NCBI GenBank assembly: GCA_937625935.1
Contig: OW569382.1
Location: 372,001-436,000 of the forward strand
Direction of reading: 5' to 3'
DNA: 64,000 nucleotides
From: Tetramitus jugosus
Taxonomy: Eukaryota > Heterolobosea > Eutetramitea > Acrasida > Vahlkampfiidae
The stretch's first letter is position 1. Every line of letters begins with the position of its first letter. A model generated the notes under the pieces. It was not told where the DNA came from. It worked only from the letters and a program-made list of their open reading frames with translations, and ran no database searches. Below are positions 1 through 64,000 of the stretch, piece after piece. The position numbers and the translations under genes were made by a program.

Positions 1-779
1 GTTCGAGCTTGTGCCTCTCTTTTGATTGTTCTCCAGACTATCATACATTCACATGCACATTTCATGTAACCAATTCCACATATGAACACACACAAAACAA
101 ACACGAAAAATTTGTCAATATAAGAACAACAGTGTTATCTGGAGGGGAAAAAGGATGAAAATGCAACACATACGAGATACCGGGAATAAAGTGACAAAAA
201 CAGCACTTTTCGATTCAAATTTGAATTTTTCAACCGAAGCAATGCATTTTCATCTTTTAACAAATTCATGGATGACATGTTTCGATGATGAAAATGATTC
301 GATTCATCTCCACCAGTGTTATTGTCCATATTCTGATGATGATGATGATGATGAAGAGCACTAATGGATGAAAGAATGTGAACACATCGATCATATTCTT
401 TCAAATCAAACAAACTCTTTGCAAACAAAAATTTATCTTGCATAATCCACTCTTCCATATCTATTCCATCCTCACCTTCATTATTATTCATACTATTATT
501 GTTATTGTTACTATTGATATTATTGTTATTGCGTAACAGTGCAGAAATGGGACTCGTAATTTCATATTCTTCAAAATTGGGTTTGATTTGTGTCGATTTA
601 CCAATGGATGATGATGGCACAGGCAAACCAATCAATTGTTCACCTAACCACTTGGAACTGTAGAGGAGACCTCTACTCGAACACTCTGTAATGGTGTAGT
701 GCATCGAAGAACGAAGGTATGATATTTGTTCATCACTTAGCTTTTGATTGTTGCTTGTTGCACTGTTTTGGTGGTTCAT
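1..779 (-). CDS. CDC23: Anaphase-promoting complex subunit 8 (CDC23-like), 5' part
   Basis: This is the N-terminal part of a CDC23/APC8-like protein, a TPR scaffold subunit of the anaphase-promoting complex that ubiquitinates mitotic regulators. Exon 1 runs 779 to 174 (202 codons) and exon 2 runs from 37 off the window edge. The intron at 173-38 begins GTATGTG and ends TAG. The family is suggested by an early helix ending in KWLGEQL, then DKFLFAKSLFDLKEYDRC, then the LFLSLYSRYL motif, which across the splice continues SGEQSKER, as in other CDC23 proteins. Poly-Asn and poly-His runs (about residues 83-100 and 143-149) are lineage-specific insertions. The gene is truncated by the window, so TPR repeats are not visible. 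The match rests on remembered family motifs. Confidence 0.8.
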
Positions 780-876
780 TTATTGATTGTGCTTTGCTTG
801 CTGCAAAAGAGAAACTCTTTTGACCGCGAAAATGTTTTTGGGCGCCAAACAGAATTACTCCGTATGGTGCATACAA

Positions 877-3495
877 TCAGTGGAGCAAAAACCCATCGAC
901 CAGACCGTGTTTCACTGCTGCATCAAAGAGCTTTGACATGCTGGTGACCGAGAGAGGATCATTATTGTTGTTGTTCGTAGTTGGTGCAGGAGAGTCAGAT
1001 GTTTGGTGCTCGAGCGATGGCTCCCGATCACAAATGTCATATGCTGGGAAATCGAGCCTGTTGAGACATGTGTGAGCCACAGGCAAGTATCTGTTCTTGT
1101 TTTCACTCTTTGGCACTCTGACGCAACAGATTGTGAAATTGGGATAGAGACCTCGGAAGCCCTCGGGAGGTACACAGCTGGTGCCCGTTACAAACTGCAG
1201 GAGCTGAGACCGTTGTGTATCACTCATCTCGCCAACCATCTTCCAGAAATGATGAATCGTGGGATGTGACTCTGAAAAACCTGCCTCATACTTGCAGTGC
1301 TGCTGCCAGTCTCGAACAGAAATTGTTGGCTTTCCACACAGCAATAGCTCCAGCTCTGACTCGGAAAATATGCTAAAATATGGGCGTGGTATAATGCTGT
1401 ACAATCCAGATAAAAACAGAGTTAACTGAGGTCTCACGCTCTCAACGAGCTTCCACCGTGAATACAACTCGACAAATTGTCTCTTGTTTTCATTGGTGAC
1501 TGGTATTTGATCACCGTCGTACACTAGAGGGAAAGTGTTGTTGCTTCCAAAGTCATTCAGCTCAGCACTGAACGTTAGGTACATGTGTTCCACTTGGTCA
1601 TATGACAGAATATTCTTCATTGCCAAAAACATGCTTGGATCACAATACTCCAAATCTTCAAATGTAATGGGTTTTCCAATAATCATTTTGAATATGACTC
1701 TCGAAAAATGAGTATCCATCAGATTCATATCGTACAAACACTTGCCCACAAGCTTTCCAATAAATGTAAAATATTGCAAATGATCTTCATTAACCACACT
1801 AGTTGGATTTGGATGGTAGGTGCCATTCATACCCGTTTTCAAGAACAAGGCATTATTGCGATCCAAAATCTGCTCACTCAATAATTTGTAAAACTCTCGG
1901 GTCACACCACCCATGTCCAAACCAGGTTCATGCGCAAAAAAGATGTACATTGGTCGCCTAAGGTCAGATTGCGTCATTGTAGAAAAGTGCTTACATGCAT
2001 CGAAAACGAGATCGGATCTTCGAACTAACACTACGGTTGGTTGTTGAACCTCTGCATCATCAGGCAACAACCGTTGATAAAATAATTCTGTTCTCGTTTC
2101 GAAGTCAAGACTCCGCTCCTCCTCAGTGTAAATACTTTCGCCTTCATACTCATGATCCGGTAAGTTGATCGAAATACTGAAATTAATCGGCGAAGAATAG
2201 TCGTCTCCAGTTTCAATAACATCAGGAGCTGTCGATTCACTGCGTTTTCCCTCTCTAATGTGTTGCTTCTTCTCCAATTTTGAACAATGAAACAACAAAT
2301 GTTCAATTTGTGTATCAAGGTTCATCTCAACACTCAACACATTCTCAGACTCTAATTTTGCAATGGAATCGGCCACTTGTCTGCTTGGCATCATTAGAAC
2401 ATCGGTAAAGTAGTTGAAAAGACTCAAGAAACGAACATAGGCCGGCGTTTGATCATTTGATGCACTCTCGCTTTGTTTTCCTTTGCCCTTGTGCTGTTTT
2501 CTGTTTAACTTTGGAATCGGAGTGCACTGAACCGATGTTCCCTTGATAAAATACAATGATCCATCGTGTACAACCATGTCCGGTGTCGATATCATGCTTC
2601 CTGCAGTAGAGCACCGAACATCCACCAAAAATTTCTCTTGTTCGATATCCCACACACGAAACAGTTTGGAATCCGAGTCCCAACCAATGATAAAATGTTC
2701 GAACAAGTGAAAACTACTGAGTCCCAAGATTGGTGCATACACGTGATCACTCTCCATATCGAACACTGCAATCTCATTGAACAAACTACAAAAGAGGAGA
2801 TTCTTGGGTTCATACAGTGCAATTTGCGTACAGTGATCACGACATAAAAATACACGAATGCAGTCACCTGATTCAATATCCCATGACCGAATCGTTCCAT
2901 CTGCACTCGACGAATATAAAATATCAGACTCGAGTGACAAAACTAAATGTTCGATTCGCTTGCTGTGACCACTCAGTTTATGCAGCCGCTTTCCACTCTT
3001 TTCATCAAATACATGTATGTTACAATCATAACCAGCACAACAGACATAATTCTCTGTTGCAATGCCACATGTGAGCCAATTCTCACTGCCATGATACACT
3101 CGAATGCACTCTCCAGTCTCTATATTCCACGCTCGCACCGTACAATCTTGACTCGTTGAATATAGCACAGTTTGGCCATCATCACCACTATCACCACCAC
3201 CACCACCATTAAATGCATTTTGTTGTTGTTGACCATCAGTATGACGCATAAAGAGAGAAGTCACAGCCTTCGAGTGACCACTATACACTTGTTCACACAT
3301 GTTGGACGACAGTGATTCATTGAGTGACCATTTACAAATATGTTTGTCCAATGAGCTCGTAAACATCACATCCCGATGACTCTCTAGCATCAAAATACTC
3401 GTAATCTTTGAAAAATGTTTCCAATTCTTAAATTGATCACGTGTCTTGACATGACGATTACTCACTCCACCCATACTACCACCACTATTACCACC

Positions 3496-3535
<40 letters not shown>

Positions 3536-4041
3536 ACAGTTGAAACATCCTTGATAGTGGCTGATAGAGCATCCAATGAAGAACGACCGGCAGTGGAAAA
3601 AGAAGAAGATCCTTCATCCGAATCATTATTCATTTCATCCTCTTCATCATCATACGTGTCACCAGTATCCACCGTATCTCCATCACTCAATGTCGTTGCT
3701 GAATCACCATGATTTTTACTACCACCATTGTTTGATTGTGTCGATCCAAAAAATTTTGTAAAAGTGGAAGTAGGACTATTATTATTGTTCTGTTTCTTTT
3801 GCTTTTTCTTGTTGTTATTAGTATTCTTGATTTTTTTTGATTTTTTAGTAGTTGTTGTTGTAGTAGTGTGCAATGAAGAAGAAGCAGATGATGACTCCAA
3901 AAGCTTCTTTTTTTTTTCTTTGATTTCGTCTACGGTCGGTAAATTAGAGGCACTAGCACCACCGTTTGCATTGTAGTATTGACTCCAAAAACGTCGAATA
4001 TCTTCATTTTTGTCACGAACGTTGGATGGTGATGCACCCAT
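877..4041 (-). CDS. WD40-repeat HECT-type E3 ubiquitin ligase
   Basis: A 1054-residue HECT ubiquitin ligase. The first ATG of the frame is at 4041; the frame is open further upstream but has no ATG there. Residues 1-200 are low-complexity (poly-Ser/Gly/Thr/Asn, basic and acidic). Residues about 205-560 hold WD40 repeats with GH...WD-type blades such as TVRAWNIETGECIRV and TIRSWDIESGDCIRV. A linker leads to a HECT domain from about 640 to the C terminus, with MYIFFAHEPGLDMGGVTREF, TGTSCVPPEGF and the catalytic-cysteine motif HTCLNRLDF (Cys992). A short Asn-rich insert (about residues 1003-1035) separates that cysteine from the C-terminal tail. The N terminus MGASPSN fits an N-myristoylation consensus. 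The substrate is unknown; the WD40 propeller probably recruits it. It lies 97 bp from CDC23 on the same strand. Confidence 0.88.
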
Positions 4042-4584
4042 GTTTCGTTTGCTTGTTTGATGATTGTAGAGGGTCGCTTGATGATGGACAAAAATTTCTT
4101 TATCGGCGCTTGGGGGTGAATTGCTATTTCGGCGATTTTGCTTTCGGACCAAAATTCACGAGTTTGGCGGATGGGATTTGTAGGTCTCTACAACTGGTGA
4201 GCAGTTCATGTCAATCCATACCAGGAAAAGGTGTCGGTCTGGCTGTCCAATTCGTTTTTTCACACATCTTTCTATTCTGAAAAATTTCAGAAAGAATTGT
4301 CCACAGAATTTTTTTGGCAGAAAGGAAATGCGCCCACATTGCGGCCACTTTCCGCCTGAGCGATAGAATACAAAGATACCGCATCCAAGGCAGACTGCAA
4401 GTCTGAATCTCCACTGCATCTCTCTTCCTGACGGTGCAGCTTCCAGGGAATAAAACTTGCATTTTTCACACCAAAGAAAACCAACCACACCAAAGCTTAA
4501 AACAACAACCAAAGCAACATCAAAAAGCAAAAGCAAGCTTCTTCTTTGTCAAAAGATCACACTTTCACACAACAACAACAAAAA

Positions 4585-5634
4585 ATGACAGTTGTTCAAT
4601 CCTCATCCTCATCCTCATCCAAGGTCACTGTTCCTCAAGGTTACAAATCACTTCTCTCACTCAGAGAAACTGAAGTGGCCATCAAGAAGCTAAAGGACAA
4701 GTTCGAGAGCACACTCGCTCAGAAATTGAACCTTACACGTGTGTCTGCACCATTGTTTGTTCGACCAGAAACTGGTCTCAATGATAACTTGAACGGTATT
4801 GAAGGTCCAGTGTCGTTCCAAGCCAAAGACGTTCATCATGACGCAAGAATCGAAATTGTGCACTCGTTGGCCAAGTGGAAGAGAATGGCACTGTTTCGCT
4901 ATGGTTTCTCCAGTGGAGAGGGACTGTACACAGATATGAATGCAATTAGAAAGGACGAAGAATTGAGCAACGTTCATTCCATTTATGTTGATCAATGGGA
5001 TTGGGAAAAGGTGATTGCAAAGGAGCACAGAACAACAGAAACGTTGATGCAAACCGTTCAATCCATTTACGAAGCTTTCCGCCAAACGGAGAAATATATC
5101 GTGAGTGAATACCCTGCGCTGAGCGAACCATTCCAACTGCCGGAAAATATTCATTTTTTGACGAGTCAGGAATTGGAGAACAAATACCCTTCTTTTACTC
5201 CAAAGGAGAGAGAGCACGCGATTGCAAAGGAGCACGGTGCAGTGTTTATTATGCAAATTGGACATGTTTTGAACAGTGGTGAGAAGCATGATGGAAGAGC
5301 ACCTGATTATGATGATTGGGAGTTGAACGGAGATATTCTCTTCTGGTATCCTCCACTGGATCGATCTGTGGAATTGTCATCGATGGGTATCCGTGTCGAC
5401 AGAGATGCTCTCGAGAAGCAATTGGAGATTAGCAACGCTCAAGACAGGAGAGAACTTGAGTATCATCAACTGTTGTTGCAGGATAAGCTACCGTTCACAA
5501 TTGGTGGAGGACTTGGTCAATCAAGAATATGCATGTACTTTTTGAGAAAGGTTCATATTGGAGAAGTGCAATGCTCTGTTTGGGATGCAGAAACCTTGCG
5601 CATTTGTGAAGAAAATGATGTTCCACTGCTGTAG
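4585..5634 (+). CDS. asnA: Aspartate-ammonia ligase (AsnA-type asparagine synthetase)
   Basis: Makes asparagine from aspartate, ammonia and ATP (AMP-forming). The protein has 349 residues, close to the roughly 330 of bacterial AsnA, plus a poly-Ser N-terminal extension. The ATG at 4585 is used because the frame upstream has no other ATG. Family motifs visible: [18 protein letters not shown] near the start, [39 protein letters not shown], and near the C terminus [11 protein letters not shown], the class II aminoacyl-tRNA-synthetase-like motif 3. AsnA is mainly bacterial and is also known from some anaerobic protists and trypanosomatids; most eukaryotes use the unrelated glutamine-dependent AsnB. 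No intron and no organelle-targeting signal are evident. A polyadenylation-like AATAAA follows at about 5648. Confidence 0.92.
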
Positions 5635-6103
5635 ATTTACTTTGGAAAATAAATCAACACAAAGCTCAAGTAAGAGCACACCATCTATCCTTTCCTTTAG
5701 CGGATCTATCTCCTCTATCAAAGCTCGTCAAGTGAACTTCCTTCTCATGTCACTTTCGTTCGAAATCGTAGCATGACGGTTCCATGTCGGATTCGATGTC
5801 GACGGATTCTCCTTGATGTTGACGCTCTTTTCGCTTCGTGTGTCTTGCACGGGGTTCATTTTTAGCGGCATATTCATTATTTTCGGAGCTGACCCGTGCC
5901 AAAAGTCTCCTCTCGGAGAAGAGCAACCACACTTCCATCTCAGAAAAATCAAAAACCATTGTATATACCACAACAACAATCATAAAGAAAATCATTCCTC
6001 TCTCTTTGTGTTCTCACTTCCATCCTTTTCTCCACAACAACCACCACAACTTCACCACCACCTCATCTCCCTCCCGTCTACTACTATTTATTTATAAAGA
6101 AAA
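5635..6103. other. Intergenic region between asnA and a membrane-protein gene
   Basis: It holds the asnA 3' flank, with AATAAA near 5648, and a pyrimidine- and CAA-rich leader for the gene at 6104. On the minus strand an open frame at 5938-5750 would encode about 62 charged residues (ending MEPSCYDFERK). It could be a small gene or exon, but nothing supports its expression, so it is not called. Confidence 0.5.
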
Positions 6104-6718
6104 ATGAGTCCAGCCGTTACCACCAGCACAACTACCACTACGACCAACAAACACCACCATCAAAAGGGCATCACGACAACAACATCCTCCAACGTTTTCA
6201 ACAAAAAGGTTGATTTTACATTGAGTTCACTGATTGCTCTTGTTGGTGTTTTGAGCCTACTGGGATGCATTTCTCAGTCACTCACATCTGTTCATGCCAT
6301 TAGCTTTATTGCACGCTCTATTAGTAGTGTGTGTTTTTTGTTAGTGGGCTTGTTGGGTATGGGTAGTTGCTTGATCAAGAGTAGCTTTTGCTATGCAAAG
6401 TTTGTCTTGTGTGTGTCGTACGTCATTGGTCTCTCTGTTTTGTTGTTGGGTCAGTTGGTTCGACTGCTCATCAATGTTCGATTGATTGGTCGAACCGTAG
6501 TGGATCAAAACGGACTTTTGCAATCATCAGTTTCCACGACATTTTTGTCGCCAATTTTGCTCAGCAGGTTGACCATGGATTCACTCAGTGTTTTTTGTGT
6601 TGTTGTTTGCTTGTCCTCAGCTCTGAGACAATTGTCAAAGACACGCACAAGACGGGTTCGCGATTCTGAAGATAAGATTACGACCCTCGTCTATAACGTT
6701 GACTTTTCATCGTTCTAA
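6104..6718 (+). CDS. Four-helix membrane protein of unknown function
   Basis: I do not recognise this 204-residue protein. After a Thr/His-rich N-terminal tail (residues 1-35) it has four hydrophobic stretches at about 38-58, 64-90, 96-121 and 160-178. It ends in a basic cytosol-like tail (LSKTRTRRVRD). The second and third helices contain Cys/Gly/Ser-rich faces, suggesting close packing. The overall plan resembles small tetraspan or MARVEL-like proteins, but the tetraspanin CCG motif and large cysteine loop are absent. The ATG at 6104 follows an A-rich AAGAAAA context. It has no introns and lies upstream of the sphingolipid synthase on the same strand; no functional link is implied. Confidence 0.6.
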   Translation: MSPAVTTSTTTTTTNKHHHQKGITTTTSSNVFNKKVDFTLSSLIALVGVLSLLGCISQSLTSVHAISFIARSISSVCFLLVGLLGMGSCLIKSSFCYAKFVLCVSYVIGLSVLLLGQLVRLLINVRLIGRTVVDQNGLLQSSVSTTFLSPILLSRLTMDSLSVFCVVVCLSSALRQLSKTRTRRVRDSEDKITTLVYNVDFSSF

Positions 6719-6951
6719 AAAGCTCAACAAAACAACAACAACCTGCGAATCACTTTTTGATGATGATTCAAACCCAACAACAACAACAATTTTGTCAAAT
6801 ATGTACATACAACTCATTAATTTATTATCTATAAACAATTCAAGTAAATACATCGAACTTTTCATACAACCGCAATAAGATTACTTTTTCTTTTGAATAA
6901 CACTTTTTTGTCCGACACCAAGAAAAAAAATCGACAAAAACATCATTTGTG

Positions 6952-8467
6952 ATGACATTCAATAACAAGAATCAAACTTGCAAGACAAGAGGATCACTAT
7001 TGCCTCCTTTTCGATTCTATGTTGTCTTTTTCATTTTTTGTGCGTGTTATCTGTGGAACGATGTCATGACTGGTGTTGCCATGTGGAGAGCTCCACAAGG
7101 TCCCGTATGTAATCAGAGAAGATCCATCCATTTTCTTTTTACCTCTACTTGTTGAGAGCTTTCAATTCCTATGAAGGAGCTAAAAGAAAAACAGGAGGAT
7201 ATTTCATTCCTAACACTAAAGTTGTTTTTTTTGCTTGTTTTTGTTTCGTTAGGGATGGTCTCATGATGTCAATTTAGCTCTCATTGGAAAGCCCTATGTT
7301 CCTCCAATGAACGACACGAGATTTTCAACTGTTTTGCCTGATGTTGGCTTTGATTTGATTCCCTATGTGGATCATGATGTTGCTACGAGGCTTCTGGTCT
7401 GTTTTATGCTTGTTAGCTTTTGTGTTTGTTTACACTCGAAGAAGAGATGGGAAATGATGAGTCGTTTCATGCTCGTTGATGCCATACTGTTGTTCATGAG
7501 AGGATTCACTGTGGTGGCCACTTCAATGAACAATCCTTATCCACCATGTTACAATTGTGGTCACGATTCTTGTCCAAGCAGTGTTTGGACATCAGTATGG
7601 TGGACCGTGTCAAAATTTCCCTTTTTTGATTGCGGTGATTTAATGTTCAGTGGTCACACGGTTCACTTCTTGCTGATGGCGCTGTTGTGGAATCGCTTTT
7701 GCTCTCACAAGGCGTTGAAGATGATTGTTTGGTCCTATACGATACCAGGCATCTTTACGTTGATTGCATGTCGTATGCACTATACGAACGATGTGTTGAT
7801 TGGATTCTTCTTGACATTGTTTGTTTGGCATTGGTATCACTTGACACTGACCTATCACAGTGAATTGAGAGTGGATAGAGCCAGAGTGGCAGGTGATGAT
7901 CAAATGAACAGTGTTAATGCTGCTGTCAAAAAGACAAATTATTCACTGTTGACTCGATTGATTCTTTGGGCAGAGAACATGGAGAAGAGTGATGATTTTG
8001 TTGCTGGCAAAGTTGCAGAGGAGCAGCAAGAGCTGATTCCTGTGATTGCCCAACATAAGAAGAGCAATCTCCGTCATCATCAATATGACAACAATGATCA
8101 TTCGTTCCACATGTCTCATCATGGCTATTCGCAATACCCCCATCAGATGACAATGGACAACAATAATAGCTATTATCCAGAGACGCGAAATGCAGAGCTT
8201 GCATCTGTTTCTTCGCCTTTCTCCACTCAATATGGTGAGAACGGCAATGATACTCTCCTCTATCCCTATCTATTTCCTCACTCGACTCAGCTGCCACCCT
8301 TCTCGTCCGACAATAGAGATCCAATAGCGCAACATCAAGGTGTGATGATGCACAATGAGTGTGCTACTAGGATGACACACAATATGGCACCTTTGACACA
8401 CATAGAGCACAAATCGCGGCCATTGTACACGATTCGAGCTCATCCACACGACTCTCCATCGTCATAA
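6952..8467 (+). CDS. Sphingomyelin/inositol-phosphorylceramide synthase family protein
   Basis: A membrane phosphotransferase of the sphingomyelin-synthase (PAP2-like C-terminal) family, which moves a phospho-headgroup from a phospholipid to ceramide. Exon 1 is 6952-7104, the intron 7105-7252 (GTATGT...TTAG) and exon 2 7253-8467, giving 455 residues. The splice joins MWRAPQGP to GWSHDVNL. Exon 1 supplies the first hydrophobic segment. Exon 2 carries PLPD-like PDVGFDL, then CGDLMFSGHTVHF (His186) and CRMHYTNDVLIGF (His227, Asp231), the family catalytic triad. Residues after about 330 form a hydrophilic His/Tyr/Asn-rich tail that other family members lack. The headgroup (choline, inositol or ethanolamine) cannot be read from sequence. 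Members occur in animals and trypanosomatids. Confidence 0.88.
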
Positions 8468-8773
8468 TCACCTCACTGAGAGTTCGAAGATACTTGAGTA
8501 TTGTTATTCTGCTTCTCTTGCTCAACAAATTGTGATGTCGGTTTTTCAGGGAGACCTCAAATTATTCCAGAAGGAGCCAAGCTAAACATAGCTCACCATG
8601 TTGATAGAGCAACTCTGGAAACGAACCTGCAGCAACCGATTTCATCTCAAGAGGAACACACAAAACACACAGCCTGCATTTGACCTATTCAGTAGTTATC
8701 ATATATAACTGCTTTCTCCGCTGTCTCTACCACCTACCTACATACCTGATTAATCTGAGAAAACCACTGGCAA
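8468..8773. other. Intergenic spacer
   Basis: Terminal region of the sphingolipid synthase and promoter of the ankyrin gene. An AT-rich TATATAACT lies near 8701, about 70 bp before the next ATG, and is a possible TATA element. No conserved open frame or repeat was seen. Confidence 0.4.
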
Positions 8774-9379
8774 ATGACAATTGATCACATGTCACTGATT
8801 GAAGCAGCCAAGATAGGAAATACAAGTGCCTTAGAAGAAAGAATTGAAGAGTTAACCAATGAAGGCATTCATGTTGATTCCGAGCTTGATAACCGGAATG
8901 AAGTTGGAGGTAACACAGCACTGTTGATAGCCTGTGCGACCGGTAGTGTTCCCTGTGTGGAACTATTGTTGAGCAGAGGTGCTAACATCAATCATACGAG
9001 CAGAATTGGATGGAATGCTCTGATTTGTGCATCACAAGCAGGGAATGCCAATGTTGTGCAAGTTTTATTGGACAAATTTGCTTCTGTTGAAGACGCGGCA
9101 CACTTCATGAACCAAAAGGATGTTTATGGTAACACTGCACTTCATTGGGCGTGTTTTAATGCTAATTATGCAACTGTGGATTGTCTATTGAAACATGGGG
9201 CCGATATTACAACTAGGAATCATTTTGGTCAGATGCCCGAGCAGTGTGTTGGTCGTGATCCCAATCAACGAACATTATCCCATGCTGACAAGCTACGCTG
9301 CTTGCAATTGCTTCAAGAGAAATCCTCTAGCAATCAAGCAGACATCACTCGTCGAAATCAACCAAAATCTATTCAATGA
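8774..9379 (+). CDS. Ankyrin-repeat protein
   Basis: A 201-residue protein made almost wholly of ankyrin repeats, which are protein-protein interaction modules. Clear repeats are GNTALLIACATGSVPCVELLLSRGANI (about residues 48-74), WNALICASQAGNANVVQVLLDKF (about 83-105), and GNTALHWACFNANYATVDCLLKHGADI (about 124-150). Partial repeats flank these, including an N-terminal MSLIEAAKIGNTSALEERIEEL. There is no signal peptide, membrane segment or enzymatic domain. The stand-alone ankyrin format gives no clue to its partner. The first ATG at 8774 is used; a second ATG nine nucleotides on, in frame, is also possible. Confidence 0.82.
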   Translation: MTIDHMSLIEAAKIGNTSALEERIEELTNEGIHVDSELDNRNEVGGNTALLIACATGSVPCVELLLSRGANINHTSRIGWNALICASQAGNANVVQVLLDKFASVEDAAHFMNQKDVYGNTALHWACFNANYATVDCLLKHGADITTRNHFGQMPEQCVGRDPNQRTLSHADKLRCLQLLQEKSSSNQADITRRNQPKSIQ

Positions 9380-9639
9380 CTGATTCGTCATTTGAATTTT
9401 GTAAATGTACACATGACCTAGAGTATCACGATACCTGTCCTATGATTTAGTCAATTGTTTGTTGCAGTGAGCCCATGAGCATGTCATTCAAGTGTATTGG
9501 GGCTGAAAAGTTTACCAAATCCACAATTTGAATCACTATTTACTTGTTGTAACAGTTGGTGGTGTACTCCAATTCTATTTTCAAAACCTTGGATCGCCAT
9601 GACTTCCAAAAAACAAACAAAGAGATAAGATTTTGCGAG

Positions 9640-11910
9640 ATGAAGTTGACCGAACTCTTACCCATTCTTGATCGGATCTCAAATCTACCAATTCCACGCA
9701 GTAGCACCTCAATCCATGGAGAACCACTCCCTGTTGACCACCAAACCAAAGAAAGTGGGGTATCTCATGCAGCAAAGAAACTTCCGTATCCCGCCCAACC
9801 TCCATCGAACACTTTACTTGATATTGATGACGAGTGCCAACAACTTCAAAGTGCCATACTGGCGAGTGAAGTCAAAATTGACAAATCATCTCTCATGAAC
9901 GAACCAATTGAGCGCCAAATTATTGGTCAACTGATGAAACTGTTTGTCAATGGAAACATGTTAGACAGAAAACAACAAACAGAACAAAGTTCACTTGCCA
10001 ACCAGGATTTAGTCAAGAGACAATTCTATCGAAGAGTCATATCGAACAAGCAAGTTCTCATCAAGATTTTTCAAATTTTGCAATACTATGGACAAGAGAT
10101 CAATCATATGGCTCAGCTCGATCGAGGCATAGTCATAGATTTCATACATGGACTATCGTCCATGTTGCAACAGTGTCTGAATCTTGGTTCATTGCCCTCA
10201 TCATCATTGTATTTCAGTAATGTCGGAGAGAAAATTGAGCTTTACCATCAAGCGAAAAATCTCTTGATCAATATCATTCATTTCACGAGTCCAAACAATG
10301 AAACTCTTGTCGATGATACAGTCGATCGATTATTTCAATTGGCGCGAGATTCCATCTACGATTCACCCGACGTGTCTGGTGAAGCTTTGCCGAGAGATAG
10401 TTTTTTGTATGATGTGAAATTGTGGAAATCAATGGCGTATGGTCGACCTGATTACGTGTTGCGCAATCTCCATCGATTCCATGATTGCTGCTTCTCAAAA
10501 GATGATTCAACAGAGGAGAGGAAGCAAAAACTGATGGCAATGGTCAAGAGTCACAACAGGGAGCAAAAGTCAACTGAGATTAGGAGAGAATGCCTGTGCC
10601 AACTCTGTGCTGAGACACAGTATCAATGTCCTTCCATTAATGATGAAAAACTCTTTGTTTACACTCAAATGATTCGTCGTTCATTTGAGATTGAAGAAGA
10701 TTATCATTTGGTGTTGGGTGTGTGGAACTTTATTGTTCATTCTGCCATTTCTTCCTGTAATGAGGACCTGATGAGAGGAGCACTTCAATTCACACTAGAC
10801 TCAATGGACGGTATACTGAGTTCCATTGATTCCTGTACTACTTTACCTTCAAAATATCTCGTTTCTATCACTGGGTTTCTCATTGCTACGCCTTCCACTC
10901 TGACTGAGAGTGTGAACCAAAGTTCAAAGAGTGTCATTCGATCGGCAATGATTGGAAAGCTCACTTCCATTCTTTGTCGATTGCTAGTTCATTTAGAGTA
11001 TCAAGCCAATCCACTACTAAGGGATCCTTGCTTGTCTCGCTTCATTGATCAACTTTCTCTCGTTTTTCATGAAAAATTGGCTTATACAAAACTGTACATC
11101 ATGCCTAGTGATGAGGACTGGATGCGTGATTGTTGTGGTTTCTTGTGTGCATACTTGAACACTTGCTTTCCCAACAAGGTTGAACCGTTGGCAACAGACA
11201 AGATTGGACAAATGATTTGGAGTGGACTCCACCATCCCTCCAATATTCATTACTGTTGGCAACTTGTAGAATCCATTGCTGTTCAAGAGAAGATACCGAT
11301 GTTGTACCGAAGGAGCCCTTCATCTTCGTTCGAGACTGATGAAGAATTACTCTTTAAGGTGTTCTTAGATGTACAAAAGTACGCCTTTGAAGAGAGCAAG
11401 ATTTCATACTCACTAAGATCAGTGTCTCGCCTTATTCGTTCCTATTACTATTCCCTCTCGGAGGAACATCAAGAAGTACTACGGCAGTGTTTTCATGATC
11501 AGATACAGTTACTTGAGAAGAGATCAAAATCATACAACAAGAAGATACTCTTGTGGCTTGCTACACTCTATCAAATTATTCCTCAGCCTGTCACACGGCT
11601 CTATGTTCAGAATCGGTTTAAGATATGTGGAGAGGCTGTTCGAAAACTGTTGAACATTATGGATCAGAGCTCAGAGGACTGTGCTACGATTGTGTATGTC
11701 TTGTTGCTGTTGATTGAAGAAGACATACAAAATTGGAAAGGAGAAGCAAAACGAAGATTCGTTTATGGATACCTGGACAATATCGAAGAACTATTGACTG
11801 TGTCTGGATGGTGGGTAGATCAACATCGCCCTTACTGGCAATTATTCCATCCACAATTCAAGCGAGTGAAGAGTGAAGCCCAAGCCCTCAAATCCAGATA
11901 CGCTCAATGA
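9640..11910 (+). CDS. Large alpha-helical protein of unknown function
   Basis: I cannot assign this 756-residue protein. The frame opens further upstream but the first ATG is at 9640 (MKLTELLPILDRIS). Residues 1-80 are polar. From about residue 85 to the end, regularly spaced amphipathic helices rich in Leu, Ile and aromatic residues suggest an alpha-solenoid (HEAT/ARM-like), as in transport or scaffold proteins. There is no transmembrane segment. A Cys cluster, ECLCQLCAETQYQC (about 320-335), could bind metal, but a full finger is not obvious. Phrases such as LWLATLYQIIPQPVTRLYVQNRF recall helical repeat proteins of nucleocytoplasmic complexes, but no family signature is certain. Profile or structure comparison would be needed. 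Confidence 0.7.
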   Translation: MKLTELLPILDRISNLPIPRSSTSIHGEPLPVDHQTKESGVSHAAKKLPYPAQPPSNTLLDIDDECQQLQSAILASEVKIDKSSLMNEPIERQIIGQLMKLFVNGNMLDRKQQTEQSSLANQDLVKRQFYRRVISNKQVLIKIFQILQYYGQEINHMAQLDRGIVIDFIHGLSSMLQQCLNLGSLPSSSLYFSNVGEKIELYHQAKNLLINIIHFTSPNNETLVDDTVDRLFQLARDSIYDSPDVSGEALPRDSFLYDVKLWKSMAYGRPDYVLRNLHRFHDCCFSKDDSTEERKQKLMAMVKSHNREQKSTEIRRECLCQLCAETQYQCPSINDEKLFVYTQMIRRSFEIEEDYHLVLGVWNFIVHSAISSCNEDLMRGALQFTLDSMDGILSSIDSCTTLPSKYLVSITGFLIATPSTLTESVNQSSKSVIRSAMIGKLTSILCRLLVHLEYQANPLLRDPCLSRFIDQLSLVFHEKLAYTKLYIMPSDEDWMRDCCGFLCAYLNTCFPNKVEPLATDKIGQMIWSGLHHPSNIHYCWQLVESIAVQEKIPMLYRRSPSSSFETDEELLFKVFLDVQKYAFEESKISYSLRSVSRLIRSYYYSLSEEHQEVLRQCFHDQIQLLEKRSKSYNKKILLWLATLYQIIPQPVTRLYVQNRFKICGEAVRKLLNIMDQSSEDCATIVYVLLLLIEEDIQNWKGEAKRRFVYGYLDNIEELLTVSGWWVDQHRPYWQLFHPQFKRVKSEAQALKSRYAQ

Positions 11911-11928
11911 CTTTGATAAAGATTTGCC

Positions 11929-12189
11929 ATGACACAGAATTGTTTTACTATGCCAAACACGAATCCACAACTCCTGAAGTATAAAAAATCCTTCGCTATC
12001 AGGCGCCTTTCCGGGACACCTTTTATGTTGTGCGACAGGACTCAAAAAAAGTTAAGCTGTCCTCTGTGCATGTATCGAAGCGGAATGGATCCTTCTGAAT
12101 TCCAAGAAAACCATCGTAGTAAGCACAGAAGGAAGACCATCAACCCCCTTCTCACTCGCACACCAAGAAAAACAATTCTCAATCACTAA
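11929..12189 (+). CDS. Small putative C2H2-type zinc-finger protein
   Basis: An 86-residue open frame starts 18 bp after the preceding stop. The only recognisable element is CPLC-x14-H-x3-H at about residues 44-66 (CPLCMYRSGMDPSEFQENHR followed by SKH), which fits a single C2H2 zinc finger. Many Arg/Lys residues around it suit nucleic-acid binding. It could be a genuine small protein, the last exon of a longer transcript, or chance coding in the 3' flank of the previous gene. The close spacing leaves almost no room for a separate promoter. Confidence 0.35.
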   Translation: MTQNCFTMPNTNPQLLKYKKSFAIRRLSGTPFMLCDRTQKKLSCPLCMYRSGMDPSEFQENHRSKHRRKTINPLLTRTPRKTILNH

Positions 12190-12276
12190 ATTTGTTATTG
12201 GTTTTCTCTGAGAGTATCTTGGAAACAAAACATTTCAGAGAAAGTGAGCTGAACCTACCCGCTGCCATAGAGCCTT

Positions 12277-13509
12277 ATGAAAATGATCGATGTTCAGCAT
12301 CGTATTACAGCAGTCCGGAGCATCCACAGTGTGTTAAGCAATACTGAAAGCTATGGCCGCCAAAATACGATCAATAGAACCAGGAGCAATCACGAACGAC
12401 CATTCTATGGGTTGCTCACCGTTCTGTTGATCCTTTCGATGATTCTGACCCCTAACATTTGCACAGGGATCGTTCGGGCGATGAATCAGGACATGCAGTT
12501 AGCAATCAATGCAGCCATCTATCAATTACATAATTACAATAGCGATTGGAAGGTATTTTCGTTTCTTACTTGAATTACTAGATTCGATAATTTTGTTCTA
12601 ATCGTCTTCACATTACCTATCTCTGTTGTGTATTTGATGACGCGAAAGTACTTGCTGTCGTCTAACGGAATACATATATATCATGTCGAACAGTGTTCTA
12701 CGGTCAAATTCCCAAGGGTTTCATACTATGATTCTCCCACATACACCTATCATGATCGGTTGCTCACTGTGTGTATGGATGAGGATCCCGGTGTTCCCTG
12801 GGTTCAACCCGAAGGCTCCATCAAACAAGGATTCTACTACTCTGCTCTGGACATGATTCTTGGAGAATTGAATCAACGGTATGGTTGGGAATTGAAACCG
12901 GAGTGGATAACGATCAATCACACGATAAACAGTGTAAGCTATTTACAAGAATTAGTATACATGCTCAATAATCAGACGTGTGATGTAGTGATATCGATGA
13001 GTGGTGACGTTGCTAACACAATGGCTGAACTCAAAGACACTCTCAATGTTGACTTTAGTTGTCCGTTGTCTGCCTCGAGGAACGCAATTGTTCGAAGTGC
13101 ACTTCAACCAGAGAAAACAATTGATTCACTGGCTTCAATGAACGATCCTAGTGTTACAGTGTATCTGCCCGCCAATCTATCGTATCAACAGCTCTGGTTG
13201 AGAGATTTTCCATTGGCCAATGTAACGTTTAAACCGACAGATTATGATTTCTATTCTGGTTTGTTGAACAATGAATTTCATGTGACTATCAAGGATGAAG
13301 TCTCTGCCAACAATTGGAGAGTCATCGAATGTGTCCAATGTTATGTTTATAGCTTTGGAGATGCGATCCAGCATGGATTGATGTTTCGGAAGTCTTCCAT
13401 ACCCAACACTGGTCACAGAGACTCACCAAACAATACGTCCTTGTGTTTGATACTCTTGGTCACTAGCTTAGTCCTATGGTCTTTTCTCAATCTAACACTA
13501 AAATTGTAA
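12277..13509 (+). CDS. Surface protein with a solute-binding-protein-like domain
   Basis: Two exons: 12277-12552 (MKMID... to NYNSDWK) and either 12649-13509 or 12694-13509. Both acceptors, GAAAG at 12648 and AACAG at 12693, keep the frame, so the junction is uncertain. The protein has about 364-379 residues. An N-terminal hydrophobic segment (about 45-62) precedes a domain resembling bacterial family 3 extracellular solute-binding proteins: LLTVCMDEDPGVPWVQPEGS, then GFYYSALDMILGELNQRYGW, and a second lobe with SVTVYLPANLSYQQLW. Several N-x-S/T sites support an extracellular location. The C terminus is a 20-residue hydrophobic stretch after a polar linker, which could be a membrane anchor or a GPI signal. 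It may be a small-molecule receptor; no transporter partner is nearby. Confidence 0.6.
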
Positions 13510-13706
13510 TGCATAACACTTTTTGGTTGTATCCTTTATTTTCCGACACCGTAAAAAAGTCCAAGCGAACTTTCCGTACAGTTCGCAAGAATGTCGTTTC
13601 CACGTCAAATCACCTTGAAAAAAATATTCAAGCTTCTCTTGAGAAAACAAACAAAATCAGAAACAACAAGTTTAGAGCTCAAAAGTTCACATTTTACAAT
13701 CAGAAC

Positions 13707-14466
13707 ATGACATCAACAACAACAACCACAAGCTCTCATTCCAAGAGAGATGGATTTCAAGTAGGCATCTGCGGTGGAGGAGGTGTAGGAAAGAGCTGTA
13801 TCACTGTTCGCTTTGTTCTATCGTATGTGTCATCAGTTTTTGCTCATGTGTTGTTTTTTAAGCTTTTTGGAGGAGAATTTTTTTTGTTAATTCCGTTTTT
13901 TTGTAACTGTTTGTAGCATATTCAATGATGACTATGATCCAACGATCCAAGACGCTTACAAGAAATCCATTACGGTGGATCAGGTACCATGTGATTTGAA
14001 TTTGTTGGATACGGCAGGTCAAGAGGAATACGAAGCTCTTCAAGCTCAGTTTATGCGTGAATGTCAAGCTTACATTCTCGTTTACGATCAAACGTCGGTT
14101 GACAGTGTTCACGGCTTGGAACGATTCATTAGCTCTATTAGCAGAGCAAACAACGAAGAGCCCTTTCCCGTAGTTCTCTGCGGAAATAAATCTGATTTGG
14201 TGGTTGGCGAAGGGGACCCTGAGGTCGCTAGAGCAGCTCAACGCCTAGTGAGCGAACAGCTCAATCATTGTCCTCATTTTTCGACATCTGCAAAGAACAA
14301 TGAGAATGTGCAAGTGTTGTTTGAGTCCATTGTGAGAGAGTTTAGAAGATTTAGAGACGAGAAGGAACGGAAAACTCAAACAAGGAAGAGATCTGGCTTG
14401 TTTGGCAGTGTGAGTCACTCGGATACAGCCAAGAGAGACCTCGAAATGTTCAATGGAAGCTCGTAA
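13707..14466 (+). CDS. Ras-family small GTPase without CaaX box
   Basis: A GTP-binding switch protein of 221 residues. Exon 1 is 13707-13822, the intron 13823-13916 (GTATGT...GTAG) and exon 2 13917-14466. Motifs: P-loop GGGGVGKS (residues 23-30), switch I DYDPTIQDAY, switch II LLDTAGQEEYEAL, base contacts GNKSDL and a degenerate TSAKN. Switch I and DTAGQEEY place it close to Ras/Rap rather than Rab or Rho. Unlike typical Ras proteins it ends DLEMFNGSS, with no C-terminal cysteine, so it should not be prenylated. The C-terminal KERKTQTRKRS stretch is basic and might still contact membranes or nucleus. A Thr/Ser-rich tail precedes the G domain. Confidence 0.88.
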
Positions 14467-14694
14467 ATAAATTGTAAATTACTTCTGATTCCCTCTGATC
14501 TGACACATTGTATCCTTTTCTTTTTCCCTTCAAAGGTTTGTCCGCCCAATGCCCCGCGATGGACGTTTGACACGCACATCAAAAGGTTCGTTTTTTGTCA
14601 AACGAAAAACAAACACAGACAGGAGAAACCAACAAAAATTTTTTGGACCAATTTTGTCTTTCACACATTATATCACATCGTCATCATCACCACC

Positions 14695-15206
14695 ATGAGT
14701 ATCACAACATCAAAAAGTATGACCATCTTTCACTCTCCACATCAACAACAAAAACAAACAAAAACAAACATTTTTACTAACAAAAAACAAAATAATTTTT
14801 GTAAATTTTAGCTCTCATTAGAGAAAAGTTGGAAGCAATCGCCAACACTGACGAAAAACGAATGCAAAGAATGGTCATTGTGTTTGAACTGCCATTTGTC
14901 GTCGACGAAAACGATATCCGAAAATGGTTTGCCAAAGTCGGAGGAATAAAAACAATGGAAATTTACCGATCTGGCGCGCTAGTGTTCTCTACGGCGGTCA
15001 TAGAGCTACAAAAAAAAAGTGGTGTGAAAAAAGCTTGTGAGCTCGCACTGCAAGAATATGGAACACAATCGGGATCGGACTTTGATATCGTAGTGATGAG
15101 TGCGATTGATTTTATGGCGGGAAAAAAATTACCAAAGAAGAACAAGAATGGAACGTTAGATAGAGGTGAAGTGGAGAAGAAGGGAGCAGCATGTAAGATG
15201 CAATGA
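14695..15206 (+). CDS. Small RRM-like protein encoded with a 22-nt first exon
   Basis: A 138-residue protein. Exon 1 (14695-14716, MSITTSK plus one base) splices over an intron at 14717-14811 (GTATGA...TTTTAG) to exon 2 (14812-15206), restoring an open frame that otherwise lacks an early ATG. Residues about 25-110 look like an RNA-recognition-motif fold: beta-1 MVIVFELPF, a helix with DIRKWFAKVG, a strand with KTMEIYR, a helix with GVKKACELAL and a closing strand with DFDIVVMSAI. The RNP1 consensus is weak. The tail is Lys-rich and ends ACKMQ, a possible but non-ideal CaaX box. The function is unknown; the splice model rests on frame and splice-site logic. Confidence 0.55.
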
Positions 15207-15771
15207 GAACATTGAGCTCTAGGGTTACAACTAATAACAACAACAACTAACAACTTTGTGTTATAGGATGATGTGGGCACACACACACACACGAGAGAGT
15301 AATGTGTTGGTAGTTTACTCACACATACACACCGACAACAACGACAACGACACATCATATATGAATTACTAACTATTACTATCACCTACTACTACTACTA
15401 CTATTATAACTATTACCATTACCAACAACAATAACAACAATATACTTTGAAACAAAAACGAGAATCAATACGATGATGATCGAATATAGAGACAAGAACA
15501 ACAATGGAACACGTGCGCACACAAACATCATGTTTCACTCACAGGACTCACAAAAAGAGAAACAAACGCGTACAACAACAACAGGAACAATTGTGTTGTC
15601 GTTTGAGGGACCTTTTTTCTTCCAATGATAACATGTGAAATGAAATGGTCCACCCAGGAGTCAACTTGAACTCAAAGAGTTTTTTGATTGACACTTGACA
15701 GTCAGGTGTATTTGTCACAATGACAGAAAGGACAGTGACAAATCATGTGGTTGTTGTTGAATTTGGTGGTT
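15207..15771. other. Low-complexity intergenic region
   Basis: A 565-bp stretch between convergent genes, rich in CAA/ACA and CTA triplet runs, with a short (AC)n tract near 15276-15292. No open frame with coding character, no RNA gene and no terminal repeats were recognised. It probably holds the 3' UTRs of both neighbours. Confidence 0.5.
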
Positions 15772-18540
15772 TTACAATGAGAAGCATCCACCCGCCAACA
15801 ACACATCCTTTTGTAGGTAGGTCAGCGAGTAGACTGGTGTTTGTTTTGTGTAAAGTGTTTTCAGTGGTCCTTTCTCGATTGCTCTCTTGTTCTCTTCGTC
15901 GTCTAGAATCTTTTTCTGATCTGGTTTGGCGGCGCCTGCTGATGATGCAGGTGTCGATGACATCATCTTGTTCACCGTTGTCTCAGTCAAGTCCCACAAT
16001 CGTATCGTGCAATCCAACGAGGAAGAGGCGAGAATCGTGTCCGTGTGATTAAAGTCTAGTGACCAAATCTGATCCGTGTGACCAGAGAACTTGTACACAT
16101 GTCTTCCGCTGGCAATATCCCAAACGTACACTTGTTCATCCTGTCCTGCACTGGCACAGTATCTACCATCGTGAGAGAATGCCAGTGTGTGAATGGAGCC
16201 GTAGTGACCTCTGAACAAGCGCACACATTCACCAGTGTCGATATCCCAGAGACGAACAGTTTTGTCGCTCGATCCTGTGGCGACATACTTGGAATTTGGA
16301 TGGAACTTGACACATTCCACATCGGACAAGTGACCGGCGAGGACTCTGACTGGTGTGACACGATCAGTGACCCATATGCGAGCTGTTCTATCATGAGACG
16401 CAGTTGCAAAGACGTAGTCTAGAGGTGAGAAGGCAACATCCCAAACAGCATATTGATGACCCTTGTAGACGACAATGTTGCTTCCAGTTTCCACATTCCA
16501 TAATCGTGCAGTTCCATCCTCTGATGAAGACAATAACCATCTCTGATCCGAGTTGAAACTGAGCGAGTACACAGGTCCACAATGACCGACAAGTGTCTGA
16601 TAGTTGACACTGTTGGCTCTTCTGTTTCCTGCCGATACATGCCCTCCGTTTTGATGCTGATTAGCGGCACCACTTGATGATGACACTCCATCCATCATAT
16701 CCCCATTGACTGACAACGAGTTTCGATTCGTAATTAAATTCCAGTTCCAGCACTTGATTGTAGAATCTGAGAATCCTCCGGCAATAATAGGTCCATTTGT
16801 CTGATCAAAGTTTGATTCATAGGTTCCTGGGTGCTTATTCTTTGGCACGGCAATCTCCAACGTATTCAATTCGTCCTTGCAGTTGAACATTGTGTAGAAA
16901 CAAACAGAGGGAAGTGTGGGAGTGGCACGAGAAGCTGCTTCCGCCAACTGTTTCATTTGTCTCGCTGCCTCGAGCTCAGACTTCTTCTTTCTGCCTCGTT
17001 TTCCAGGTTCTTTTGCTCCGGCAGTTGCCTGTGCAGACTCGAACGAGCTCACACTTGTTTCCCATCGAATCGGTTTGATGCGATTTGCACTCAATAGATC
17101 AGTAGAGTGCTTACCGGATGATTCGTCTTGATCCTCGCTCTCCTCTCTTCTTCTCTTGCTGCTGCTACCAGTGACACTCTGTTGATCATCTCGTTTGCCC
17201 TTCTTGCCTGCACTACTCGTATCCAATTGCAAGACACCATCAACAATGGCAGGTGCTGTAATGCTCGGTTGTCCCTTGTACACTGCACATGACAAATAAA
17301 AATATTAGAAATTTTGTTAATTTCTTCCATATTGAGTGTGATCAATACATGATGATCATCATGACAGCAAATACTTACCCTTGAAATTGACAAATCGATT
17401 CAAAATGGCCAACAAATTCAACTCTGAATCCTGCAAAAACTTCATCAACAATTCAAACGATGCCTGACTCAATCGAATAATAAACTTGTGATTGAGAACA
17501 CGTTGTGCAAACTCGTTTTGTGCAATCAAATCAGGTGAGGTCAAGCTCTGCAACACCAACACTTCATCATAGTGAAAATGAGTGTGCTGTGACTTGTATT
17601 TGCCCAAGAATTTTCTTGCTTCTTCTTTAAATCCCTTGAGAATCAATTCCAAGTAACAATGGATGAACACTGGGTACAATACTTGAATGACTTCATTCTA
17701 TATACATGTTTGTTCATGTGTGTAAGCTTTTTAAAAATGTTGATGTTTTGATCAAATGACAAAATAAAATTTACCTTGTAAATGTCAAGTGAAGAATAGA
17801 CCCAATCAGTCAATGATTGATAGGCATGCAAGTAACGTCTGCTGTTACTTCGTTGCAAATTTGTATTCTCCAAATATTCATTCAAAATTTCCTTATCATC
17901 TATCGTGTTTTTGTATTATTGTATTTTGTGTGAAAAATTTGTGTAAAAAATACAAAAAAAATGTTAATATTGAGTGATAACAAAGGTAAAAACAAAAAAA
18001 AGCACTTAAATACGCACTGGACGTTGTCATAGCATCTTGTTTCTCAATATCAACAATCATTTGTTCAATGGTGGCTGTTGTGTGAGGTGCCTCTGACTTG
18101 AGAGCACTGAGAGCTTTTGCATAACCCTTTTGTTTCAAAAATTTGAGAACAATTTTTTCCATTTGTTCATCACTTTCCTTTTGTTGTTGTTGCAGCTGTT
18201 GTTGTTGTTGCTGTGTTTTGTCAACAAGAGTTGTGGATGAAGCTGGTGATGTGGGAGATGATACTGAAGTTGAAGCTATTGGTGTTGTTGTTGTTGTTGT
18301 TGTTGGTGTTGTGGGTGGATCTGATTGACTCATATTGTGTCCATTATTGTTGAACTCTTGAGAGGAGCTAATGGTGGTTGTTGATAAGGGAGAGGAGGAG
18401 CTTTGTGTTGTTGTTGGAGAAGTTGTTGATGATTGGAGAGGTGTGGTGGGAGGATTGATGGTGGATGGATCATTGTTGTTGTTGTTGTTGCTATTGGGCA
18501 TTATTTGTTGTTGTTGATCAACATCATTGTTGTCAGACAT
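15772..18540 (-). CDS. TAF5: TFIID subunit TAF5
   Basis: WD40 subunit of the general transcription factor TFIID, and of SAGA in some organisms. Four exons on the minus strand: 18540-18018, 17899-17775, 17697-17379 and 17282-15772, with introns of 118, 77 and 96 bp, giving 825 residues. Residues 1-120 are Gln/Asn/Ser/Thr-rich. A LisH-like segment follows (EKIVLKFLKQKGYAKALSAL), then the TAF5 N-terminal domain (LTDWVYSSLDIYK, VLYPVFIHCYLELI, HFHYDEVLVLQSL, FIIRLSQASFELLMKFL). The C-terminal half has at least six WD40 blades, among them GHCGPVYSLSFNSDQRWLLS and GHTDQIWSLDFNHTDTILAS. The first donor is GTGCGT rather than GTATGT, but is the only choice that keeps the frame. It is divergent from the gene at 18636. 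Confidence 0.9.
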
Positions 18541-18635
18541 GATGATCGTTGTTAAACCGCAGTAATCAAAATTCTCTTTTTTTTTGGCGGTTTTTTGTGA
18601 TTTCCAACAGTTGGTCACGAAAAGCAAAACATGAA
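18541..18635. promoter_or_regulatory. Compact divergent promoter between TAF5 and a Cx9C-like gene
   Basis: Only 95 bp separate the two start codons, so both transcripts must initiate here. The interval contains a run of T/A (TTTTTTTTTGGCGGTTTTTTG near 18577-18597). No consensus element can be named with confidence. Confidence 0.5.
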
Positions 18636-19685
18636 ATGAGTGATGCTAACAACAACGACAACAACAACAGAATTCCAAGAGTGCCCAATGATCCATACAC
18701 ACCCTATGAGAAACCAGAGGGTGATATTGGTCTCATTTTCTTGAAGCACTCTTTTCACAAGTACAGTCATCCTTTTCATCACAATGAATTTGGTTTACCA
18801 ACTTTTCCATTGCATCCACAAGAGCTTGAATGTGCCAGAAGAGATACCATGGATCATTTTCTCCAATGGAACCGTTCTCTTCTCTGCCAAGAAATTTTCC
18901 GCTCTTTGGCGGATGAAGTTGATGGTTCAATCAACCGATTGAACATTCAAGGAGAAGAATTGAAACAAAAACTGGAAAGGCATTTACAATTACAACCATT
19001 GGATCATGATGCCAGGGGTTCTTCACAAAAGATGACAGAAAAAGATGATGAAATGAAGCAATGGATTGAATCATGTCATCGTTTACAAGATGAAATTCAA
19101 GGTGTGATGAATGACATGAAACGGGTCAAGCGGATTCATGACGATGTAATTGTCAATGGATCAAGTGATGACAACAAGAATGATGAGTGGTCTCAATCTC
19201 ATTCAAACAAGGAACAATTCAAGATGGCAACACTGGATGAACACGTGAAACAAAGCATGATTCAATTAGGGCTACATGATCAAAAATTGGTTCAAGATCG
19301 AGCATATGAGTCATTGACAGACTCGATGAATCAACAATTGGTCAAGTGTCAAATGGGAGTTTCACTACCGGAGAGCATAACCAATCCAGATGCTCTGGTT
19401 TCAGTCGACACTGAACTACTAAAGTATTACAATTGCCTCCATGCAAGCTTTGCTAATGTCCTAATGGCCCAAACAGTGGGCAAATGCAGAGGTGAACTGG
19501 CAGAATTCCGAGTTTGTCACACTCGACTGTTCAAAATGCCAAACATTAAGGATAATCGATGGAACAAGTACGTCCAGTGCGTTCGGAGTCAAAATGCGTG
19601 GTTCTATCGGCACATGACGGACCAATTGAGATTTTATGAGCGTCCTAATTGGTTCGCCAAGTTGTGGAGAGGCAAGGAGCTCTGA
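18636..19685 (+). CDS. Unknown protein with coiled coil and a C-terminal Cx9C motif
   Basis: A 349-residue protein I do not recognise. The ATG at 18636 begins MSDANNN; an upstream ATG at 18631 is followed at once by a stop. Residues about 95-240 are rich in Glu/Lys/Gln and likely helical or coiled-coil. The C-terminal 90 residues are the most family-like: KCRGELAEFRVCH has two cysteines spaced by nine residues (Cx9C), followed by ...WNKYVQCVRSQNAWFYR. Paired Cx9C motifs mark many mitochondrial intermembrane-space and complex I/IV assembly proteins, but the second pair here has only one cysteine. The N-terminal motif FLKHSFHKYSHPFHHNEFG is His-rich. A mitochondrial role is speculative. Confidence 0.6.
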   Translation: MSDANNNDNNNRIPRVPNDPYTPYEKPEGDIGLIFLKHSFHKYSHPFHHNEFGLPTFPLHPQELECARRDTMDHFLQWNRSLLCQEIFRSLADEVDGSINRLNIQGEELKQKLERHLQLQPLDHDARGSSQKMTEKDDEMKQWIESCHRLQDEIQGVMNDMKRVKRIHDDVIVNGSSDDNKNDEWSQSHSNKEQFKMATLDEHVKQSMIQLGLHDQKLVQDRAYESLTDSMNQQLVKCQMGVSLPESITNPDALVSVDTELLKYYNCLHASFANVLMAQTVGKCRGELAEFRVCHTRLFKMPNIKDNRWNKYVQCVRSQNAWFYRHMTDQLRFYERPNWFAKLWRGKEL

Positions 19686-19856
19686 GTCACACAATCTCAA
19701 GAAGTTTCTGATTCCGCACTATTGTGACTTGGAACCAGGTCATGCCTAAGCGCACTCGATCGCATTTTAATGTTCCGCGGATTGGAAAGCTTTTGCTTTG
19801 GCCAACAAAAAACAAAATTGCAACAACTCAATATATTTTATTTATTCACACACAAC

Positions 19857-20903
19857 ATGTCATCTGTTCTGCCTAGAGTTTTGTTTACGAATCCGTTGGT
19901 TCATTTGTCTCTCAAATCGTTTGAGAGTCGATATCTGATCAGTGTGCTCCAGTCGACTGCTGAGGGTAACCAAACTCCACAGCAGGACCTCGTTCGTGCT
20001 GTCAACGAGTTTAAACCCAATGCCATCTACTTGTCATTCTCCAAGGGTGGCATTGTCATTAACCAAGACGATTTCTTTGCTCAGTTAACACCTGAGAGCA
20101 AGCAAGAGCTAAAGCTAGTGTCCAACCTGGGTGTCGGATATGACAAGATCAACCCAGTGAGTTGCATCAACAACAATGTCTACGCATCCAACACACCGGA
20201 TGTTGTGTCTGATGCTACAGCTGATGTCACCTTGGCACTCATGCTCAACTGTGCAAGAAAGACTGGTTTCTTTGAGGCAAGCCTAAGAAGAGGACAATGG
20301 AACGCTGGCGGTAATGTGTTTGGTTTTGATCTGAGAAACAAAGTTTTGGGAATTGTGGGCTGTGGCAGCATTGGTAAAGAAGTTGTCAAGCGTGCACAAG
20401 CATTCGGTATGCGTATCAAGTATTTCAAGAGAAACCGCTTGTCAGAGCAGGAGGAGTCTGCGTTGAACTTGGGCTCTGATGCATTTGAACCAAACCTTCA
20501 TCAACTATTGGCTCATAGTGATATCGTGTCAGTTCATACTCCATTGAACGAAAGCACGAGACACTTGTTGTCGACCAATGAGTTTGCTGCCATGAAATCA
20601 AGTGCCTATGTGATTAACACGTCAAGAGGGCCTGTGATTGATGAGAAGGCACTTGTTCATGCTATTTCTACTGGTCAGATTGCTGGATGTGGTCTCGATG
20701 TGTTTGAGAATGAACCCATCGTGACTCCTGAGCTGTTGACTCTGGAGAACGTTGTATTGTATCCTCATATTGGTACTCAAACGAGAGATACTCGAGTCAA
20801 CATGGAAACATTGGCCATGAAGAATATCGAATCTGTGTTGATCCAAGGCACTAGACCAGATACTCCTGTTCCCGAGCAAAAGGACTTCGTGAGAAATCTA
20901 TAA
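19857..20903 (+). CDS. D-isomer-specific 2-hydroxyacid dehydrogenase (glyoxylate/hydroxypyruvate reductase-like)
   Basis: An NAD(P)-dependent reductase of 348 residues, a typical family length. The Rossmann signature GIVGCGSIGKEV (about residues 165-176), SVHTPLNESTRHLL, NTSRGPVIDE (catalytic Arg), DVFENEP (catalytic Glu) and PHIGTQT (catalytic His) are all present in order. The fold also shows SNLGVGYDKINP and ATADVTLALMLNCAR at the domain junction. The substrate could be glyoxylate, hydroxypyruvate or another 2-oxoacid; 3-phosphoglycerate dehydrogenase is less likely since no ACT domain follows. The start ATG at 19857 follows a CACAAC context. There is no clear targeting peptide. Confidence 0.9.
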   Translation: MSSVLPRVLFTNPLVHLSLKSFESRYLISVLQSTAEGNQTPQQDLVRAVNEFKPNAIYLSFSKGGIVINQDDFFAQLTPESKQELKLVSNLGVGYDKINPVSCINNNVYASNTPDVVSDATADVTLALMLNCARKTGFFEASLRRGQWNAGGNVFGFDLRNKVLGIVGCGSIGKEVVKRAQAFGMRIKYFKRNRLSEQEESALNLGSDAFEPNLHQLLAHSDIVSVHTPLNESTRHLLSTNEFAAMKSSAYVINTSRGPVIDEKALVHAISTGQIAGCGLDVFENEPIVTPELLTLENVVLYPHIGTQTRDTRVNMETLAMKNIESVLIQGTRPDTPVPEQKDFVRNL

Positions 20904-21071
20904 AAAAATCCATGTATCAGTTCCAATGTATGCGCCGCAGTAGTGTATCAGTTACCAGCTGAGAGTCCGTTCCTTTTCTCCATGTCGCACAGTATACAGT
21001 CGACACCTGCTTGCGTTTACTCCTTTATACCAAATTTACCTCCAAATCTCCATGATCGTTCCATAAAAAAA

Positions 21072-21105
21072 TCGGCCAGATTTTACCCATGAACACTTAT
21101 TTTTA
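21072..21105 (+). repeat. Left terminal inverted repeat of piggyBac-like element
   Basis: Begins TCGGCCAGATTTTACC and ends ACACTTATTTTTA. It matches the reverse complement of 22968-23000 at all of these 29 bases, with a 5- versus 4-base difference between the blocks. Confidence 0.8.
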
Positions 21106-21170
21106 TCAACTCGGGGAGAACACAAATACAACTGAATCAAGATTGAGAAATTCCATCGGCAAAATAAAGC

Positions 21171-22916
21171 ATGGACTCCATGGAACAACAAGTAATCAAT
21201 GTTCGTCCTGAAAATCCTCAACCAATTCCCTCTGCACACATGAAGGTGAGTGTCATCACACTAGATGCTGAGAATGTGGTCTGTGATACCTACGTGGAAG
21301 GAGCAGATTTTGTAACAACAAAACAACCGACGACCAAGGTCAACTTCACCACAGCAACGAAAATAGCGAGAGGAACGTTACCAACAACCAATAGAACTGT
21401 GTTGGACCATTTTCTTCGCCTTTACAACGACGATCTCATCACGATGACACTCGAATGTATGAACTATAGGAGGGATGCAAGATATGAGGAGAGAAAGACC
21501 AAAGAAGGATTGCGAGGTCGCCCAGTTACTCAGAGTCAAGAGCTGTATGAGAAGGACAGAAACAAATATCTCAAACGTTTCAATGACTGCTTTGACCATA
21601 ATGATTTGTTCCAATTTCTGGCCTGCTTTTTCAGGATTTCAACAATCAACTTCCACACACTTGACCAATACTGGAGTGATTGTGATGAAACCAAGTGTGG
21701 AACGAAGAAGTGGTTTGATAGGAGAATGAAACAATACAAATTCATGGAGATGTGGAATTGTTTGGACTTGGATGGCGAAGCTGATAAATGGCTTGATGGC
21801 GTTTTGAAATCTATTCAGTGTGACTATACTCCTCATAAATGGCTCTGTGTTGATGAATCTATTGCTCCTATTCAATGCAACAATAACCCGCATCATGTAT
21901 TCGTGCAACGGAAACCACATCCGCATGGCATTAAATTTGAAGATGTGGCAGACGCGAACATGTATCTGATCTCTTTCAATATGCATAAAAGAACATCGAC
22001 AGATTATCTATATCCACCGATTGATCGCAGCAAGAAATTGAAACTGGTGCGCGAGGATGTATTGACGACCACTATTCCAGATGTTCTAGGCACTCTTCTT
22101 TCCCACTTACAAGGCAGTCATATCGTGGTTGGAGATTCCTGGTTCGGTGGATGTGATCCCACCATTGCAGTGACTGCAATGGGGCACCATGCCTTGTTCA
22201 AATGCAAGAGTGATAGACCAGGATTCCTGTTCAGAGACCTGCTCAACACTAAGAAGGTGAATCAACACAAGACTGTTGGTGTAGAAGGACTGATGGGTTG
22301 TGGTCATTATTGTTCTGCCGTTAGTCAAGAGAAGGACAAATTCAAGAACAATAAGATAGTTGGAAAGTCGTTTAATAATATTCTATCCACCTTTCATCGA
22401 TGTGATGAATATGTAACTGTGAAAGAGGATGTATACATAGGGGAAGGAGAGCGCGAGGAACAGGACGTAACAGTCCCAATGATGGTCTATGACTATCATC
22501 AAATGGCATGTGTGATTGATGAGGTCAATGCGTCTATAATGTCATCATACTACAACCACACCTGCACACGATGGACATCGGCGGTATGGATTTGGACAAT
22601 GGGTGTGCTTGTACATGATGCTCGTATTTTGTACAATCTCGAGCATCCAACTGCTCAACTATCCCAAATTCTATTCATGGAGATTCTATCGAACCAAATT
22701 TTTAAAGTAGAGAAGGAGAAGGAGATCGAAGATCATGTGCTGGAGGATGTCAAAATGAGAACGTACTGTAAGGTGTGCTACGCGCAAGAAAACAAGAAAA
22801 AAAGTATGTGCAAGACATATTGTCCAGCTTGTGGACATCAAATTTGTAGCAAGTGCTTCAATGAACCTTCCAGGCACTGGGGATATTTTGTAAAGAAAAT
22901 TGTAAATGGCGGATAA
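21171..22916 (+). CDS. piggyBac-like transposase (DDE_Tnp_1_7)
   Basis: A 581-residue transposase. The three catalytic aspartates are in family context: WLCVDESIAPI (Asp228), SHIVVGDSWFGG (Asp322) and MACVIDEVNASIMSSYY (Asp450). Other hallmarks are KPHPHGIKFEDVADANMYL (the family KP.kWG.K segment) and the following TRWTSAVWIWTMGVLVHDARILY helix. The C terminus holds a Cys/His-rich zinc-binding region, CKVCYAQ...CKTYCPACGHQICSKC (about 533-562), like the piggyBac C-terminal finger that binds the ends. No stop or frameshift interrupts the frame, so the protein could be functional or recently active. The start at 21171 has MDSMEQQ. Confidence 0.88.
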   Translation: MDSMEQQVINVRPENPQPIPSAHMKVSVITLDAENVVCDTYVEGADFVTTKQPTTKVNFTTATKIARGTLPTTNRTVLDHFLRLYNDDLITMTLECMNYRRDARYEERKTKEGLRGRPVTQSQELYEKDRNKYLKRFNDCFDHNDLFQFLACFFRISTINFHTLDQYWSDCDETKCGTKKWFDRRMKQYKFMEMWNCLDLDGEADKWLDGVLKSIQCDYTPHKWLCVDESIAPIQCNNNPHHVFVQRKPHPHGIKFEDVADANMYLISFNMHKRTSTDYLYPPIDRSKKLKLVREDVLTTTIPDVLGTLLSHLQGSHIVVGDSWFGGCDPTIAVTAMGHHALFKCKSDRPGFLFRDLLNTKKVNQHKTVGVEGLMGCGHYCSAVSQEKDKFKNNKIVGKSFNNILSTFHRCDEYVTVKEDVYIGEGEREEQDVTVPMMVYDYHQMACVIDEVNASIMSSYYNHTCTRWTSAVWIWTMGVLVHDARILYNLEHPTAQLSQILFMEILSNQIFKVEKEKEIEDHVLEDVKMRTYCKVCYAQENKKKSMCKTYCPACGHQICSKCFNEPSRHWGYFVKKIVNGG

Positions 22917-22967
22917 CATCTCGGGAAAACAAATTCTCCATCAAATTTTATTGTCCGTCAAGTTTGT

Positions 22968-23000
22968 TAAAAATAAGTGTACAAGGTAAAATCTGGCCGA
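22968..23000 (-). repeat. Right terminal inverted repeat of piggyBac-like element
   Basis: Reverse complement of the left end except for the short central block. It starts 51 bp after the transposase stop codon. Confidence 0.8.
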
Positions 23001-23109
23001 AATGTTCCTGTGAATCCGGTTGACTGTTATTTAAGGTTCCTGATAACATCAAATACTAGCTCACTTCACATAACCCATCAGAAAGAATACAACAAACCAA
23101 AACTACAAA

Positions 23110-24132
23110 ATGAATCATCTCAAGCAACCAATTGTGCTGATATTATTCTCAGTTCTATTACTCTTCCTACTTCAACATGATAAGAATGTTGTGACTGCTA
23201 CAAGTTTGGAAGATGCCGCATTGTTCAATGGCGACAATGAGACCTTTGTTCCACTATCTGAAACCGGATTTACACTCACCTTTTTGGGATCAAGTGTTGA
23301 AGAAGATCCATCACTTGGTGTATTGACCACTTTTACTTATAACCTCCAGATCAATGAAACCGAGAAGACCATTAGCGGAAATTTGTCACTGTTTGCTCTT
23401 TCTCTCTGCTCCTCCGATAGAGATTTGATTGTGGATCATACCCCTGAGGACACCACACTGGAGATTGTTGATTGGAATTCCGGTCATGTTCTTCTGATTC
23501 TGAAGTTTGATGACTCTGCTTCACTGAACGGAACAAATGGAACCATACCATTCAGAGAATTCAACTTTACTGTTACACTCACAGGCAATCTCACGACTGA
23601 GGAGGGAGAATTCTTGGTGACGAACGGTAGTGTTATTGCCAACGGAACTACGCTCGTTCCAGAGTGTGTTGTTGCACCACCGCCAACAACCAATACATCA
23701 GTGTTGTGTGCAGAGGGACTCAAGGTGTGTGGTCAAGCCTGCTACAGTACAGATGTCTATGTGTGCTTTGATGGAAATTTCTTGTGTCCAGTGAATCATC
23801 TCAAGTGTAACTTTGATTGCTATCGACCAACTGTGCACGTTTGTATCAACAATACCGTGTTGTGTCCTGTGACCGCTCCATTGAGGTGTGGTGCAGCATG
23901 TTATAGCAGTGATCTCTATGGATGTGACGAGAACAACAATTTGTTCCCTGTTGTTGTAGGTAGACCATCACCAACACCTTCTCCAATTGTGTCACCTTCA
24001 CCTATCCCATCTCCATCTGTTGTGCCAGTGCCATCTGCATCCGGAAGTGGAGTCCCTCCTTCACAGACAGTCAATACACCTTCCACACAAACCAATCGTC
24101 GATTCATGGACGGCATCCGTTTGTTCAACTGA
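23110..24132 (+). CDS. Secreted protein with three CBM52-like cysteine motifs
   Basis: A 340-residue secretory protein. A signal peptide is clear (PIVLILFSVLLLFLL, residues about 7-21). Residues about 40-190 form a beta-rich, N-glycosylation-rich region (many N-x-S/T). Three tandem copies of a small Cys motif then follow at about 200-285: LKVCGQACYSTDVYVCFDG..LCP, LKCNFDCYRPTVHVCINN..LCP and LRCGAACYSSDLYGCDEN. The pattern CG..CY....Y.C......LCP is that of the CBM52 carbohydrate-binding module found in some fungal beta-glucanases. A Pro/Ser/Thr linker-like tail ends the protein with no anchor. It probably binds a polysaccharide outside the cell or in digestive vacuoles; no catalytic domain is seen. 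Confidence 0.75.
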   Translation: MNHLKQPIVLILFSVLLLFLLQHDKNVVTATSLEDAALFNGDNETFVPLSETGFTLTFLGSSVEEDPSLGVLTTFTYNLQINETEKTISGNLSLFALSLCSSDRDLIVDHTPEDTTLEIVDWNSGHVLLILKFDDSASLNGTNGTIPFREFNFTVTLTGNLTTEEGEFLVTNGSVIANGTTLVPECVVAPPPTTNTSVLCAEGLKVCGQACYSTDVYVCFDGNFLCPVNHLKCNFDCYRPTVHVCINNTVLCPVTAPLRCGAACYSSDLYGCDENNNLFPVVVGRPSPTPSPIVSPSPIPSPSVVPVPSASGSGVPPSQTVNTPSTQTNRRFMDGIRLFN

Positions 24133-24329
24133 GAGTGGAATTGAAAGAAGACAAAGACACGCGAGGAATGGTGATTGAAACAAACTTACACTTTTTATAG
24201 TTGAGATCAAATATTTCAGCATCGCCAAAATCATTGTGTGGAAACAACAACAAATTGTACATAGCGAGCGATGAAGAGGGCAACTACCATAAATAAACTA
24301 CATACATTCACAAAAGCTTTAGCTAGTGT

Positions 24330-24764
24330 CTATCTATCCTTCTTGATTTGCTCAACATCTCTTGACATTTGATCAAGAATGTTGTTCATTGTCCTTAATT
24401 GAGCCACATGATTGTTAATCTGTGTATACTGTGTCTTCCAGAGCTTTTCCTTTGCTCCCACCCATTCTGGAGAAAACTTTTCTCTGCTGTCTTGAACATA
24501 GGACTGTAGTTGGCGCGGAGACATTTCGGTGAAATTTTGTTCAAAAATGGACCGAATGAGAAATTCTTCGTGTTGTCGCCGCATGTGATACTCTGTGTGC
24601 TTTTTGAGTGTGAATCCAAAGCCCAAGGTGACACCAATGAGTACAGAAAAATGGAAAAGCCTAAAGTGCCAACCGTACTTTCTTCCAGGCCCACCCTTTC
24701 TAAACAACCGATCATATCCCGATGCGTCAAACAGCGGTGCCACTCGTTCTCTCAATGAATCCAT
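24330..24764 (-). CDS. Small single-span membrane protein with coiled coil
   Basis: A 144-residue protein of unknown function. The ATG at 24764 begins MDSLRERVAPLFDASG. A hydrophobic segment, LFHFSVLIGVTLGFGFTL (about 36-53), is followed by a long polar helix with heptad-like spacing to the end (NHVAQLRTMNNILDQMSRDVEQI). Basic residues precede the membrane segment (RKGGPGRKYG), which would suit a tail facing the matrix or cytosol. The topology recalls small mitochondrial inner-membrane subunits, but no family motif was identified. It is divergent from the gene at 24949, with a 184-bp interval between the start codons. Confidence 0.65.
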   Translation of the reverse strand: MDSLRERVAPLFDASGYDRLFRKGGPGRKYGWHFRLFHFSVLIGVTLGFGFTLKKHTEYHMRRQHEEFLIRSIFEQNFTEMSPRQLQSYVQDSREKFSPEWVGAKEKLWKTQYTQINNHVAQLRTMNNILDQMSRDVEQIKKDR

Positions 24765-24948
24765 GTGAATTGATCAACTTGATATTTTCGAAAGATGTGC
24801 GCAGAAAAGATACTTGATTTCTTCGCTCTTCCAGAGCTTTTCCGCACAGAAACTCCTTCTCAGCATAAAAGCTTTTGGAACAACAACGAATAGCAAATTC
24901 AAAAACAGCAACACAAAGCTCTCGATACAACAAACAACAAAAACAATA

Positions 24949-25596
24949 ATGGTACCACCACCTGAGAATCGATACTTTTACACACTCATCAAAGCAATCG
25001 CAGTAACCATCATTTTCATTGCTTTTGTGTTTCGACCCAACTCCAACAACAGTAGCAGTAGTACACCATTTGTCGATCGAGCACTCATTCAAGACGATAT
25101 CGATTTTTATGATCGGATACAAAATGTGACTCTTCCGTTCGAACAGTGGACTCACTTGGCTCACGTTCGACTTGCATTCATACAATGTGCCAAACAATTG
25201 ACTGAAATGGATAGTGAATCATCGTCATCTAACGGTGGTGGTGGTAGTAATGCTGGTGTGTCAGTGATAGAGCTGTACGATCGTGTCTATCATCACACGA
25301 AGCAAATGATATTGAACTTCAATGAAAAACACGCGGAGAAATTGGAGACGGGGTATCATGAGACAATTACGCACATGTGGTTGCATTTGGTGATGAGTGC
25401 GTTTATTGAGCTGTTGAGCAACGAGAGTACAAAGTTTGAAGATTTATTGTCATTGAATCCAGAGCTAAAATCATTTGATACATCGTTCAAGTACTATAGT
25501 AAGAGCTTGTTGTATTCTGAGGTGGCCAAGAGTAATTTTATTAAGCCAGAGCTTCAACCATTTCCCATGCAATTCATTTCTGACATGATCAAATAA
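24949..25596 (+). CDS. Membrane-anchored protein of a bacterial-type conserved hypothetical family
   Basis: A 215-residue protein starting at the ATG at 24949. A single hydrophobic segment (TLIKAIAVTIIFIAFVF, about 12-28) is followed by a domain with spaced histidines: LPFEQWTHLAHVRLAF (about 58-73) and GYHETITHMWLHLV (about 135-148). This combination, a W-T-H-x-A-H-x-R-x-A segment then Y-H-E-T-I-T, recalls a widespread bacterial hypothetical family with no assigned activity; I recall the pattern but not a name. The histidines suggest metal binding, which is inference. A Ser/Gly-rich insert sits near residues 86-101. The host adds the anchor, placing the domain in the lumen or outside. Confidence 0.6.
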   Translation: MVPPPENRYFYTLIKAIAVTIIFIAFVFRPNSNNSSSSTPFVDRALIQDDIDFYDRIQNVTLPFEQWTHLAHVRLAFIQCAKQLTEMDSESSSSNGGGGSNAGVSVIELYDRVYHHTKQMILNFNEKHAEKLETGYHETITHMWLHLVMSAFIELLSNESTKFEDLLSLNPELKSFDTSFKYYSKSLLYSEVAKSNFIKPELQPFPMQFISDMIK

Positions 25597-25704
25597 AACT
25601 AGGAAGAGCGTAAAACTCTAAATCTTTTTTGTTTTTGTTGTATTGAGTGTATTTTGTGCTTTATTTTTTTTAAGGTGTTGTTTTTCAGTGGTTGTGTGAT
25701 TGAA

Positions 25705-25956
25705 TTAGGAAGGCATTATGGCTTTCCTGTTATTGGTTGGTTTGTTGCCTCTTCCTCCGTATTGTACGGATTTCATGTCGTTGCCCGTTGAACTCGATGC
25801 GAAAAGCTTTGATTTCTTCCATCGTTCCTTGTTGGTCATATTTTCACTGTATTTGAGCTCTGGATTGTATTTCCATTTGGGTGTGTGCGGAATGTTCAGT
25901 CGTTGCAATAAATAGTAGAACAGTTCTTCACCAGTGCGACTGTTTTTGGTAGTCAT
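25705..25956 (-). CDS. Small basic protein, unknown
   Basis: An 83-residue, strongly basic open frame from the ATG at 25956 (MTTKNSRTGEELFYYLLQRL). Coding character is fair: an amphipathic helix, then KWKYNPELKYSENMTNKERWKK, then a Gly/Asn-rich tail. The size and charge would suit a mitochondrial ribosomal or other RNA-associated protein, but no family is recognised. It converges on the gene at 24949; their stop codons are about 108 bp apart. Confidence 0.4.
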   Translation of the reverse strand: MTTKNSRTGEELFYYLLQRLNIPHTPKWKYNPELKYSENMTNKERWKKSKLFASSSTGNDMKSVQYGGRGNKPTNNRKAIMPS

Positions 25957-26286
25957 AGTCAGCGATGTCAGCAAAGGAGAGGTGAAACGAAAAAAGATGA
26001 CATACTACAGGAACCATGACCAAAGAGAAGTTTTGAACAAAAAGCGCGGGATGTCAAACGGTGAACCTGATTCACGCAATGCTCTGCTCATGATGATCTG
26101 AGATGATTATGATAAGAAATGCAAGTTCATCTGTTTTTTTTCCGAATCTTATTTTTTCTCTTCTTTGCCAACCATGAAAGTCATCTGATGTTTACAATCC
26201 ACTTATCATCAGTTGTTCAACTACGTTTCGAAATTTGCGAGTGCAGGTTGTGATTGTGTGAAGATAATGTGTTTATTTGACTCTAT
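25957..26286. other. Intergenic spacer
   Basis: Upstream of the small basic gene and downstream of the RNF170-like gene, both on the minus strand. T-rich tracts occur near 26131-26160. No other open frame or repeat stands out. Confidence 0.4.
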
Positions 26287-27039
26287 TCAAGGATGTGTGC
26301 TAGCACTACTGTTTGCAAAAGCTCTCGAAGTAATGTACAGTCTGTACAATCTCGGTAGAATGAACAATAGTGTGAATATTGGCAGAATAATGTCATCCAA
26401 GAAGCCAATAACAGGGATACTATCGGCGATGAGGTCGAACGGCATCAAAAAGTACAGGAAGAACACGAACAAGACAAGGAATAGGATGATCTTGTTGATC
26501 ACGGGTGGATGTTCATCCTCTGTTCCCTCGTAGAATCGATGCAACAAGTGCGCGTTCTCATTCCAATCTAAGAATGGTCTAGACTGTGCGTTGAGAACTC
26601 TGTTCCACATGAGTAACTCGCGATCAATATCAGTGCTACTGGTGTCGCCTGTGAGAATTACTCGTCGCGTTGTGTGACTCGACAATCGTTGTGGACGTTC
26701 AGAAGTTGTGTCCTCTGATCGTTGATGGCTGTGAACTCTTTCACGAACTCCGTGACTCGGAATGACAAATGTAACTACCTTTCGATCCAAAGGACACTTC
26801 TTTGAGGAGTCAGATGGTAAACTGTTCCAATAATCTGATAGACATTTGCCACAGAAAAAGTGTCCACAGCTCGTTTCGCATGCGTCTTGAATGCTGTCTT
26901 GACAGATTGGACAAATGGTTTGTTCTTCTTGATCTGAAGCCGGATTCTCCTGTCTTTGGTGTTCTTGCTTCTCTCGTGGTTGGGATGACTCCATGTTGGA
27001 TGATTTGTTGGTTTGGCGCGTGATGAAACGAAACCTCAT
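26287..27039 (-). CDS. RNF170-like RING E3 ubiquitin ligase (RING + DUF1232)
   Basis: A membrane ubiquitin ligase of 250 residues. The first ATG is at 27039. A C3HC4 RING finger, CPICQDSIQDACETSCGHFF...CGKCLSDYW...CPLDRK, lies at about residues 42-88. A polar linker follows, then a conserved NRRFSG-like segment (ELLMWNRVLNAQSRPFLDW). The C-terminal DUF1232 has two hydrophobic helices, the second starting YFLMPFDLIADSIPVIGFLDDI, the characteristic P.DLiPD.ipviG.lDD motif. This RING-DUF1232 order is that of RNF170, an ER ligase that in animals degrades inositol-trisphosphate receptors. The client here is unknown. Confidence 0.87.
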   Translation of the reverse strand: MRFRFITRQTNKSSNMESSQPREKQEHQRQENPASDQEEQTICPICQDSIQDACETSCGHFFCGKCLSDYWNSLPSDSSKKCPLDRKVVTFVIPSHGVRERVHSHQRSEDTTSERPQRLSSHTTRRVILTGDTSSTDIDRELLMWNRVLNAQSRPFLDWNENAHLLHRFYEGTEDEHPPVINKIILFLVLFVFFLYFLMPFDLIADSIPVIGFLDDIILPIFTLLFILPRLYRLYITSRAFANSSASTHP

Positions 27040-27378
27040 TCCCTTGGCTATTCCCAATTAACCTAACAATCGATCGTATTTTAAGAAACTCATTGAGTTT
27101 TTGTAAATGTCGCGGTTGAGTGAGCAATTGTTTGCATATGTCCGCTCTAATGACGCAAGAAACAGTGTTGCAATGTTTCCTGATACTTGTGAATGGAATC
27201 ACAGAAGGTCATGCTTATCAGCAGGATAAACTTGATTATCTTGAAGAAAGGGAGAAAAAAGAAAGGAAGAAAAGAAAAAGCAGAACAGAAGTCTATTGTT
27301 ATGTTCAAGCGTTGTTCGTTGTTGCAAAGGCATGCGATTTTGCACCAAAAAAATATAAACACATCAAAAGCTACTACG
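27040..27378. other. Divergent promoter region
   Basis: It separates the RNF170-like gene (minus) and the metallophosphoesterase gene (plus). The frame of the latter stays open upstream to 27193 without an ATG (AAAGAAAGGAAG-type purine tract at 27247-27285). An extra 5' exon cannot be excluded, but none is required. Confidence 0.4.
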
Positions 27379-28203
27379 ATGAAATTTCAGATTGCTAGTG
27401 ATATTCACTTGGAGTTCCAAGGTGTGGATGCACCCGCCATCATCCCCAAATCCGATGCCCTGTTTCTTGCCGGTGATATAGGTAAGCCTACCAAGGCTAA
27501 CTTGGCTCAATTTCTTATTAAGATGGCCTCGATTTTCCCCAATGTTTATTACGTGGCTGGTAATCACGAGTTTTATGGAGCAGAGTATTGGAGCACCAAA
27601 CATGCCTTGAAAGAAATTTGCTCCAATATACCTAATCTGCACTTTATGGACCAGGACTCCATTGTTTGGAAAGGTGCAAATGATGAACGTGTTCGCGTCA
27701 TTGGTTGTACTCTGTGGTCTCACGTACCTGACGATGAGAAGCAAGATGTGGGGCGCATGCTCAATGATTATCACTTGATTCGTTACGATGAATCGTTGCG
27801 TTACCAAACAAACACTAGTTCTAACCCTCCTGTTTCTGCATTCAACAGAAGACTCATTGTGGACGACACCAATGCCATGCATCAATCCGATGTAGGATAC
27901 CTCGAACAAGAGTTGACCAAGTCAAGAAATCAAGGAGAAGACAAGGTAATTGTTCTCACTCACCATGCTCCATTGGCCAATGGTGTTTCTGATCCCATGT
28001 ACGAAGGTGGTAATTCACCAATTGCCTCTGCCTTCCAAACTCCCTTAGATCATCTCATGGGCCACAATCTAAAGTATTGGATCTATGGTCACACTCATTA
28101 CAATGGAGACAAGACAGTCAACGGAACAAGAGTCGTGGCAAACCAAGCTGGATATCGCCACGAGAAGGTTCGTTGGGATCCGAACACTGTGTTTGAAATC
28201 TAA
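27379..28203 (+). CDS. Calcineurin-like metallophosphoesterase
   Basis: A 274-residue binuclear metal phosphoesterase. All core motifs are present in order: SDIHLEF (D-x-H, residues 7-13), LFLAGDIGKP (GD), VAGNHEFYG (GNHE), VLTHHAPL (H) and YGHTHYN (GHxH). The domain fills the chain and lacks a signal peptide or membrane anchor, suggesting a cytosolic enzyme. Similar stand-alone proteins occur in bacteria and protists with mostly unknown substrates, so activity beyond phosphoester hydrolysis is not assigned. The ATG at 27379 begins MKFQIASDIH, the usual N-terminal strand of the fold, which supports this start. Confidence 0.88.
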   Translation: MKFQIASDIHLEFQGVDAPAIIPKSDALFLAGDIGKPTKANLAQFLIKMASIFPNVYYVAGNHEFYGAEYWSTKHALKEICSNIPNLHFMDQDSIVWKGANDERVRVIGCTLWSHVPDDEKQDVGRMLNDYHLIRYDESLRYQTNTSSNPPVSAFNRRLIVDDTNAMHQSDVGYLEQELTKSRNQGEDKVIVLTHHAPLANGVSDPMYEGGNSPIASAFQTPLDHLMGHNLKYWIYGHTHYNGDKTVNGTRVVANQAGYRHEKVRWDPNTVFEI

Positions 28204-28393
28204 ACTACCCCTTGGAGTCGACCAAACATCTAAATTGCCACTATGGGAATTCCTTGTGCATTTCGTCATTGAACCTTTGGTCGTAAAATTGAAGTTCCTA
28301 TTTCTCAAGTTCAAAACACACATCAAACAACGACAGAAAGAAAAAACAAGCCAAGTAATAACCAATAAAGTTTGTTGATGAAGAGAGAAAATC

Positions 28394-29899
28394 ATGGGCG
28401 GTAAGCACAAGAAGAATAACAAAATGGATCATCATCAAAAATCCTCCTCATCATCAAAAAACTCAAAAATCAACAAGAGAAACAATAGCAATAGCAATAG
28501 CAATAGCAACAATAGTAGTAGTAGTACCAATAGTAACGCATCATCAGATACGACCGACAATGACAATTTCTATAATGAAAAGCGACATTTTCAAAAAAAG
28601 AAGCGAAAAAACAATTATAAAAAACAAACAGTCAATGATATTGACTTTGAAAAATTGGATGGTCAATTGAAGCCACTGGGACTCTACTTGCACAGTATAG
28701 AAGGTGATGGAAATTGCATGTTTCGTGCCATTGCGGATCAATTGACACAGTCGGAGAATAAGCACATGGACTATAGAGAGAGATGTGTGAGGTACATGAG
28801 GATGAATAGAGAGGAATTTGAACCGTTTGTGTTGTTTGGTGGTGGTGGAGGTGGTCAAGGGTCAAGACATGACAGTGACGACGATGATGACGATGATGAT
28901 ATAGGCGGGGGCGCCATGAGGGATTTTTCATCGTATTGCGATCGAATGGCGCGCGATGGTGTCTGGGGCGGCAATGTAGAGCTCGTGGCGATTTCTCACT
29001 GTGAAATGATCAATATTGTGGTTCATCAGCTCGACGCGCCAAAATTTGAGATTACAAGTCCATTTTCTCCGAAAAGAACCATCCATTTGAGTTATCACAT
29101 GGGATCTCATTACAATTCTGTGAGAGCAGTCAATGAACGTGTCATGGAGATGCATAACACGCATGGAACTGTTTATTCAGAGATTCAAAAAAAGGTGCAG
29201 ATTGTGATGAGCAGTGTCATGCCAACTGTGAAATCAAATGAAAGCAGTAGCAACAAGTCACGAAAGAAGAGCTCAAAGAATGCTTCGTCTTCATCTGTAG
29301 TTGTTGATGAAGCGTATGTGAGACAAGTACTGCAGCAGAATGATATGGACACGGATTCTGCAATTGATTTCATCATTATGGAGCAACAAATGGTGCGAGA
29401 AGATCACAGGGACACACAACCACAGTATGATGATGAGAATGAAGAACTGTCCGCTCAAGATCAAGTGTATATTATGCAAGTGAGAGAATATGTGGGTGAT
29501 GGCATACCTGACCACGTCATTTTAGAGACACTCAAAAATAGTCGTTATCAATTGGACTTGGTCGTGGAGCAATTGATGAACCAAGTGGAGGTCTACACTT
29601 ATGAATCATCATCACCACCACCACCTTCTTCTGCTTCTACATCCACTCGTAAAAGCGGAAGCAGTAGCTCGTGTGTGTCCTCTTCTTCTTCCTCTGCTCC
29701 TCCTCCCAAAATGACCAAGAAAGAAAAGAAGGAACTAAAGAGAAAACAAAAGATGAAGGAGAGAGCTGCTGAAGTGATGAGTGAAGCCAGGGGCCGTTCA
29801 CACACAACTGATAGTACGACTATCACAACAGATGATTTTGATTTGAGCGAGGAAGAATTGGTCAAATTAATCTCCCAAACGTCATCTGTCCGGATATAA
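28394..29899 (+). CDS. OTU-domain deubiquitinase (OTUD3-like)
   Basis: A 501-residue cysteine protease predicted to cleave ubiquitin chains. Residues 1-80 are Ser/Asn-rich and basic. The OTU domain starts KPLGLYLHSIEGDGNCMFRAIADQL (Asp105, Cys108 in the DGNC motif) and ends with HLSYHMGSHYNSVRAVNE, supplying the catalytic His. A Gly/Asp loop (GGGGGGQG...DDDDDDDD) is inserted inside the domain, longer than usual. Downstream, DEAYVRQVLQQNDMDTDSAIDFI and DHVILETLKNSRYQLDLVVEQL look like two UBA/CUE-type ubiquitin-binding helices, as in OTUD3-like proteins. A Lys-rich coiled region follows. The start at 28394 is the first ATG in the frame. Confidence 0.87.
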   Translation: MGGKHKKNNKMDHHQKSSSSSKNSKINKRNNSNSNSNSNNSSSSTNSNASSDTTDNDNFYNEKRHFQKKKRKNNYKKQTVNDIDFEKLDGQLKPLGLYLHSIEGDGNCMFRAIADQLTQSENKHMDYRERCVRYMRMNREEFEPFVLFGGGGGGQGSRHDSDDDDDDDDIGGGAMRDFSSYCDRMARDGVWGGNVELVAISHCEMINIVVHQLDAPKFEITSPFSPKRTIHLSYHMGSHYNSVRAVNERVMEMHNTHGTVYSEIQKKVQIVMSSVMPTVKSNESSSNKSRKKSSKNASSSSVVVDEAYVRQVLQQNDMDTDSAIDFIIMEQQMVREDHRDTQPQYDDENEELSAQDQVYIMQVREYVGDGIPDHVILETLKNSRYQLDLVVEQLMNQVEVYTYESSSPPPPSSASTSTRKSGSSSSCVSSSSSSAPPPKMTKKEKKELKRKQKMKERAAEVMSEARGRSHTTDSTTITTDDFDLSEEELVKLISQTSSVRI

Positions 29900-29958
29900 A
29901 AAGGGATTTCACCATCAAGAGATGATACGTCTCCAACAAAATTTTTGTGTCATTTTAT

Positions 29959-30579
29959 TTATTGTTGTGGGAAGCGAATAGGATGACTTCCGTCACCCTT
30001 CTCCAACAATTGGGCAATGTTTGGTCTTGCTTGAACAGAGTCTTTCAAGGCAACCAATCCAGGATAGGTCTCAACAGACATATTCTCCAACAATTGAGCA
30101 TTTTCCAAGATGAAATCAAACAGAGCCAAATCAGCAACAGTCAATGCATCTCCTGCAAAGAACTTGCCACCATTCTTTTGCAACAAGCTCTCAAACTTGA
30201 CCAAGTGAGCGTGCAGAACCTTTTCGTAATCAGCGACGCTCTTACCATGGAATGCACAGTCATAATACTTGACACGAATATCGTTCAAAGCAACGAGCAA
30301 CATGTCAACCTGGGCATTGGCTCTGTGATCAGTTGACTTTGGCAGCAAATTGCCTTCGGCAGCCAAGAAACGAGCAATAGCAACAGTCTGTGCCAACTCA
30401 AAGTCAGAATCCTTTTCTCTCAACACTGGGAATTGACCAAATGGAAGAGTAGCCTTAATCTTGGCAAACTCTGCAAAGTCATAGATTTGAGTCTCATAGG
30501 CAATTTGACCTTCTTCACAAATGTACTTGAGGAGTTGAGCTCTGCCTTGGAGTGGGAAATAGAGGATAGAATAGACCAT
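29959..30579 (-). CDS. Glutathione S-transferase (sigma-like)
   Basis: A 206-residue enzyme conjugating glutathione to electrophiles or isomerising prostanoid-type substrates. The N-terminal thioredoxin fold opens with MVYSILYFPLQGRAQLLKYI, where Tyr7 is the likely catalytic tyrosine, followed by LPFGQFPVL (cis-proline) and the glutathione-binding ELAQTVAIARFLA (the usual family form is Q-S-x-A-I-x-R-Y-L-A). The C-terminal helical domain has FFAGDALTVADLALFDFIL (N-capping box) and ends YPGLVALKDSVQARPNIAQLL. Length and motifs match sigma-class GSTs. It converges with the OTU gene; their stop codons are about 60 bp apart. Confidence 0.9.
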   Translation of the reverse strand: MVYSILYFPLQGRAQLLKYICEEGQIAYETQIYDFAEFAKIKATLPFGQFPVLREKDSDFELAQTVAIARFLAAEGNLLPKSTDHRANAQVDMLLVALNDIRVKYYDCAFHGKSVADYEKVLHAHLVKFESLLQKNGGKFFAGDALTVADLALFDFILENAQLLENMSVETYPGLVALKDSVQARPNIAQLLEKGDGSHPIRFPQQ

Positions 30580-30908
30580 TCTTGCTTGTTTGTTCTTGTT
30601 GTAGTTGGGTTGTGGTTTTGTTTGTTTGTTGGTTTGTGTGTTCTGGATACAAGAGTGCTGGGTGTCACAATCGGCTTTTTATGCTGAGCGGAGATGAGGG
30701 AACAAGAAGACCTTTGGAAGAACAATGGGAGAGTCGATGCAGCGGAAAGGTGTATATGCGCACAATTCAGAACGCAAGTTGAGGACAAACCAGCAGCTTG
30801 GAACGCGGACCTTTCAAGGGATTTTGATAGGAGGGTTGGCCAGTGGCAGGTGTGAAATTGCGGCAAGTATATACAGTTTTATTCTTATGTGTCACAGTAG
30901 AGTAAGGT
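30580..30908. other. GST promoter / aquaporin 3' flank
   Basis: Both neighbours are on the minus strand. On that strand the region just upstream of the GST start is rich in AACAAACAAACC-type repeats and should hold its promoter and leader. No other gene is supported. Confidence 0.4.
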
Positions 30909-31937
30909 TTAAGCTCTGCTAACAGGAGCACCTTCTTCCATGGATAACTTCTTCAAAGGTGGAGCATTGTCTCCCATAGTAACACCATATCCTTTGGAGT
31001 TTCTACTTGTTACCTTCACATTTCTAAAGCTGACAAATATTCTCTGACCAACGACAGCACACGCCATTCCAGCTATAGGTCCCGCGAAGTATATCCAAAT
31101 GGTGTGCCATTGTTGACCGGATACGATCGTTGGTGCAAAACTTCTCCATGGATTGACCGAGGCTCCTGAAATATTCCATCCAAGAGTTTCAATAGCGACA
31201 AACACCAATCCAACCGCCAGTGGAGACATGGTACCCAGTCCTCGCTCTGCTGTAGTCAACACTACAGTCACTAACAGACAAGTCAACATAATTTCCATTC
31301 CAAGAGCAGTTCCTCTACTGATGCCCGCTCCAGGTGACGTTGCTCCCAACGAAGAAACATTACCAAACAGTGCACGAAGAATACCTGCTGCAGCAATCGA
31401 TCCAGCAAATTGAGCAATAATGTAGTAAATAGCTCTCCACCACTTGAACAGACCTCTCAAGAAAAACGCAGTGGTCACCACAGGGTTCAGATGACTACCA
31501 GAAATTTGACCAAATGTGTAGATGAGGGCAGCGAGACAGAAACCTGAGGTGACACCCTTGGTCAACGAACCAATTTCATTGGGATTGGTACTCACAACAG
31601 AGACGACTTGAATTCCGCAAATGAAGTAAATGAGGAACAAGGCACCAAAAAACTCACTCAAGCATCTTCTAATCTCGATTTTTATCCTCCTGATCATGGG
31701 GTGCTTTGGAGGATACACTCTCTCGTGAGCATACTTTCCAATCAAAATTCTTCTGGGCCAATACTTCCATGTAGGTTCTTGTCCGGCTAATGCGGCTTGA
31801 CTTGACTTGTAGGTGTCAACAGGATTCAAAGGGATGACAGTGTTTCGATTGAGAGGATCCACTGCTCCTACTGTATTATGATTCAATAGGAGAGCATTAT
31901 TGTTATGGAGGGTGTTGAAACCGTTCTGGTACTGCAT
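30909..31937 (-). CDS. Aquaporin / MIP family channel with altered NPA boxes
   Basis: A 342-residue six-helix channel of the major intrinsic protein family, with an approximately 90-residue polar N-terminal extension. Helix 1 begins LSEFFGALFLIYFICG. The first pore box is SGSHLNPVVTTAF (NPV at 151-153 instead of NPA). The second is SGASVNPWRSFAP (NPW at 262-264, with the following selectivity-filter Arg265 kept). NPV occurs in some protist and superaquaporin-like channels, while a bulky Trp in the second box is unusual and could narrow or reshape the pore. The final helix, HTIWIYFAGPIAGMACAVVG, is typical. Contractile-vacuole or plasma-membrane water transport is plausible for a free-living amoeba, but this is inference. 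Confidence 0.85.
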   Translation of the reverse strand: MQYQNGFNTLHNNNALLLNHNTVGAVDPLNRNTVIPLNPVDTYKSSQAALAGQEPTWKYWPRRILIGKYAHERVYPPKHPMIRRIKIEIRRCLSEFFGALFLIYFICGIQVVSVVSTNPNEIGSLTKGVTSGFCLAALIYTFGQISGSHLNPVVTTAFFLRGLFKWWRAIYYIIAQFAGSIAAAGILRALFGNVSSLGATSPGAGISRGTALGMEIMLTCLLVTVVLTTAERGLGTMSPLAVGLVFVAIETLGWNISGASVNPWRSFAPTIVSGQQWHTIWIYFAGPIAGMACAVVGQRIFVSFRNVKVTSRNSKGYGVTMGDNAPPLKKLSMEEGAPVSRA

Positions 31938-32608
31938 GAGTGACGAGTGATATGTACTTGTTTGTTTGATGATCTAAAAATTGTGAAAAGTGATTTTTAA
32001 ATGTGCAATAGGCAACTGGATCTTCCATTGTATCAGCGGGGGTAATGCATCGCAAGTGATCTCCGACATTTATGGTATTGGTGAAAATTTCGCTTTGATC
32101 AGATCTTACTCCATTTCTTGTGATGGACACCAGGTTTGTATTTGAATTTTCTCATCTTCCGGTATCCACGGATGATCTGTTTTTCCTGATTGGTTTCTGG
32201 AGTATTGATCCGTAATTGAACTATACTTACTTTGCTCCTATATTATCCATCTAGATGCACATCAAATGATGTGATGACAACTGCCTGGAAGGAAAATGGA
32301 AGAATGACCAGCAGGTTTATCTTTCTTGAACAAACTTCTTCCCTCTGCTCACTCATATTGTTCTTTTCTTCAGATAACTTGTTGGAATAGAACTAATTGA
32401 CACAAATCTGAATGAGATAACTCTTTGACTCTCCACTATTTGAAGATTTTGGAATATTGAACTATAAGTAAACCAAGGATACTTTTTTACAATGAATCCC
32501 AATCTCCGTGAATATTCCCGGACAAGGTTCAAACAAGAACAACAAACAACAAATTCCTCCTCACAACAAAAACAAAAACCACAATTCGTACAAACAAAAA
32601 AATAGAAC
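31938..32608. other. Divergent intergenic region
   Basis: 671 bp between the aquaporin (minus) and the RING-H2 gene (plus). The last 100 bp are CAA/ACA-rich leader. A 75-codon minus-strand frame at 32130-31906 overlaps the aquaporin start, but its composition is unconvincing. No RNA gene or inverted repeat was recognised. Confidence 0.4.
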
Positions 32609-33073
32609 ATGTCCTACTTTGACGATCACAACATCTCACATACAGATGACCAAAATGACGAGAATAACGAACAAAATCACCAACTCACTGAACAACAACT
32701 CATGGAATTGTTGGCACAAGAGTATGGAACGACCAATATGCTGAGAATGATGAATGGCACGAAACCATCCACAAGCAAGACTGTGCTTCGTGAACTCGAA
32801 GTTCAGTATTATGATCCCGAAACCAGCAAAAACTCCGATTCGGAGGAATGCCCAATTTGTCAAGATGATTACAAAAAGGGAGACGCACTGCATACACTTC
32901 CGTGCAAGCATCAAATGCATAAAGAATGTTTGAAGACGTGGCTAGACACGAATAATTCGTGTCCCATGTGCCGTCATGAGCTCATGACTGACGATCCTGA
33001 CTATGAAGAAGAAAAATTGGACAAGCAGAATCCAAAAAGAAAACAAGAAACAATTTCAAGCATGTACATGTAG
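32609..33073 (+). CDS. RING-H2 finger protein
   Basis: A 154-residue probable E3 ubiquitin ligase. Residues 1-45 are acidic and Asn/Gln-rich. The C3H2C3 RING-H2 finger at about 81-121 reads CPICQDDYKKGDALHTLPC, HQMHKECLKTWLD and CPMCR. It is preceded by a short helix (LRELEVQYYD), as in RNF126/RNF181-type ligases. The C-terminal tail is acidic then basic (KRKQE). It lacks a membrane segment, so a cytosolic ligase is likely. The ATG at 32609 is preceded by an A-rich leader. Confidence 0.87.
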   Translation: MSYFDDHNISHTDDQNDENNEQNHQLTEQQLMELLAQEYGTTNMLRMMNGTKPSTSKTVLRELEVQYYDPETSKNSDSEECPICQDDYKKGDALHTLPCKHQMHKECLKTWLDTNNSCPMCRHELMTDDPDYEEEKLDKQNPKRKQETISSMYM

Positions 33074-33391
33074 TTATCCTGCATCTGCGACCTATGAGCT
33101 ATCACATTGTGGAGTATTGAACTCTCATCTAGTAAACATGTAAATTTTGCAATTCAAATATTTTTCTGAGAAAAGCAGCTGTAAATCTTGACATCTTCTT
33201 ACAACATCTGATTCTATTTTTGAGCTCTCGCGGAAATTCTTGAGAGGATTGATCACGAATTTCCACAAGGGCCAGAAACAGGCTTCATGATGTAAGCTTT
33301 TGGAGTTTGGCTCTTCATCAGGAGCACAAAAAAACAACCAAGAACCAAACCCATCATCCATTGATCAATCATCTATCCATCCATACATACC
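33074..33391. other. Intergenic spacer upstream of PGK
   Basis: 318 bp carrying the RING-H2 gene 3' flank and the PGK promoter. The last 40 bp contain CCATC/CATAC repeats before the PGK ATG. Nothing else recognised. Confidence 0.4.
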
Positions 33392-34663
33392 ATGAACAAG
33401 CAATCCATTGAGGACATTAACGTCACAGGCAAGCGTGTCATTATCCGTGTTGACTACAACGTTCCATTGAGCAAGTCTGAGCCAAAAATCGTTCAAGACG
33501 ACACTCGTATCAAGGCCACGATCCCTACTCTAAAGTATCTGTGGAAGCAGAACCCAAAGAGCATCATTCTCATGAGTCACTTGGGCAGACCAGATGGCAG
33601 AGTCGTTCCAAAGGACTCATTGAGACCAGCTGCTTCCAAGCTTCAAGAGCTTTTGGCCCAAGACAGTGAAATGAATGTCGTAAAGGTAAAGTTTGTGGAT
33701 GACTGTGTGGGCGACAAGGTTCAACAAGAAGCCAAATCACTCGGTGAGAATGAAATTTTGTTGTTGGAGAATTTGAGATATCATTTGGAAGAGGAGGGCA
33801 AGGGTGTAAACGAGAAGGGTGAAACTGTCAAGGCCTCCAAGGAAAATATTGAAAAGTTTAGACAAGAGTTGAGCTCTTTGGCCGATGTGTATGTCAATGA
33901 TGCTTTTGGTGCTGCTCATCGTGCTCACTCCTCACTTGTTGGACTCAATTTGGAGCACAAGGTGTCTGGATTCTTGCTCAAGAAGGAGTTGGACTACTTT
34001 GGTAAGGCATTGACGAATCCTGAGAAGCCATTTGTGGCCATTTTGGGTGGTGCAAAGGTCAAGGACAAGATTCAATTGATTGACAACTTGTTGGACAAGG
34101 TTGATGAAATGTTGATTGTCGGTGGTATGGCATTCACATTCAAAAAGGTTTGCTTTGGTGTCAATATTGGCAAGAGTTTGTTTGATGAGGATGGAGCAAA
34201 GATTGTGAAGCAATTGTTGGAGAAGGCTGAGAAGAATGGTGTCAAGATTCACTTCCCTGTTGACTATATTGTGGCTGACTCATTGGAGAGGCCATCTCAA
34301 GTTACTGAGGCAACTGATGAGTCTGGTATCGCTGATAACATGATGGGATTGGACATTGGACCAAAGTCTAGACAATTGTTCAATGATGTCATCTTACGAT
34401 CCAAGGTTATTGTTTGGAACGGACCTGCCGGTGTGTTTGAGATTAAGGAATTCGCAAATGGATCCTTGGGCATGCTCGAATCCGTCATTAACGCAACAAA
34501 CAATGGTACCATTACCATCATTGGAGGTGGTGACACTGCTAGCTTGGTTGTGAACAATGGTGCTGAGAGCAAGGTGAGCCATGTCAGCACTGGTGGCGGT
34601 GCCTCATTGGAATTGTTGGAGGGTAAGGTCTTGCCTGGTGTTGCCGCATTGGACAACAAGTGA
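33392..34663 (+). CDS. PGK: Phosphoglycerate kinase
   Basis: Glycolytic enzyme transferring phosphate from 1,3-bisphosphoglycerate to ADP. The 423-residue length is standard for a cytosolic form. Signatures in order: GKRVIIRVDYNVPL with D, DDTRIKATIPTL, SHLGRPDG (substrate basic patch), LLENLRYHLEEEGKG, VNDAFGAAHRAHSS, FVAILGGAKVKDKI, VGGMAFTFKK, GLDIGPKS, VWNGPAGVFE and IIGGGDTAS with HVSTGGGASLELLEG at the nucleotide site. It lacks an N-terminal targeting extension and the glycosomal C-terminal extension seen in some kinetoplastids. It converges on the RRM gene. Confidence 0.97.
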   Translation: MNKQSIEDINVTGKRVIIRVDYNVPLSKSEPKIVQDDTRIKATIPTLKYLWKQNPKSIILMSHLGRPDGRVVPKDSLRPAASKLQELLAQDSEMNVVKVKFVDDCVGDKVQQEAKSLGENEILLLENLRYHLEEEGKGVNEKGETVKASKENIEKFRQELSSLADVYVNDAFGAAHRAHSSLVGLNLEHKVSGFLLKKELDYFGKALTNPEKPFVAILGGAKVKDKIQLIDNLLDKVDEMLIVGGMAFTFKKVCFGVNIGKSLFDEDGAKIVKQLLEKAEKNGVKIHFPVDYIVADSLERPSQVTEATDESGIADNMMGLDIGPKSRQLFNDVILRSKVIVWNGPAGVFEIKEFANGSLGMLESVINATNNGTITIIGGGDTASLVVNNGAESKVSHVSTGGGASLELLEGKVLPGVAALDNK

Positions 34664-34767
34664 ATCGCCAAACGATCCAAACTGTGAATTAACAACAAGC
34701 AACATGAAAGTAAAACAGCTCGAATGTGTGTGTAGTGTACAACTCTAGAAATTTGCATCTTATTTAA

Positions 34768-35802
34768 TTAATTGACTGCTTCCTCTTGTTGACGACATTG
34801 TTGCAACTTTCGTGACAACTTGTCCACAGCGTAATCCAACTGTTTCTGTTCCTCTCGTGTCAGCTTCACCGGCGGCTTCACAATCGTGTTCTTGGATCGA
34901 TTGATCTTGATTGGACGATCCATCAACATTCTCCCATTCATTGTCATGGCCATCTGTGCAGCATCCATATCCAAAAACTCTATAAAAGCAAATCGTGTCG
35001 GCTGTGATTCATCACCAGCCATTCGAATGTAGGCCACTGGTCCACAAACACTAAAGAAATCCACAAGCTCAGCCGGAGAAACTTTGCTGTTTATATTTCC
35101 GACGTAGATGGTTCTAGCAATTTCTCGATCTTTTTCATCGTTACCAGTGCTAGCAATGGGCGCGAAAGGCATGTTGCGAACAGGTCGAATATATGGATTG
35201 GAAACAAATGTTGTTGATGCATGTGTTGAGTGTGATGGAGCAGGAGGATAAAATGAAGTCAAACTAGCACTACTACTATTTGGTGATGATAATTGATGTG
35301 GTTGATGAAAATGTTGTTGTAACAATGGTTGAACAAATGGTTGTTGTTGTTGATGATGTTGTTGTTGTTGTTGTGGTGGATGAAATGGAGGAGGAGGTGA
35401 TAAAGTTGTTTGTTGTTGTTGTTGTTGTTGTGGAGAAGCTATTATTGATGATGACAGTGGTGGTGGTGGTAATAATGATGGAATGTGGTGAGAAATGAGA
35501 ATAGAGTGACCCAATAGAACAGTATCACTGACATCAATGGCTGATTTTGCTTCTGTTTCTTGACTAAACGTTACTTGATAGATTCTTTGTTTGTTGTTTC
35601 CTAGTGATGATGATGATGATGCTGATGATGATGTTGGTGGTACAAATAGCTTCATTTCAACAATGGTGCCTAAACAACTGAGAAATTGTAGGAGATGGTC
35701 CTCTGAGAGAGCATCAGCAAGGTTGGAGACATAGACTGTTGTATTGTTGCTGGTGGTGGTGGTGGTGGTGGTGGTGGGAGGGGAGATTTCTGTGTTGATC
35801 AT
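34768..35802 (-). CDS. RNA-binding protein with two RRM domains
   Basis: A 344-residue protein. RRM1 (about 20-110) begins TTVYVSNLADALSEDHLLQFLSCLG and is interrupted by a Ser-rich insert. A long linker (about 115-220) is rich in poly-Gln, Pro and His. RRM2 (about 227-305) begins RTIYVGNINSKVSPAELVDFFSVCG with the RNP1 strand TRFAFIEFLDMDAA and closes DRPIKINRSKN. The C-terminal 35 residues are a basic helix. The RRM2 sequence resembles plant CID-type and PABP-interacting splicing-factor-like proteins (RTIYVGNI...VSPAEL, ...RFAFIEF). A role in mRNA metabolism is likely, the exact target unknown. Simple repeats of the linker appear as CAA/TTG runs on the DNA. Confidence 0.85.
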   Translation of the reverse strand: MINTEISPPTTTTTTTTSNNTTVYVSNLADALSEDHLLQFLSCLGTIVEMKLFVPPTSSSASSSSSLGNNKQRIYQVTFSQETEAKSAIDVSDTVLLGHSILISHHIPSLLPPPPLSSSIIASPQQQQQQQTTLSPPPPFHPPQQQQQHHQQQQPFVQPLLQQHFHQPHQLSSPNSSSASLTSFYPPAPSHSTHASTTFVSNPYIRPVRNMPFAPIASTGNDEKDREIARTIYVGNINSKVSPAELVDFFSVCGPVAYIRMAGDESQPTRFAFIEFLDMDAAQMAMTMNGRMLMDRPIKINRSKNTIVKPPVKLTREEQKQLDYAVDKLSRKLQQCRQQEEAVN

Positions 35803-35934
35803 CTTTGTGTGCTTTGATTTATGGGTGTTTGATTCTTGGTTTGTTGTAGTTTTTGTGCATGTTTCATCGCCGATACTTCAATCAAGCGACACTCCGACAA
35901 AAAACAAGAAAACGTTCGACTAATATTGTTTTAA

Positions 35935-36517
35935 AATACAACCAGTGGTTGAGCTGTTTAATCGTTGTCTCTTCTCGTTACACAAGGTAACTAGTATGAT
36001 TGTGACGCAGAATGCAGTCGCTGTTGAATTATTTTTGTTACCAGCTATCTTGTGAAGAGGCGATGCATCACCTCAACACATCTCCTCTTGGTGTTGTCCA
36101 CAAACTGCTTAGCTTTCATCTTGGCGACCTCTTTCTTGATTCCACTCTTCTTGAGCCCTTTGGCCACTTGTTTAACCGCAAATAGTCATTGATTGTTTTT
36201 CTCTGCTCGTTCATTATTCGTTTTCCATTGTACCACTGCTGGTTATCAAACCAAATGTCGACATATTGTGACTTGTGCAGATCCAGAGCTTAACTTTGTT
36301 ACCACCTCCGTTGAGAGCAATCCTGGCCATTCTGGATATCGGACAATTAATAAGACAGTGAATGACCGTCTCTTGTTCGAAATTGCACTTGGGACTCGTC
36401 GTGTCCATATCTTCCACATTGTTAGAGGTGCTTTATCACCACCTTGTTTGTGGCTGCGATATGGCCAGGTTACAGCTCAAAATCGGAAGGAGGACGAAAA
36501 TGTGTTTTTAAACATTG
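35935..36517 (-). mobile_element. Decayed LINE 3' fragment (oldest in tRNA-Glu stack)
   Basis: A 5'-truncated, heavily mutated non-LTR retrotransposon end. On the minus strand the last coding block (about 36180-36045) encodes Lys-rich residues ending in MHRLFTR and a stop, matching in position and character the C termini of the better-preserved copies. A frame at 36417-36214 retains the Cys/His knuckle remnant CNFEQETVIHCLINCP. The 3' signature is present: CAAC-N5-GTTG at 35939-35951 and an imperfect hairpin (7 of 8 pairs) at 36057-36074. Its 5' side abuts the target sequence TCAAAGTTTAA at 36518. The reading frame is broken in several places. Confidence 0.75.
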
Positions 36518-36528
36518 TCAAAGTTTAA
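36518..36528. repeat. Target-site copy TCAAAGTTTAA (1 of 3, tRNA-Glu stack)
   Basis: Identical to 37330-37340 and 42304-42314. It lies between two successive LINE insertions and reads as a shared target-site duplication. Confidence 0.85.
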
Positions 36529-37329
36529 GTTTTTTTGTTTTTTTTAATACAACACGTAGTTGCTCACTTTATTGTGCATCATTCTTTCAAATAGTTTCTC
36601 TTATTCTCACTGTGCCGCTCGAAGAGCGGCACTTATCTTTCCTTTCAGTGACGCTCGGAGATTGAGACACAGCGTATCCATGTCCACTACTCCATAGAGA
36701 TGTTGGACAACGGCCTTTGTGTGTATTGTGTGACTTTTCACCTGAGCCACAAACCATTCCAGTGCACGATCGACCCTGAAAGGGCATCTCATAAATTTAA
36801 AATCTACAGCACCTCCTAAACACTTAGACTGTATCCACCAAACCTTCTCCTCTTTCACCCTATCTCTATGTCGTCGCAAGAAGACTCGCCACAGCTGTTC
36901 CTTCTCTACGACCTCAAAACTATCATTGTACATTAACCTTGGGGTAGTGTCGGTTGAATGCTCGTGATTTCCATTGCGCTGTAGCATTTCAAGATCACTT
37001 GTCAAGTACTTGTATCTGCGAGAACTAATCCCAAAATTTCCATGTCTTTTGACCAATTCGCTATGCCTGATCCACTTTCCACCCACTGTCAATTGACTCC
37101 TCAGACCTATTCCCACCTTGAACAACCTTTTGATGATGTCATTTGGCTGAGAGAGTGCCAGATTGCAACTCAGACAGTTAACTTCATTCCCACAAGAAAT
37201 AGTGAGGTGGTTGGTGTGCATACGGACAGCAGACCACTTAAGATAGCTATGTGCGACCAGCTCAATCCTGTTGTTGGATTGGAATACATTCTCTACCTGG
37301 AATGTTTGTAGATGCCTGCTGATAGAGTG
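36529..37329 (-). mobile_element. 5'-truncated LINE copy (middle of tRNA-Glu stack)
   Basis: An approximately 0.8-kb 3' fragment of a LINE in minus orientation, flanked on both sides by TCAAAGTTTAA. A poly(T) tract (the element's poly(A)) starts right after the left target copy. A 204-residue frame at 37221-36607 matches the LINE C-terminal region: RCPFRVDRALEWFVAQVKSH..HTKAVVQHLYG corresponds to KCPFGLERKEMWFYHQVRSG..HTRTGIRMLYN in the large copy. The zinc-knuckle part has been lost. The 3' signature is CAAC-ACGTA-GTTG at 36550-36562 and a perfect 9-bp GC-rich hairpin with loop GAA at 36612-36632, next to the stop codon. Confidence 0.85.
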
Positions 37330-37345
37330 TCAAAGTTTAATTTAT
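37330..37345. repeat. Target-site copy TCAAAGTTTAATTTAT (2 of 3, tRNA-Glu stack)
   Basis: A 16-bp sequence identical to 42304-42319; together they form the duplication around the near-full-length LINE. The first 11 bases also match 36518-36528. Confidence 0.9.
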
Positions 37346-37423
37346 TTATTTTTTTTTTCCATACAACGTTTGTTGCCACTTTATTCTATACACTACTGTG
37401 AGTCATGATTTCGCTCGGCACCG

Positions 37424-40400
37424 TTAGGTGACGAGCAGTGTTTCACTCCTCTGCGCGACAGAGTTAATATATATCTTGTATAGTGTCTTGGTGCACGACC
37501 TCTTGACTGAGTCAATGACCCTCCTTATCTTTTTCTCTGCTTTACTTCTCTTCTTGCCGGAGAGCTTCATTTCGTCCAGGAGCACCTCCTTGAAGTCTCC
37601 TTCCTGACCCATCAGTCCCTGCAGCGTACCTTCAGGTGTTCTCTTGACATTTCGTGGTTGTATCTTTCCACTTACATACAAAACATCCTCGAACCATATA
37701 GGGACCTTGATAGAGCCTGGCAGACTCAACTTGCCCAGTTTCTCCTTCAGCTCTTCAACCAACTTGCTTCTTGCTTCCCTTGCAGGTTCGCACTCCACTA
37801 GCAGATGCACTATGGTTTCTGGAGCTTTGCAACAGTGTGTGCAAGTGACATCTATCAGTGGATTATACAGCATTCGAATACCAGTTCTTGTATGGAGAGT
37901 TCCACTCCTCACCTGATGATAGAACCACATTTCCTTTCTTTCGAGACCAAATGGGCACTTGAGAAAGTTATTCCACTCCTTGTCTTGCTGCAATGCAGCT
38001 TCCAACCACCATTCCGCGCGCTTTGAGATAATTTCACTCCTTATTGTTGAGAAATGATCAGTCAACTCCTTCCTGATGTCATTCCCAACAATCTCCCTAT
38101 CGCTGACAGTCACTAAGACCTTTTGCTGCACGACTCTTTGAGCAATCCACTTTTCATCGCATGGTTTACCGAGCAGTTCCATATAGGCACGAATTCTCAT
38201 GTACTTTTTTGTGCCAATACCAACCATCTTAAACTTTGACTTCGCTTCTTTGTAGGGTATTGTCATGATACCATCCTCATCAAAAAGCTGATGGTTCTTA
38301 AAAATCCCACTACCCCGGAGTAGCCTTGCATCGCCGGTGGGAAGGCACCAACCAACGCTGCACCTCTCGCATTCGTGACAATCATCGGTCGTGACTGTTA
38401 TACCAGAGCAATGGAGTAGTTTGGCGCACCAAACAAGATATGTGTGCTTCGCCTCACGGAGGCGGATATTGGATTTGAAGATGCTCGTTCGTATGAGCGT
38501 TTGTGATTGCTTGACATCATCAAGCGTATCCAATAGTAGCTTCCGTGCTTCAGTATCTCTCTTACCCGTCAGCATTCCCGCAATGAATGCCGTGACTTTT
38601 GAGGTTAGACTTTCCTTGAAATTGTTCAAACCAATTCCTCCCTGATCTCTCACCACTGCTAACAACTCGGAAGGGAACCTCTTAAGAGCAGCCGAACCAT
38701 GTTTGACGGCCTTTCGGCCGATCCCTTCGATCTCATTGAGCCATTTCTTTGGCCAGTGAGTAAACTCCGATGCGTAAAGGAACACTGGGTGCACACATGT
38801 GTTAACGATACGTGCTGTTTGAGCAGGGCTCAACTTGAGGAACTTGGCACGGTTCAGAATTTTCAGTACCTTCAATTTTGCTTGTTTCTTTTGCATTTCG
38901 GTATCACCATTGAGATTGGTGAACAAACCGAGAGCCCTGAAAACAGATTCTTTGTTCTTAGCTATCACTAGTTTGTCTGATACCCTAATCTCAGGCATTC
39001 CACCCTCCGCTTTTCTAACAAAGAACTCCAATTTGTCAGGATGCATAGTCAGACCCAAGCACTTGAGCACCTTGTGCATAGCATTCGCTGTATCCTCTAT
39101 GTCTTTAAGGCTTCCACTGAACAAGTTGCAGTCATCAACATATGCAACATTCCATATCCTTTGGGACATGGTCTGATCTTGCTCTCATTCCAGCATAGAG
39201 AAGTGCCAGTTGGTGCACTATCACATAAGATGTTGGTGACAAGGAGTCACCTTGTCTGGTGCCCCTGTCTATGTAGATTCTCCGAGACCTCACTTGAGTT
39301 CCAATCGTTGCCTCGTTTGCCTCGAGCATATTCTGAACGAGAGAGATGATACCCTCTGGGAAATTGAAGAAGCGATATGCAGCTGTGATCGCGTTATGTG
39401 GCACACTGTCGAATGCTTTGGATATGTCAGTAAGGAGAACGAAAAGCTGTTCATCCTTCCTGTTGGCGTGGTCGATAACGCCTCTGATGATAGATAGTTT
39501 CTCACGTATGTCCCTCAATTTGCGACCACCACCCTGTGTGTTACTGAACACACCTGCTTTTTCGGCGGCCATTGCCACCCTATGATTGAGCAATCTTGTG
39601 AAGACCTTCGACAGACTGCTCAATAGACAAATAGGTCTGTAGTTGGCAATGATCGAAGGACAACCCTTCTTGTAGGCAGGGACGAGTATGCACTTCTTCC
39701 AACTGCTTGGGAAAACACCAGTTTGCACTATGTTGTTAAAAAGTGTCACCAGAGCCTCCGCAAAATCGTATCCATAGTCCCTTTGCTTCGTCTTTTGGAG
39801 CTTCAGCATCTCGTTGCACACTCTATCAACACCCGGTGCTTTACCGTTCCTTAGCCATTTCACTGACTGTTGTATCTCTACTGCTGTGAACATTGGAAAC
39901 CACTGTTCCATGTTACTAGCATTGAAAGTCATTTCGCTCAGGAAATTCATGTCAGCAAACTCATGTTCGAACACCTCCTCGAAATACTTCGCTGCATGCT
40001 CGGCCACTTTCACCTGGTCAGTGACTATGGTGTCATGGAGCTTGAAACTTTTGAATCTTATCCTCATTGACCTTTTGCCGGTGGCAGCATTGAAGAAAAA
40101 CCGAGGATCCACAAACTCGGTGGTCCTAGCCTTGTATAGCCACTTTACAAATCTCTTGTTGGCTCTCCTAGCTCTTTCACCATGTATAAGCTTCTCCACT
40201 TTCGCCAGAGCAGTAAGGATTCCAAATTGACTGCTTTCTTCTCCGTACGCATGGCAAATTCTCACAACTTTGCTAGTCAACATCGACCCCTGTTTGGAGA
40301 CTTTCTCCACAAGAGCCTCTCTCTCTTTCATCCATCTTCTTACCCTTCTGTTGTCAATCCCTCTGGTCATCACTTTGTTCTCAGGGAAGACTTTTGCACC

Positions 40401-41276
40401 ATCCGTGATAGCACTAGTGATTTTCTCACACTGTTCATCAACCGAGAGATCCTCAAATTTGATCCTCTCGAGACTGTCAATTACAGACTGCGAGTAGGTA
40501 TTCCAGGACAGGTGACATCTCTTTGGGAACCTTGTCCTCGGCTCCTGCGGTATCTCAATACCATCCTTTACCCACTGGAGCTTCACCATAGTAGGGATAT
40601 GATCACTATACACACCATTCTTTGCATATGGGAGAACGTCCTTCACTACTTCAGAAGCAGATGGATTGACCCAAACAGAGTCTATCCTCGAGGAATATTG
40701 ATTCCTGAAAAAGGTATGAAAGTCCTCCTTGCTTGCAACCGAGTTGGCACTCATGAGCTGCAGCCCCTCAATCAGTGCTCTAAAGTGAGCACTGTTAGCA
40801 TCCAACTTTCTCGTGCTTCTATCAGTGGTCATCGTCACGGTGTTATGATCACCTCCAAGGATTAGCTTTCCCCTGTACGCTAACACTCTCAAAACTTCAT
40901 TTGTTGCCACATAATGATGCCCTCCGATTGCTTCTTTATGGAGGCCATAGTGGTTTACCAACTTCACACTCAGTTCACCACTTGCAACCTCGATCACTTG
41001 CACTCTATCATTGGAGAACAGCACCCTGTACTCTTGAACGCTAGTACGGCGTACTATTGCCATTACTCTATCTGTAACATCATTGCAGATCAGCATACAC
41101 CCCACCATCTCAAGCTGTCTGGAAAAAGAGGTTTTGAATCCCTCGTTCCTGCAACTTGCTTCCTGCAACATTAGAACATCAACTTCCGGGCTTGACTCTA
41201 AAAAGGCTACAACACCACTTCTTTTGTTTTTGAGTCCCCTGATGTTGTACCACACGACGTTTAAGGTCGTACTCAT
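37424..41276 (-). pseudogene. LINE ORF2: APE endonuclease-reverse transcriptase, one frameshift
   Basis: The enzymatic ORF. An apurinic-endonuclease-like domain fills the first 235 residues: WYNIRGL, LMLQEAS, GGDHNTV, SRIDSVWV and SDHIPTM carry the expected Asn, Glu, Asp/Asn, Asp and His. Reverse-transcriptase motifs follow: NGKAPGVDRVCNEML, CILVPAYKKG, NYRPICLLSSLSKVF, TDISKAFDSVPHNA and TRQGDSLSP. The frame ends at 39135, but the catalytic YVDDCNLF box is read in the +1 frame from 39169, so one base change in frame separates the halves. The second part (39169-37424) continues to a Cys-Cys-His-Cys knuckle (CTHC...HLLVEC). No RNase H domain was seen. The ORF start overlaps the previous stop in the tetranucleotide ATGA at 41276-41273. 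Confidence 0.9.
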
Positions 41277-41806
41277 TGTTGGAGCAGTTCACCCTCGTCA
41301 TTGTTCTCAACAATGGGTTGAGTCTTATTGACATACATTGTACCTCCAGGAGAGCCTGTTAGAACTACCTTGCTCTGAGTCTGAACATCCTCCAGCTCAT
41401 TTGCTACTCTTTTTGTCCCTCTTCTGCCACCGCTTCTTGCAGTATAGTCGGTCAGCTTAGTTTGACCTTTTTCCTTGCCCACAACAGTGCGCCTCCCCTT
41501 AGTTTGTGCTACTGGTGTACTCATCATTTGCTCGTCACTCTCTGAATTCAGAGCCTCGACATCACCCATTTCCGAAACTGGATCTGGAACCGATTTTTCT
41601 CCTCTATCAACGCCACTCAAAAGTTTGCTAACCCTCTGTCTCATTTTCATCATTTCGGCCTTAAGTGCACGAATTTCTTCAACACTTCTCGCATAGTGAT
41701 CCATGATATTGTTCAGTTCACTCTGTAGCTGATTCACATTTCTCTTCAATTGCTCGATAGGATCTTGAGTACGGTGAACGTACTTTCTCGTTGTTGTATT
41801 GTCCAT
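41273..41806 (-). CDS. LINE coiled-coil ORF (ORF1b)
   Basis: A 177-residue frame just upstream of ORF2. Residues about 15-65 show heptad-like leucines (IEQLKRNVNQLQSELNNIM, IRALKAEMMKMRQRVSKLL), expected for a trimerising or dimerising coiled coil as in LINE ORF1 proteins. The rest is polar with basic stretches (TKGRRTVVGKEKG, SGGRRGTKR). Its TGA stop overlaps the ORF2 ATG by ATGA, so ORF2 may be translated by termination-reinitiation. It begins 31 bp after the upstream ORF stop. Confidence 0.75.
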   Translation of the reverse strand: MDNTTTRKYVHRTQDPIEQLKRNVNQLQSELNNIMDHYARSVEEIRALKAEMMKMRQRVSKLLSGVDRGEKSVPDPVSEMGDVEALNSESDEQMMSTPVAQTKGRRTVVGKEKGQTKLTDYTARSGGRRGTKRVANELEDVQTQSKVVLTGSPGGTMYVNKTQPIVENNDEGELLQQ

Positions 41807-41837
41807 CGGAGTTATGCCAAGTAATACCTCAGCGAAG

Positions 41838-42281
41838 CTAGGTCGCCGAATTGCCTCTCAGTTCGACTCCGCATACATTGTCACGTCCAGCCCATTTTAT
41901 AATCTCCTCAACACTGGATTTACCGGCTCCCACCAGCACCACGTCATGCGTGGCCCTCATACGGCTGTTCGGAGCAGCTTGTGCACCGTTCAACATATTT
42001 CTGCAGTTGAACCATTCAATAAATTCCCACACTTTGTCATTTGTTGGGACTATCCAGGCTCTAAAATATTCACCCTTTCTGCTCACTTGCACTCTCTCCA
42101 CCCTTTCACTGCAACCATGTACAATTTTGTTGACCAAAGCTTCATTGGTAACATTGTTGCATTTGCCAGAAACAACAACCTCCTTTCTCTTGACTGCTGC
42201 ATCCTTGCTGATTTTTGTCCATAAAACAAATTCCTTTCTGCGTATAACTACCGCCTGTACTGACGGTCCTTGTGTAGACAT
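41838..42281 (-). CDS. LINE 5'-proximal ORF (ORF1a)
   Basis: A 147-residue frame whose ATG (42281) lies 22 bp inside the element's 5' end. It has alternating strands and helices (VQAVVIRRKEFVLWTKI, RVERVQVSRKGEYFRAWIV, KVWEFIEWF, THDVVLVGAG, DNVCGVELRG) suggestive of a small alpha/beta, possibly nucleic-acid-binding, fold. No metal-binding knuckle is visible. It could be a separate LINE protein, or the N-terminal part of ORF1 split from ORF1b by mutation; the 31-bp gap with a TAG stop allows either reading. Confidence 0.6.
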   Translation of the reverse strand: MSTQGPSVQAVVIRRKEFVLWTKISKDAAVKRKEVVVSGKCNNVTNEALVNKIVHGCSERVERVQVSRKGEYFRAWIVPTNDKVWEFIEWFNCRNMLNGAQAAPNSRMRATHDVVLVGAGKSSVEEIIKWAGRDNVCGVELRGNSAT

Positions 42282-42303
42282 GTGTTCGCGTTTTTTGCTT
42301 TTT

Positions 42304-42319
42304 TCAAAGTTTAATTTAT
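42304..42319. repeat. Target-site copy TCAAAGTTTAATTTAT (3 of 3, next to tRNA-Glu)
   Basis: Lies 28-44 bp upstream of the tRNA-Glu 5' end. It runs into TATATACTTT, a TATA-like element expected in the TFIIIB-binding region. Confidence 0.85.
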
Positions 42320-42347
42320 ATACTTTCGGAGATTTTTTAAAGCATAA

Positions 42348-42444
42348 TCCCATATAGTCTAGCTGGTTAGGATATCCGGCTTTCACTTCCAAGCTGAAAT
42401 GCAAAAGTCCCCGGAAGACCCGGGTTCGAGTCCCGGTATGGGAG
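42348..42444 (+). tRNA. tRNA-Glu(UUC) with a 24-nt intron
   Basis: Acceptor stem TCCCATA pairs with TATGGGA. D arm GTCT-AGCTGGTTA-GGAT, anticodon stem TCCGG/CCGGA with loop C-TTTCA-C (anticodon TTC at 42382-42384), and T arm CCGGG-TTCGAGT-CCCGG are all present. A 24-nt insertion (42386-42409) sits at the canonical intron site, one base 3' of the anticodon. A run of T (ATCTTTTTC) follows as a pol III terminator. The body closely resembles eukaryotic tRNA-Glu genes. Confidence 0.93.
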
Positions 42445-42835
42445 ATCTTTTTCTTGAACCGGCTGCTGTTTTGAATGGTTTCTCTCTGCGACCTCCTTCG
42501 TCATTCTATTCATTCGCTACTTGCTTCGTAGCTCGTTTCTACTCCCAACATACCAAGCATGTACCGTTGCACCATTGCAGTGTATTGCTCTTGATCTGTC
42601 CATCAGCATGCTTGAGCCACTTTCCTTCTTTAACCAACTGAGCCATCACACAAGTACCAATCAGAAATGCTTAACAGTCTCTTCGGTTGAGACAGAGTAC
42701 AACGAAGTCAGTTGTTCTACTTCCCATAGGAAATAGACAAGTAGTTGATCACATGTGGACTACTGCATTACAACTGTTACTAGATTCCTTCACCAATTGT
42801 GTTGAAGCACAGACATGTGTTCTGCTTTTTACTTT
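42445..42835. other. Spacer between tRNA-Glu and the tRNA-Ile LINE stack
   Basis: 391 bp without a supported gene. Bases 42811-42822 (AGACATGTGTTC) followed by a T-rich tract repeat the sequence at the 5' end of the large LINE (42277-42288), and they abut the target copy TTAGACTTATA at 42836. A decayed third LINE may therefore end here. On the minus strand near 42640-42625, GGCTCAGTTGGTTA resembles a tRNA A box, but no tRNA can be folded. Confidence 0.4.
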
Positions 42836-42846
42836 TTAGACTTATA
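42836..42846. repeat. Target-site copy TTAGACTTATA (1 of 3, tRNA-Ile stack)
   Basis: Identical to 47167-47177 and 47692-47702. Confidence 0.85.
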
Positions 42847-44207
42847 TTTTTTTTCCATACAACAGTTGTTGCCACTTTATTCAATACACTACTATGAGAC
42901 ATGTCGTCGCTCAGAACCGCAGGTTCTGAGCTATTGTGCAGATCTCTTCGCTAGCGAGTCTTTCCAGACTTTATACATTCGTTTGATGCAAGATCTTTTC
43001 ATTGCATTTACCAATCTTTTCACTTTTGTTTCCCGCTTCTTGCGGCTATATACTACTATTTCCTTCATCAGTACCTCCTTCTGGTCCTCCTCTTTACCCA
43101 TTAGTCCTGCCAGCAGCTCTTCCGATGTTCGACTGGGGTAGCATTTTGCCATCATCGTACACCGCATTGTCAAACCAGAGATTGAGCTTGGCTGGTCTCA
43201 TAAACTCCAGTTTGTTCAATGAAACCTTGAATTCTTCCACTAGTTCGCTTCTTGCTCTTTTGGCTTCTTCACACTCCACCAAGAGGTGTAGTATCGTCTC
43301 CGGTTCACTCTTGCAATGAGCACGCATGGTTTCCATCAGTGGTTCATACAGGTCTCGTACTACAGTCTTTGTGTGCAAGTCCGGTGATAAAACCACAACT
43401 CACCTCTTTCTAGACCGAAAGGGCACTTCAAAACCTCATTCCACTCCTTATCCTTCTGCAGGTCAGCTTCTAGCTTCCAGTTTCCATCTGATTCTTACTT
43501 GCGCGAAATATTCCATCAAACCTTCTCTTACATTGGGGTTACTGAGAACAATGCCATCTGCCGTCACTTCTACGGCATCTTTCATTGCTCTCTGCGTCCT
43601 CCATCTTTCGTCACATGGTTTTCCAAGGAGCTCCATGTAGGCCTTTATCCTAGAGTACCTTGCAGGACCGACTCCTTTCAGCTTGAACTTCTTCTTGGCC
43701 TCCTCCAGTTTAATGACCATTATTCCATCCTCATCGAACAGTTGTAAGTTTTTCGTGATTCCACTCTTCAAGAGCAGCTTGGCATCTCCTGAGGGGAGAT
43801 GCCAACCGATGCTGCACTTCTCGCATTCGTGACCACTCTTTTGGCTTACGATTACCTCCGCACTGTGGAGGAGTTTGGCGCACCATACCAAGTATGAATG
43901 CTTGGCCTCACGAAGACGATTGTTGGATTGGAAAATGCTCGACCGAATGAGCGTTTGTGTGTGCTTGACGTCATCAAGCGTATCCAACAGAAGTGTTCGT
44001 GCTTCAGTGTCTCTTTTTCCATGCAGCATCCCAGCGATGAACGCTGATATCTTGGACGTAAGACTCACTCTGAAATCATTGAGCCCTATTCCTCCTTTGT
44101 CCCTCTCTACTGATAGCAACATTGAGGGGAATCTCTTCATGGCATTTGATCCATGCTTCACTACCTTGCGACCAATACCTTCTATCTCGTTCATCCACTT
44201 CGTAGGC

Positions 44208-44217
44208 CAGTGGGCTT
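44208..44217. repeat. Target duplication CAGTGGGCTT (left) of nested element
   Basis: A 10-bp direct repeat with 47156-47165, flanking the nested element. The left copy is coding sequence of the interrupted LINE. Confidence 0.75.
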
Positions 44218-44862
44218 TTTTTTTTTAATACAACAAATGGTTGCGGAACTTTTATTTTTCTTTTACGTGAGAGCAGGCTTGCCTGCTCTCAATTGTCTAA
44301 CATGATGTGGTGCTTGCCCAGTGGAGTGGCAGGCCTACGCAACAGGATTCATTCTCTTCTTGGAATGTTGTTTTGATCCCTTCTTCAGGGATTCGTTGCG
44401 AGGGCCTCCACTACCATCTGGAGCACCACTGGTGAGGTCAGATGGCTCCGTAGTCCTAGCCAGTTGGTAGGACCTATGGAGAGCACCTGATTTGATACTG
44501 GCCAACCTGGCCGGGATCTTGTTGGCAGCAGTGTCACCAACGGTGACACGTGCTGATCGCTTCTTGTGTTCGTTGAGTTGGGGACTCTGTAACTCACAGT
44601 CGGGATTACTGAGATCCAACTCAACTGGATCTTCTTCGGTGGTTGTGCTTCTTGCACGGTCCACCATGATTGCTCGGGCAGCAATCTCTTTCTTGGCTTT
44701 CTTGAACACCTCTGAGGTGTTCAATACTAGCTCGAGGATTGCTCTGTTACGAGCATCCTCATCAATGGTGTTGTTGGTTGGCTCGGAGTCGTAGGTTCGA
44801 ATTCGGAGATTCGCTCCGGCGTCCTTGGGCGGAGTTATTTGCAAATAAATTCGAGTGTATTT

Positions 44863-44883
44863 GTGCCGAGCCCTAACCAAGAG
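44863..44883. repeat. hAT terminal sequence with inverted 8-bp flank
   Basis: GTGCCGAGCCCTA (44863-44875) followed by ACCAAGAG. At the other end of the element (47050-47070) the same 13 bases, in the same orientation, are followed by CTCTTGGT, the reverse complement of ACCAAGAG. Normal hAT ends would be inverted relative to each other. Confidence 0.75.
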
Positions 44884-44913
44884 GAACTGCACCAAGCAGC
44901 AAGGAGGTCATCA

Positions 44914-46924
44914 TCACTGGAAAGTGTGAGGGGGAGCCAAGAAGATTGGCTTGGATTTTGGTGATTTGCTCACCAGGGTCCAAGTCATCAAGAAGGGCCC
45001 CAAGAGGTTTGTTGCGTGGGTAACTCTTGCTACTAAAGACATAACCGGATAAAATTGTTGATTATCCCTCCACCATTCCAATGAAAATTCCAAATTTGTT
45101 TTTTCTTTGCTGGATCCAGTTTTGTAATATCTGTCAACGTCGGACGCTGCCTTGTTTGTCTCAATGCTTCGAAGGGTATATTGATTCAAACTATAATCCG
45201 AACTCGGTGGTGAATCATCTATACCTTCCTCTTCTAAATCTTCAACATTATATTCCAATTTGATTCTTTCGATGACTTCTCTTGTCAAAAATAATCTATC
45301 ATTTTGATTTAAATGTTTGTCTATCCATATAGACTTTGTTCTAGGATCTAATGTAGCTGTTATATAGTAAACAAGACTACTATCCATCAGAGAATAGTAT
45401 TTATCATACTTCTTCTTACCTAACTTCACTGCATTCACCAAATCATCGGTCAAATTTGCAAATTTCTTCCTTTTGCCGATCACATCATTTAACAAGTCAT
45501 GAAGAGCATAATATACTGCTAGTGAATTAACAATCTGTGGTTTCTGAGTTGATAAAAAGTTTGTAAAGTCGTCAAACGTTTTCAGAAGCACCCTCAAGTT
45601 TGTTAGCTGTATCCAGTCATCACTTGATAATAAAAGGTCAGGGACCAAATCCGTTGCATATCGATTCAACTCACTAGGGAAACGAAATACATCGTCAATC
45701 ATTTTGAATGTAGAATTCCACCGAGTATCGACATCATAGTCAATGAGCTTTTTTTGTTGATCAGATGTAACCAATTCCAACCACTTGTTTTTTCTTTGCG
45801 TACTTCCTCTGATATACAATGCCATTGTTCTTATTTTCATGATAGCACTCAGAGAACCAACTTTCTCATTTTTCATCAACTTTTTGATTGCATCCTCAGA
45901 GTCTTTCCGAGCTCCAGCTTTGATGACAGTCATTATCGCTTTTACAACCAAATTGATTATGTGTGCAAGACAACGAATGAGACTTTCAGTTCCTTGATAT
46001 CAGATTGTTCGATCGTGTCTACCCCTCAATGCTGTTTTCAGGGAAGAAACAAGGGAACCCGAAAGTGTGTCATTGTTTTTTGCATTGTCTGATGTGATGG
46101 TTAGTAGTTTGGTTAGTAAATCTAATTCATTAAGCGTTTCAATGACATGTTCCGCAATATTGGATCCTGTATGGCAGCCTTGGATGGATTTAAAATCAAG
46201 TACGCGCTGATAAAGTTCAAATTCAGGGCCAATCCATGAACCAATGATACCAATAAATGAATTGTTGTGTGGGCTAGTCCAAGCATCAACGGAAATCGCA
46301 ATTGAATTGCATGTAGAAAGTAGAAAGTGTTTCAACTGTTCTCTTGAGTTCTTGAACTCTGATTCAACTAACGTTTTCAATTTCTTGGCCGATATCAGCA
46401 TGTTCAACTCCATTGTTCGAAAATAAATGTTTTAGATATGGACTTTCGGTAAAACAGAATGGAAGATTCTCCATAACAATTAAGCGTACAATATCTAGAC
46501 AGAACTGTTTTTTCTTGTCCATAATTAACTCAGGTGTTGAAATACTGCTTTCGTTGACCATTTTATCTCGATGGTCTCTTTCAAGGTGCCTGTGCATATT
46601 GCTGGTTGAGTTGTGACGGCAACTCTCCAGTACAGACCAAGTATCACAGTAATTGCATTTGATTATTTGGTCATTTTCTTTTCCACCATCTCTATTTATC
46701 GGTGATACCGAAAAATGCTTCCAAACCGAACTTCTTCTTTGATTCTTGTTTGTGTTTCTTGACTTGTTTTTCTTTGCTGCTGCGTTGGTTAGTTCCTGCA
46801 ATAACTCTTGATCAATATGTGCGATATCTTCGTATTCTTGAATATCATCATCCTCTTCGGGGTCCATTTGACTATAGTCATGCTGAATGCGGCGTCTCTT
46901 GTGGCTATTTTCCTCTTGATTCAT
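44914..46924 (-). pseudogene. hAT-family transposase, broken
   Basis: A degenerate hAT transposase. The N terminus (ATG 46924) leads to a BED zinc finger: WKHFSVSP..., CNYCDTWS, then HRHLERDH. A frameshift near 46413-46390 joins it to the RNase H-like part (SIAISVDAWTSPHNNSFIGIIGSWI, LLTITSDNAKNND). An in-frame TGA at 46002-46000 precedes IRCLAHIINLVVKAIM, and the frame continues with DYDVDTRWNSTFKMI and PRTKSIWI. The C-terminal dimerisation domain starts EWWRDNQQFYPVMSLVAR but is replaced after about 45026 by unrelated residues, so the last third of that domain is missing. Three independent defects make it non-functional. Confidence 0.85.
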
Positions 46925-47049
46925 TTTTGTTATTTGCGAATCACTCGAGTTTTTTCGAATTTGAATTTGTTTTTGGGTGTGTGAAAATTTCAATTTGAAC
47001 CTGTTTTTGAATTTGACTGATTCGTTTATTCGCGAGTTTACTCGAACTT

Positions 47050-47070
47050 GTGCCGAGCCCTACTCTTGGT
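47050..47070. repeat. hAT terminal sequence, outer end, with 8-bp flank CTCTTGGT
   Basis: GTGCCGAGCCCTA marks the 5' end of the hAT element read on the minus strand (TAGGGCTCGGCAC). The adjacent CTCTTGGT is the 8-bp target sequence typical in length for hAT elements. Confidence 0.7.
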
Positions 47071-47165
47071 GCTGTGGTCCACATATCATAGCGTGGATTC
47101 TCATACTCACGAACAACAGGGGGTGTGTGTTCGTTTTTTTATCGGCGTTTTTGGTCAGTGGGCTT

Positions 47166-47179
47166 CTTAGACTTATAGT
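47166..47179. repeat. Target-site copy CTTAGACTTATAGT (2 of 3, tRNA-Ile stack)
   Basis: 14 bp identical to 47691-47704. It flanks the LINE fragment between them and is also the 5' flank of the older LINE. Confidence 0.9.
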
Positions 47180-47690
47180 TTTTTTTCCATACAACAATTG
47201 TTGCCTCTTTATTCAATACACTACTGTGAGTCATGATTCCGCTCAGCACCGTCAGGTGCTGAGCAGTGCTTCACTCCTCTTCACGACAGAATTAATATAT
47301 ACCTTGTGTAGTGCCTTGACACAGGCCCTCTTCATGGAATCCACCATACATCTTATCACCTTCTCTGTCTCCCTTTGTTTCCTGTCGGAGAGCACCATTT
47401 CATCCAATAGTTCTTTCCTAAAGTCCCCCTCTTTTCCCATTAGTCCCTCTAACAGTCCTTCAGAGGATCGCTTGATATTTCGTGGTTGTATCTTGCCCTT
47501 TTCATATATCGTATCGTCAAACCAGAGCACAATTTTGGCTGAGTCCGGTAGCATCAGCCTATCCAATTTAGCTTTCACCTCTTCTACGAGTTTCTTTCTG
47601 GCTGTAAGGGCAGCGTCGCACTCTACCAACAGATGTAAAATGCTCTCCGGTGCAGCGCCACAATTAAGACGCTTTGCATCTAAACTGGAT
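47180..47690 (-). mobile_element. 5'-truncated LINE copy next to tRNA-Ile
   Basis: An approximately 0.5-kb LINE 3' fragment, minus strand, flanked by the 14-bp duplication CTTAGACTTATAGT. An uninterrupted frame of about 150 codons ending at 47252 matches the LINE C terminus: NCGAAPESILHLLVECDAALTARKKLVEE, DKL-like IVLWFDDTIYEKGKIQPRNIKR, and KALHKVYINSVVKRSE. Its lack of frameshifts suggests it is the youngest member of this stack. The 3' signature is CAAC-AATT-GTTG (47192-47203) and a perfect 10-bp hairpin, GCTCAGCACC/GGTGCTGAGC with loop GTCA (47241-47264), overlapping the stop codon. Confidence 0.88.
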
Positions 47691-47704
47691 CTTAGACTTA
47701 TAGT
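47691..47704. repeat. Target-site copy CTTAGACTTATAGT (3 of 3, next to tRNA-Ile)
   Basis: Lies 28-41 bp upstream of the tRNA-Ile 5' end and contains the TATA-like CTTATAG. Confidence 0.9.
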
Positions 47705-47731
47705 GTAACTGAGTAGAAAGTTAATATTCAA

Positions 47732-47804
47732 GGTCGTTTAGCTCAGTCGGTAGAGCGTTGGTCTAATAAGCCATTGGTCGCAGGTTCGATCCCTGCAACG
47801 ACCA
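47732..47804 (+). tRNA. tRNA-Ile(AAU)
   Basis: 73 nt without intron. Acceptor stem GGTCGTT/AACGACC, D arm A-box TAGCTCAGTCGGTAGAGC, anticodon loop CTAATAA (anticodon AAT, read as IAU), T arm GCAGG-TTCGATC-CCTGC. The outermost anticodon-stem pair is a T-T mismatch; the others pair. ACATTTTC follows as a pol III terminator. Confidence 0.93.
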
Positions 47805-48166
47805 ACATTTTCTCTTGCAAGAGGAAAGTAGATGTTCCGCTTGTCTATCCTTGGAGATTGAATATTCGACCAGGAATTATTCTTTTAGGACACCCGAAAT
47901 GGCGTCCTCCGTTGTAGGGTTCATTTCCCAGCAACGAACACAATCCACCTATCACACCACATATCGAGAGTGAGCTTATTGATCAAGCAGTCGCAAGAAA
48001 CTAGTTGAGTGAAGGTCATCCCATTTTTTGTTTATTGTCTACTACCACCCGAACGACACACGCACACAAACAAAAAGCAACATACTACCCAAAGAAAAAG
48101 CTCACGGCACACACACACAAAATCACTCAAAACAAAAGCTTTGTTGTGGTGCGAGCTTGAACAACA
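47805..48166. other. Spacer between tRNA-Ile and receptor cyclase
   Basis: Contains the tRNA terminator and the cyclase promoter and leader. The last 100 bp are CA/ACA-rich. No repeat of the LINE targets or signature hairpins occurs on this downstream side of the tRNA. Confidence 0.45.
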
Positions 48167-51100
48167 ATGCAAGCGACTCATCCATCATTTTTTCTTCATG
48201 GTCAGAGTCCATCAACGACAACAACTACAACAACAATAAATCTACGGCATCAACTACAACAACCCATTACTAGTAAAAAGAGAGGAAAAACGAAACATCA
48301 AGAATCATCATCATCATCATTCTATGAGAGTCATCATCAAAAACAAAAACAACAACGATTAGTGATCAACACGCATGCACTCGCACTGTTCATCATCATC
48401 ACGATATATACCCTAGTTTCATCATTTTTCTCACTACCATTTACTAGGACCATGTTTGATATCAATCATCCTCCAATGATGATGATGATGATACCATTTG
48501 TAGGTGCACAGAGCTTTGATCATCCACTGAATGAATATGTTTTTGGTTCTCCATTATCTCCCTTATTGTCCTTTGTATCACCCTATTCAAGCTCATTTTC
48601 ATCTTCTTATCCATCGTATGAAAAAGTGTTCAACAATGAGTCAGTGTTGAAATTTGGTCAGAGTTGTGCAATCACAGGACCCAATCGTTCACCTTGTCTA
48701 GAGTTTAATAAGGGAGTGAAGGCAGCTCTGCATGAAATCAATAAGAATGGACTATGGGGAAATTCCAAGAGAATTCAAGTGGAGACAGTGGACGATGCGT
48801 ACAAGGCAACTCTTACATACAATAATACGATGGCATTCTTAGAGAGAGATGACGTGTTTGGTTTGTTTGGTTATGTGGGATCAGCGAATGCTTATGTATT
48901 GTATCAGTTGTTTGTTTCGTTTTTTTTTTGATGTCATGTTTTTTTTTCATACTTGTGTGCAGTGTTTGCATCATTATGTTTTTTGTATTATGTTTTTTGT
49001 ATTGTGTGAGCTAACATGTCCTCTTGCTTGTTTTTATATCCTTTTTTCATTGTTCGTGATGTAGGCTGTGTATGCTGAGGTTGTTGAGTCGGGTATACCG
49101 CTTATTTCAACACTGTCGGGTGCTTCTTTTCTGAGGACTCCGTTCTACCCTAACATTATCAATATCAGAGCTGGATATATGGAAGAAGTGGCTGCGATGG
49201 TTGATTTTCTAGTGAATGAAAAACACATTTTTCGAATGTCGTTGCTCTATCAGAATGATGCATTTGGATTAGCAATACGATCAAGTGTTTACACTGTGCT
49301 TACACAGCTCGAACTCTCACTGCAGTCAGAGGGCAATTACTCTACAATCGATTACAAGCTCGATGAAGCTATTGAGGATATATCAGAGGGTGAACCACGA
49401 GCCATTTTAATTGGTGGATCATATGTAGTGGCTGCTCAATTTGTGAGAAAAGTGAGAGAGTCTCAGCTCTTCAACAGACCACGAGACATTGTGTTTATTG
49501 CTATATCTTTTGGAGGAACAGACGCTTTTGCTCAAGAGTTACAAGCGAATGAATGGTACAATATTTATTCAACCCAAGTCATGCTTTCGCCATTGGACTA
49601 CTCGAAGACGTTGAATCAAAATTTTCTGAAATCTTTGAGAGAGATCGGTGAATTCTCAGAACCTTCTTTTCTGTCACTCGAGGGATATTTGTCAATGCGA
49701 CTGGTAGCCACTGTGATTCAGCAAATTACAGGAAATTTGACTCGAACAAACTTCTTGACCACACTCTATTCACTGTCATCGATTGTGGTAGATGGAGTAT
49801 CTGTCGGACCGTTCTCTTGGTGCTCATCACCCGGAAAGTATAATTACTCTTCAGTGATCTCTAATATACCCACAACTACATGCAAGGATTGTAATAGTGG
49901 ATTAGACTCAGTGTGGATTGCTACCATTCAATCCACCTCGCACAATACCTCGCGCTTTGTGGATTCGGATAACCAATATTCCTGGAGTGCAACTTGTGGA
50001 TATGAACCAAGTTCAATTAGTTTACCAATCGTGTTCGGTCAGAGCATTCAAAGTAATGATACACGTGGTAATTCGATGACATTTGGTATTAGCATTGCCT
50101 TTGAGCAATACAATCAACTTGCAACAGTGAACAACAGAAGGAAACTTGTTCTAGTGACCATGACCCATAGCAATAATACATCACTATTGAGAAACATGTG
50201 GGATATGTTGAATGATAACAACATATTGGGATTCGTGGGTTTCACTGGACAAATAGTACGAACTGTAGCACTGCCAGAGTTGCAAACAGAGATGGCTGGC
50301 ATTCCATTAATTGGAACCAATATTGCCGATGCCGACATGATTCATCCGTACATCTCCAATGTTATTAATATTAGACTTTCGGAACGTGAAGAACTTGCGT
50401 CCATAGTCAACTATGTCCTCAACACTTTTGGATATACAAGAATATCAATGATTTGTCCTTCTACATATATGAGCGTGTTTAGCTTCTTGGACGAAGTATT
50501 GACAACACTTGGTTTAGAAATTGAGAGTTACTATCAGTATAATCGAACTATGCTTGTCAATGACGAGTCATACATTCAGATGTTGCGCAATTTGACAGTG
50601 AATGGATCTGATCCTCAAGTAATCATATTTGCTGGTAGATCTGACGCCATTTTATCAAAGATATTAACTATGATAGAAACGAGTGATGTTGGATTACGAG
50701 ATGATGTAATGGTCTCATTTGTCTCGACTCTCGCATTGAATGTGATCGCCGAACAGTTATCAGCAAACGGTATTACTCGTCGGGTGTATGCAAGCTCTGT
50801 TGTCCCTGCTCCTACAGATGTCACCAATTCATTAATCGTCGCTTTTCAACAAGCAGCATCATCCAATTCAAACTCTATTGAACTATCGCGGTTTGCAGCT
50901 GTCGAGGGTTATTTAATCGGCAAGTTCGTTGCTAATATGTTGAGTCTCAGAGGAACTGACGTTGATTTATCATCTGAACAGTTGCTAAGGGAAATCTATG
51001 TGTGGGGTGAGTACTATATCGAGAGTGTCCATTTAGGAAAATATGTGAATGACTCAGGAGATCAGTCACCCTGCAATGTAGGCATGCGAACTATTTACCT

Positions 51101-53759
51101 CACTGAGTATAATCCGACCGGAGGTTCATTCGATAAGATTGCAGACACAGATGGAACCTTCACAGTGCCTTCAACTGAATGTGGACTTACGACGAATCAA
51201 TCGATCGCAAACAGTATGAAAAAACCCTATATATTTGGCTATCTTCGTAAAGCCGGAACAGAAATATCAGAATACGAGAAGGGTTTAACAGCATTGTTCG
51301 CCTCTGTCAATTCGAATACTGGAAGGGTACTTGGACGATTAAAACTTGTTTCTGTCGAGTATGAAGAAGGTGTTTCTCCACTCTCTGCTGTTAAAGAGTT
51401 GATAGATAAGTATAAAGTTTACGCGATTGTTGGACTGGGCTCCATGTACGACATATCTGAAGTGGCAAAGTATATGGCAACGAGAAAAGTTCCACTAATT
51501 GGACCCGTTGCCGGTAATTTAGACATTAGAAAACCGTACAACCGTTATGTTGTTAATATTCAGCCGTCAATTGTTGATGAGTTTGTCGCTGCTGCTAGAT
51601 ATCTGATGACGTATGGGAGTGCCAACTCTTTCGTAATTGCATATGACTCTGGTAGCTCTTACTGGAGTCAATGTCTCAGTGATATCATATCATTTGTTAG
51701 AAAGGATCAGAAACAACATATCAAAATCTCAGCAACAATATCCATATCCATGAGCGACTATGCTAGTTATCGCCGAGTTCAGTACAGCCGAGGCAGTATC
51801 CTGGTTGTTTTAGCAGAGCCCGAATTATCAGCCTCACTCATTATTTTCCTGCTACAGACGACGTACAGTGCTGATTTTGTCCTTCCATCTGAAACTGGAA
51901 CACAAGAGCTGGCTACAATGTTGAAGCCCTACGCCAGTACACTGTCATCAAGACGTATGCTGTACATGACTCAAACCTTGTCACCACCTGCTAATATACA
52001 ACGAAGATCATTGATGGGTGCCTGGGATGCCGATGATGCGTTCGGAAACAACTTCTTATCCATCTACAGTCAAGTCTACCCTAATTCGTATCCCACACCC
52101 CAAACTATGAACGGTTATTTGGCAGGTCGCTTGATTGATGAGGTGTTTTCTTTGATGTCCAAAACTGTTGGAATTACCACAGTTGACTCAGAAACATTTT
52201 TGAATACTCTCTACACTGCTTCCTCCTTTAACTTTGATTATGTAAAGTTAGGGCCGGTTGGAGTGGAGTGCTCAAAGACTGTCAAACGAACCGATAACTC
52301 CCGTCTGTCATTCGACTATTGTTCCAGTCTCTCTATTGGCTGTGATTGTAATCAAGCAGCCCGAACAGTGTACATGTCCTCTCTGAATTCAATCGTCAAT
52401 GAGCTTCGATTTACTAACATTATCGAAGGTGAATTAACCTTTGCCGATTGCGGTGTTACAGCGACTCGCAATACCAAAGTTATCAATCCAGGTATCTACT
52501 CTCTAATTTCAATTGTTGGTGTGTTGGCGCTCGTGTTCCTGTGCGTTTTGGTATTCGTGGTGTACAAGTGCATTCGAAGGAAGGATCGAACAAGATATGC
52601 TCCAAAAAAGAATGGTCTCTTGACATGCGTTTTTACAGATGTCCAGAGCAGTACATCACTGTGGCAGAATCACGAGAAACCAATGAAGCTTGCTCTTCAA
52701 ATGCATAATCGGGTGATGAGACAGAATTTGGTCGAGTTCAGAGGTCACGAAGTTAAAACTGTTGGTGATTCGTTTATGTGTGTGTTCCGACAACCCTGTG
52801 ATGCAGTTGATTGGGCTGTTCGAGTTCAAAAAGATCTGTTGGAGGTCAAGTGGCCATCAGACATTATTTGCAATTATGAGTGCAGGCAGCAGTGGGATGA
52901 TGAATCAAAAGCACTCATGTGGAGTGGTCTTCGAGTCCGTATTGGTATTCATTATGGCTATGCTGACTATAACTTTGACATCACGACGAGGCGTCCTGAT
53001 TACTATGGTCCAACTATCAATTGTGCAGCCCGAGTAGAGTCAGTGGCTCGTGGTGGTGAGATTTTGATCACGGATGCCGTTTATCGTCGAACACAGTTCA
53101 TGTTCTCTGATACGAGATTTAGAGAAGATAACCAGTGGGCTCAAGGACCTCCCATTGATACAACTGGAGCCTCATCAGCTGCTGTTAGCACCACAAATAT
53201 CGAAACTGAGTCGTCAACATTCTACAGTCAAGAGTCCGGTAAGGAACGAGTCAGAGATAAGAGGATGAAGCGAGTCAAGGCCGCACGATTCGAGTCCTAT
53301 CGTTTAATTGATGTGGGGCAATTCTCATTGAAGGGCATCTCTGATGCAGTACGTCTTTATCAGGTCGCACCATTGAGTCATGCAATCTCAAAACGTGACT
53401 TCCCAGAGTTCCAAATTGATAGTACGAAGGATGATACACCTATGATGGGAGAAATAGACGATACTGCATTGACTACTTCTAACAAGAGGTCGACCATGCC
53501 CTCAACAACAATAGACATTGAATTGATTGACGTGAGTTGCGAAGTTGTAGCCAACCAGGTGTCAATCCAAGATGAGTCAAGGTCTCCCTCTGTTACACCG
53601 CGCAACGAGGCTGAAATCAAGAATGTGCCCGATGAGATTACACTCACAAAAGATGGTTCAGATGCTGGAGATGCTGCCACCAACGAATCACAACTTAGCA
53701 TTGTTCCCTCTATCGACTCTGAAGTCCCGCACAAGGACAAAGAAGAGCCGCAACAATAA
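48167..53759 (+). CDS. Receptor-type adenylate/guanylate cyclase with tandem periplasmic-binding domains
   Basis: A 1807-residue membrane cyclase. Exon 1 is 48167-48895, the intron 48896-49064 (GTATTG...GTAG), exon 2 49065-53759. A signal or first membrane segment lies at 68-92. The ectodomain appears to hold three tandem type 1 periplasmic-binding (ANF-receptor/Leu-binding-like) domains. Their starts show VFGLFGYVGSANA, ILGFVGFTGQIVRTVALPEL and VYAIVGLGSMYDISEVAKYM, each followed by (P)LI(G/S) and a NI(R/Q) strand. One transmembrane helix (about 1386-1412) precedes a class III cyclase: CVFTDVQSSTSLW (Asp1435), HEVKTVGDSFMCVF (Asp1478), RVRIGIHYG and YYGPTINCAARVES. FTDVQSST and the single-helix layout closely match trypanosomatid receptor adenylate cyclases. 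cAMP rather than cGMP is presumed. The acidic tail is about 150 residues. Confidence 0.9.
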
Positions 53760-53867
53760 AACCCACTTCCAGAAAATGCACGAAGTGTCACACTTTGGCC
53801 TGGGCTAATTATCTGTTCTGATGGGGAAGCTTTGCCAGAAAACAAACAACACCAAATAAAATTCAGA

Positions 53868-54866
53868 ATGAGTTTCTCAAGTGTTTCTCTGTTGAAGCAA
53901 TCACTTCAAACTGCCCTGAAAAAACACGCCAACACTGCTAAAGCTGCTGGGAAGCAAAAGTACTTCAAGAATGTGATTCAATTCCATGGTTTGGATACCC
54001 CTGTGCTTCAATCCTCTGTTTTCACTCCTATTTTCAATGAGTCCATCAAGAAAATTCCACTCCCTGAACAGGTTGATCTGGCGTGTGAACTGCTGACGAG
54101 CAAGTACGCTGAAGAAAAGTATTGTGGAATTATGCTGCTGAGCAAGAATGTGAAGAATATTGCAAAGTTTGTTGCTGCTGACCAAAAGCTGAAGAAGAAG
54201 GAGGAAGAGGAAGACAATGTGACGTTCACAGAGACTTTTTTAACAAAATTGGAGACCCATATCGATGATCATGTGTACGATTGGGGTACTTGCGACGTGT
54301 TGAGCTCCAAAGTCATTTGTGAGCTCATCAAGTTGAATCCAACACTAGTTGCTCCCTTGGTTCAACAATGGAAGAGCTCACCCAAATTGTGGAGACAGAG
54401 AGCTGCATGTGTAAGTTTTGTCAAGATTGCTCGTCATGGGCAGCACAACCAAACAATCATTGACATTTGTGAGACATGTGTTCAAAACCAGGAACGCTTT
54501 GTTCAATTGGGCTGCGGATGGGTTCTCAGAGAATTGTCCCTGTCTGATCTCAAGTTAGTTGTGCAGTTCATTACAGAACACTATGACTCCTTTATCAGAG
54601 AAGGTCTCAGATATGCGATTGAGAAGATGGAACCACAATTAAGATCACAGTTATTGGCCTACAAGGCTGGTGATGAAATTAAACTGGACCAGAGCTCCCA
54701 AAAGAAGAAGTCAAAGGGGCTTTCAGTACGGAAGAAACGTGCAGTAGAATCAGATGATGAGAGTGAGAAGTCTGAGGAGTCAAGTGATGATGAGGATCAT
54801 CAACCTGCTGAGAAACGAAATGCAAGAGTCACAAGGAGTCAAAGTAAAAAACTTCGCACTTCCTAA
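53868..54866 (+). CDS. AlkD-like DNA alkylation-repair protein (HEAT-like)
   Basis: A 332-residue helical-repeat protein resembling the AlkC/AlkD family of DNA glycosylases that excise N3- and N7-alkylated purines without base flipping. Visible features: YFKNVIQFHGLDTPVL (about 32-47), YAEEKYCGIMLL (80-91), DWGTCDVLSSKVI with Trp139 and Asp143 spaced as the catalytic Trp-x3-Asp of AlkD, and SSPKLWRQRAACVSF with Trp175 in the expected downstream helix. ENPQRFVQLGCGWVLRE-type repeats follow. The last 60 residues form a Lys/Glu/Ser-rich tail with KKSKGLSVRKKR, a plausible nuclear localisation signal. AlkD-like proteins are mostly bacterial with scattered eukaryotic members. Enzymatic activity is inferred from the retained residues. 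Confidence 0.82.
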   Translation: MSFSSVSLLKQSLQTALKKHANTAKAAGKQKYFKNVIQFHGLDTPVLQSSVFTPIFNESIKKIPLPEQVDLACELLTSKYAEEKYCGIMLLSKNVKNIAKFVAADQKLKKKEEEEDNVTFTETFLTKLETHIDDHVYDWGTCDVLSSKVICELIKLNPTLVAPLVQQWKSSPKLWRQRAACVSFVKIARHGQHNQTIIDICETCVQNQERFVQLGCGWVLRELSLSDLKLVVQFITEHYDSFIREGLRYAIEKMEPQLRSQLLAYKAGDEIKLDQSSQKKKSKGLSVRKKRAVESDDESEKSEESSDDEDHQPAEKRNARVTRSQSKKLRTS

Positions 54867-54963
54867 TGGCGAAAGTCGCAACTTTACAATACCACACAAA
54901 AATTTCTTGGTTGACAACACACGTAATTGTATTTTTTTTGGATGAGAGCTCTGATCAGGATGA

Positions 54964-55031
54964 CAAAAATAGTGCCGCGTATGGTGCAATAGAGAACAAT
55001 GGAACCTTAACCATACGCGGCACTATTTTTG
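54964..55031. repeat. Perfect 22-bp inverted repeat with 24-nt spacer
   Basis: Arm 1 (54964-54985) and arm 2 (55010-55031) are exact reverse complements. The arm starts CAAAAATAGTGCC and ends CGCGTATGGT. The whole can fold into a 68-nt hairpin. It lies in the noncoding interval between the AlkD-like gene and the charged-protein gene, about 110 bp before the latter's ATG. Confidence 0.95.
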
Positions 55032-55142
55032 CAAGCTTTTATCCCTATTCCTAATACTGCAACAACAACATACAACAAACTAACCACCCAACAACTGTAA
55101 ATACAACTAATCAACCAGCCAACCAAACCAACTTACAGAAAA

Positions 55143-55742
55143 ATGGTCGAAGCCAAACAACAGAAATCCACTATCCACCAAGAACAAATTAACATCATTG
55201 AAGAGAAACCAGTGCTAGACAAGATTGAAACTCTGGTGCATAAGGATGTCATCGAACAAGCACATGTCCACGAGGTGATCAAGCAGAGAGAGATTGAAAT
55301 TCATGAGAAACCTATTGAGAAGCAAGTGTTGCATCCAGAGAAGGAAATTTTCGTAAAGGAAGCAGATGAATTTGAAGTATTTGGAAGAGAAAAGGCACTA
55401 TCGGAGAGAAACAAGTTGATCAAGGATTTAAGGGAAGCAGATGTTGGTCATGAAATCAAGATGGAAGAAAGAAGCGATGTGAGAGTGATCGAACAAGCAC
55501 CTTCAGTGACGGTGGACCACGAACTCACAAGAGAAATCATTGAAAGACCTATTGTGACTGAAATCCATCATCAACCAGTGAAGGAAGTTCACGAAAGAGA
55601 CATCCATAAGACTATTTATGAAACTCCAATCGTAAAGGTTGTGAGAGAAGAAACTGTCAAGGAAGTGATCACTGTCTCCTCCCCTGTCCCATTAAGCACC
55701 AACATTGCGACGACCACTATCAAGGAACACAAATTATTGTAA
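55143..55742 (+). CDS. Charged Glu/Lys/Val/His-rich protein with degenerate repeats
   Basis: A 199-residue highly charged protein with no cysteine or membrane segment. Short units of the type V-x-E/H-x-P-I-x-K-x-V recur throughout (IHEKPIEKQVLHPEK, EIIERPIVTEIHHQPVKEVHERDIHKTIYETPIVKVV). The alternating Val/Ile-Glu/Lys-Pro pattern recalls alveolin-like or articulin-like cytoskeletal repeats, and also stress hydrophilins of fungi. Neither is certain. Residues 85-110 form a predicted helix (ALSERNKLIKDLREADVG). The ATG at 55143 follows a CAA-rich leader with the perfect inverted repeat upstream. A structural or stress-protective role is possible; no enzymatic motif is present. Confidence 0.6.
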   Translation: MVEAKQQKSTIHQEQINIIEEKPVLDKIETLVHKDVIEQAHVHEVIKQREIEIHEKPIEKQVLHPEKEIFVKEADEFEVFGREKALSERNKLIKDLREADVGHEIKMEERSDVRVIEQAPSVTVDHELTREIIERPIVTEIHHQPVKEVHERDIHKTIYETPIVKVVREETVKEVITVSSPVPLSTNIATTTIKEHKLL

Positions 55743-56057
55743 ATTAAACCTCCGTTTAAATTGTTACCACCCATATTTTTTTTCATGACAAAAAATTGGA
55801 GGAGTATAGGAAAAACTTGAATGACTTCGGTCCTACTTGAATGATGGTTAATTATTGTACTGAAAGTCATGAAAACCCAAAAGGGTTGTGATTACACATT
55901 TCAAACACTGACACGCCAAACTTTTGTCTTGTCCAATCTCCGGTTGTCTTTCGTGTTCGCCAACTTTCCAACTGGCAACGGAAATGCCGTAAAACACGCA
56001 GCCTTCCAATCAAAAAAAAAATCTTCTGCTGTCGTCTCAACAAACAAAAACAACATC
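55743..56057. other. Spacer upstream of cathepsin C gene
   Basis: 315 bp with the 3' flank of the charged-protein gene (poly-T run near 55777) and the leader of the cathepsin gene. No further gene recognised. Confidence 0.4.
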
Positions 56058-57650
56058 ATGTTCAAATCAATTATTGCAACCTTGTTGTTGCTCTGCTCCT
56101 TGTCAGTATTCGTTTCTGCTGACTTGCCTGTCCACTGTTTGTTCCACCAAATTCAAGGTATGTTATGCTTGCTCAACCACCGTTCACACCCATGAACAAG
56201 TGCAAAAAAAAAGCTACCACAAAAAATCACCTCACCAATCACACATGATAACTAACATCTTTGAAAAAAAACAGGAACATGGGAATTGTCGCTTACAACA
56301 GGCGGTAAAACCAGAGACATTGTCAACACGTGCACCCTCAATAGCACACTCTCCATTGACTCCAAAATCAACATTCGTCTCACTGCTCCTGATGTCGTGA
56401 GAGATGACACTGGTATGAACATTGGTTTCTGGACATTGATTTATGATCAAGGTTTCGAAGCTGTTTTCACTCTTCAAGGAGAGTCCAAACCTCGCAAGTT
56501 CCTTAGCTTTTTCCACTATACTGAAGATCAAGACGGTGTAGTGACGAGCAACTGTGATAGAACTTTTGTTGGTTGGTATCATGATGCCACTGGTGCGAAT
56601 CCATCCAACTGGGGCTGTTTCCAAGGTAAAAGATTGAGTGATGAACAACCATTGTTCTCCTTGACCAATATTCGTAAGCCAAATATGCCTGTTTTCAATG
56701 CCAAACAGCTCTTTAAAAACGATGCTGCTTTGATTGAAAAAATTAACAAGGGAAATTTTGGATGGAGCGCAAAAGCTTATCCACACTTTGAACAATTGAC
56801 CAATGGAGATGTTCAGAGAATTTCTGGTAGAAGAATCAATCCATTTGCAAAGACTGCATTGCAAAATACGAGCAAATTCCTCAAATCACTCAAGTCAAAG
56901 GTGACTCAGACTCCAGTGAGTCAAATGAAGGTCAATCTACCAGAGGCATGGGATTGGAGAAATGTTTCTGGTGTCAACTATGTTTCCCCTGTTAGAAATC
57001 AACTCAAATGTGGCTCATGCTACGCATTTGCTGCCATGGGTATGTTTGAAGCTAGATTGAGAATCAAGACCAAGAATCAAGATCAAACCATTCTTTCTCC
57101 ACAAGATGTGGTTGACTGCAGTGTTTACTCTCAGGGATGTGATGGTGGATTCCAATACCTTGTTTCCAAGTATGCTGAAGACTTTGGATTGACATCTGAA
57201 CAATGTGATCCTTATGTCGGATCTGATGAAAAGTGCTCCAACAAGTGTGCAGGTCAAAAGAGACTCTATGGTACTGGATATGCCTATGTTGGTGGATTCT
57301 ATGGTGGTGCTAGCGAGGAGGCCATGATGAGAGAGATTTATCTCAATGGTCCTGTTGTTGTTGGTTTTGAGGTGCATCCTGACTTCCGTAACTACAATGG
57401 TGGTGTTTACAGACACAGTGGATTGAAGTCTAGCCAAGACCCACAATTCTTTGAAGTCAATCACGCTGTTTTGGCTGTTGGTTGGGGTGTTGATCCAGTT
57501 CAAGGAAAGTATTGGATCATCAAGAACAGTTGGTCCGAGGACTGGGGACTCAAGGGATACTTCTTGATTGCCAAGGGTGTTCCAGGTTATGGTGGTGAAT
57601 GTGGTGTTGAATCTGATGCCGTCAGCGCTCATCCACAACAATGGATGTAA
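56058..57650 (+). CDS. CTSC: Cathepsin C-like dipeptidyl peptidase I
   Basis: Lysosomal papain-family exopeptidase removing N-terminal dipeptides. Exon 1 is 56058-56157, the intron 56158-56274 (GTATGT...ACAG), exon 2 56275-57650, giving 491 residues. A signal peptide (about 1-20) is clear. The exclusion domain characteristic of cathepsin C follows: GTWELSLTT, IGFWTLIYDQGFEAV, and C...FVGWYH. The catalytic domain begins LPEAWDWRNVSGVNYVSPVRNQ, with CGSCYAFAAMGMFEAR (Cys282), VNHAVLAVGWG (His430) and IIKNSWSEDWG (Asn451). Chloride-site and Cys pairs (QDVVDCSVYSQGCDGG) are conserved. It likely activates or degrades food-vacuole proteins. Its stop lies 69 bp from the convergent MSH3 stop. Confidence 0.92.
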
Positions 57651-57719
57651 GGAACTCTTGCAATAAAATAGTTTACTGAAGTAAGAAGTGAAAACCTTTG
57701 ATTGAAATAAGGAGAAATT

Positions 57720-60700
57720 TTACAGGAACAAAGGAGAAAGTTGTTGTACCGAGACTTGACAGTGCTTTGTGGTTGCTTTGTCGAGAGTCGCCTCACCACC
57801 AAGAAGTTCCAAAAACTTGCAGAAGCTTCGTTCTGTGACTCTCTGCCGAGTTCGATCTTCAATCTGTTTCGACTTGGCATAAGCAATCTCCAGTATGGGT
57901 GGAGGTATTCCTGCGAGCTTGGCCACATTGATTCCATACGATTTCTCAGCCATTCCAGGCAATAATTTGTAGAGGAATTCGATAGATTTCTCACCGAGAA
58001 GGATGCTATAATCTGAATCATCTGAGTTATCGACCTTTGGTGCAGCATAGGACATGTGATAGTTGCGGACACAGGAGAATGTGTTCTCAAGTTGTGTAAT
58101 CAAGGGATAATGTGTCACGAAAAGAGTAAAGCAACGCATTTCAATTAACTTTGTAAGAATGGCATGAGCAATACTATAACCATCGTACGTACTTGTTCCT
58201 CTACCAATCTCATCCAATACGACCAATGACTTGTAAGTTGCATGATGCAGCATCTCACTTGCCTCAGCTAGTTCGACGAAAAATGTTGATTGACCTCGAG
58301 CAATATTGTCGGAGGCACCCATTCTTGTATAAATGCTATCGAAAATACTTAGGCGACAACTTTCGGCTGGAACATAGCAACCAATTTGAGCCATGAGAAC
58401 AATAAGAGATACTTGCCTCAAGTAGCTCGACTTACCACCCATATTTAAGCCTGTGCACACGTAGATTCTCGTATCTGCATCCATCTTTGTAGAGTTAGGT
58501 ACAAACTCTCTCTCCGTCAAAATTGTTTCCATGACAGGATGACGTCCATTAATAATTTCGAGAACACGGGGCTGGTCATCTGGAACAAACTCTGGCTTGA
58601 CGTATCCTTGACCGATAGATAACTCGGCCAGTGAGTTCAAGCAATCTAATATTGCAAATTGGTCAATGCACTTTTTCAAAGAGCTATACTTGGAGGAAAA
58701 TTGCTTCAGTAAGTCCACCCAAGCTTTGTCTGACTCGATTCCCAGTTTATCTTCATTCAGATCAATAATCTTAATCTGGTCGATAATTGGTTGAGTATGA
58801 TATCGCACCAAGGTTTTCGTTTGCCCCAACTTTATCCACTCTTTTGGTGCATCCTTGGATGCTCCTATCGGCAGTTCAATGACATACTTGAAATTCTTGT
58901 AAGTCTTGAAACTCAAGCTAGGTTTCTTGAATAACTTTCGCGCACCTTCTAATTCCCTGTCCAAATTCTTCTTTGCCTCTTTGATGAGATTGTAGTACGA
59001 AGCAATATGTCCACATATTGAGCCAGTAACTAGATTTGTGTCATTCGAGATACTTTGTTTGATAAACAAAGCTGACTTAATTCCTTCCTTTGCTGCTTGA
59101 TGAGAGAAAGAGTCTAAGTATGCTTGGATGAAGGATACCAAGTCATTTGGTATATTTTCAAATATCTGATACAAAAGTCCATCTTTTACAAGTTCAGCTT
59201 GCCACAAAGACTTTTCTGGTATATTCTCGAATATTCGCTGGAATGCACCAAGTGCTCTCAAAAATTCTTGAGGTGAAATCTTATTGTAAAAGATTTTCAT
59301 CAATGTCTTCTCCAAGTCTGGCAAGCTCTTCATGATTTCTATCATTTTGTCCAAGCAGGCTGAATGATTGTGTATTTCATCAATAGCATTCAGTCTCTCT
59401 TGAATTCTGTTCATATCTGTCAATGGATGGGTGATCCATTGTTTCAATAATCTTGCGCCAAATTTAGTTCTTGTTCTATCCATGATGTAGTACAAAGAGC
59501 CATTCTGACCATTATCAGTACTGTTCTGTAATATTTCCAAGTTGTGCAGTGTGATACCATTTAGAGACATTGTTCCGATTGTATTAAAGGAGTGATACTT
59601 CATTCGAGGAAGGCGCAACAAATGGTCCAATTTGAAATCCTTCAAATAGATGATGAGTCTGTAGAAGCATAGTTGAACGGAAAATGGAAGTGACATAATT
59701 TTCTCCAACTGTTCCTCTTCAGATGATTTTACGACCTTTGGTACACCGTCCTCCTCGTCTTCCTCTTCAGATACAAAGAATTCTTCAAAATATTTGGTCA
59801 AAAACCGTTGATTCTCCTCATCTAGATCATGCGAATATTTCTCAATTCTAGGGTGTGAATTGTTTCTACATAACGATTGTTGCACTATTCTCTCCGTTTC
59901 ACGGGACACATCTTCTGATAACAAAACTTCGATAGGCTGGATTTTACACAACCTTGTATCAAGCTCCTGTCTCATCGCGTGATCTACAAATGGCTCTTCA
60001 TAAATGACTTGACCAGTTGTCACATCAACACATACCATGGAGATCATCACTTTTTGAGATGAATCATCTTCATCTTCGAATGATTCTTCGTTTATAACTA
60101 ACAAATGAGAGAATATTCCTTCATCCAAATCACCCAAGTCCTCTCCAATTTGTGTGCTTGCTGAATACATGCTAGTCAGATCACGAGTAAATGGTTGAGC
60201 AGACTTTTTTCCCTTTTCGTCATCCATGGCCTTCAATGCTGCCGTTTCCGTTTGCTTTACAACTCCACACTTAAAACCAGCCAGAATCATCTTTCTTAAG
60301 TGAAAGGATAACCGATGCGTGGGCAGACAGACGCATTGGAAATTACTCTTTTGAAACTGGATCAACCCATTTGTTTTGCTTGCATTCAGTGCATCTTCTC
60401 CAAAAAGATAAAATTTGTATCCAACTTCCACAAACATAAGTACTCCAGGATACTCCTTCTTCAACTTCAAAACTTGTTGTTCAAGTGGAGTGTGTTTGAC
60501 TACGCTTGATTTTGCTTTGGTCTTCGTGCTTGCCTTCTTCTTAGTCTTCTTTTTTGCACCATCCGACTCTTCATCGTCATCACCTCCATCTCCTGCTTCT
60601 GCTCTTTGCTCTGCGTTCAAAAGAGATTCAGACAACAACTTTTCAACAAATAGCTTATGACGTTCTTCATCTGCTACTTCTCCTTGCTTTTCTGAGCTGT

Positions 60701-61448
60701 ACATGTATACGACAGGATCAAATGCAGGAGCACTACTCGTACTTGTCTTCGATGATGATGTCTTCTTCACTGGAGTGGATACTGAAGATTTCTTCTTTGT
60801 ATTTTTGCTCTTTGTAAGTGAGATTTTCTTGCCCTTTTTCTTCTTTAACGAAGCAACAACTTCTCCATCTGATGAATCATCCATCGGCATTCCATGATCC
60901 AACTCTTCCTCATATGCACCATCATCCACATCTTCATCTGCATCATCTCTTGCAGCATCAGGAACATAATCATCATCGTCATTATCACTGCTATTTTTCT
61001 TTCTTTTATGTTTCGCTGGTTTTTCATCTCTTGTTTTGCGTACCCAGACCTTCTTTTTCGAAGAAGAAGCCTTCTTCTCTGTTTCCTCTGCTTCTTCTTC
61101 TGCATTGTCATCATTATCGCTATTATCTCGACCTGCAGCTAATACTCTACTTTTGGATCTTCGAGTGGTGACTCTACGTCTCTTGGGTGCTCTTTGCTCT
61201 TCTTCTTCTTCATCAGAATCAGACTCATCACTGTTCTTATCGTCGACAGTTGATTTTTGTTGAGTTGCAATTCTTTGTCTGGCAAGAACAGAAGTTCTTC
61301 TGCTTCTTCTCGTCGTCGTAGTTGTGGTCGTCTTGTCTTCACTGACTACTTGTTCTTCTTCTTGTTGTTGTTCGATGGTCCCTTCATGGTTCTCATCACT
61401 GCTCGATTCGACGGTGACTCGGGTGCGTTTTCTGACTACTCTTGGCAT
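57720..61448 (-). CDS. MSH3: DNA mismatch repair protein MSH3
   Basis: MutS homologue of 1242 residues. Upstream of the ATG at 61448 the frame has no other ATG. Residues 1-330 are acidic and basic low complexity. The mismatch-binding domain matches MSH3 rather than MSH6: HTPLEQQVLKLKKEYPGVLMFVEVGYKFYLFGEDA, PTHRLSFHLRKMILAGFK and GVVKQTETAALKA, lacking the MSH6 FxE motif. The lever and clamp follow, then the ATPase: Walker A GLNMGGKSS (residues 1000-1008), DSIYTRMGASDNI, STFFVELAEASEML, LVVLDEIGRGTSTYDG and FVTHYPLI. In Walker A, Leu1001 replaces the near-invariant proline of GPNMGGKS. It would pair with MSH2 to repair insertion-deletion loops. No intron is seen. Confidence 0.93.
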   Translation of the reverse strand: MPRVVRKRTRVTVESSSDENHEGTIEQQQEEEQVVSEDKTTTTTTTRRSRRTSVLARQRIATQQKSTVDDKNSDESDSDEEEEEQRAPKRRRVTTRRSKSRVLAAGRDNSDNDDNAEEEAEETEKKASSSKKKVWVRKTRDEKPAKHKRKKNSSDNDDDDYVPDAARDDADEDVDDGAYEEELDHGMPMDDSSDGEVVASLKKKKGKKISLTKSKNTKKKSSVSTPVKKTSSSKTSTSSAPAFDPVVYMYSSEKQGEVADEERHKLFVEKLLSESLLNAEQRAEAGDGGDDDEESDGAKKKTKKKASTKTKAKSSVVKHTPLEQQVLKLKKEYPGVLMFVEVGYKFYLFGEDALNASKTNGLIQFQKSNFQCVCLPTHRLSFHLRKMILAGFKCGVVKQTETAALKAMDDEKGKKSAQPFTRDLTSMYSASTQIGEDLGDLDEGIFSHLLVINEESFEDEDDSSQKVMISMVCVDVTTGQVIYEEPFVDHAMRQELDTRLCKIQPIEVLLSEDVSRETERIVQQSLCRNNSHPRIEKYSHDLDEENQRFLTKYFEEFFVSEEEDEEDGVPKVVKSSEEEQLEKIMSLPFSVQLCFYRLIIYLKDFKLDHLLRLPRMKYHSFNTIGTMSLNGITLHNLEILQNSTDNGQNGSLYYIMDRTRTKFGARLLKQWITHPLTDMNRIQERLNAIDEIHNHSACLDKMIEIMKSLPDLEKTLMKIFYNKISPQEFLRALGAFQRIFENIPEKSLWQAELVKDGLLYQIFENIPNDLVSFIQAYLDSFSHQAAKEGIKSALFIKQSISNDTNLVTGSICGHIASYYNLIKEAKKNLDRELEGARKLFKKPSLSFKTYKNFKYVIELPIGASKDAPKEWIKLGQTKTLVRYHTQPIIDQIKIIDLNEDKLGIESDKAWVDLLKQFSSKYSSLKKCIDQFAILDCLNSLAELSIGQGYVKPEFVPDDQPRVLEIINGRHPVMETILTEREFVPNSTKMDADTRIYVCTGLNMGGKSSYLRQVSLIVLMAQIGCYVPAESCRLSIFDSIYTRMGASDNIARGQSTFFVELAEASEMLHHATYKSLVVLDEIGRGTSTYDGYSIAHAILTKLIEMRCFTLFVTHYPLITQLENTFSCVRNYHMSYAAPKVDNSDDSDYSILLGEKSIEFLYKLLPGMAEKSYGINVAKLAGIPPPILEIAYAKSKQIEDRTRQRVTERSFCKFLELLGGEATLDKATTKHCQVSVQQLSPLFL

Positions 61449-61795
61449 CTTGCACTGGGTCAATAAATAAAGAAGTAAATGCAAGCTTTTGTTTGAAGAC
61501 AGTTCACCAGTATCGACCGGGCGAAGTTTAAAGTGCAGTTCGAGTGAATTGTGGATTAGCGGAAAAACAGAATTTGTCCGAGTTATCTATTACCCGCCAA
61601 ATAACCCCGAAAGATTCGACCCTTCTGTTCTCCGACGCCAGCAGTCTTCTGTCAGTACAAAAACGAACCCTTCCACCCCCAACCAACAAACAAAAACAAC
61701 AAGTGCCACACTCTCGATAACTACCCCGAATATCTTTGCTGCCAATTATTGAATAAGATCTGATTGGCTCTTTATTTCACATTCACACTTGACAA
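61449..61795. other. Divergent promoter region, MSH3 and CaaX protein
   Basis: 347 bp between start codons. An 87-codon plus-strand frame at 61489-61749 lacks an ATG and reads Pro/Ser/Thr-rich, ending in a stop before the next gene, so it is not called. No TATA consensus stands out. Confidence 0.4.
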
Positions 61796-63148
61796 ATGTA
61801 CAGGACCGAAATCCTTTTGCCATCTTCGTCTGGCTCTCCTTCGCCCAGGTCTGCCAATTCCAGTTCCTCCCATCACTATTCCTTCTCGCTTTCATCGCCT
61901 GCCGTAGACCACAATTCGCCCTTCAACAACAATACCAACGACTATTCAAGCAATAGGAAAACTGATTATTCCGATCATCCTTTCCATACTGGATTCATCT
62001 TTAGCAGTACGAATACATCGAGTCATCTTCATAATACAGATAAGGACGATGACGATGATGAATCTAGTGATCAAAAACAAGAAGATGAAGTCATCACGTT
62101 TCACTCACCCGGTAGTTGCACACCAAGGAAGCGAAAGTTCAGTCTTCATAACACACCGAGGTCACTCAGAAAAACATCCATGATTCAATCACCAGTAGTG
62201 TCGTACGACCATGATGACCTTGGATCAAGTGGCCCTTTAACGACCAGAGGTAGAAGCACTACATTGAAATCGACACCTTCATCCGGCAGTCGCCGAAGGC
62301 CTTCTCTGTTTGGTGGTGGCATCGGTGTGAGTGGTGCTTTTGGTTCACCGAGCCCTCGAAAGAAAGACATGGGAAATATATTGTTGACCAACAAACGAAG
62401 AGTACTAGAGACGAGCAAGAGAGGCAGTATAAAACAAGACATACGACTGTCAGCAAGCATGGAAATTGTCCAGTATTCGGCAACAGATTTTGGCATCATT
62501 ACTCGAAACGGAGAAATTGTGATGCAAGACTTGAATGGAAATGCTGGAGAGTGGGTGCAAGTGCTCACGAATACGATAGAAACCATTGTAGAGGAGCGAC
62601 TGGAGGAGAAGGAGGGTCTTCGACCCAAGCGGAAAACCAGTTCAGCCTCGAGACAAAGATCCAACAGTGCCGCTGTCAACGCACGGAGGTCTGTACAAAA
62701 TTTTGTGGAGGAGTTGCATCATGGTACGGCTGTTCGTACTTCGTTGAAGCAAATACAACAACAGTTTTTGCAACAAGCACAGTTTGTGACATCTCCTACG
62801 AGCCCTACGAACACCAACAAGGGACAAAGTTTTAATTGGAACGCTCCAATGACCAGCCGAAGTGTGGAAGACAACAGGAATACAATGACAGCCACGGCAG
62901 CCACGTCCACATCCAACAAAAATTTAACTTACTCATCCAACACATCTACTGGCTCTGATGACACAATTACGAACGCCACTTCTCCCAGAATGTCCCCCAG
63001 AGTGATAGGAAAGGATTATGGTAATTTCAGAGAGAGACAACCACAGATTGAAGCAGAGAGACAACGGAAACTGGACGCCAAACGTGCAAAGGAGCTGCGC
63101 AAAGAGAAAAGAAAGCAATCCGCACGCAATAAATGCAGCATTATGTAA
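61796..63148 (+). CDS. Ser/Pro-rich protein with C-terminal CaaX box
   Basis: A 450-residue mostly disordered protein. Residues 1-200 are Ser/Asn/Asp-rich with SP and TP sites (SPRSANS, HSPGSCTPRKRKFS, SPSPRKKD) suited to proline-directed kinases. The only folded-looking part is about residues 218-270: IRLSASMEIVQYSATDFGIITRNGEIVMQDLNGNAGEW, then a helix with VQVLTNTIETIVEERLEEKEG. The C terminus is a Lys/Arg-rich helix followed by KCSIM, a good CaaX motif (Cys447; Met at X favours farnesylation) with an adjacent polybasic region, as in membrane-targeted Ras proteins. No GTPase domain is present. It probably acts as a prenylated membrane scaffold; the function is unknown. Confidence 0.7.
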   Translation: MYRTEILLPSSSGSPSPRSANSSSSHHYSFSLSSPAVDHNSPFNNNTNDYSSNRKTDYSDHPFHTGFIFSSTNTSSHLHNTDKDDDDDESSDQKQEDEVITFHSPGSCTPRKRKFSLHNTPRSLRKTSMIQSPVVSYDHDDLGSSGPLTTRGRSTTLKSTPSSGSRRRPSLFGGGIGVSGAFGSPSPRKKDMGNILLTNKRRVLETSKRGSIKQDIRLSASMEIVQYSATDFGIITRNGEIVMQDLNGNAGEWVQVLTNTIETIVEERLEEKEGLRPKRKTSSASRQRSNSAAVNARRSVQNFVEELHHGTAVRTSLKQIQQQFLQQAQFVTSPTSPTNTNKGQSFNWNAPMTSRSVEDNRNTMTATAATSTSNKNLTYSSNTSTGSDDTITNATSPRMSPRVIGKDYGNFRERQPQIEAERQRKLDAKRAKELRKEKRKQSARNKCSIM

Positions 63149-63201
63149 GGATACAAAGTGTATTGTTTTGCTAGGGGCTTAAGGGGCTCGTTCAGGAACA
63201 A

Positions 63202-63795
63202 TCAACTTGAGCTTGTGATATCTACTACGTTGAGCGAATAGCCTGCTACCTGAATCCTCTTTTCGACCTCCTTCAAAAAATAATTAATTTGAGCCGAGGC
63301 AAATATCATGGACTGACTCTCAATCGCTGATGTGACCATTGGAATCCATCTTCTAAAGTCACAATTGATTGTAGCATGAACGAGGGAGGACTGCCCATCC
63401 ATTGATCGTGCAACGTTCATTATCACTTTGGATTCCAGTGGGCTGAGCATTGCATTTTTTATGAATACATCGGTGATCACTTGAACCTGGGATATGAGTC
63501 CCTGATTGTCTTTTGTGTGAGTCATCCGAGAGACAGACGAAGCTTCCATCATTCCATCAATGTTGAACATTCTTTGAAGTGCATCAGGAACAGCCAAGGG
63601 AACCATGTATGAATTCCATCGCTCCAAGAATTGAGCATTCCCGTCACTGCCCAAAGACCAAGAACTCACCTTGACATCTCTCCATCCCAGAGCCTCTTGT
63701 GTCTGCTTAAGGAAGATTGGATCATCAATCATATGCTGTACAATGAAGTGGATGGGTACTCCTCTAAATTCTAAACGTATTTGTTGTGATTTCAT
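63202..63795 (-). CDS. START-like (polyketide cyclase-type) protein, tentative
   Basis: A 197-residue protein from the ATG at 63795 (MKSQQIRLEFRGVPIHFI). The pattern of an N-terminal helix after FIVQHMIDDPIFLKQTQEALG, then alternating beta strands (DVKVSSWSLGSDG, SSVSRMTHTKDN, LISQVQVITDVFI, SLVHATINCDF), and a long C-terminal helix (QSMIFASAQINYFLKEVEKRI) is that of the START/Bet v1-like lipid-binding fold, as in DUF2505-type or SRPBCC proteins. No motif proves this. A lipid- or hydrophobic-ligand carrier is a reasonable guess. Its stop is 54 bp from the convergent CaaX-protein stop. Confidence 0.6.
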   Translation of the reverse strand: MKSQQIRLEFRGVPIHFIVQHMIDDPIFLKQTQEALGWRDVKVSSWSLGSDGNAQFLERWNSYMVPLAVPDALQRMFNIDGMMEASSVSRMTHTKDNQGLISQVQVITDVFIKNAMLSPLESKVIMNVARSMDGQSSLVHATINCDFRRWIPMVTSAIESQSMIFASAQINYFLKEVEKRIQVAGYSLNVVDITSSS

Positions 63796-63852
63796 TTCCA
63801 CTCATCAGTTTCCGAAATTGTTAATGTTAATCTACCCGTCAGCCTTGTTTTT

Positions 63853-64000
63853 ATGTGCGATACAACCGGGTCGGGATTTTGTCAAGATCTGTTCTATTAT
63901 CTGTTCGATGTGACAAATTTGGTCTTTACGGGACTTGTGTTCAGATACACTACAGCCGTGTTTGTCGACAACTGCTATCAACATCTCCAGACTACGATGA
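63853..64000 (+). CDS. Possible partial gene running off the window
   Basis: An ATG at 63853 opens a frame that stays open to the window edge (49 codons). It begins MCDTTGSGFCQDLFYYLFD and contains VTNLVFTGLVFRYTTAVFVDN. The residues look protein-like, and the ATG lies 57 bp from the divergent gene start at 63795, a spacing like other divergent pairs here. Nothing more can be said without the next sequence. Confidence 0.4.
   Translation, partial: MCDTTGSGFCQDLFYYLFDVTNLVFTGLVFRYTTAVFVDNCYQHLQTTM

Follow-up and report, generated by a model that had tools for sequence, protein, structure and literature searches.

In the genome of the heterolobosean Tetramitus jugosus, LINEs and two kinds of short element that encode only an ORF1 lie for the most part a few tens of bases upstream of tRNA and 5S genes, on the opposite strand and within insertion windows that differ between two reverse transcriptase (RT) clades. 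We hold it very probable that, taken as a whole, this pattern reflects protein-guided TPRT at Pol III genes, carried out in clade-specific registers by the LINEs and by ORF1-only followers that borrow their ORF2.

Two such loci are found in the window (the whole stretch of 64,000 nucleotides that was analysed, contig OW569382.1, positions 372,001 to 436,000). The intron-bearing tRNA-Glu(TTC) gene (42348..42444, plus strand; Rfam 55.9 bits, reported as tRNA-??? in the first ARAGORN run) is preceded by three minus-strand copies. The oldest, A0 (about 35936..36515), is a degraded 3' remnant of a TA-type LINE, recognised by ORF2 C-terminal similarity in several frames; its tail, read by eye, is GGTTGTATTTTAAAA, and no target duplication was resolved for it. 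Copy A (about 36529..37327), a 5'-truncated LINE fragment with the same kind of similarity, ends in the TA tail GTTGTATTA and is associated with a 13 bp target duplication (TGTCAAAGTTTAA), reckoned to lie at -46..-34 of tRNA-Glu with copy B removed. Copy B itself (about 37346..42303) is a near-full-length GG-tail LINE with the tail GTTGTATGG, an RT-bearing ORF2 and an ORF1, both of them frame-broken. Its ORF2 comprises an N-terminal part with an APE-like endonuclease and the RT (39135..41276, minus strand; RVT_1 8.1e-17, Exo_endo_phos_2 0.0014 and thus below cut-off) and a C-terminal part with the RT end and the C terminus (37424..39169, minus strand; RVT_1 end 0.00036), while its ORF1 is divided into an N-terminal part (41838..42281, minus strand; 66% identity to the open ORF1 of a relative, L025) and, in a frame broken relative to it, a coiled-coil-like C-terminal part (41273..41806, minus strand). 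The target duplication of B, TCAAAGTTTAATTTAT, at 37330..37345 (far copy) and 42304..42319 (gene-side copy, both minus strand), occupies -44..-29 of tRNA-Glu.

Three further minus-strand insertions precede the tRNA-Ile(AAT) gene (47732..47804, plus strand; Rfam 70 bits). The first of them, C (about 42847..44217; identified by ORF2 similarity and tail), is a 5'-truncated GG-tail LINE with the tail GTTGTATGG and the far duplication TTAGACTTATA, seen by eye. Element E (44218..47155), split by a hAT transposon, is an ORF1-only element of the E2 type, matching the E2 protein at 96% over 153 residues, with the TA tail GTTGTATTA. The original prediction had listed it as a nested LINE-like element; the element is indeed there, but chance insertion into a LINE does not describe it, as its target duplication (CAGTGGGCTT; gene-side copy 47156..47165, minus strand) spanned the boundary between copy C and the target and is reckoned to have lain at -51..-42 of tRNA-Ile with copy D removed, so that E too fits tRNA-aimed insertion. 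The youngest insertion, D (about 47179..47689), is a 5'-truncated GG-tail LINE with the target duplication TCTTAGACTTATAG (far copy 47165..47178, gene-side copy 47690..47703, both minus strand), at -42..-29 of tRNA-Ile. All six LINE-type pieces are on the minus strand and both tRNA genes on the plus strand, as had been described, and the duplication windows noted earlier were reproduced within about one base. An MSH3 protein is also encoded in the window; its best matches are metagenomic, and among the 120 of 193 matches listed none is named Naegleria.

Genome-wide, 190 matches were grouped into 128 clusters, and at 93 of the 106 clusters examined a tRNA or 5S gene lies at the 5' side on the opposite strand. 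The remaining 13 comprise two with a clear relic, three with a possible one, four that meet another copy at the end of the sequence examined, and four with no Pol III gene, two of these less than 4 kb from a contig start. The possible tRNA relics (L012, L017 and L042) are all weak: two were matched by shuffles (18/100 and 4/100), and that of L042 consists of 14 bases without an Rfam match. At L012:4738 an Rfam IMPDH match (26.5 bits against a gathering value of 95.4) was taken as chance. A weak ORF2 piece (C33:135974), located past a tRNA gene targeted by its neighbour, has no Pol III gene at its own 5' side. The targets span all 20 tRNA isotypes and 32 anticodons, as well as 5S genes, and the distance and orientation test proposed with the original prediction gave the predicted outcome in the 106 clusters examined, with a fixed divergent orientation and sharp windows. 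The term 'tRNA-targeting' was correct as to tRNA genes and too narrow as a restriction to them: 5S genes carry the same kind of insertion, so the target is better described as the Pol III gene.

The same arrangement, which the genome-wide counts show not to be due to chance, emerged when the count was centred on genes. Among 127 Pol III genes picked by RNA similarity alone, a copy within 1.5 kb was upstream and opposite at 28, downstream and opposite at one, and on the same strand at none, either upstream or downstream; within 100 bp the upstream-opposite arrangement was found at 14 genes and the other three at none. In a second test, for which B-box positions were used for tRNA genes (RF00005 scoring covered 63 of 1593 candidates), 402 places were considered and the predicted arrangement was sought within 250 bp: it was present for 11/40 E1, 17/40 E2, 5/67 ORF2 matches and 3/43 3'-end matches, the other three arrangements combined amounting to 2. 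No gathering-level Rfam match to U6, 7SL, RNase P or MRP was obtained in 39 different loci.

The proposed assignment to APE-type LINEs held. The ORF2 of L015 combines RVT_1 (1.3e-24) with an above-cut-off Exo_endo_phos match (Pfam, 27.3 bits against 24.5), and that of L025 has RVT_1 at 2.7e-27 with endonuclease and zf-RVT matches below their cut-offs. Besides an RT and an APE-like endonuclease in ORF2, the family displays poly(A) ends (54 tails, poly(A) being required by the search pattern), variable target duplications (30, of 10-19 bp) and frequent 5' truncation (lengths from 195 to 4972 among the copies used for duplications). In a Pfam scan at E<=1 of two long ORF2 proteins, the incomplete one of which has 988 aa, no RNase H was detected.

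Target duplications could be placed for 30 insertions, in three cases after removing later insertions. At tRNA genes the near and far edges lie at 27-32 and 42-44 bp for GG-tail elements (n = 13) and at 34-44 and 46-57 bp for TA/TT-tail elements (n = 12; Mann-Whitney 3.8e-7), which gives median windows of -29..-43 and -40..-54 before the mature tRNA, about one helical turn apart; copy A of the window falls between them. At 5S genes the corresponding edges are 24-25 and 37-39 bp (GG, n = 2) and 34-37 and 49-51 bp (TA, n = 3), both windows being 4-5 bp closer than at tRNA genes (5S n = 5). The tail classes coincide with two RT clades (support 100/100) in a tree of 24 rows, from which five of the original 29 had been dropped for similarity more than 300 nt from the tail. 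With those rows kept, the tails need four changes instead of one, a mixing that we attribute to their similarity being drawn so far from the tail. The occupation of two adjacent windows by two RT clades is new beyond the earlier observation.

The two kinds of short element, E1 and E2, have no coding region besides ORF1 and are present in at least 40 copies each. E1 carries the GG tail and E2 the TA tail, and each uses the window of its tail class, with median distances to the tRNA of 45 bp (E1, n = 11) and 57 bp (E2, n = 7; p = 0.005); the exceptions are one E2 (C14, Asp) at 47 bp, an E1 value, and one E1 (C42, Thr) at 58 bp. In the ORF1 tree (22 rows) both fall on the non-GG side (100/100), and their pairing is moderate (87/87). 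The two ORF1s share 49% over 351 residues, some LINE ORF1 pieces are as near to E2 as E1 is (48-53% over 83-148 residues), and neither is a close copy of any LINE ORF1 compared.

We reason that insertion would be guided not by DNA sequence but by an assembly common to tRNA and 5S genes near the start site, most likely TFIIIB. The endonuclease would nick the coding strand of the gene first, at the gene-side edge of the future duplication, and the poly(A) tail would prime there; the second nick would mostly fall 13-16 bp farther out, an order adopted from general knowledge of TPRT, and the element would be left on the opposite strand with its head facing the gene. Relative to the mature tRNA, docking would occur at about -29..-43 for the GG-tail clade and about -40..-54 for the TA/TT-tail clade, roughly one helical turn from each other. 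E1 and E2, with only an ORF1-like protein of their own, may borrow the ORF2 of the tail-matched clade and would consequently land in its window, and reuse of one site would build up stacks.

Other routes to this pattern were weighed. APE nucleases favour A/T-rich sites and many upstream target stretches are A+T-rich, yet an endonuclease that reads a DNA motif located by chance before Pol III genes is most improbable, as no column exceeds about 1 bit at the nick among hand-picked sites (11 GG sites in 12 rows, one site being used twice, and 8 TA sites): the position is constant and the sequence is not. We give even less credence to random insertion followed by selection, copies persisting solely where genes are absent, as in the stretches before tRNA genes, which have been considered safe places in the compact genomes of dictyostelids (PMC5006619); selection would not fix edges within a few bp, nor give windows that differ by RT clade, and only one gene has a copy within 1.5 kb in any of the three other arrangements. 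Co-copying of tRNA and LINE, as a segmental duplication or as one composite repeat, is practically discounted: the duplication string shared within stacks is explained by reuse of the same site, and the 20 isotypes and 5S genes, the LINE clades, the target duplications and the flanks all differ, which also disposes of the single segmental duplication against which the original prediction had been set. All three of these readings were rejected.

The nature of the docking partner and of the part that reads it leaves more room. Internal promoters differ between tRNA and 5S genes, and the offsets to the gene start are nevertheless kept at both, with a shift of 4-5 bp (5S n = 5), which fits a factor bound at the start site, TFIIIC being needed only for its loading. 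Docking on TFIIIC or on the internal promoter in place of TFIIIB is accordingly unlikely, even if B-box mutation abolishes TRE5-A targeting in Dictyostelium (PMC5911963; PMC5391098). Less remote, though still doubtful, is that ORF1 and not the tail/ORF2 sets the window, the E1 and E2 ORF1s having altered docking independently; the TRE5-A ORF1 protein binds TBP, Brf1 and Bdp1 (PMC5911963) and half of the residues differ between the E1 and E2 ORF1s, but the E1 ORF1 belongs to the non-GG side and E1 is found in the GG window. We give about even weight to the reading in which two sister LINE clades have divided a single Pol III initiation complex between two docking registers, one turn of the DNA apart and read from the tail/ORF2 partnership and not from ORF1. 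Part of it is a natural swap experiment, in which E1 (non-GG-side ORF1, GG tail, GG window) is set against E2 (TA tail, outer window).

These elements share both their way of life and their geometry with TRE5 of Dictyostelium. No sequence relation emerged from a profile search for TRE relatives, in which 7,999 candidates were scored and none of the seven matches was named Dictyostelium. TRE5 elements are reported to insert upstream of tRNA genes in opposite transcriptional orientation and carry an ORF1 and an ORF2 with APE, RT and zinc finger; TRE5-A lies before a 5S gene at 35-42 bp, against 47+/-3 bp at tRNA genes, and TRE5-A.2 is an ORF2-less derivative with the same targeting as TRE5-A (PMC5911963; PMC5391098). 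The LINEs described here likewise lie upstream of tRNA genes in opposite orientation and, at a shorter distance, before 5S genes, and they have ORF2-less partners with the same targeting (E1/E2), whose mobilisation in trans is putative. They differ in that only the TA clade (34-57 bp; GG clade, 27-44 bp) overlaps the TRE5 window of 44-54 bp (47+/-3), in that two clades use two adjacent windows, the inner one nearer the gene than that of TRE5, and in that, in contrast to the TRE5 partners, E1 and E2 lack a close counterpart among the LINE ORF1s compared. The dictyostelid non-LTR elements Dp_NLTR-A and Pp_NLTR-B are also reported upstream of tRNA genes, NLTR-B at a TRE5-like distance (PMC5006619) and NLTR-A at 2-6 bp. 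Both carry an RNase H domain after the RT, which the Pfam scan of two ORF2 proteins did not detect in the present elements. Ty3 and Ty1 of yeast are described as using the Pol III machinery to insert in front of the genes that it transcribes (PMC5911963). These are, however, LTR retrotransposons with an integrase, and their insertion chemistry is unlike that of the LINEs. HAL1 of mammals, an ORF1-only LINE derivative that borrows an RT, resembles E1 and E2 in coding capacity and, unlike them, is not known to be aimed at Pol III genes.

To our knowledge, no LINE group directed at Pol III genes has been studied as well as the TRE5 elements of dictyostelids, and a further set in another protist provides comparative data on the aiming part, with two registers, 5S genes and all 20 isotypes as targets, and two tail-matched ORF1-only parasites. 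It renders testable whether the docking site is chosen by the tail/ORF2 or by ORF1. The copies may be viewed as a footprint of the position of the initiation complex, and from them tRNA leaders in this organism are predicted to be about 4-5 nt long; its genome would offer a natural test of how mobile elements find a safe landing place. If the register reading is true, selfish elements would here partition a resource that consists of one single protein-DNA complex.

ARAGORN and Rfam identify two plus-strand tRNA genes in the window (C39:372001-436000 of assembly G000, 26.35 Mb in 56 contigs, C1 to C56): tRNA-Glu(TTC), which has an intron (42348-42444), and tRNA-Ile(AAT) (47732-47804). LINE-type pieces are stacked upstream of each, namely A0 (35936-36515), A (36529-37327) and the nearly full-length B (37346-42303) before tRNA-Glu, and C (42847-44217), E (44218-47155) and D (47179-47689) before tRNA-Ile. 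All six are on the minus strand, in agreement with the original prediction of minus-strand LINEs facing plus-strand tRNAs, and the insertion windows it had placed 28-44 bp (Glu) and 28-41 bp (Ile) upstream hold well against the target duplications of B (TCAAAGTTTAATTTAT, -44 to -29 of tRNA-Glu) and D (TCTTAGACTTATAG, -42 to -29 of tRNA-Ile). Copy B matches reverse transcriptase (RVT_1, 8.1e-17) and, weakly, an APE-like endonuclease, its ORF1 and ORF2 each being spread over two frames. The supposed nested LINE-like element (E) is indeed nested, but it is no plain LINE: it proved to be an ORF1-only element (of type E2) split by a hAT transposon. Its duplication (CAGTGGGCTT) is reckoned to have lain at -51 to -42 before the later insertion of D, so E, too, is consistent with insertion directed at the tRNA gene. 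The hAT transposon (44801-47090; BED zinc finger at 8.2e-07, plus weaker hAT pieces) has an end, TGCCGAGCCCTA, which as read by eye adjoins ACCAAGAG at one side and, at the other, its reverse complement CTCTTGGT; since these flanks stand in opposite sense and ~170 bp of adjoining E2 sequence are inverted, an inversion appears to have taken place after the insertion. Elsewhere in the window, a frame of 1288 codons (57720-61586, minus strand) matches MSH3 (best matches 67% and 49%), with no Naegleria-named protein among the 120 MSH3 matches listed.

Element copies were collected genome-wide by ORF2 protein (at least 67 matches, 62 of 141 candidates scored; all 67 used), by 3'-end DNA (at least 43, 40 of 83 scored; all 43 used) and by the ORF1-only elements E1 (at least 54, 40 of 163 scored; best 40 of 54 used) and E2 (at least 60, 40 of 176 scored; best 40 of 60 used). 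The 190 matches were grouped into 128 clusters of one strand each (divided wherever a Pol III gene intervenes), of which 106 were judged using ARAGORN, Rfam, the listed tRNA and 5S genes, and places matching the B-box pattern GGTTCGANNCC (412, against 92 for the reversed pattern). Of the 106, 93 have an opposite-strand Pol III gene on their 5' side; in the 77 where a gene was called, 20 of 20 amino-acid isotypes and 32 anticodons are represented, with 5S genes targeted as well. The predicted tRNA association, in distance and orientation, is borne out in most of the clusters judged across the genome. The 77 gene calls fall within 2.6 kb (a limit wide enough for the ORF1 region plus a single stacked copy), while 14 clusters have a B-box alone (within 110 bp), one has it inside the cluster (C33:136379) and one past a stacked copy, at C16:341503 (in a form found at 159 places, against 54 for the reversed control). 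A weak piece at C33:135974, beyond the tRNA of C33:136379, has no Pol III gene of its own.

Clear Pol III relics, with scores equalled by none of 100 shuffles, were found at the 5' side of two clusters: a 5S gene without its middle (L024) and a 3' part resembling tRNA-Ser (L033). Possible relics in the correct register occur at three more, L012 (score reached by 18 of 100 shuffles), L017 (4 of 100) and L042 (14 bases identical with the beginning of tRNA-Trp, lying ~44 bp from the tip of the LINE, with no Rfam match). Four clusters run into a further family copy (L074, L092, L094, L098), and at another four (C1:2854, C45:3011, C7:193597, C33:389751) neither a Pol III gene nor, in shuffle-controlled tests, a relic was found. 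As a control, five E1 copies without a listed nearby gene on C1-C10:300 kb (where B-box places were listed in full) all proved to have a tRNA (Ser, Leu, Tyr, Thr, Ser). The LINE beside the possible decayed tRNA gene of L012 (2111-4738; TA tail, 17-bp duplication) lies at the 3' end of a gene coding for a mitochondrial-carrier-like protein (by eye). At C12:46035-61296 (read in parts), ~15 kb of same-strand family elements lie upstream of a single tRNA-Phe gene.

The converse count started from 127 Pol III genes picked solely on RNA similarity (53 of 63, 27 of 29 and 47 of 47 listed genes; two fragments and 10 genes on C54 and C56, which we take to be organellar, were left out). Within 100 bp, elements were upstream-opposite, upstream-same, downstream-opposite and downstream-same in 14, 0, 0 and 0 cases, within 1.5 kb in 28, 0, 1 and 0, and within 5 kb in 31, 0, 5 and 1; at least 22% of the genes (28/127) are therefore occupied. 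Taken together, the elements almost certainly target Pol III genes. The 5S genes are dispersed (at least 47 on 24 contigs, 47 of 772 candidates scored), with listed pairs ~1.1-1.2 kb apart on C1 and C10, and ~1.4 kb apart on C9. Five tRNAs have the same positions on C54 and C56, which probably represent a single organelle genome assembled twice.

The loci read contain 54 three-prime ends in which GTTGTAT is followed by GG or TA/TT and then poly(A) (one GA stands in place of GG, and one AA was assigned to the TA class), as found by a pattern that demanded the GTAT core and poly(A), and that tails of other form would escape. For 30 insertions the duplication has a defined position relative to an intact gene, 22 of them among the 54 ends and 8 from a separate reading; the remaining 32 ends comprise 16 without a repeat in that scan (some of them among the 8) and 16 left out as short, stacked or gene-less, of the left-out ends C5:151756 (GG, 11 bp, -28 to -38) and C10:263536 (GG, string identical to that of its neighbour) agreeing with the window rule. 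At tRNA genes the GG class has its near edge at 27-32 and far edge at 42-44 (n=13), against 34-44 and 46-57 for TA/TT (n=12), with no overlap (Mann-Whitney, 3.8e-7) and medians offset by 11 bp, about one DNA turn. No clear motif is apparent at the nick (11 GG and 8 TA sites). The classes correspond to two clades: of 35 ends with an ORF2 match upstream, 29 had at least 110 residues, and the tree of the ORF2 C-terminal part (24 rows) splits GG (14) from TA/TT (10) with support 100/100. Five rows were excluded, the similar stretch being >300 nt away from the tail and so belonging to a neighbour or to a shifted frame; if they are kept, the tails require 4 changes. One LINE copy (L025:2952-7837) has ORF1 open over 345 codons and ORF2 over 1283, and several further stop-free ORF2 matches belong to frames open over 1280-1318 codons; judging from these frames, the family may still be active.

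E1 (1.3 kb, ORF of 388 aa, GG tail) and E2 (1.4 kb, ORF of 414 aa, TA tail), in neither of which an RT was found, have at least 40 copies each, mostly full length and 92-100% identical to the query copy, which points to recent spread. The two proteins share 49% identity, and in a tree of the ORF1 N-terminal part (22 rows: E1, E2 and 20 LINE copies) both stand opposite five GG-like LINE ORF1s (100/100) and group together with moderate support (87/87), although some LINE ORF1 pieces are equally near E2 (48-53% over 83-148 residues); the non-GG rows include two, L080 and L082, from copies whose TA tail was read. Median distances are 45 bp for E1 (n=11) against 57 bp for E2 (n=7) to the tRNA (p=0.005; copies whose match begins no more than 16 nt into the element) and 96 bp (n=10) against 106.5 bp (n=14) to the B-box (p=0.004), with one E2 at 47 bp and one E1 at 58 bp as exceptions. 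Thus, E1 occupies the GG window with a GG tail despite an ORF1 of the non-GG kind, and the insertion window follows the tail; that the tail or ORF2 sets the register is an even call. At L020 (C7:594245-596456), an E2 was apparently inserted in the 5' tip of an older E1 before tRNA-Ala, which puts it in its own outer window.

According to PMC5391098, the Dictyostelium element TRE5-A inserts 47+/-3 bp from tRNA and 35-42 bp from 5S genes, and has an ORF2-less partner (TRE5-A.2). The upstream site, the opposite strand, the use of 5S genes and the ORF2-less partner amount to the same way of life; since the insertion window differs and any kinship would be no more than putative, assignment to TRE5 is not justified. 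No description of such elements was found in the titles and abstract beginnings of open-licence literature on retrotransposons, LINEs and tRNA in Naegleria and Heterolobosea, or on Pol III/tRNA targeting, and passages of the N. lovaniensis paper tabulate 190 LINE entries but do not mention tRNA genes close to them; novelty in print, judged within open-licence literature, is not proven.

Position, orientation, duplications, poly(A), 5' truncation and the link between clade and window are established. From target-primed reverse transcription in general, the first nick would be made in the coding strand, at the edge nearest the gene. The internal promoters of tRNA and 5S genes differ, and TFIIIB at the start is common to both. 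Because of this shared factor, and because the TRE5-A ORF1 protein binds subunits of TFIIIB (PMC5911963), the insertion machinery would, by analogy, dock on TFIIIB, which we consider a rather likely partner. At 5S genes both windows are 4-5 bp closer (GG, n=2; TA, n=3), a shift of the same sign as in TRE5-A. Provided that transcription of 5S genes starts at their 5' end and that tRNA 5' ends are processed, insertion would be anchored at the start site, and a tRNA leader of 4-5 nt is predicted.
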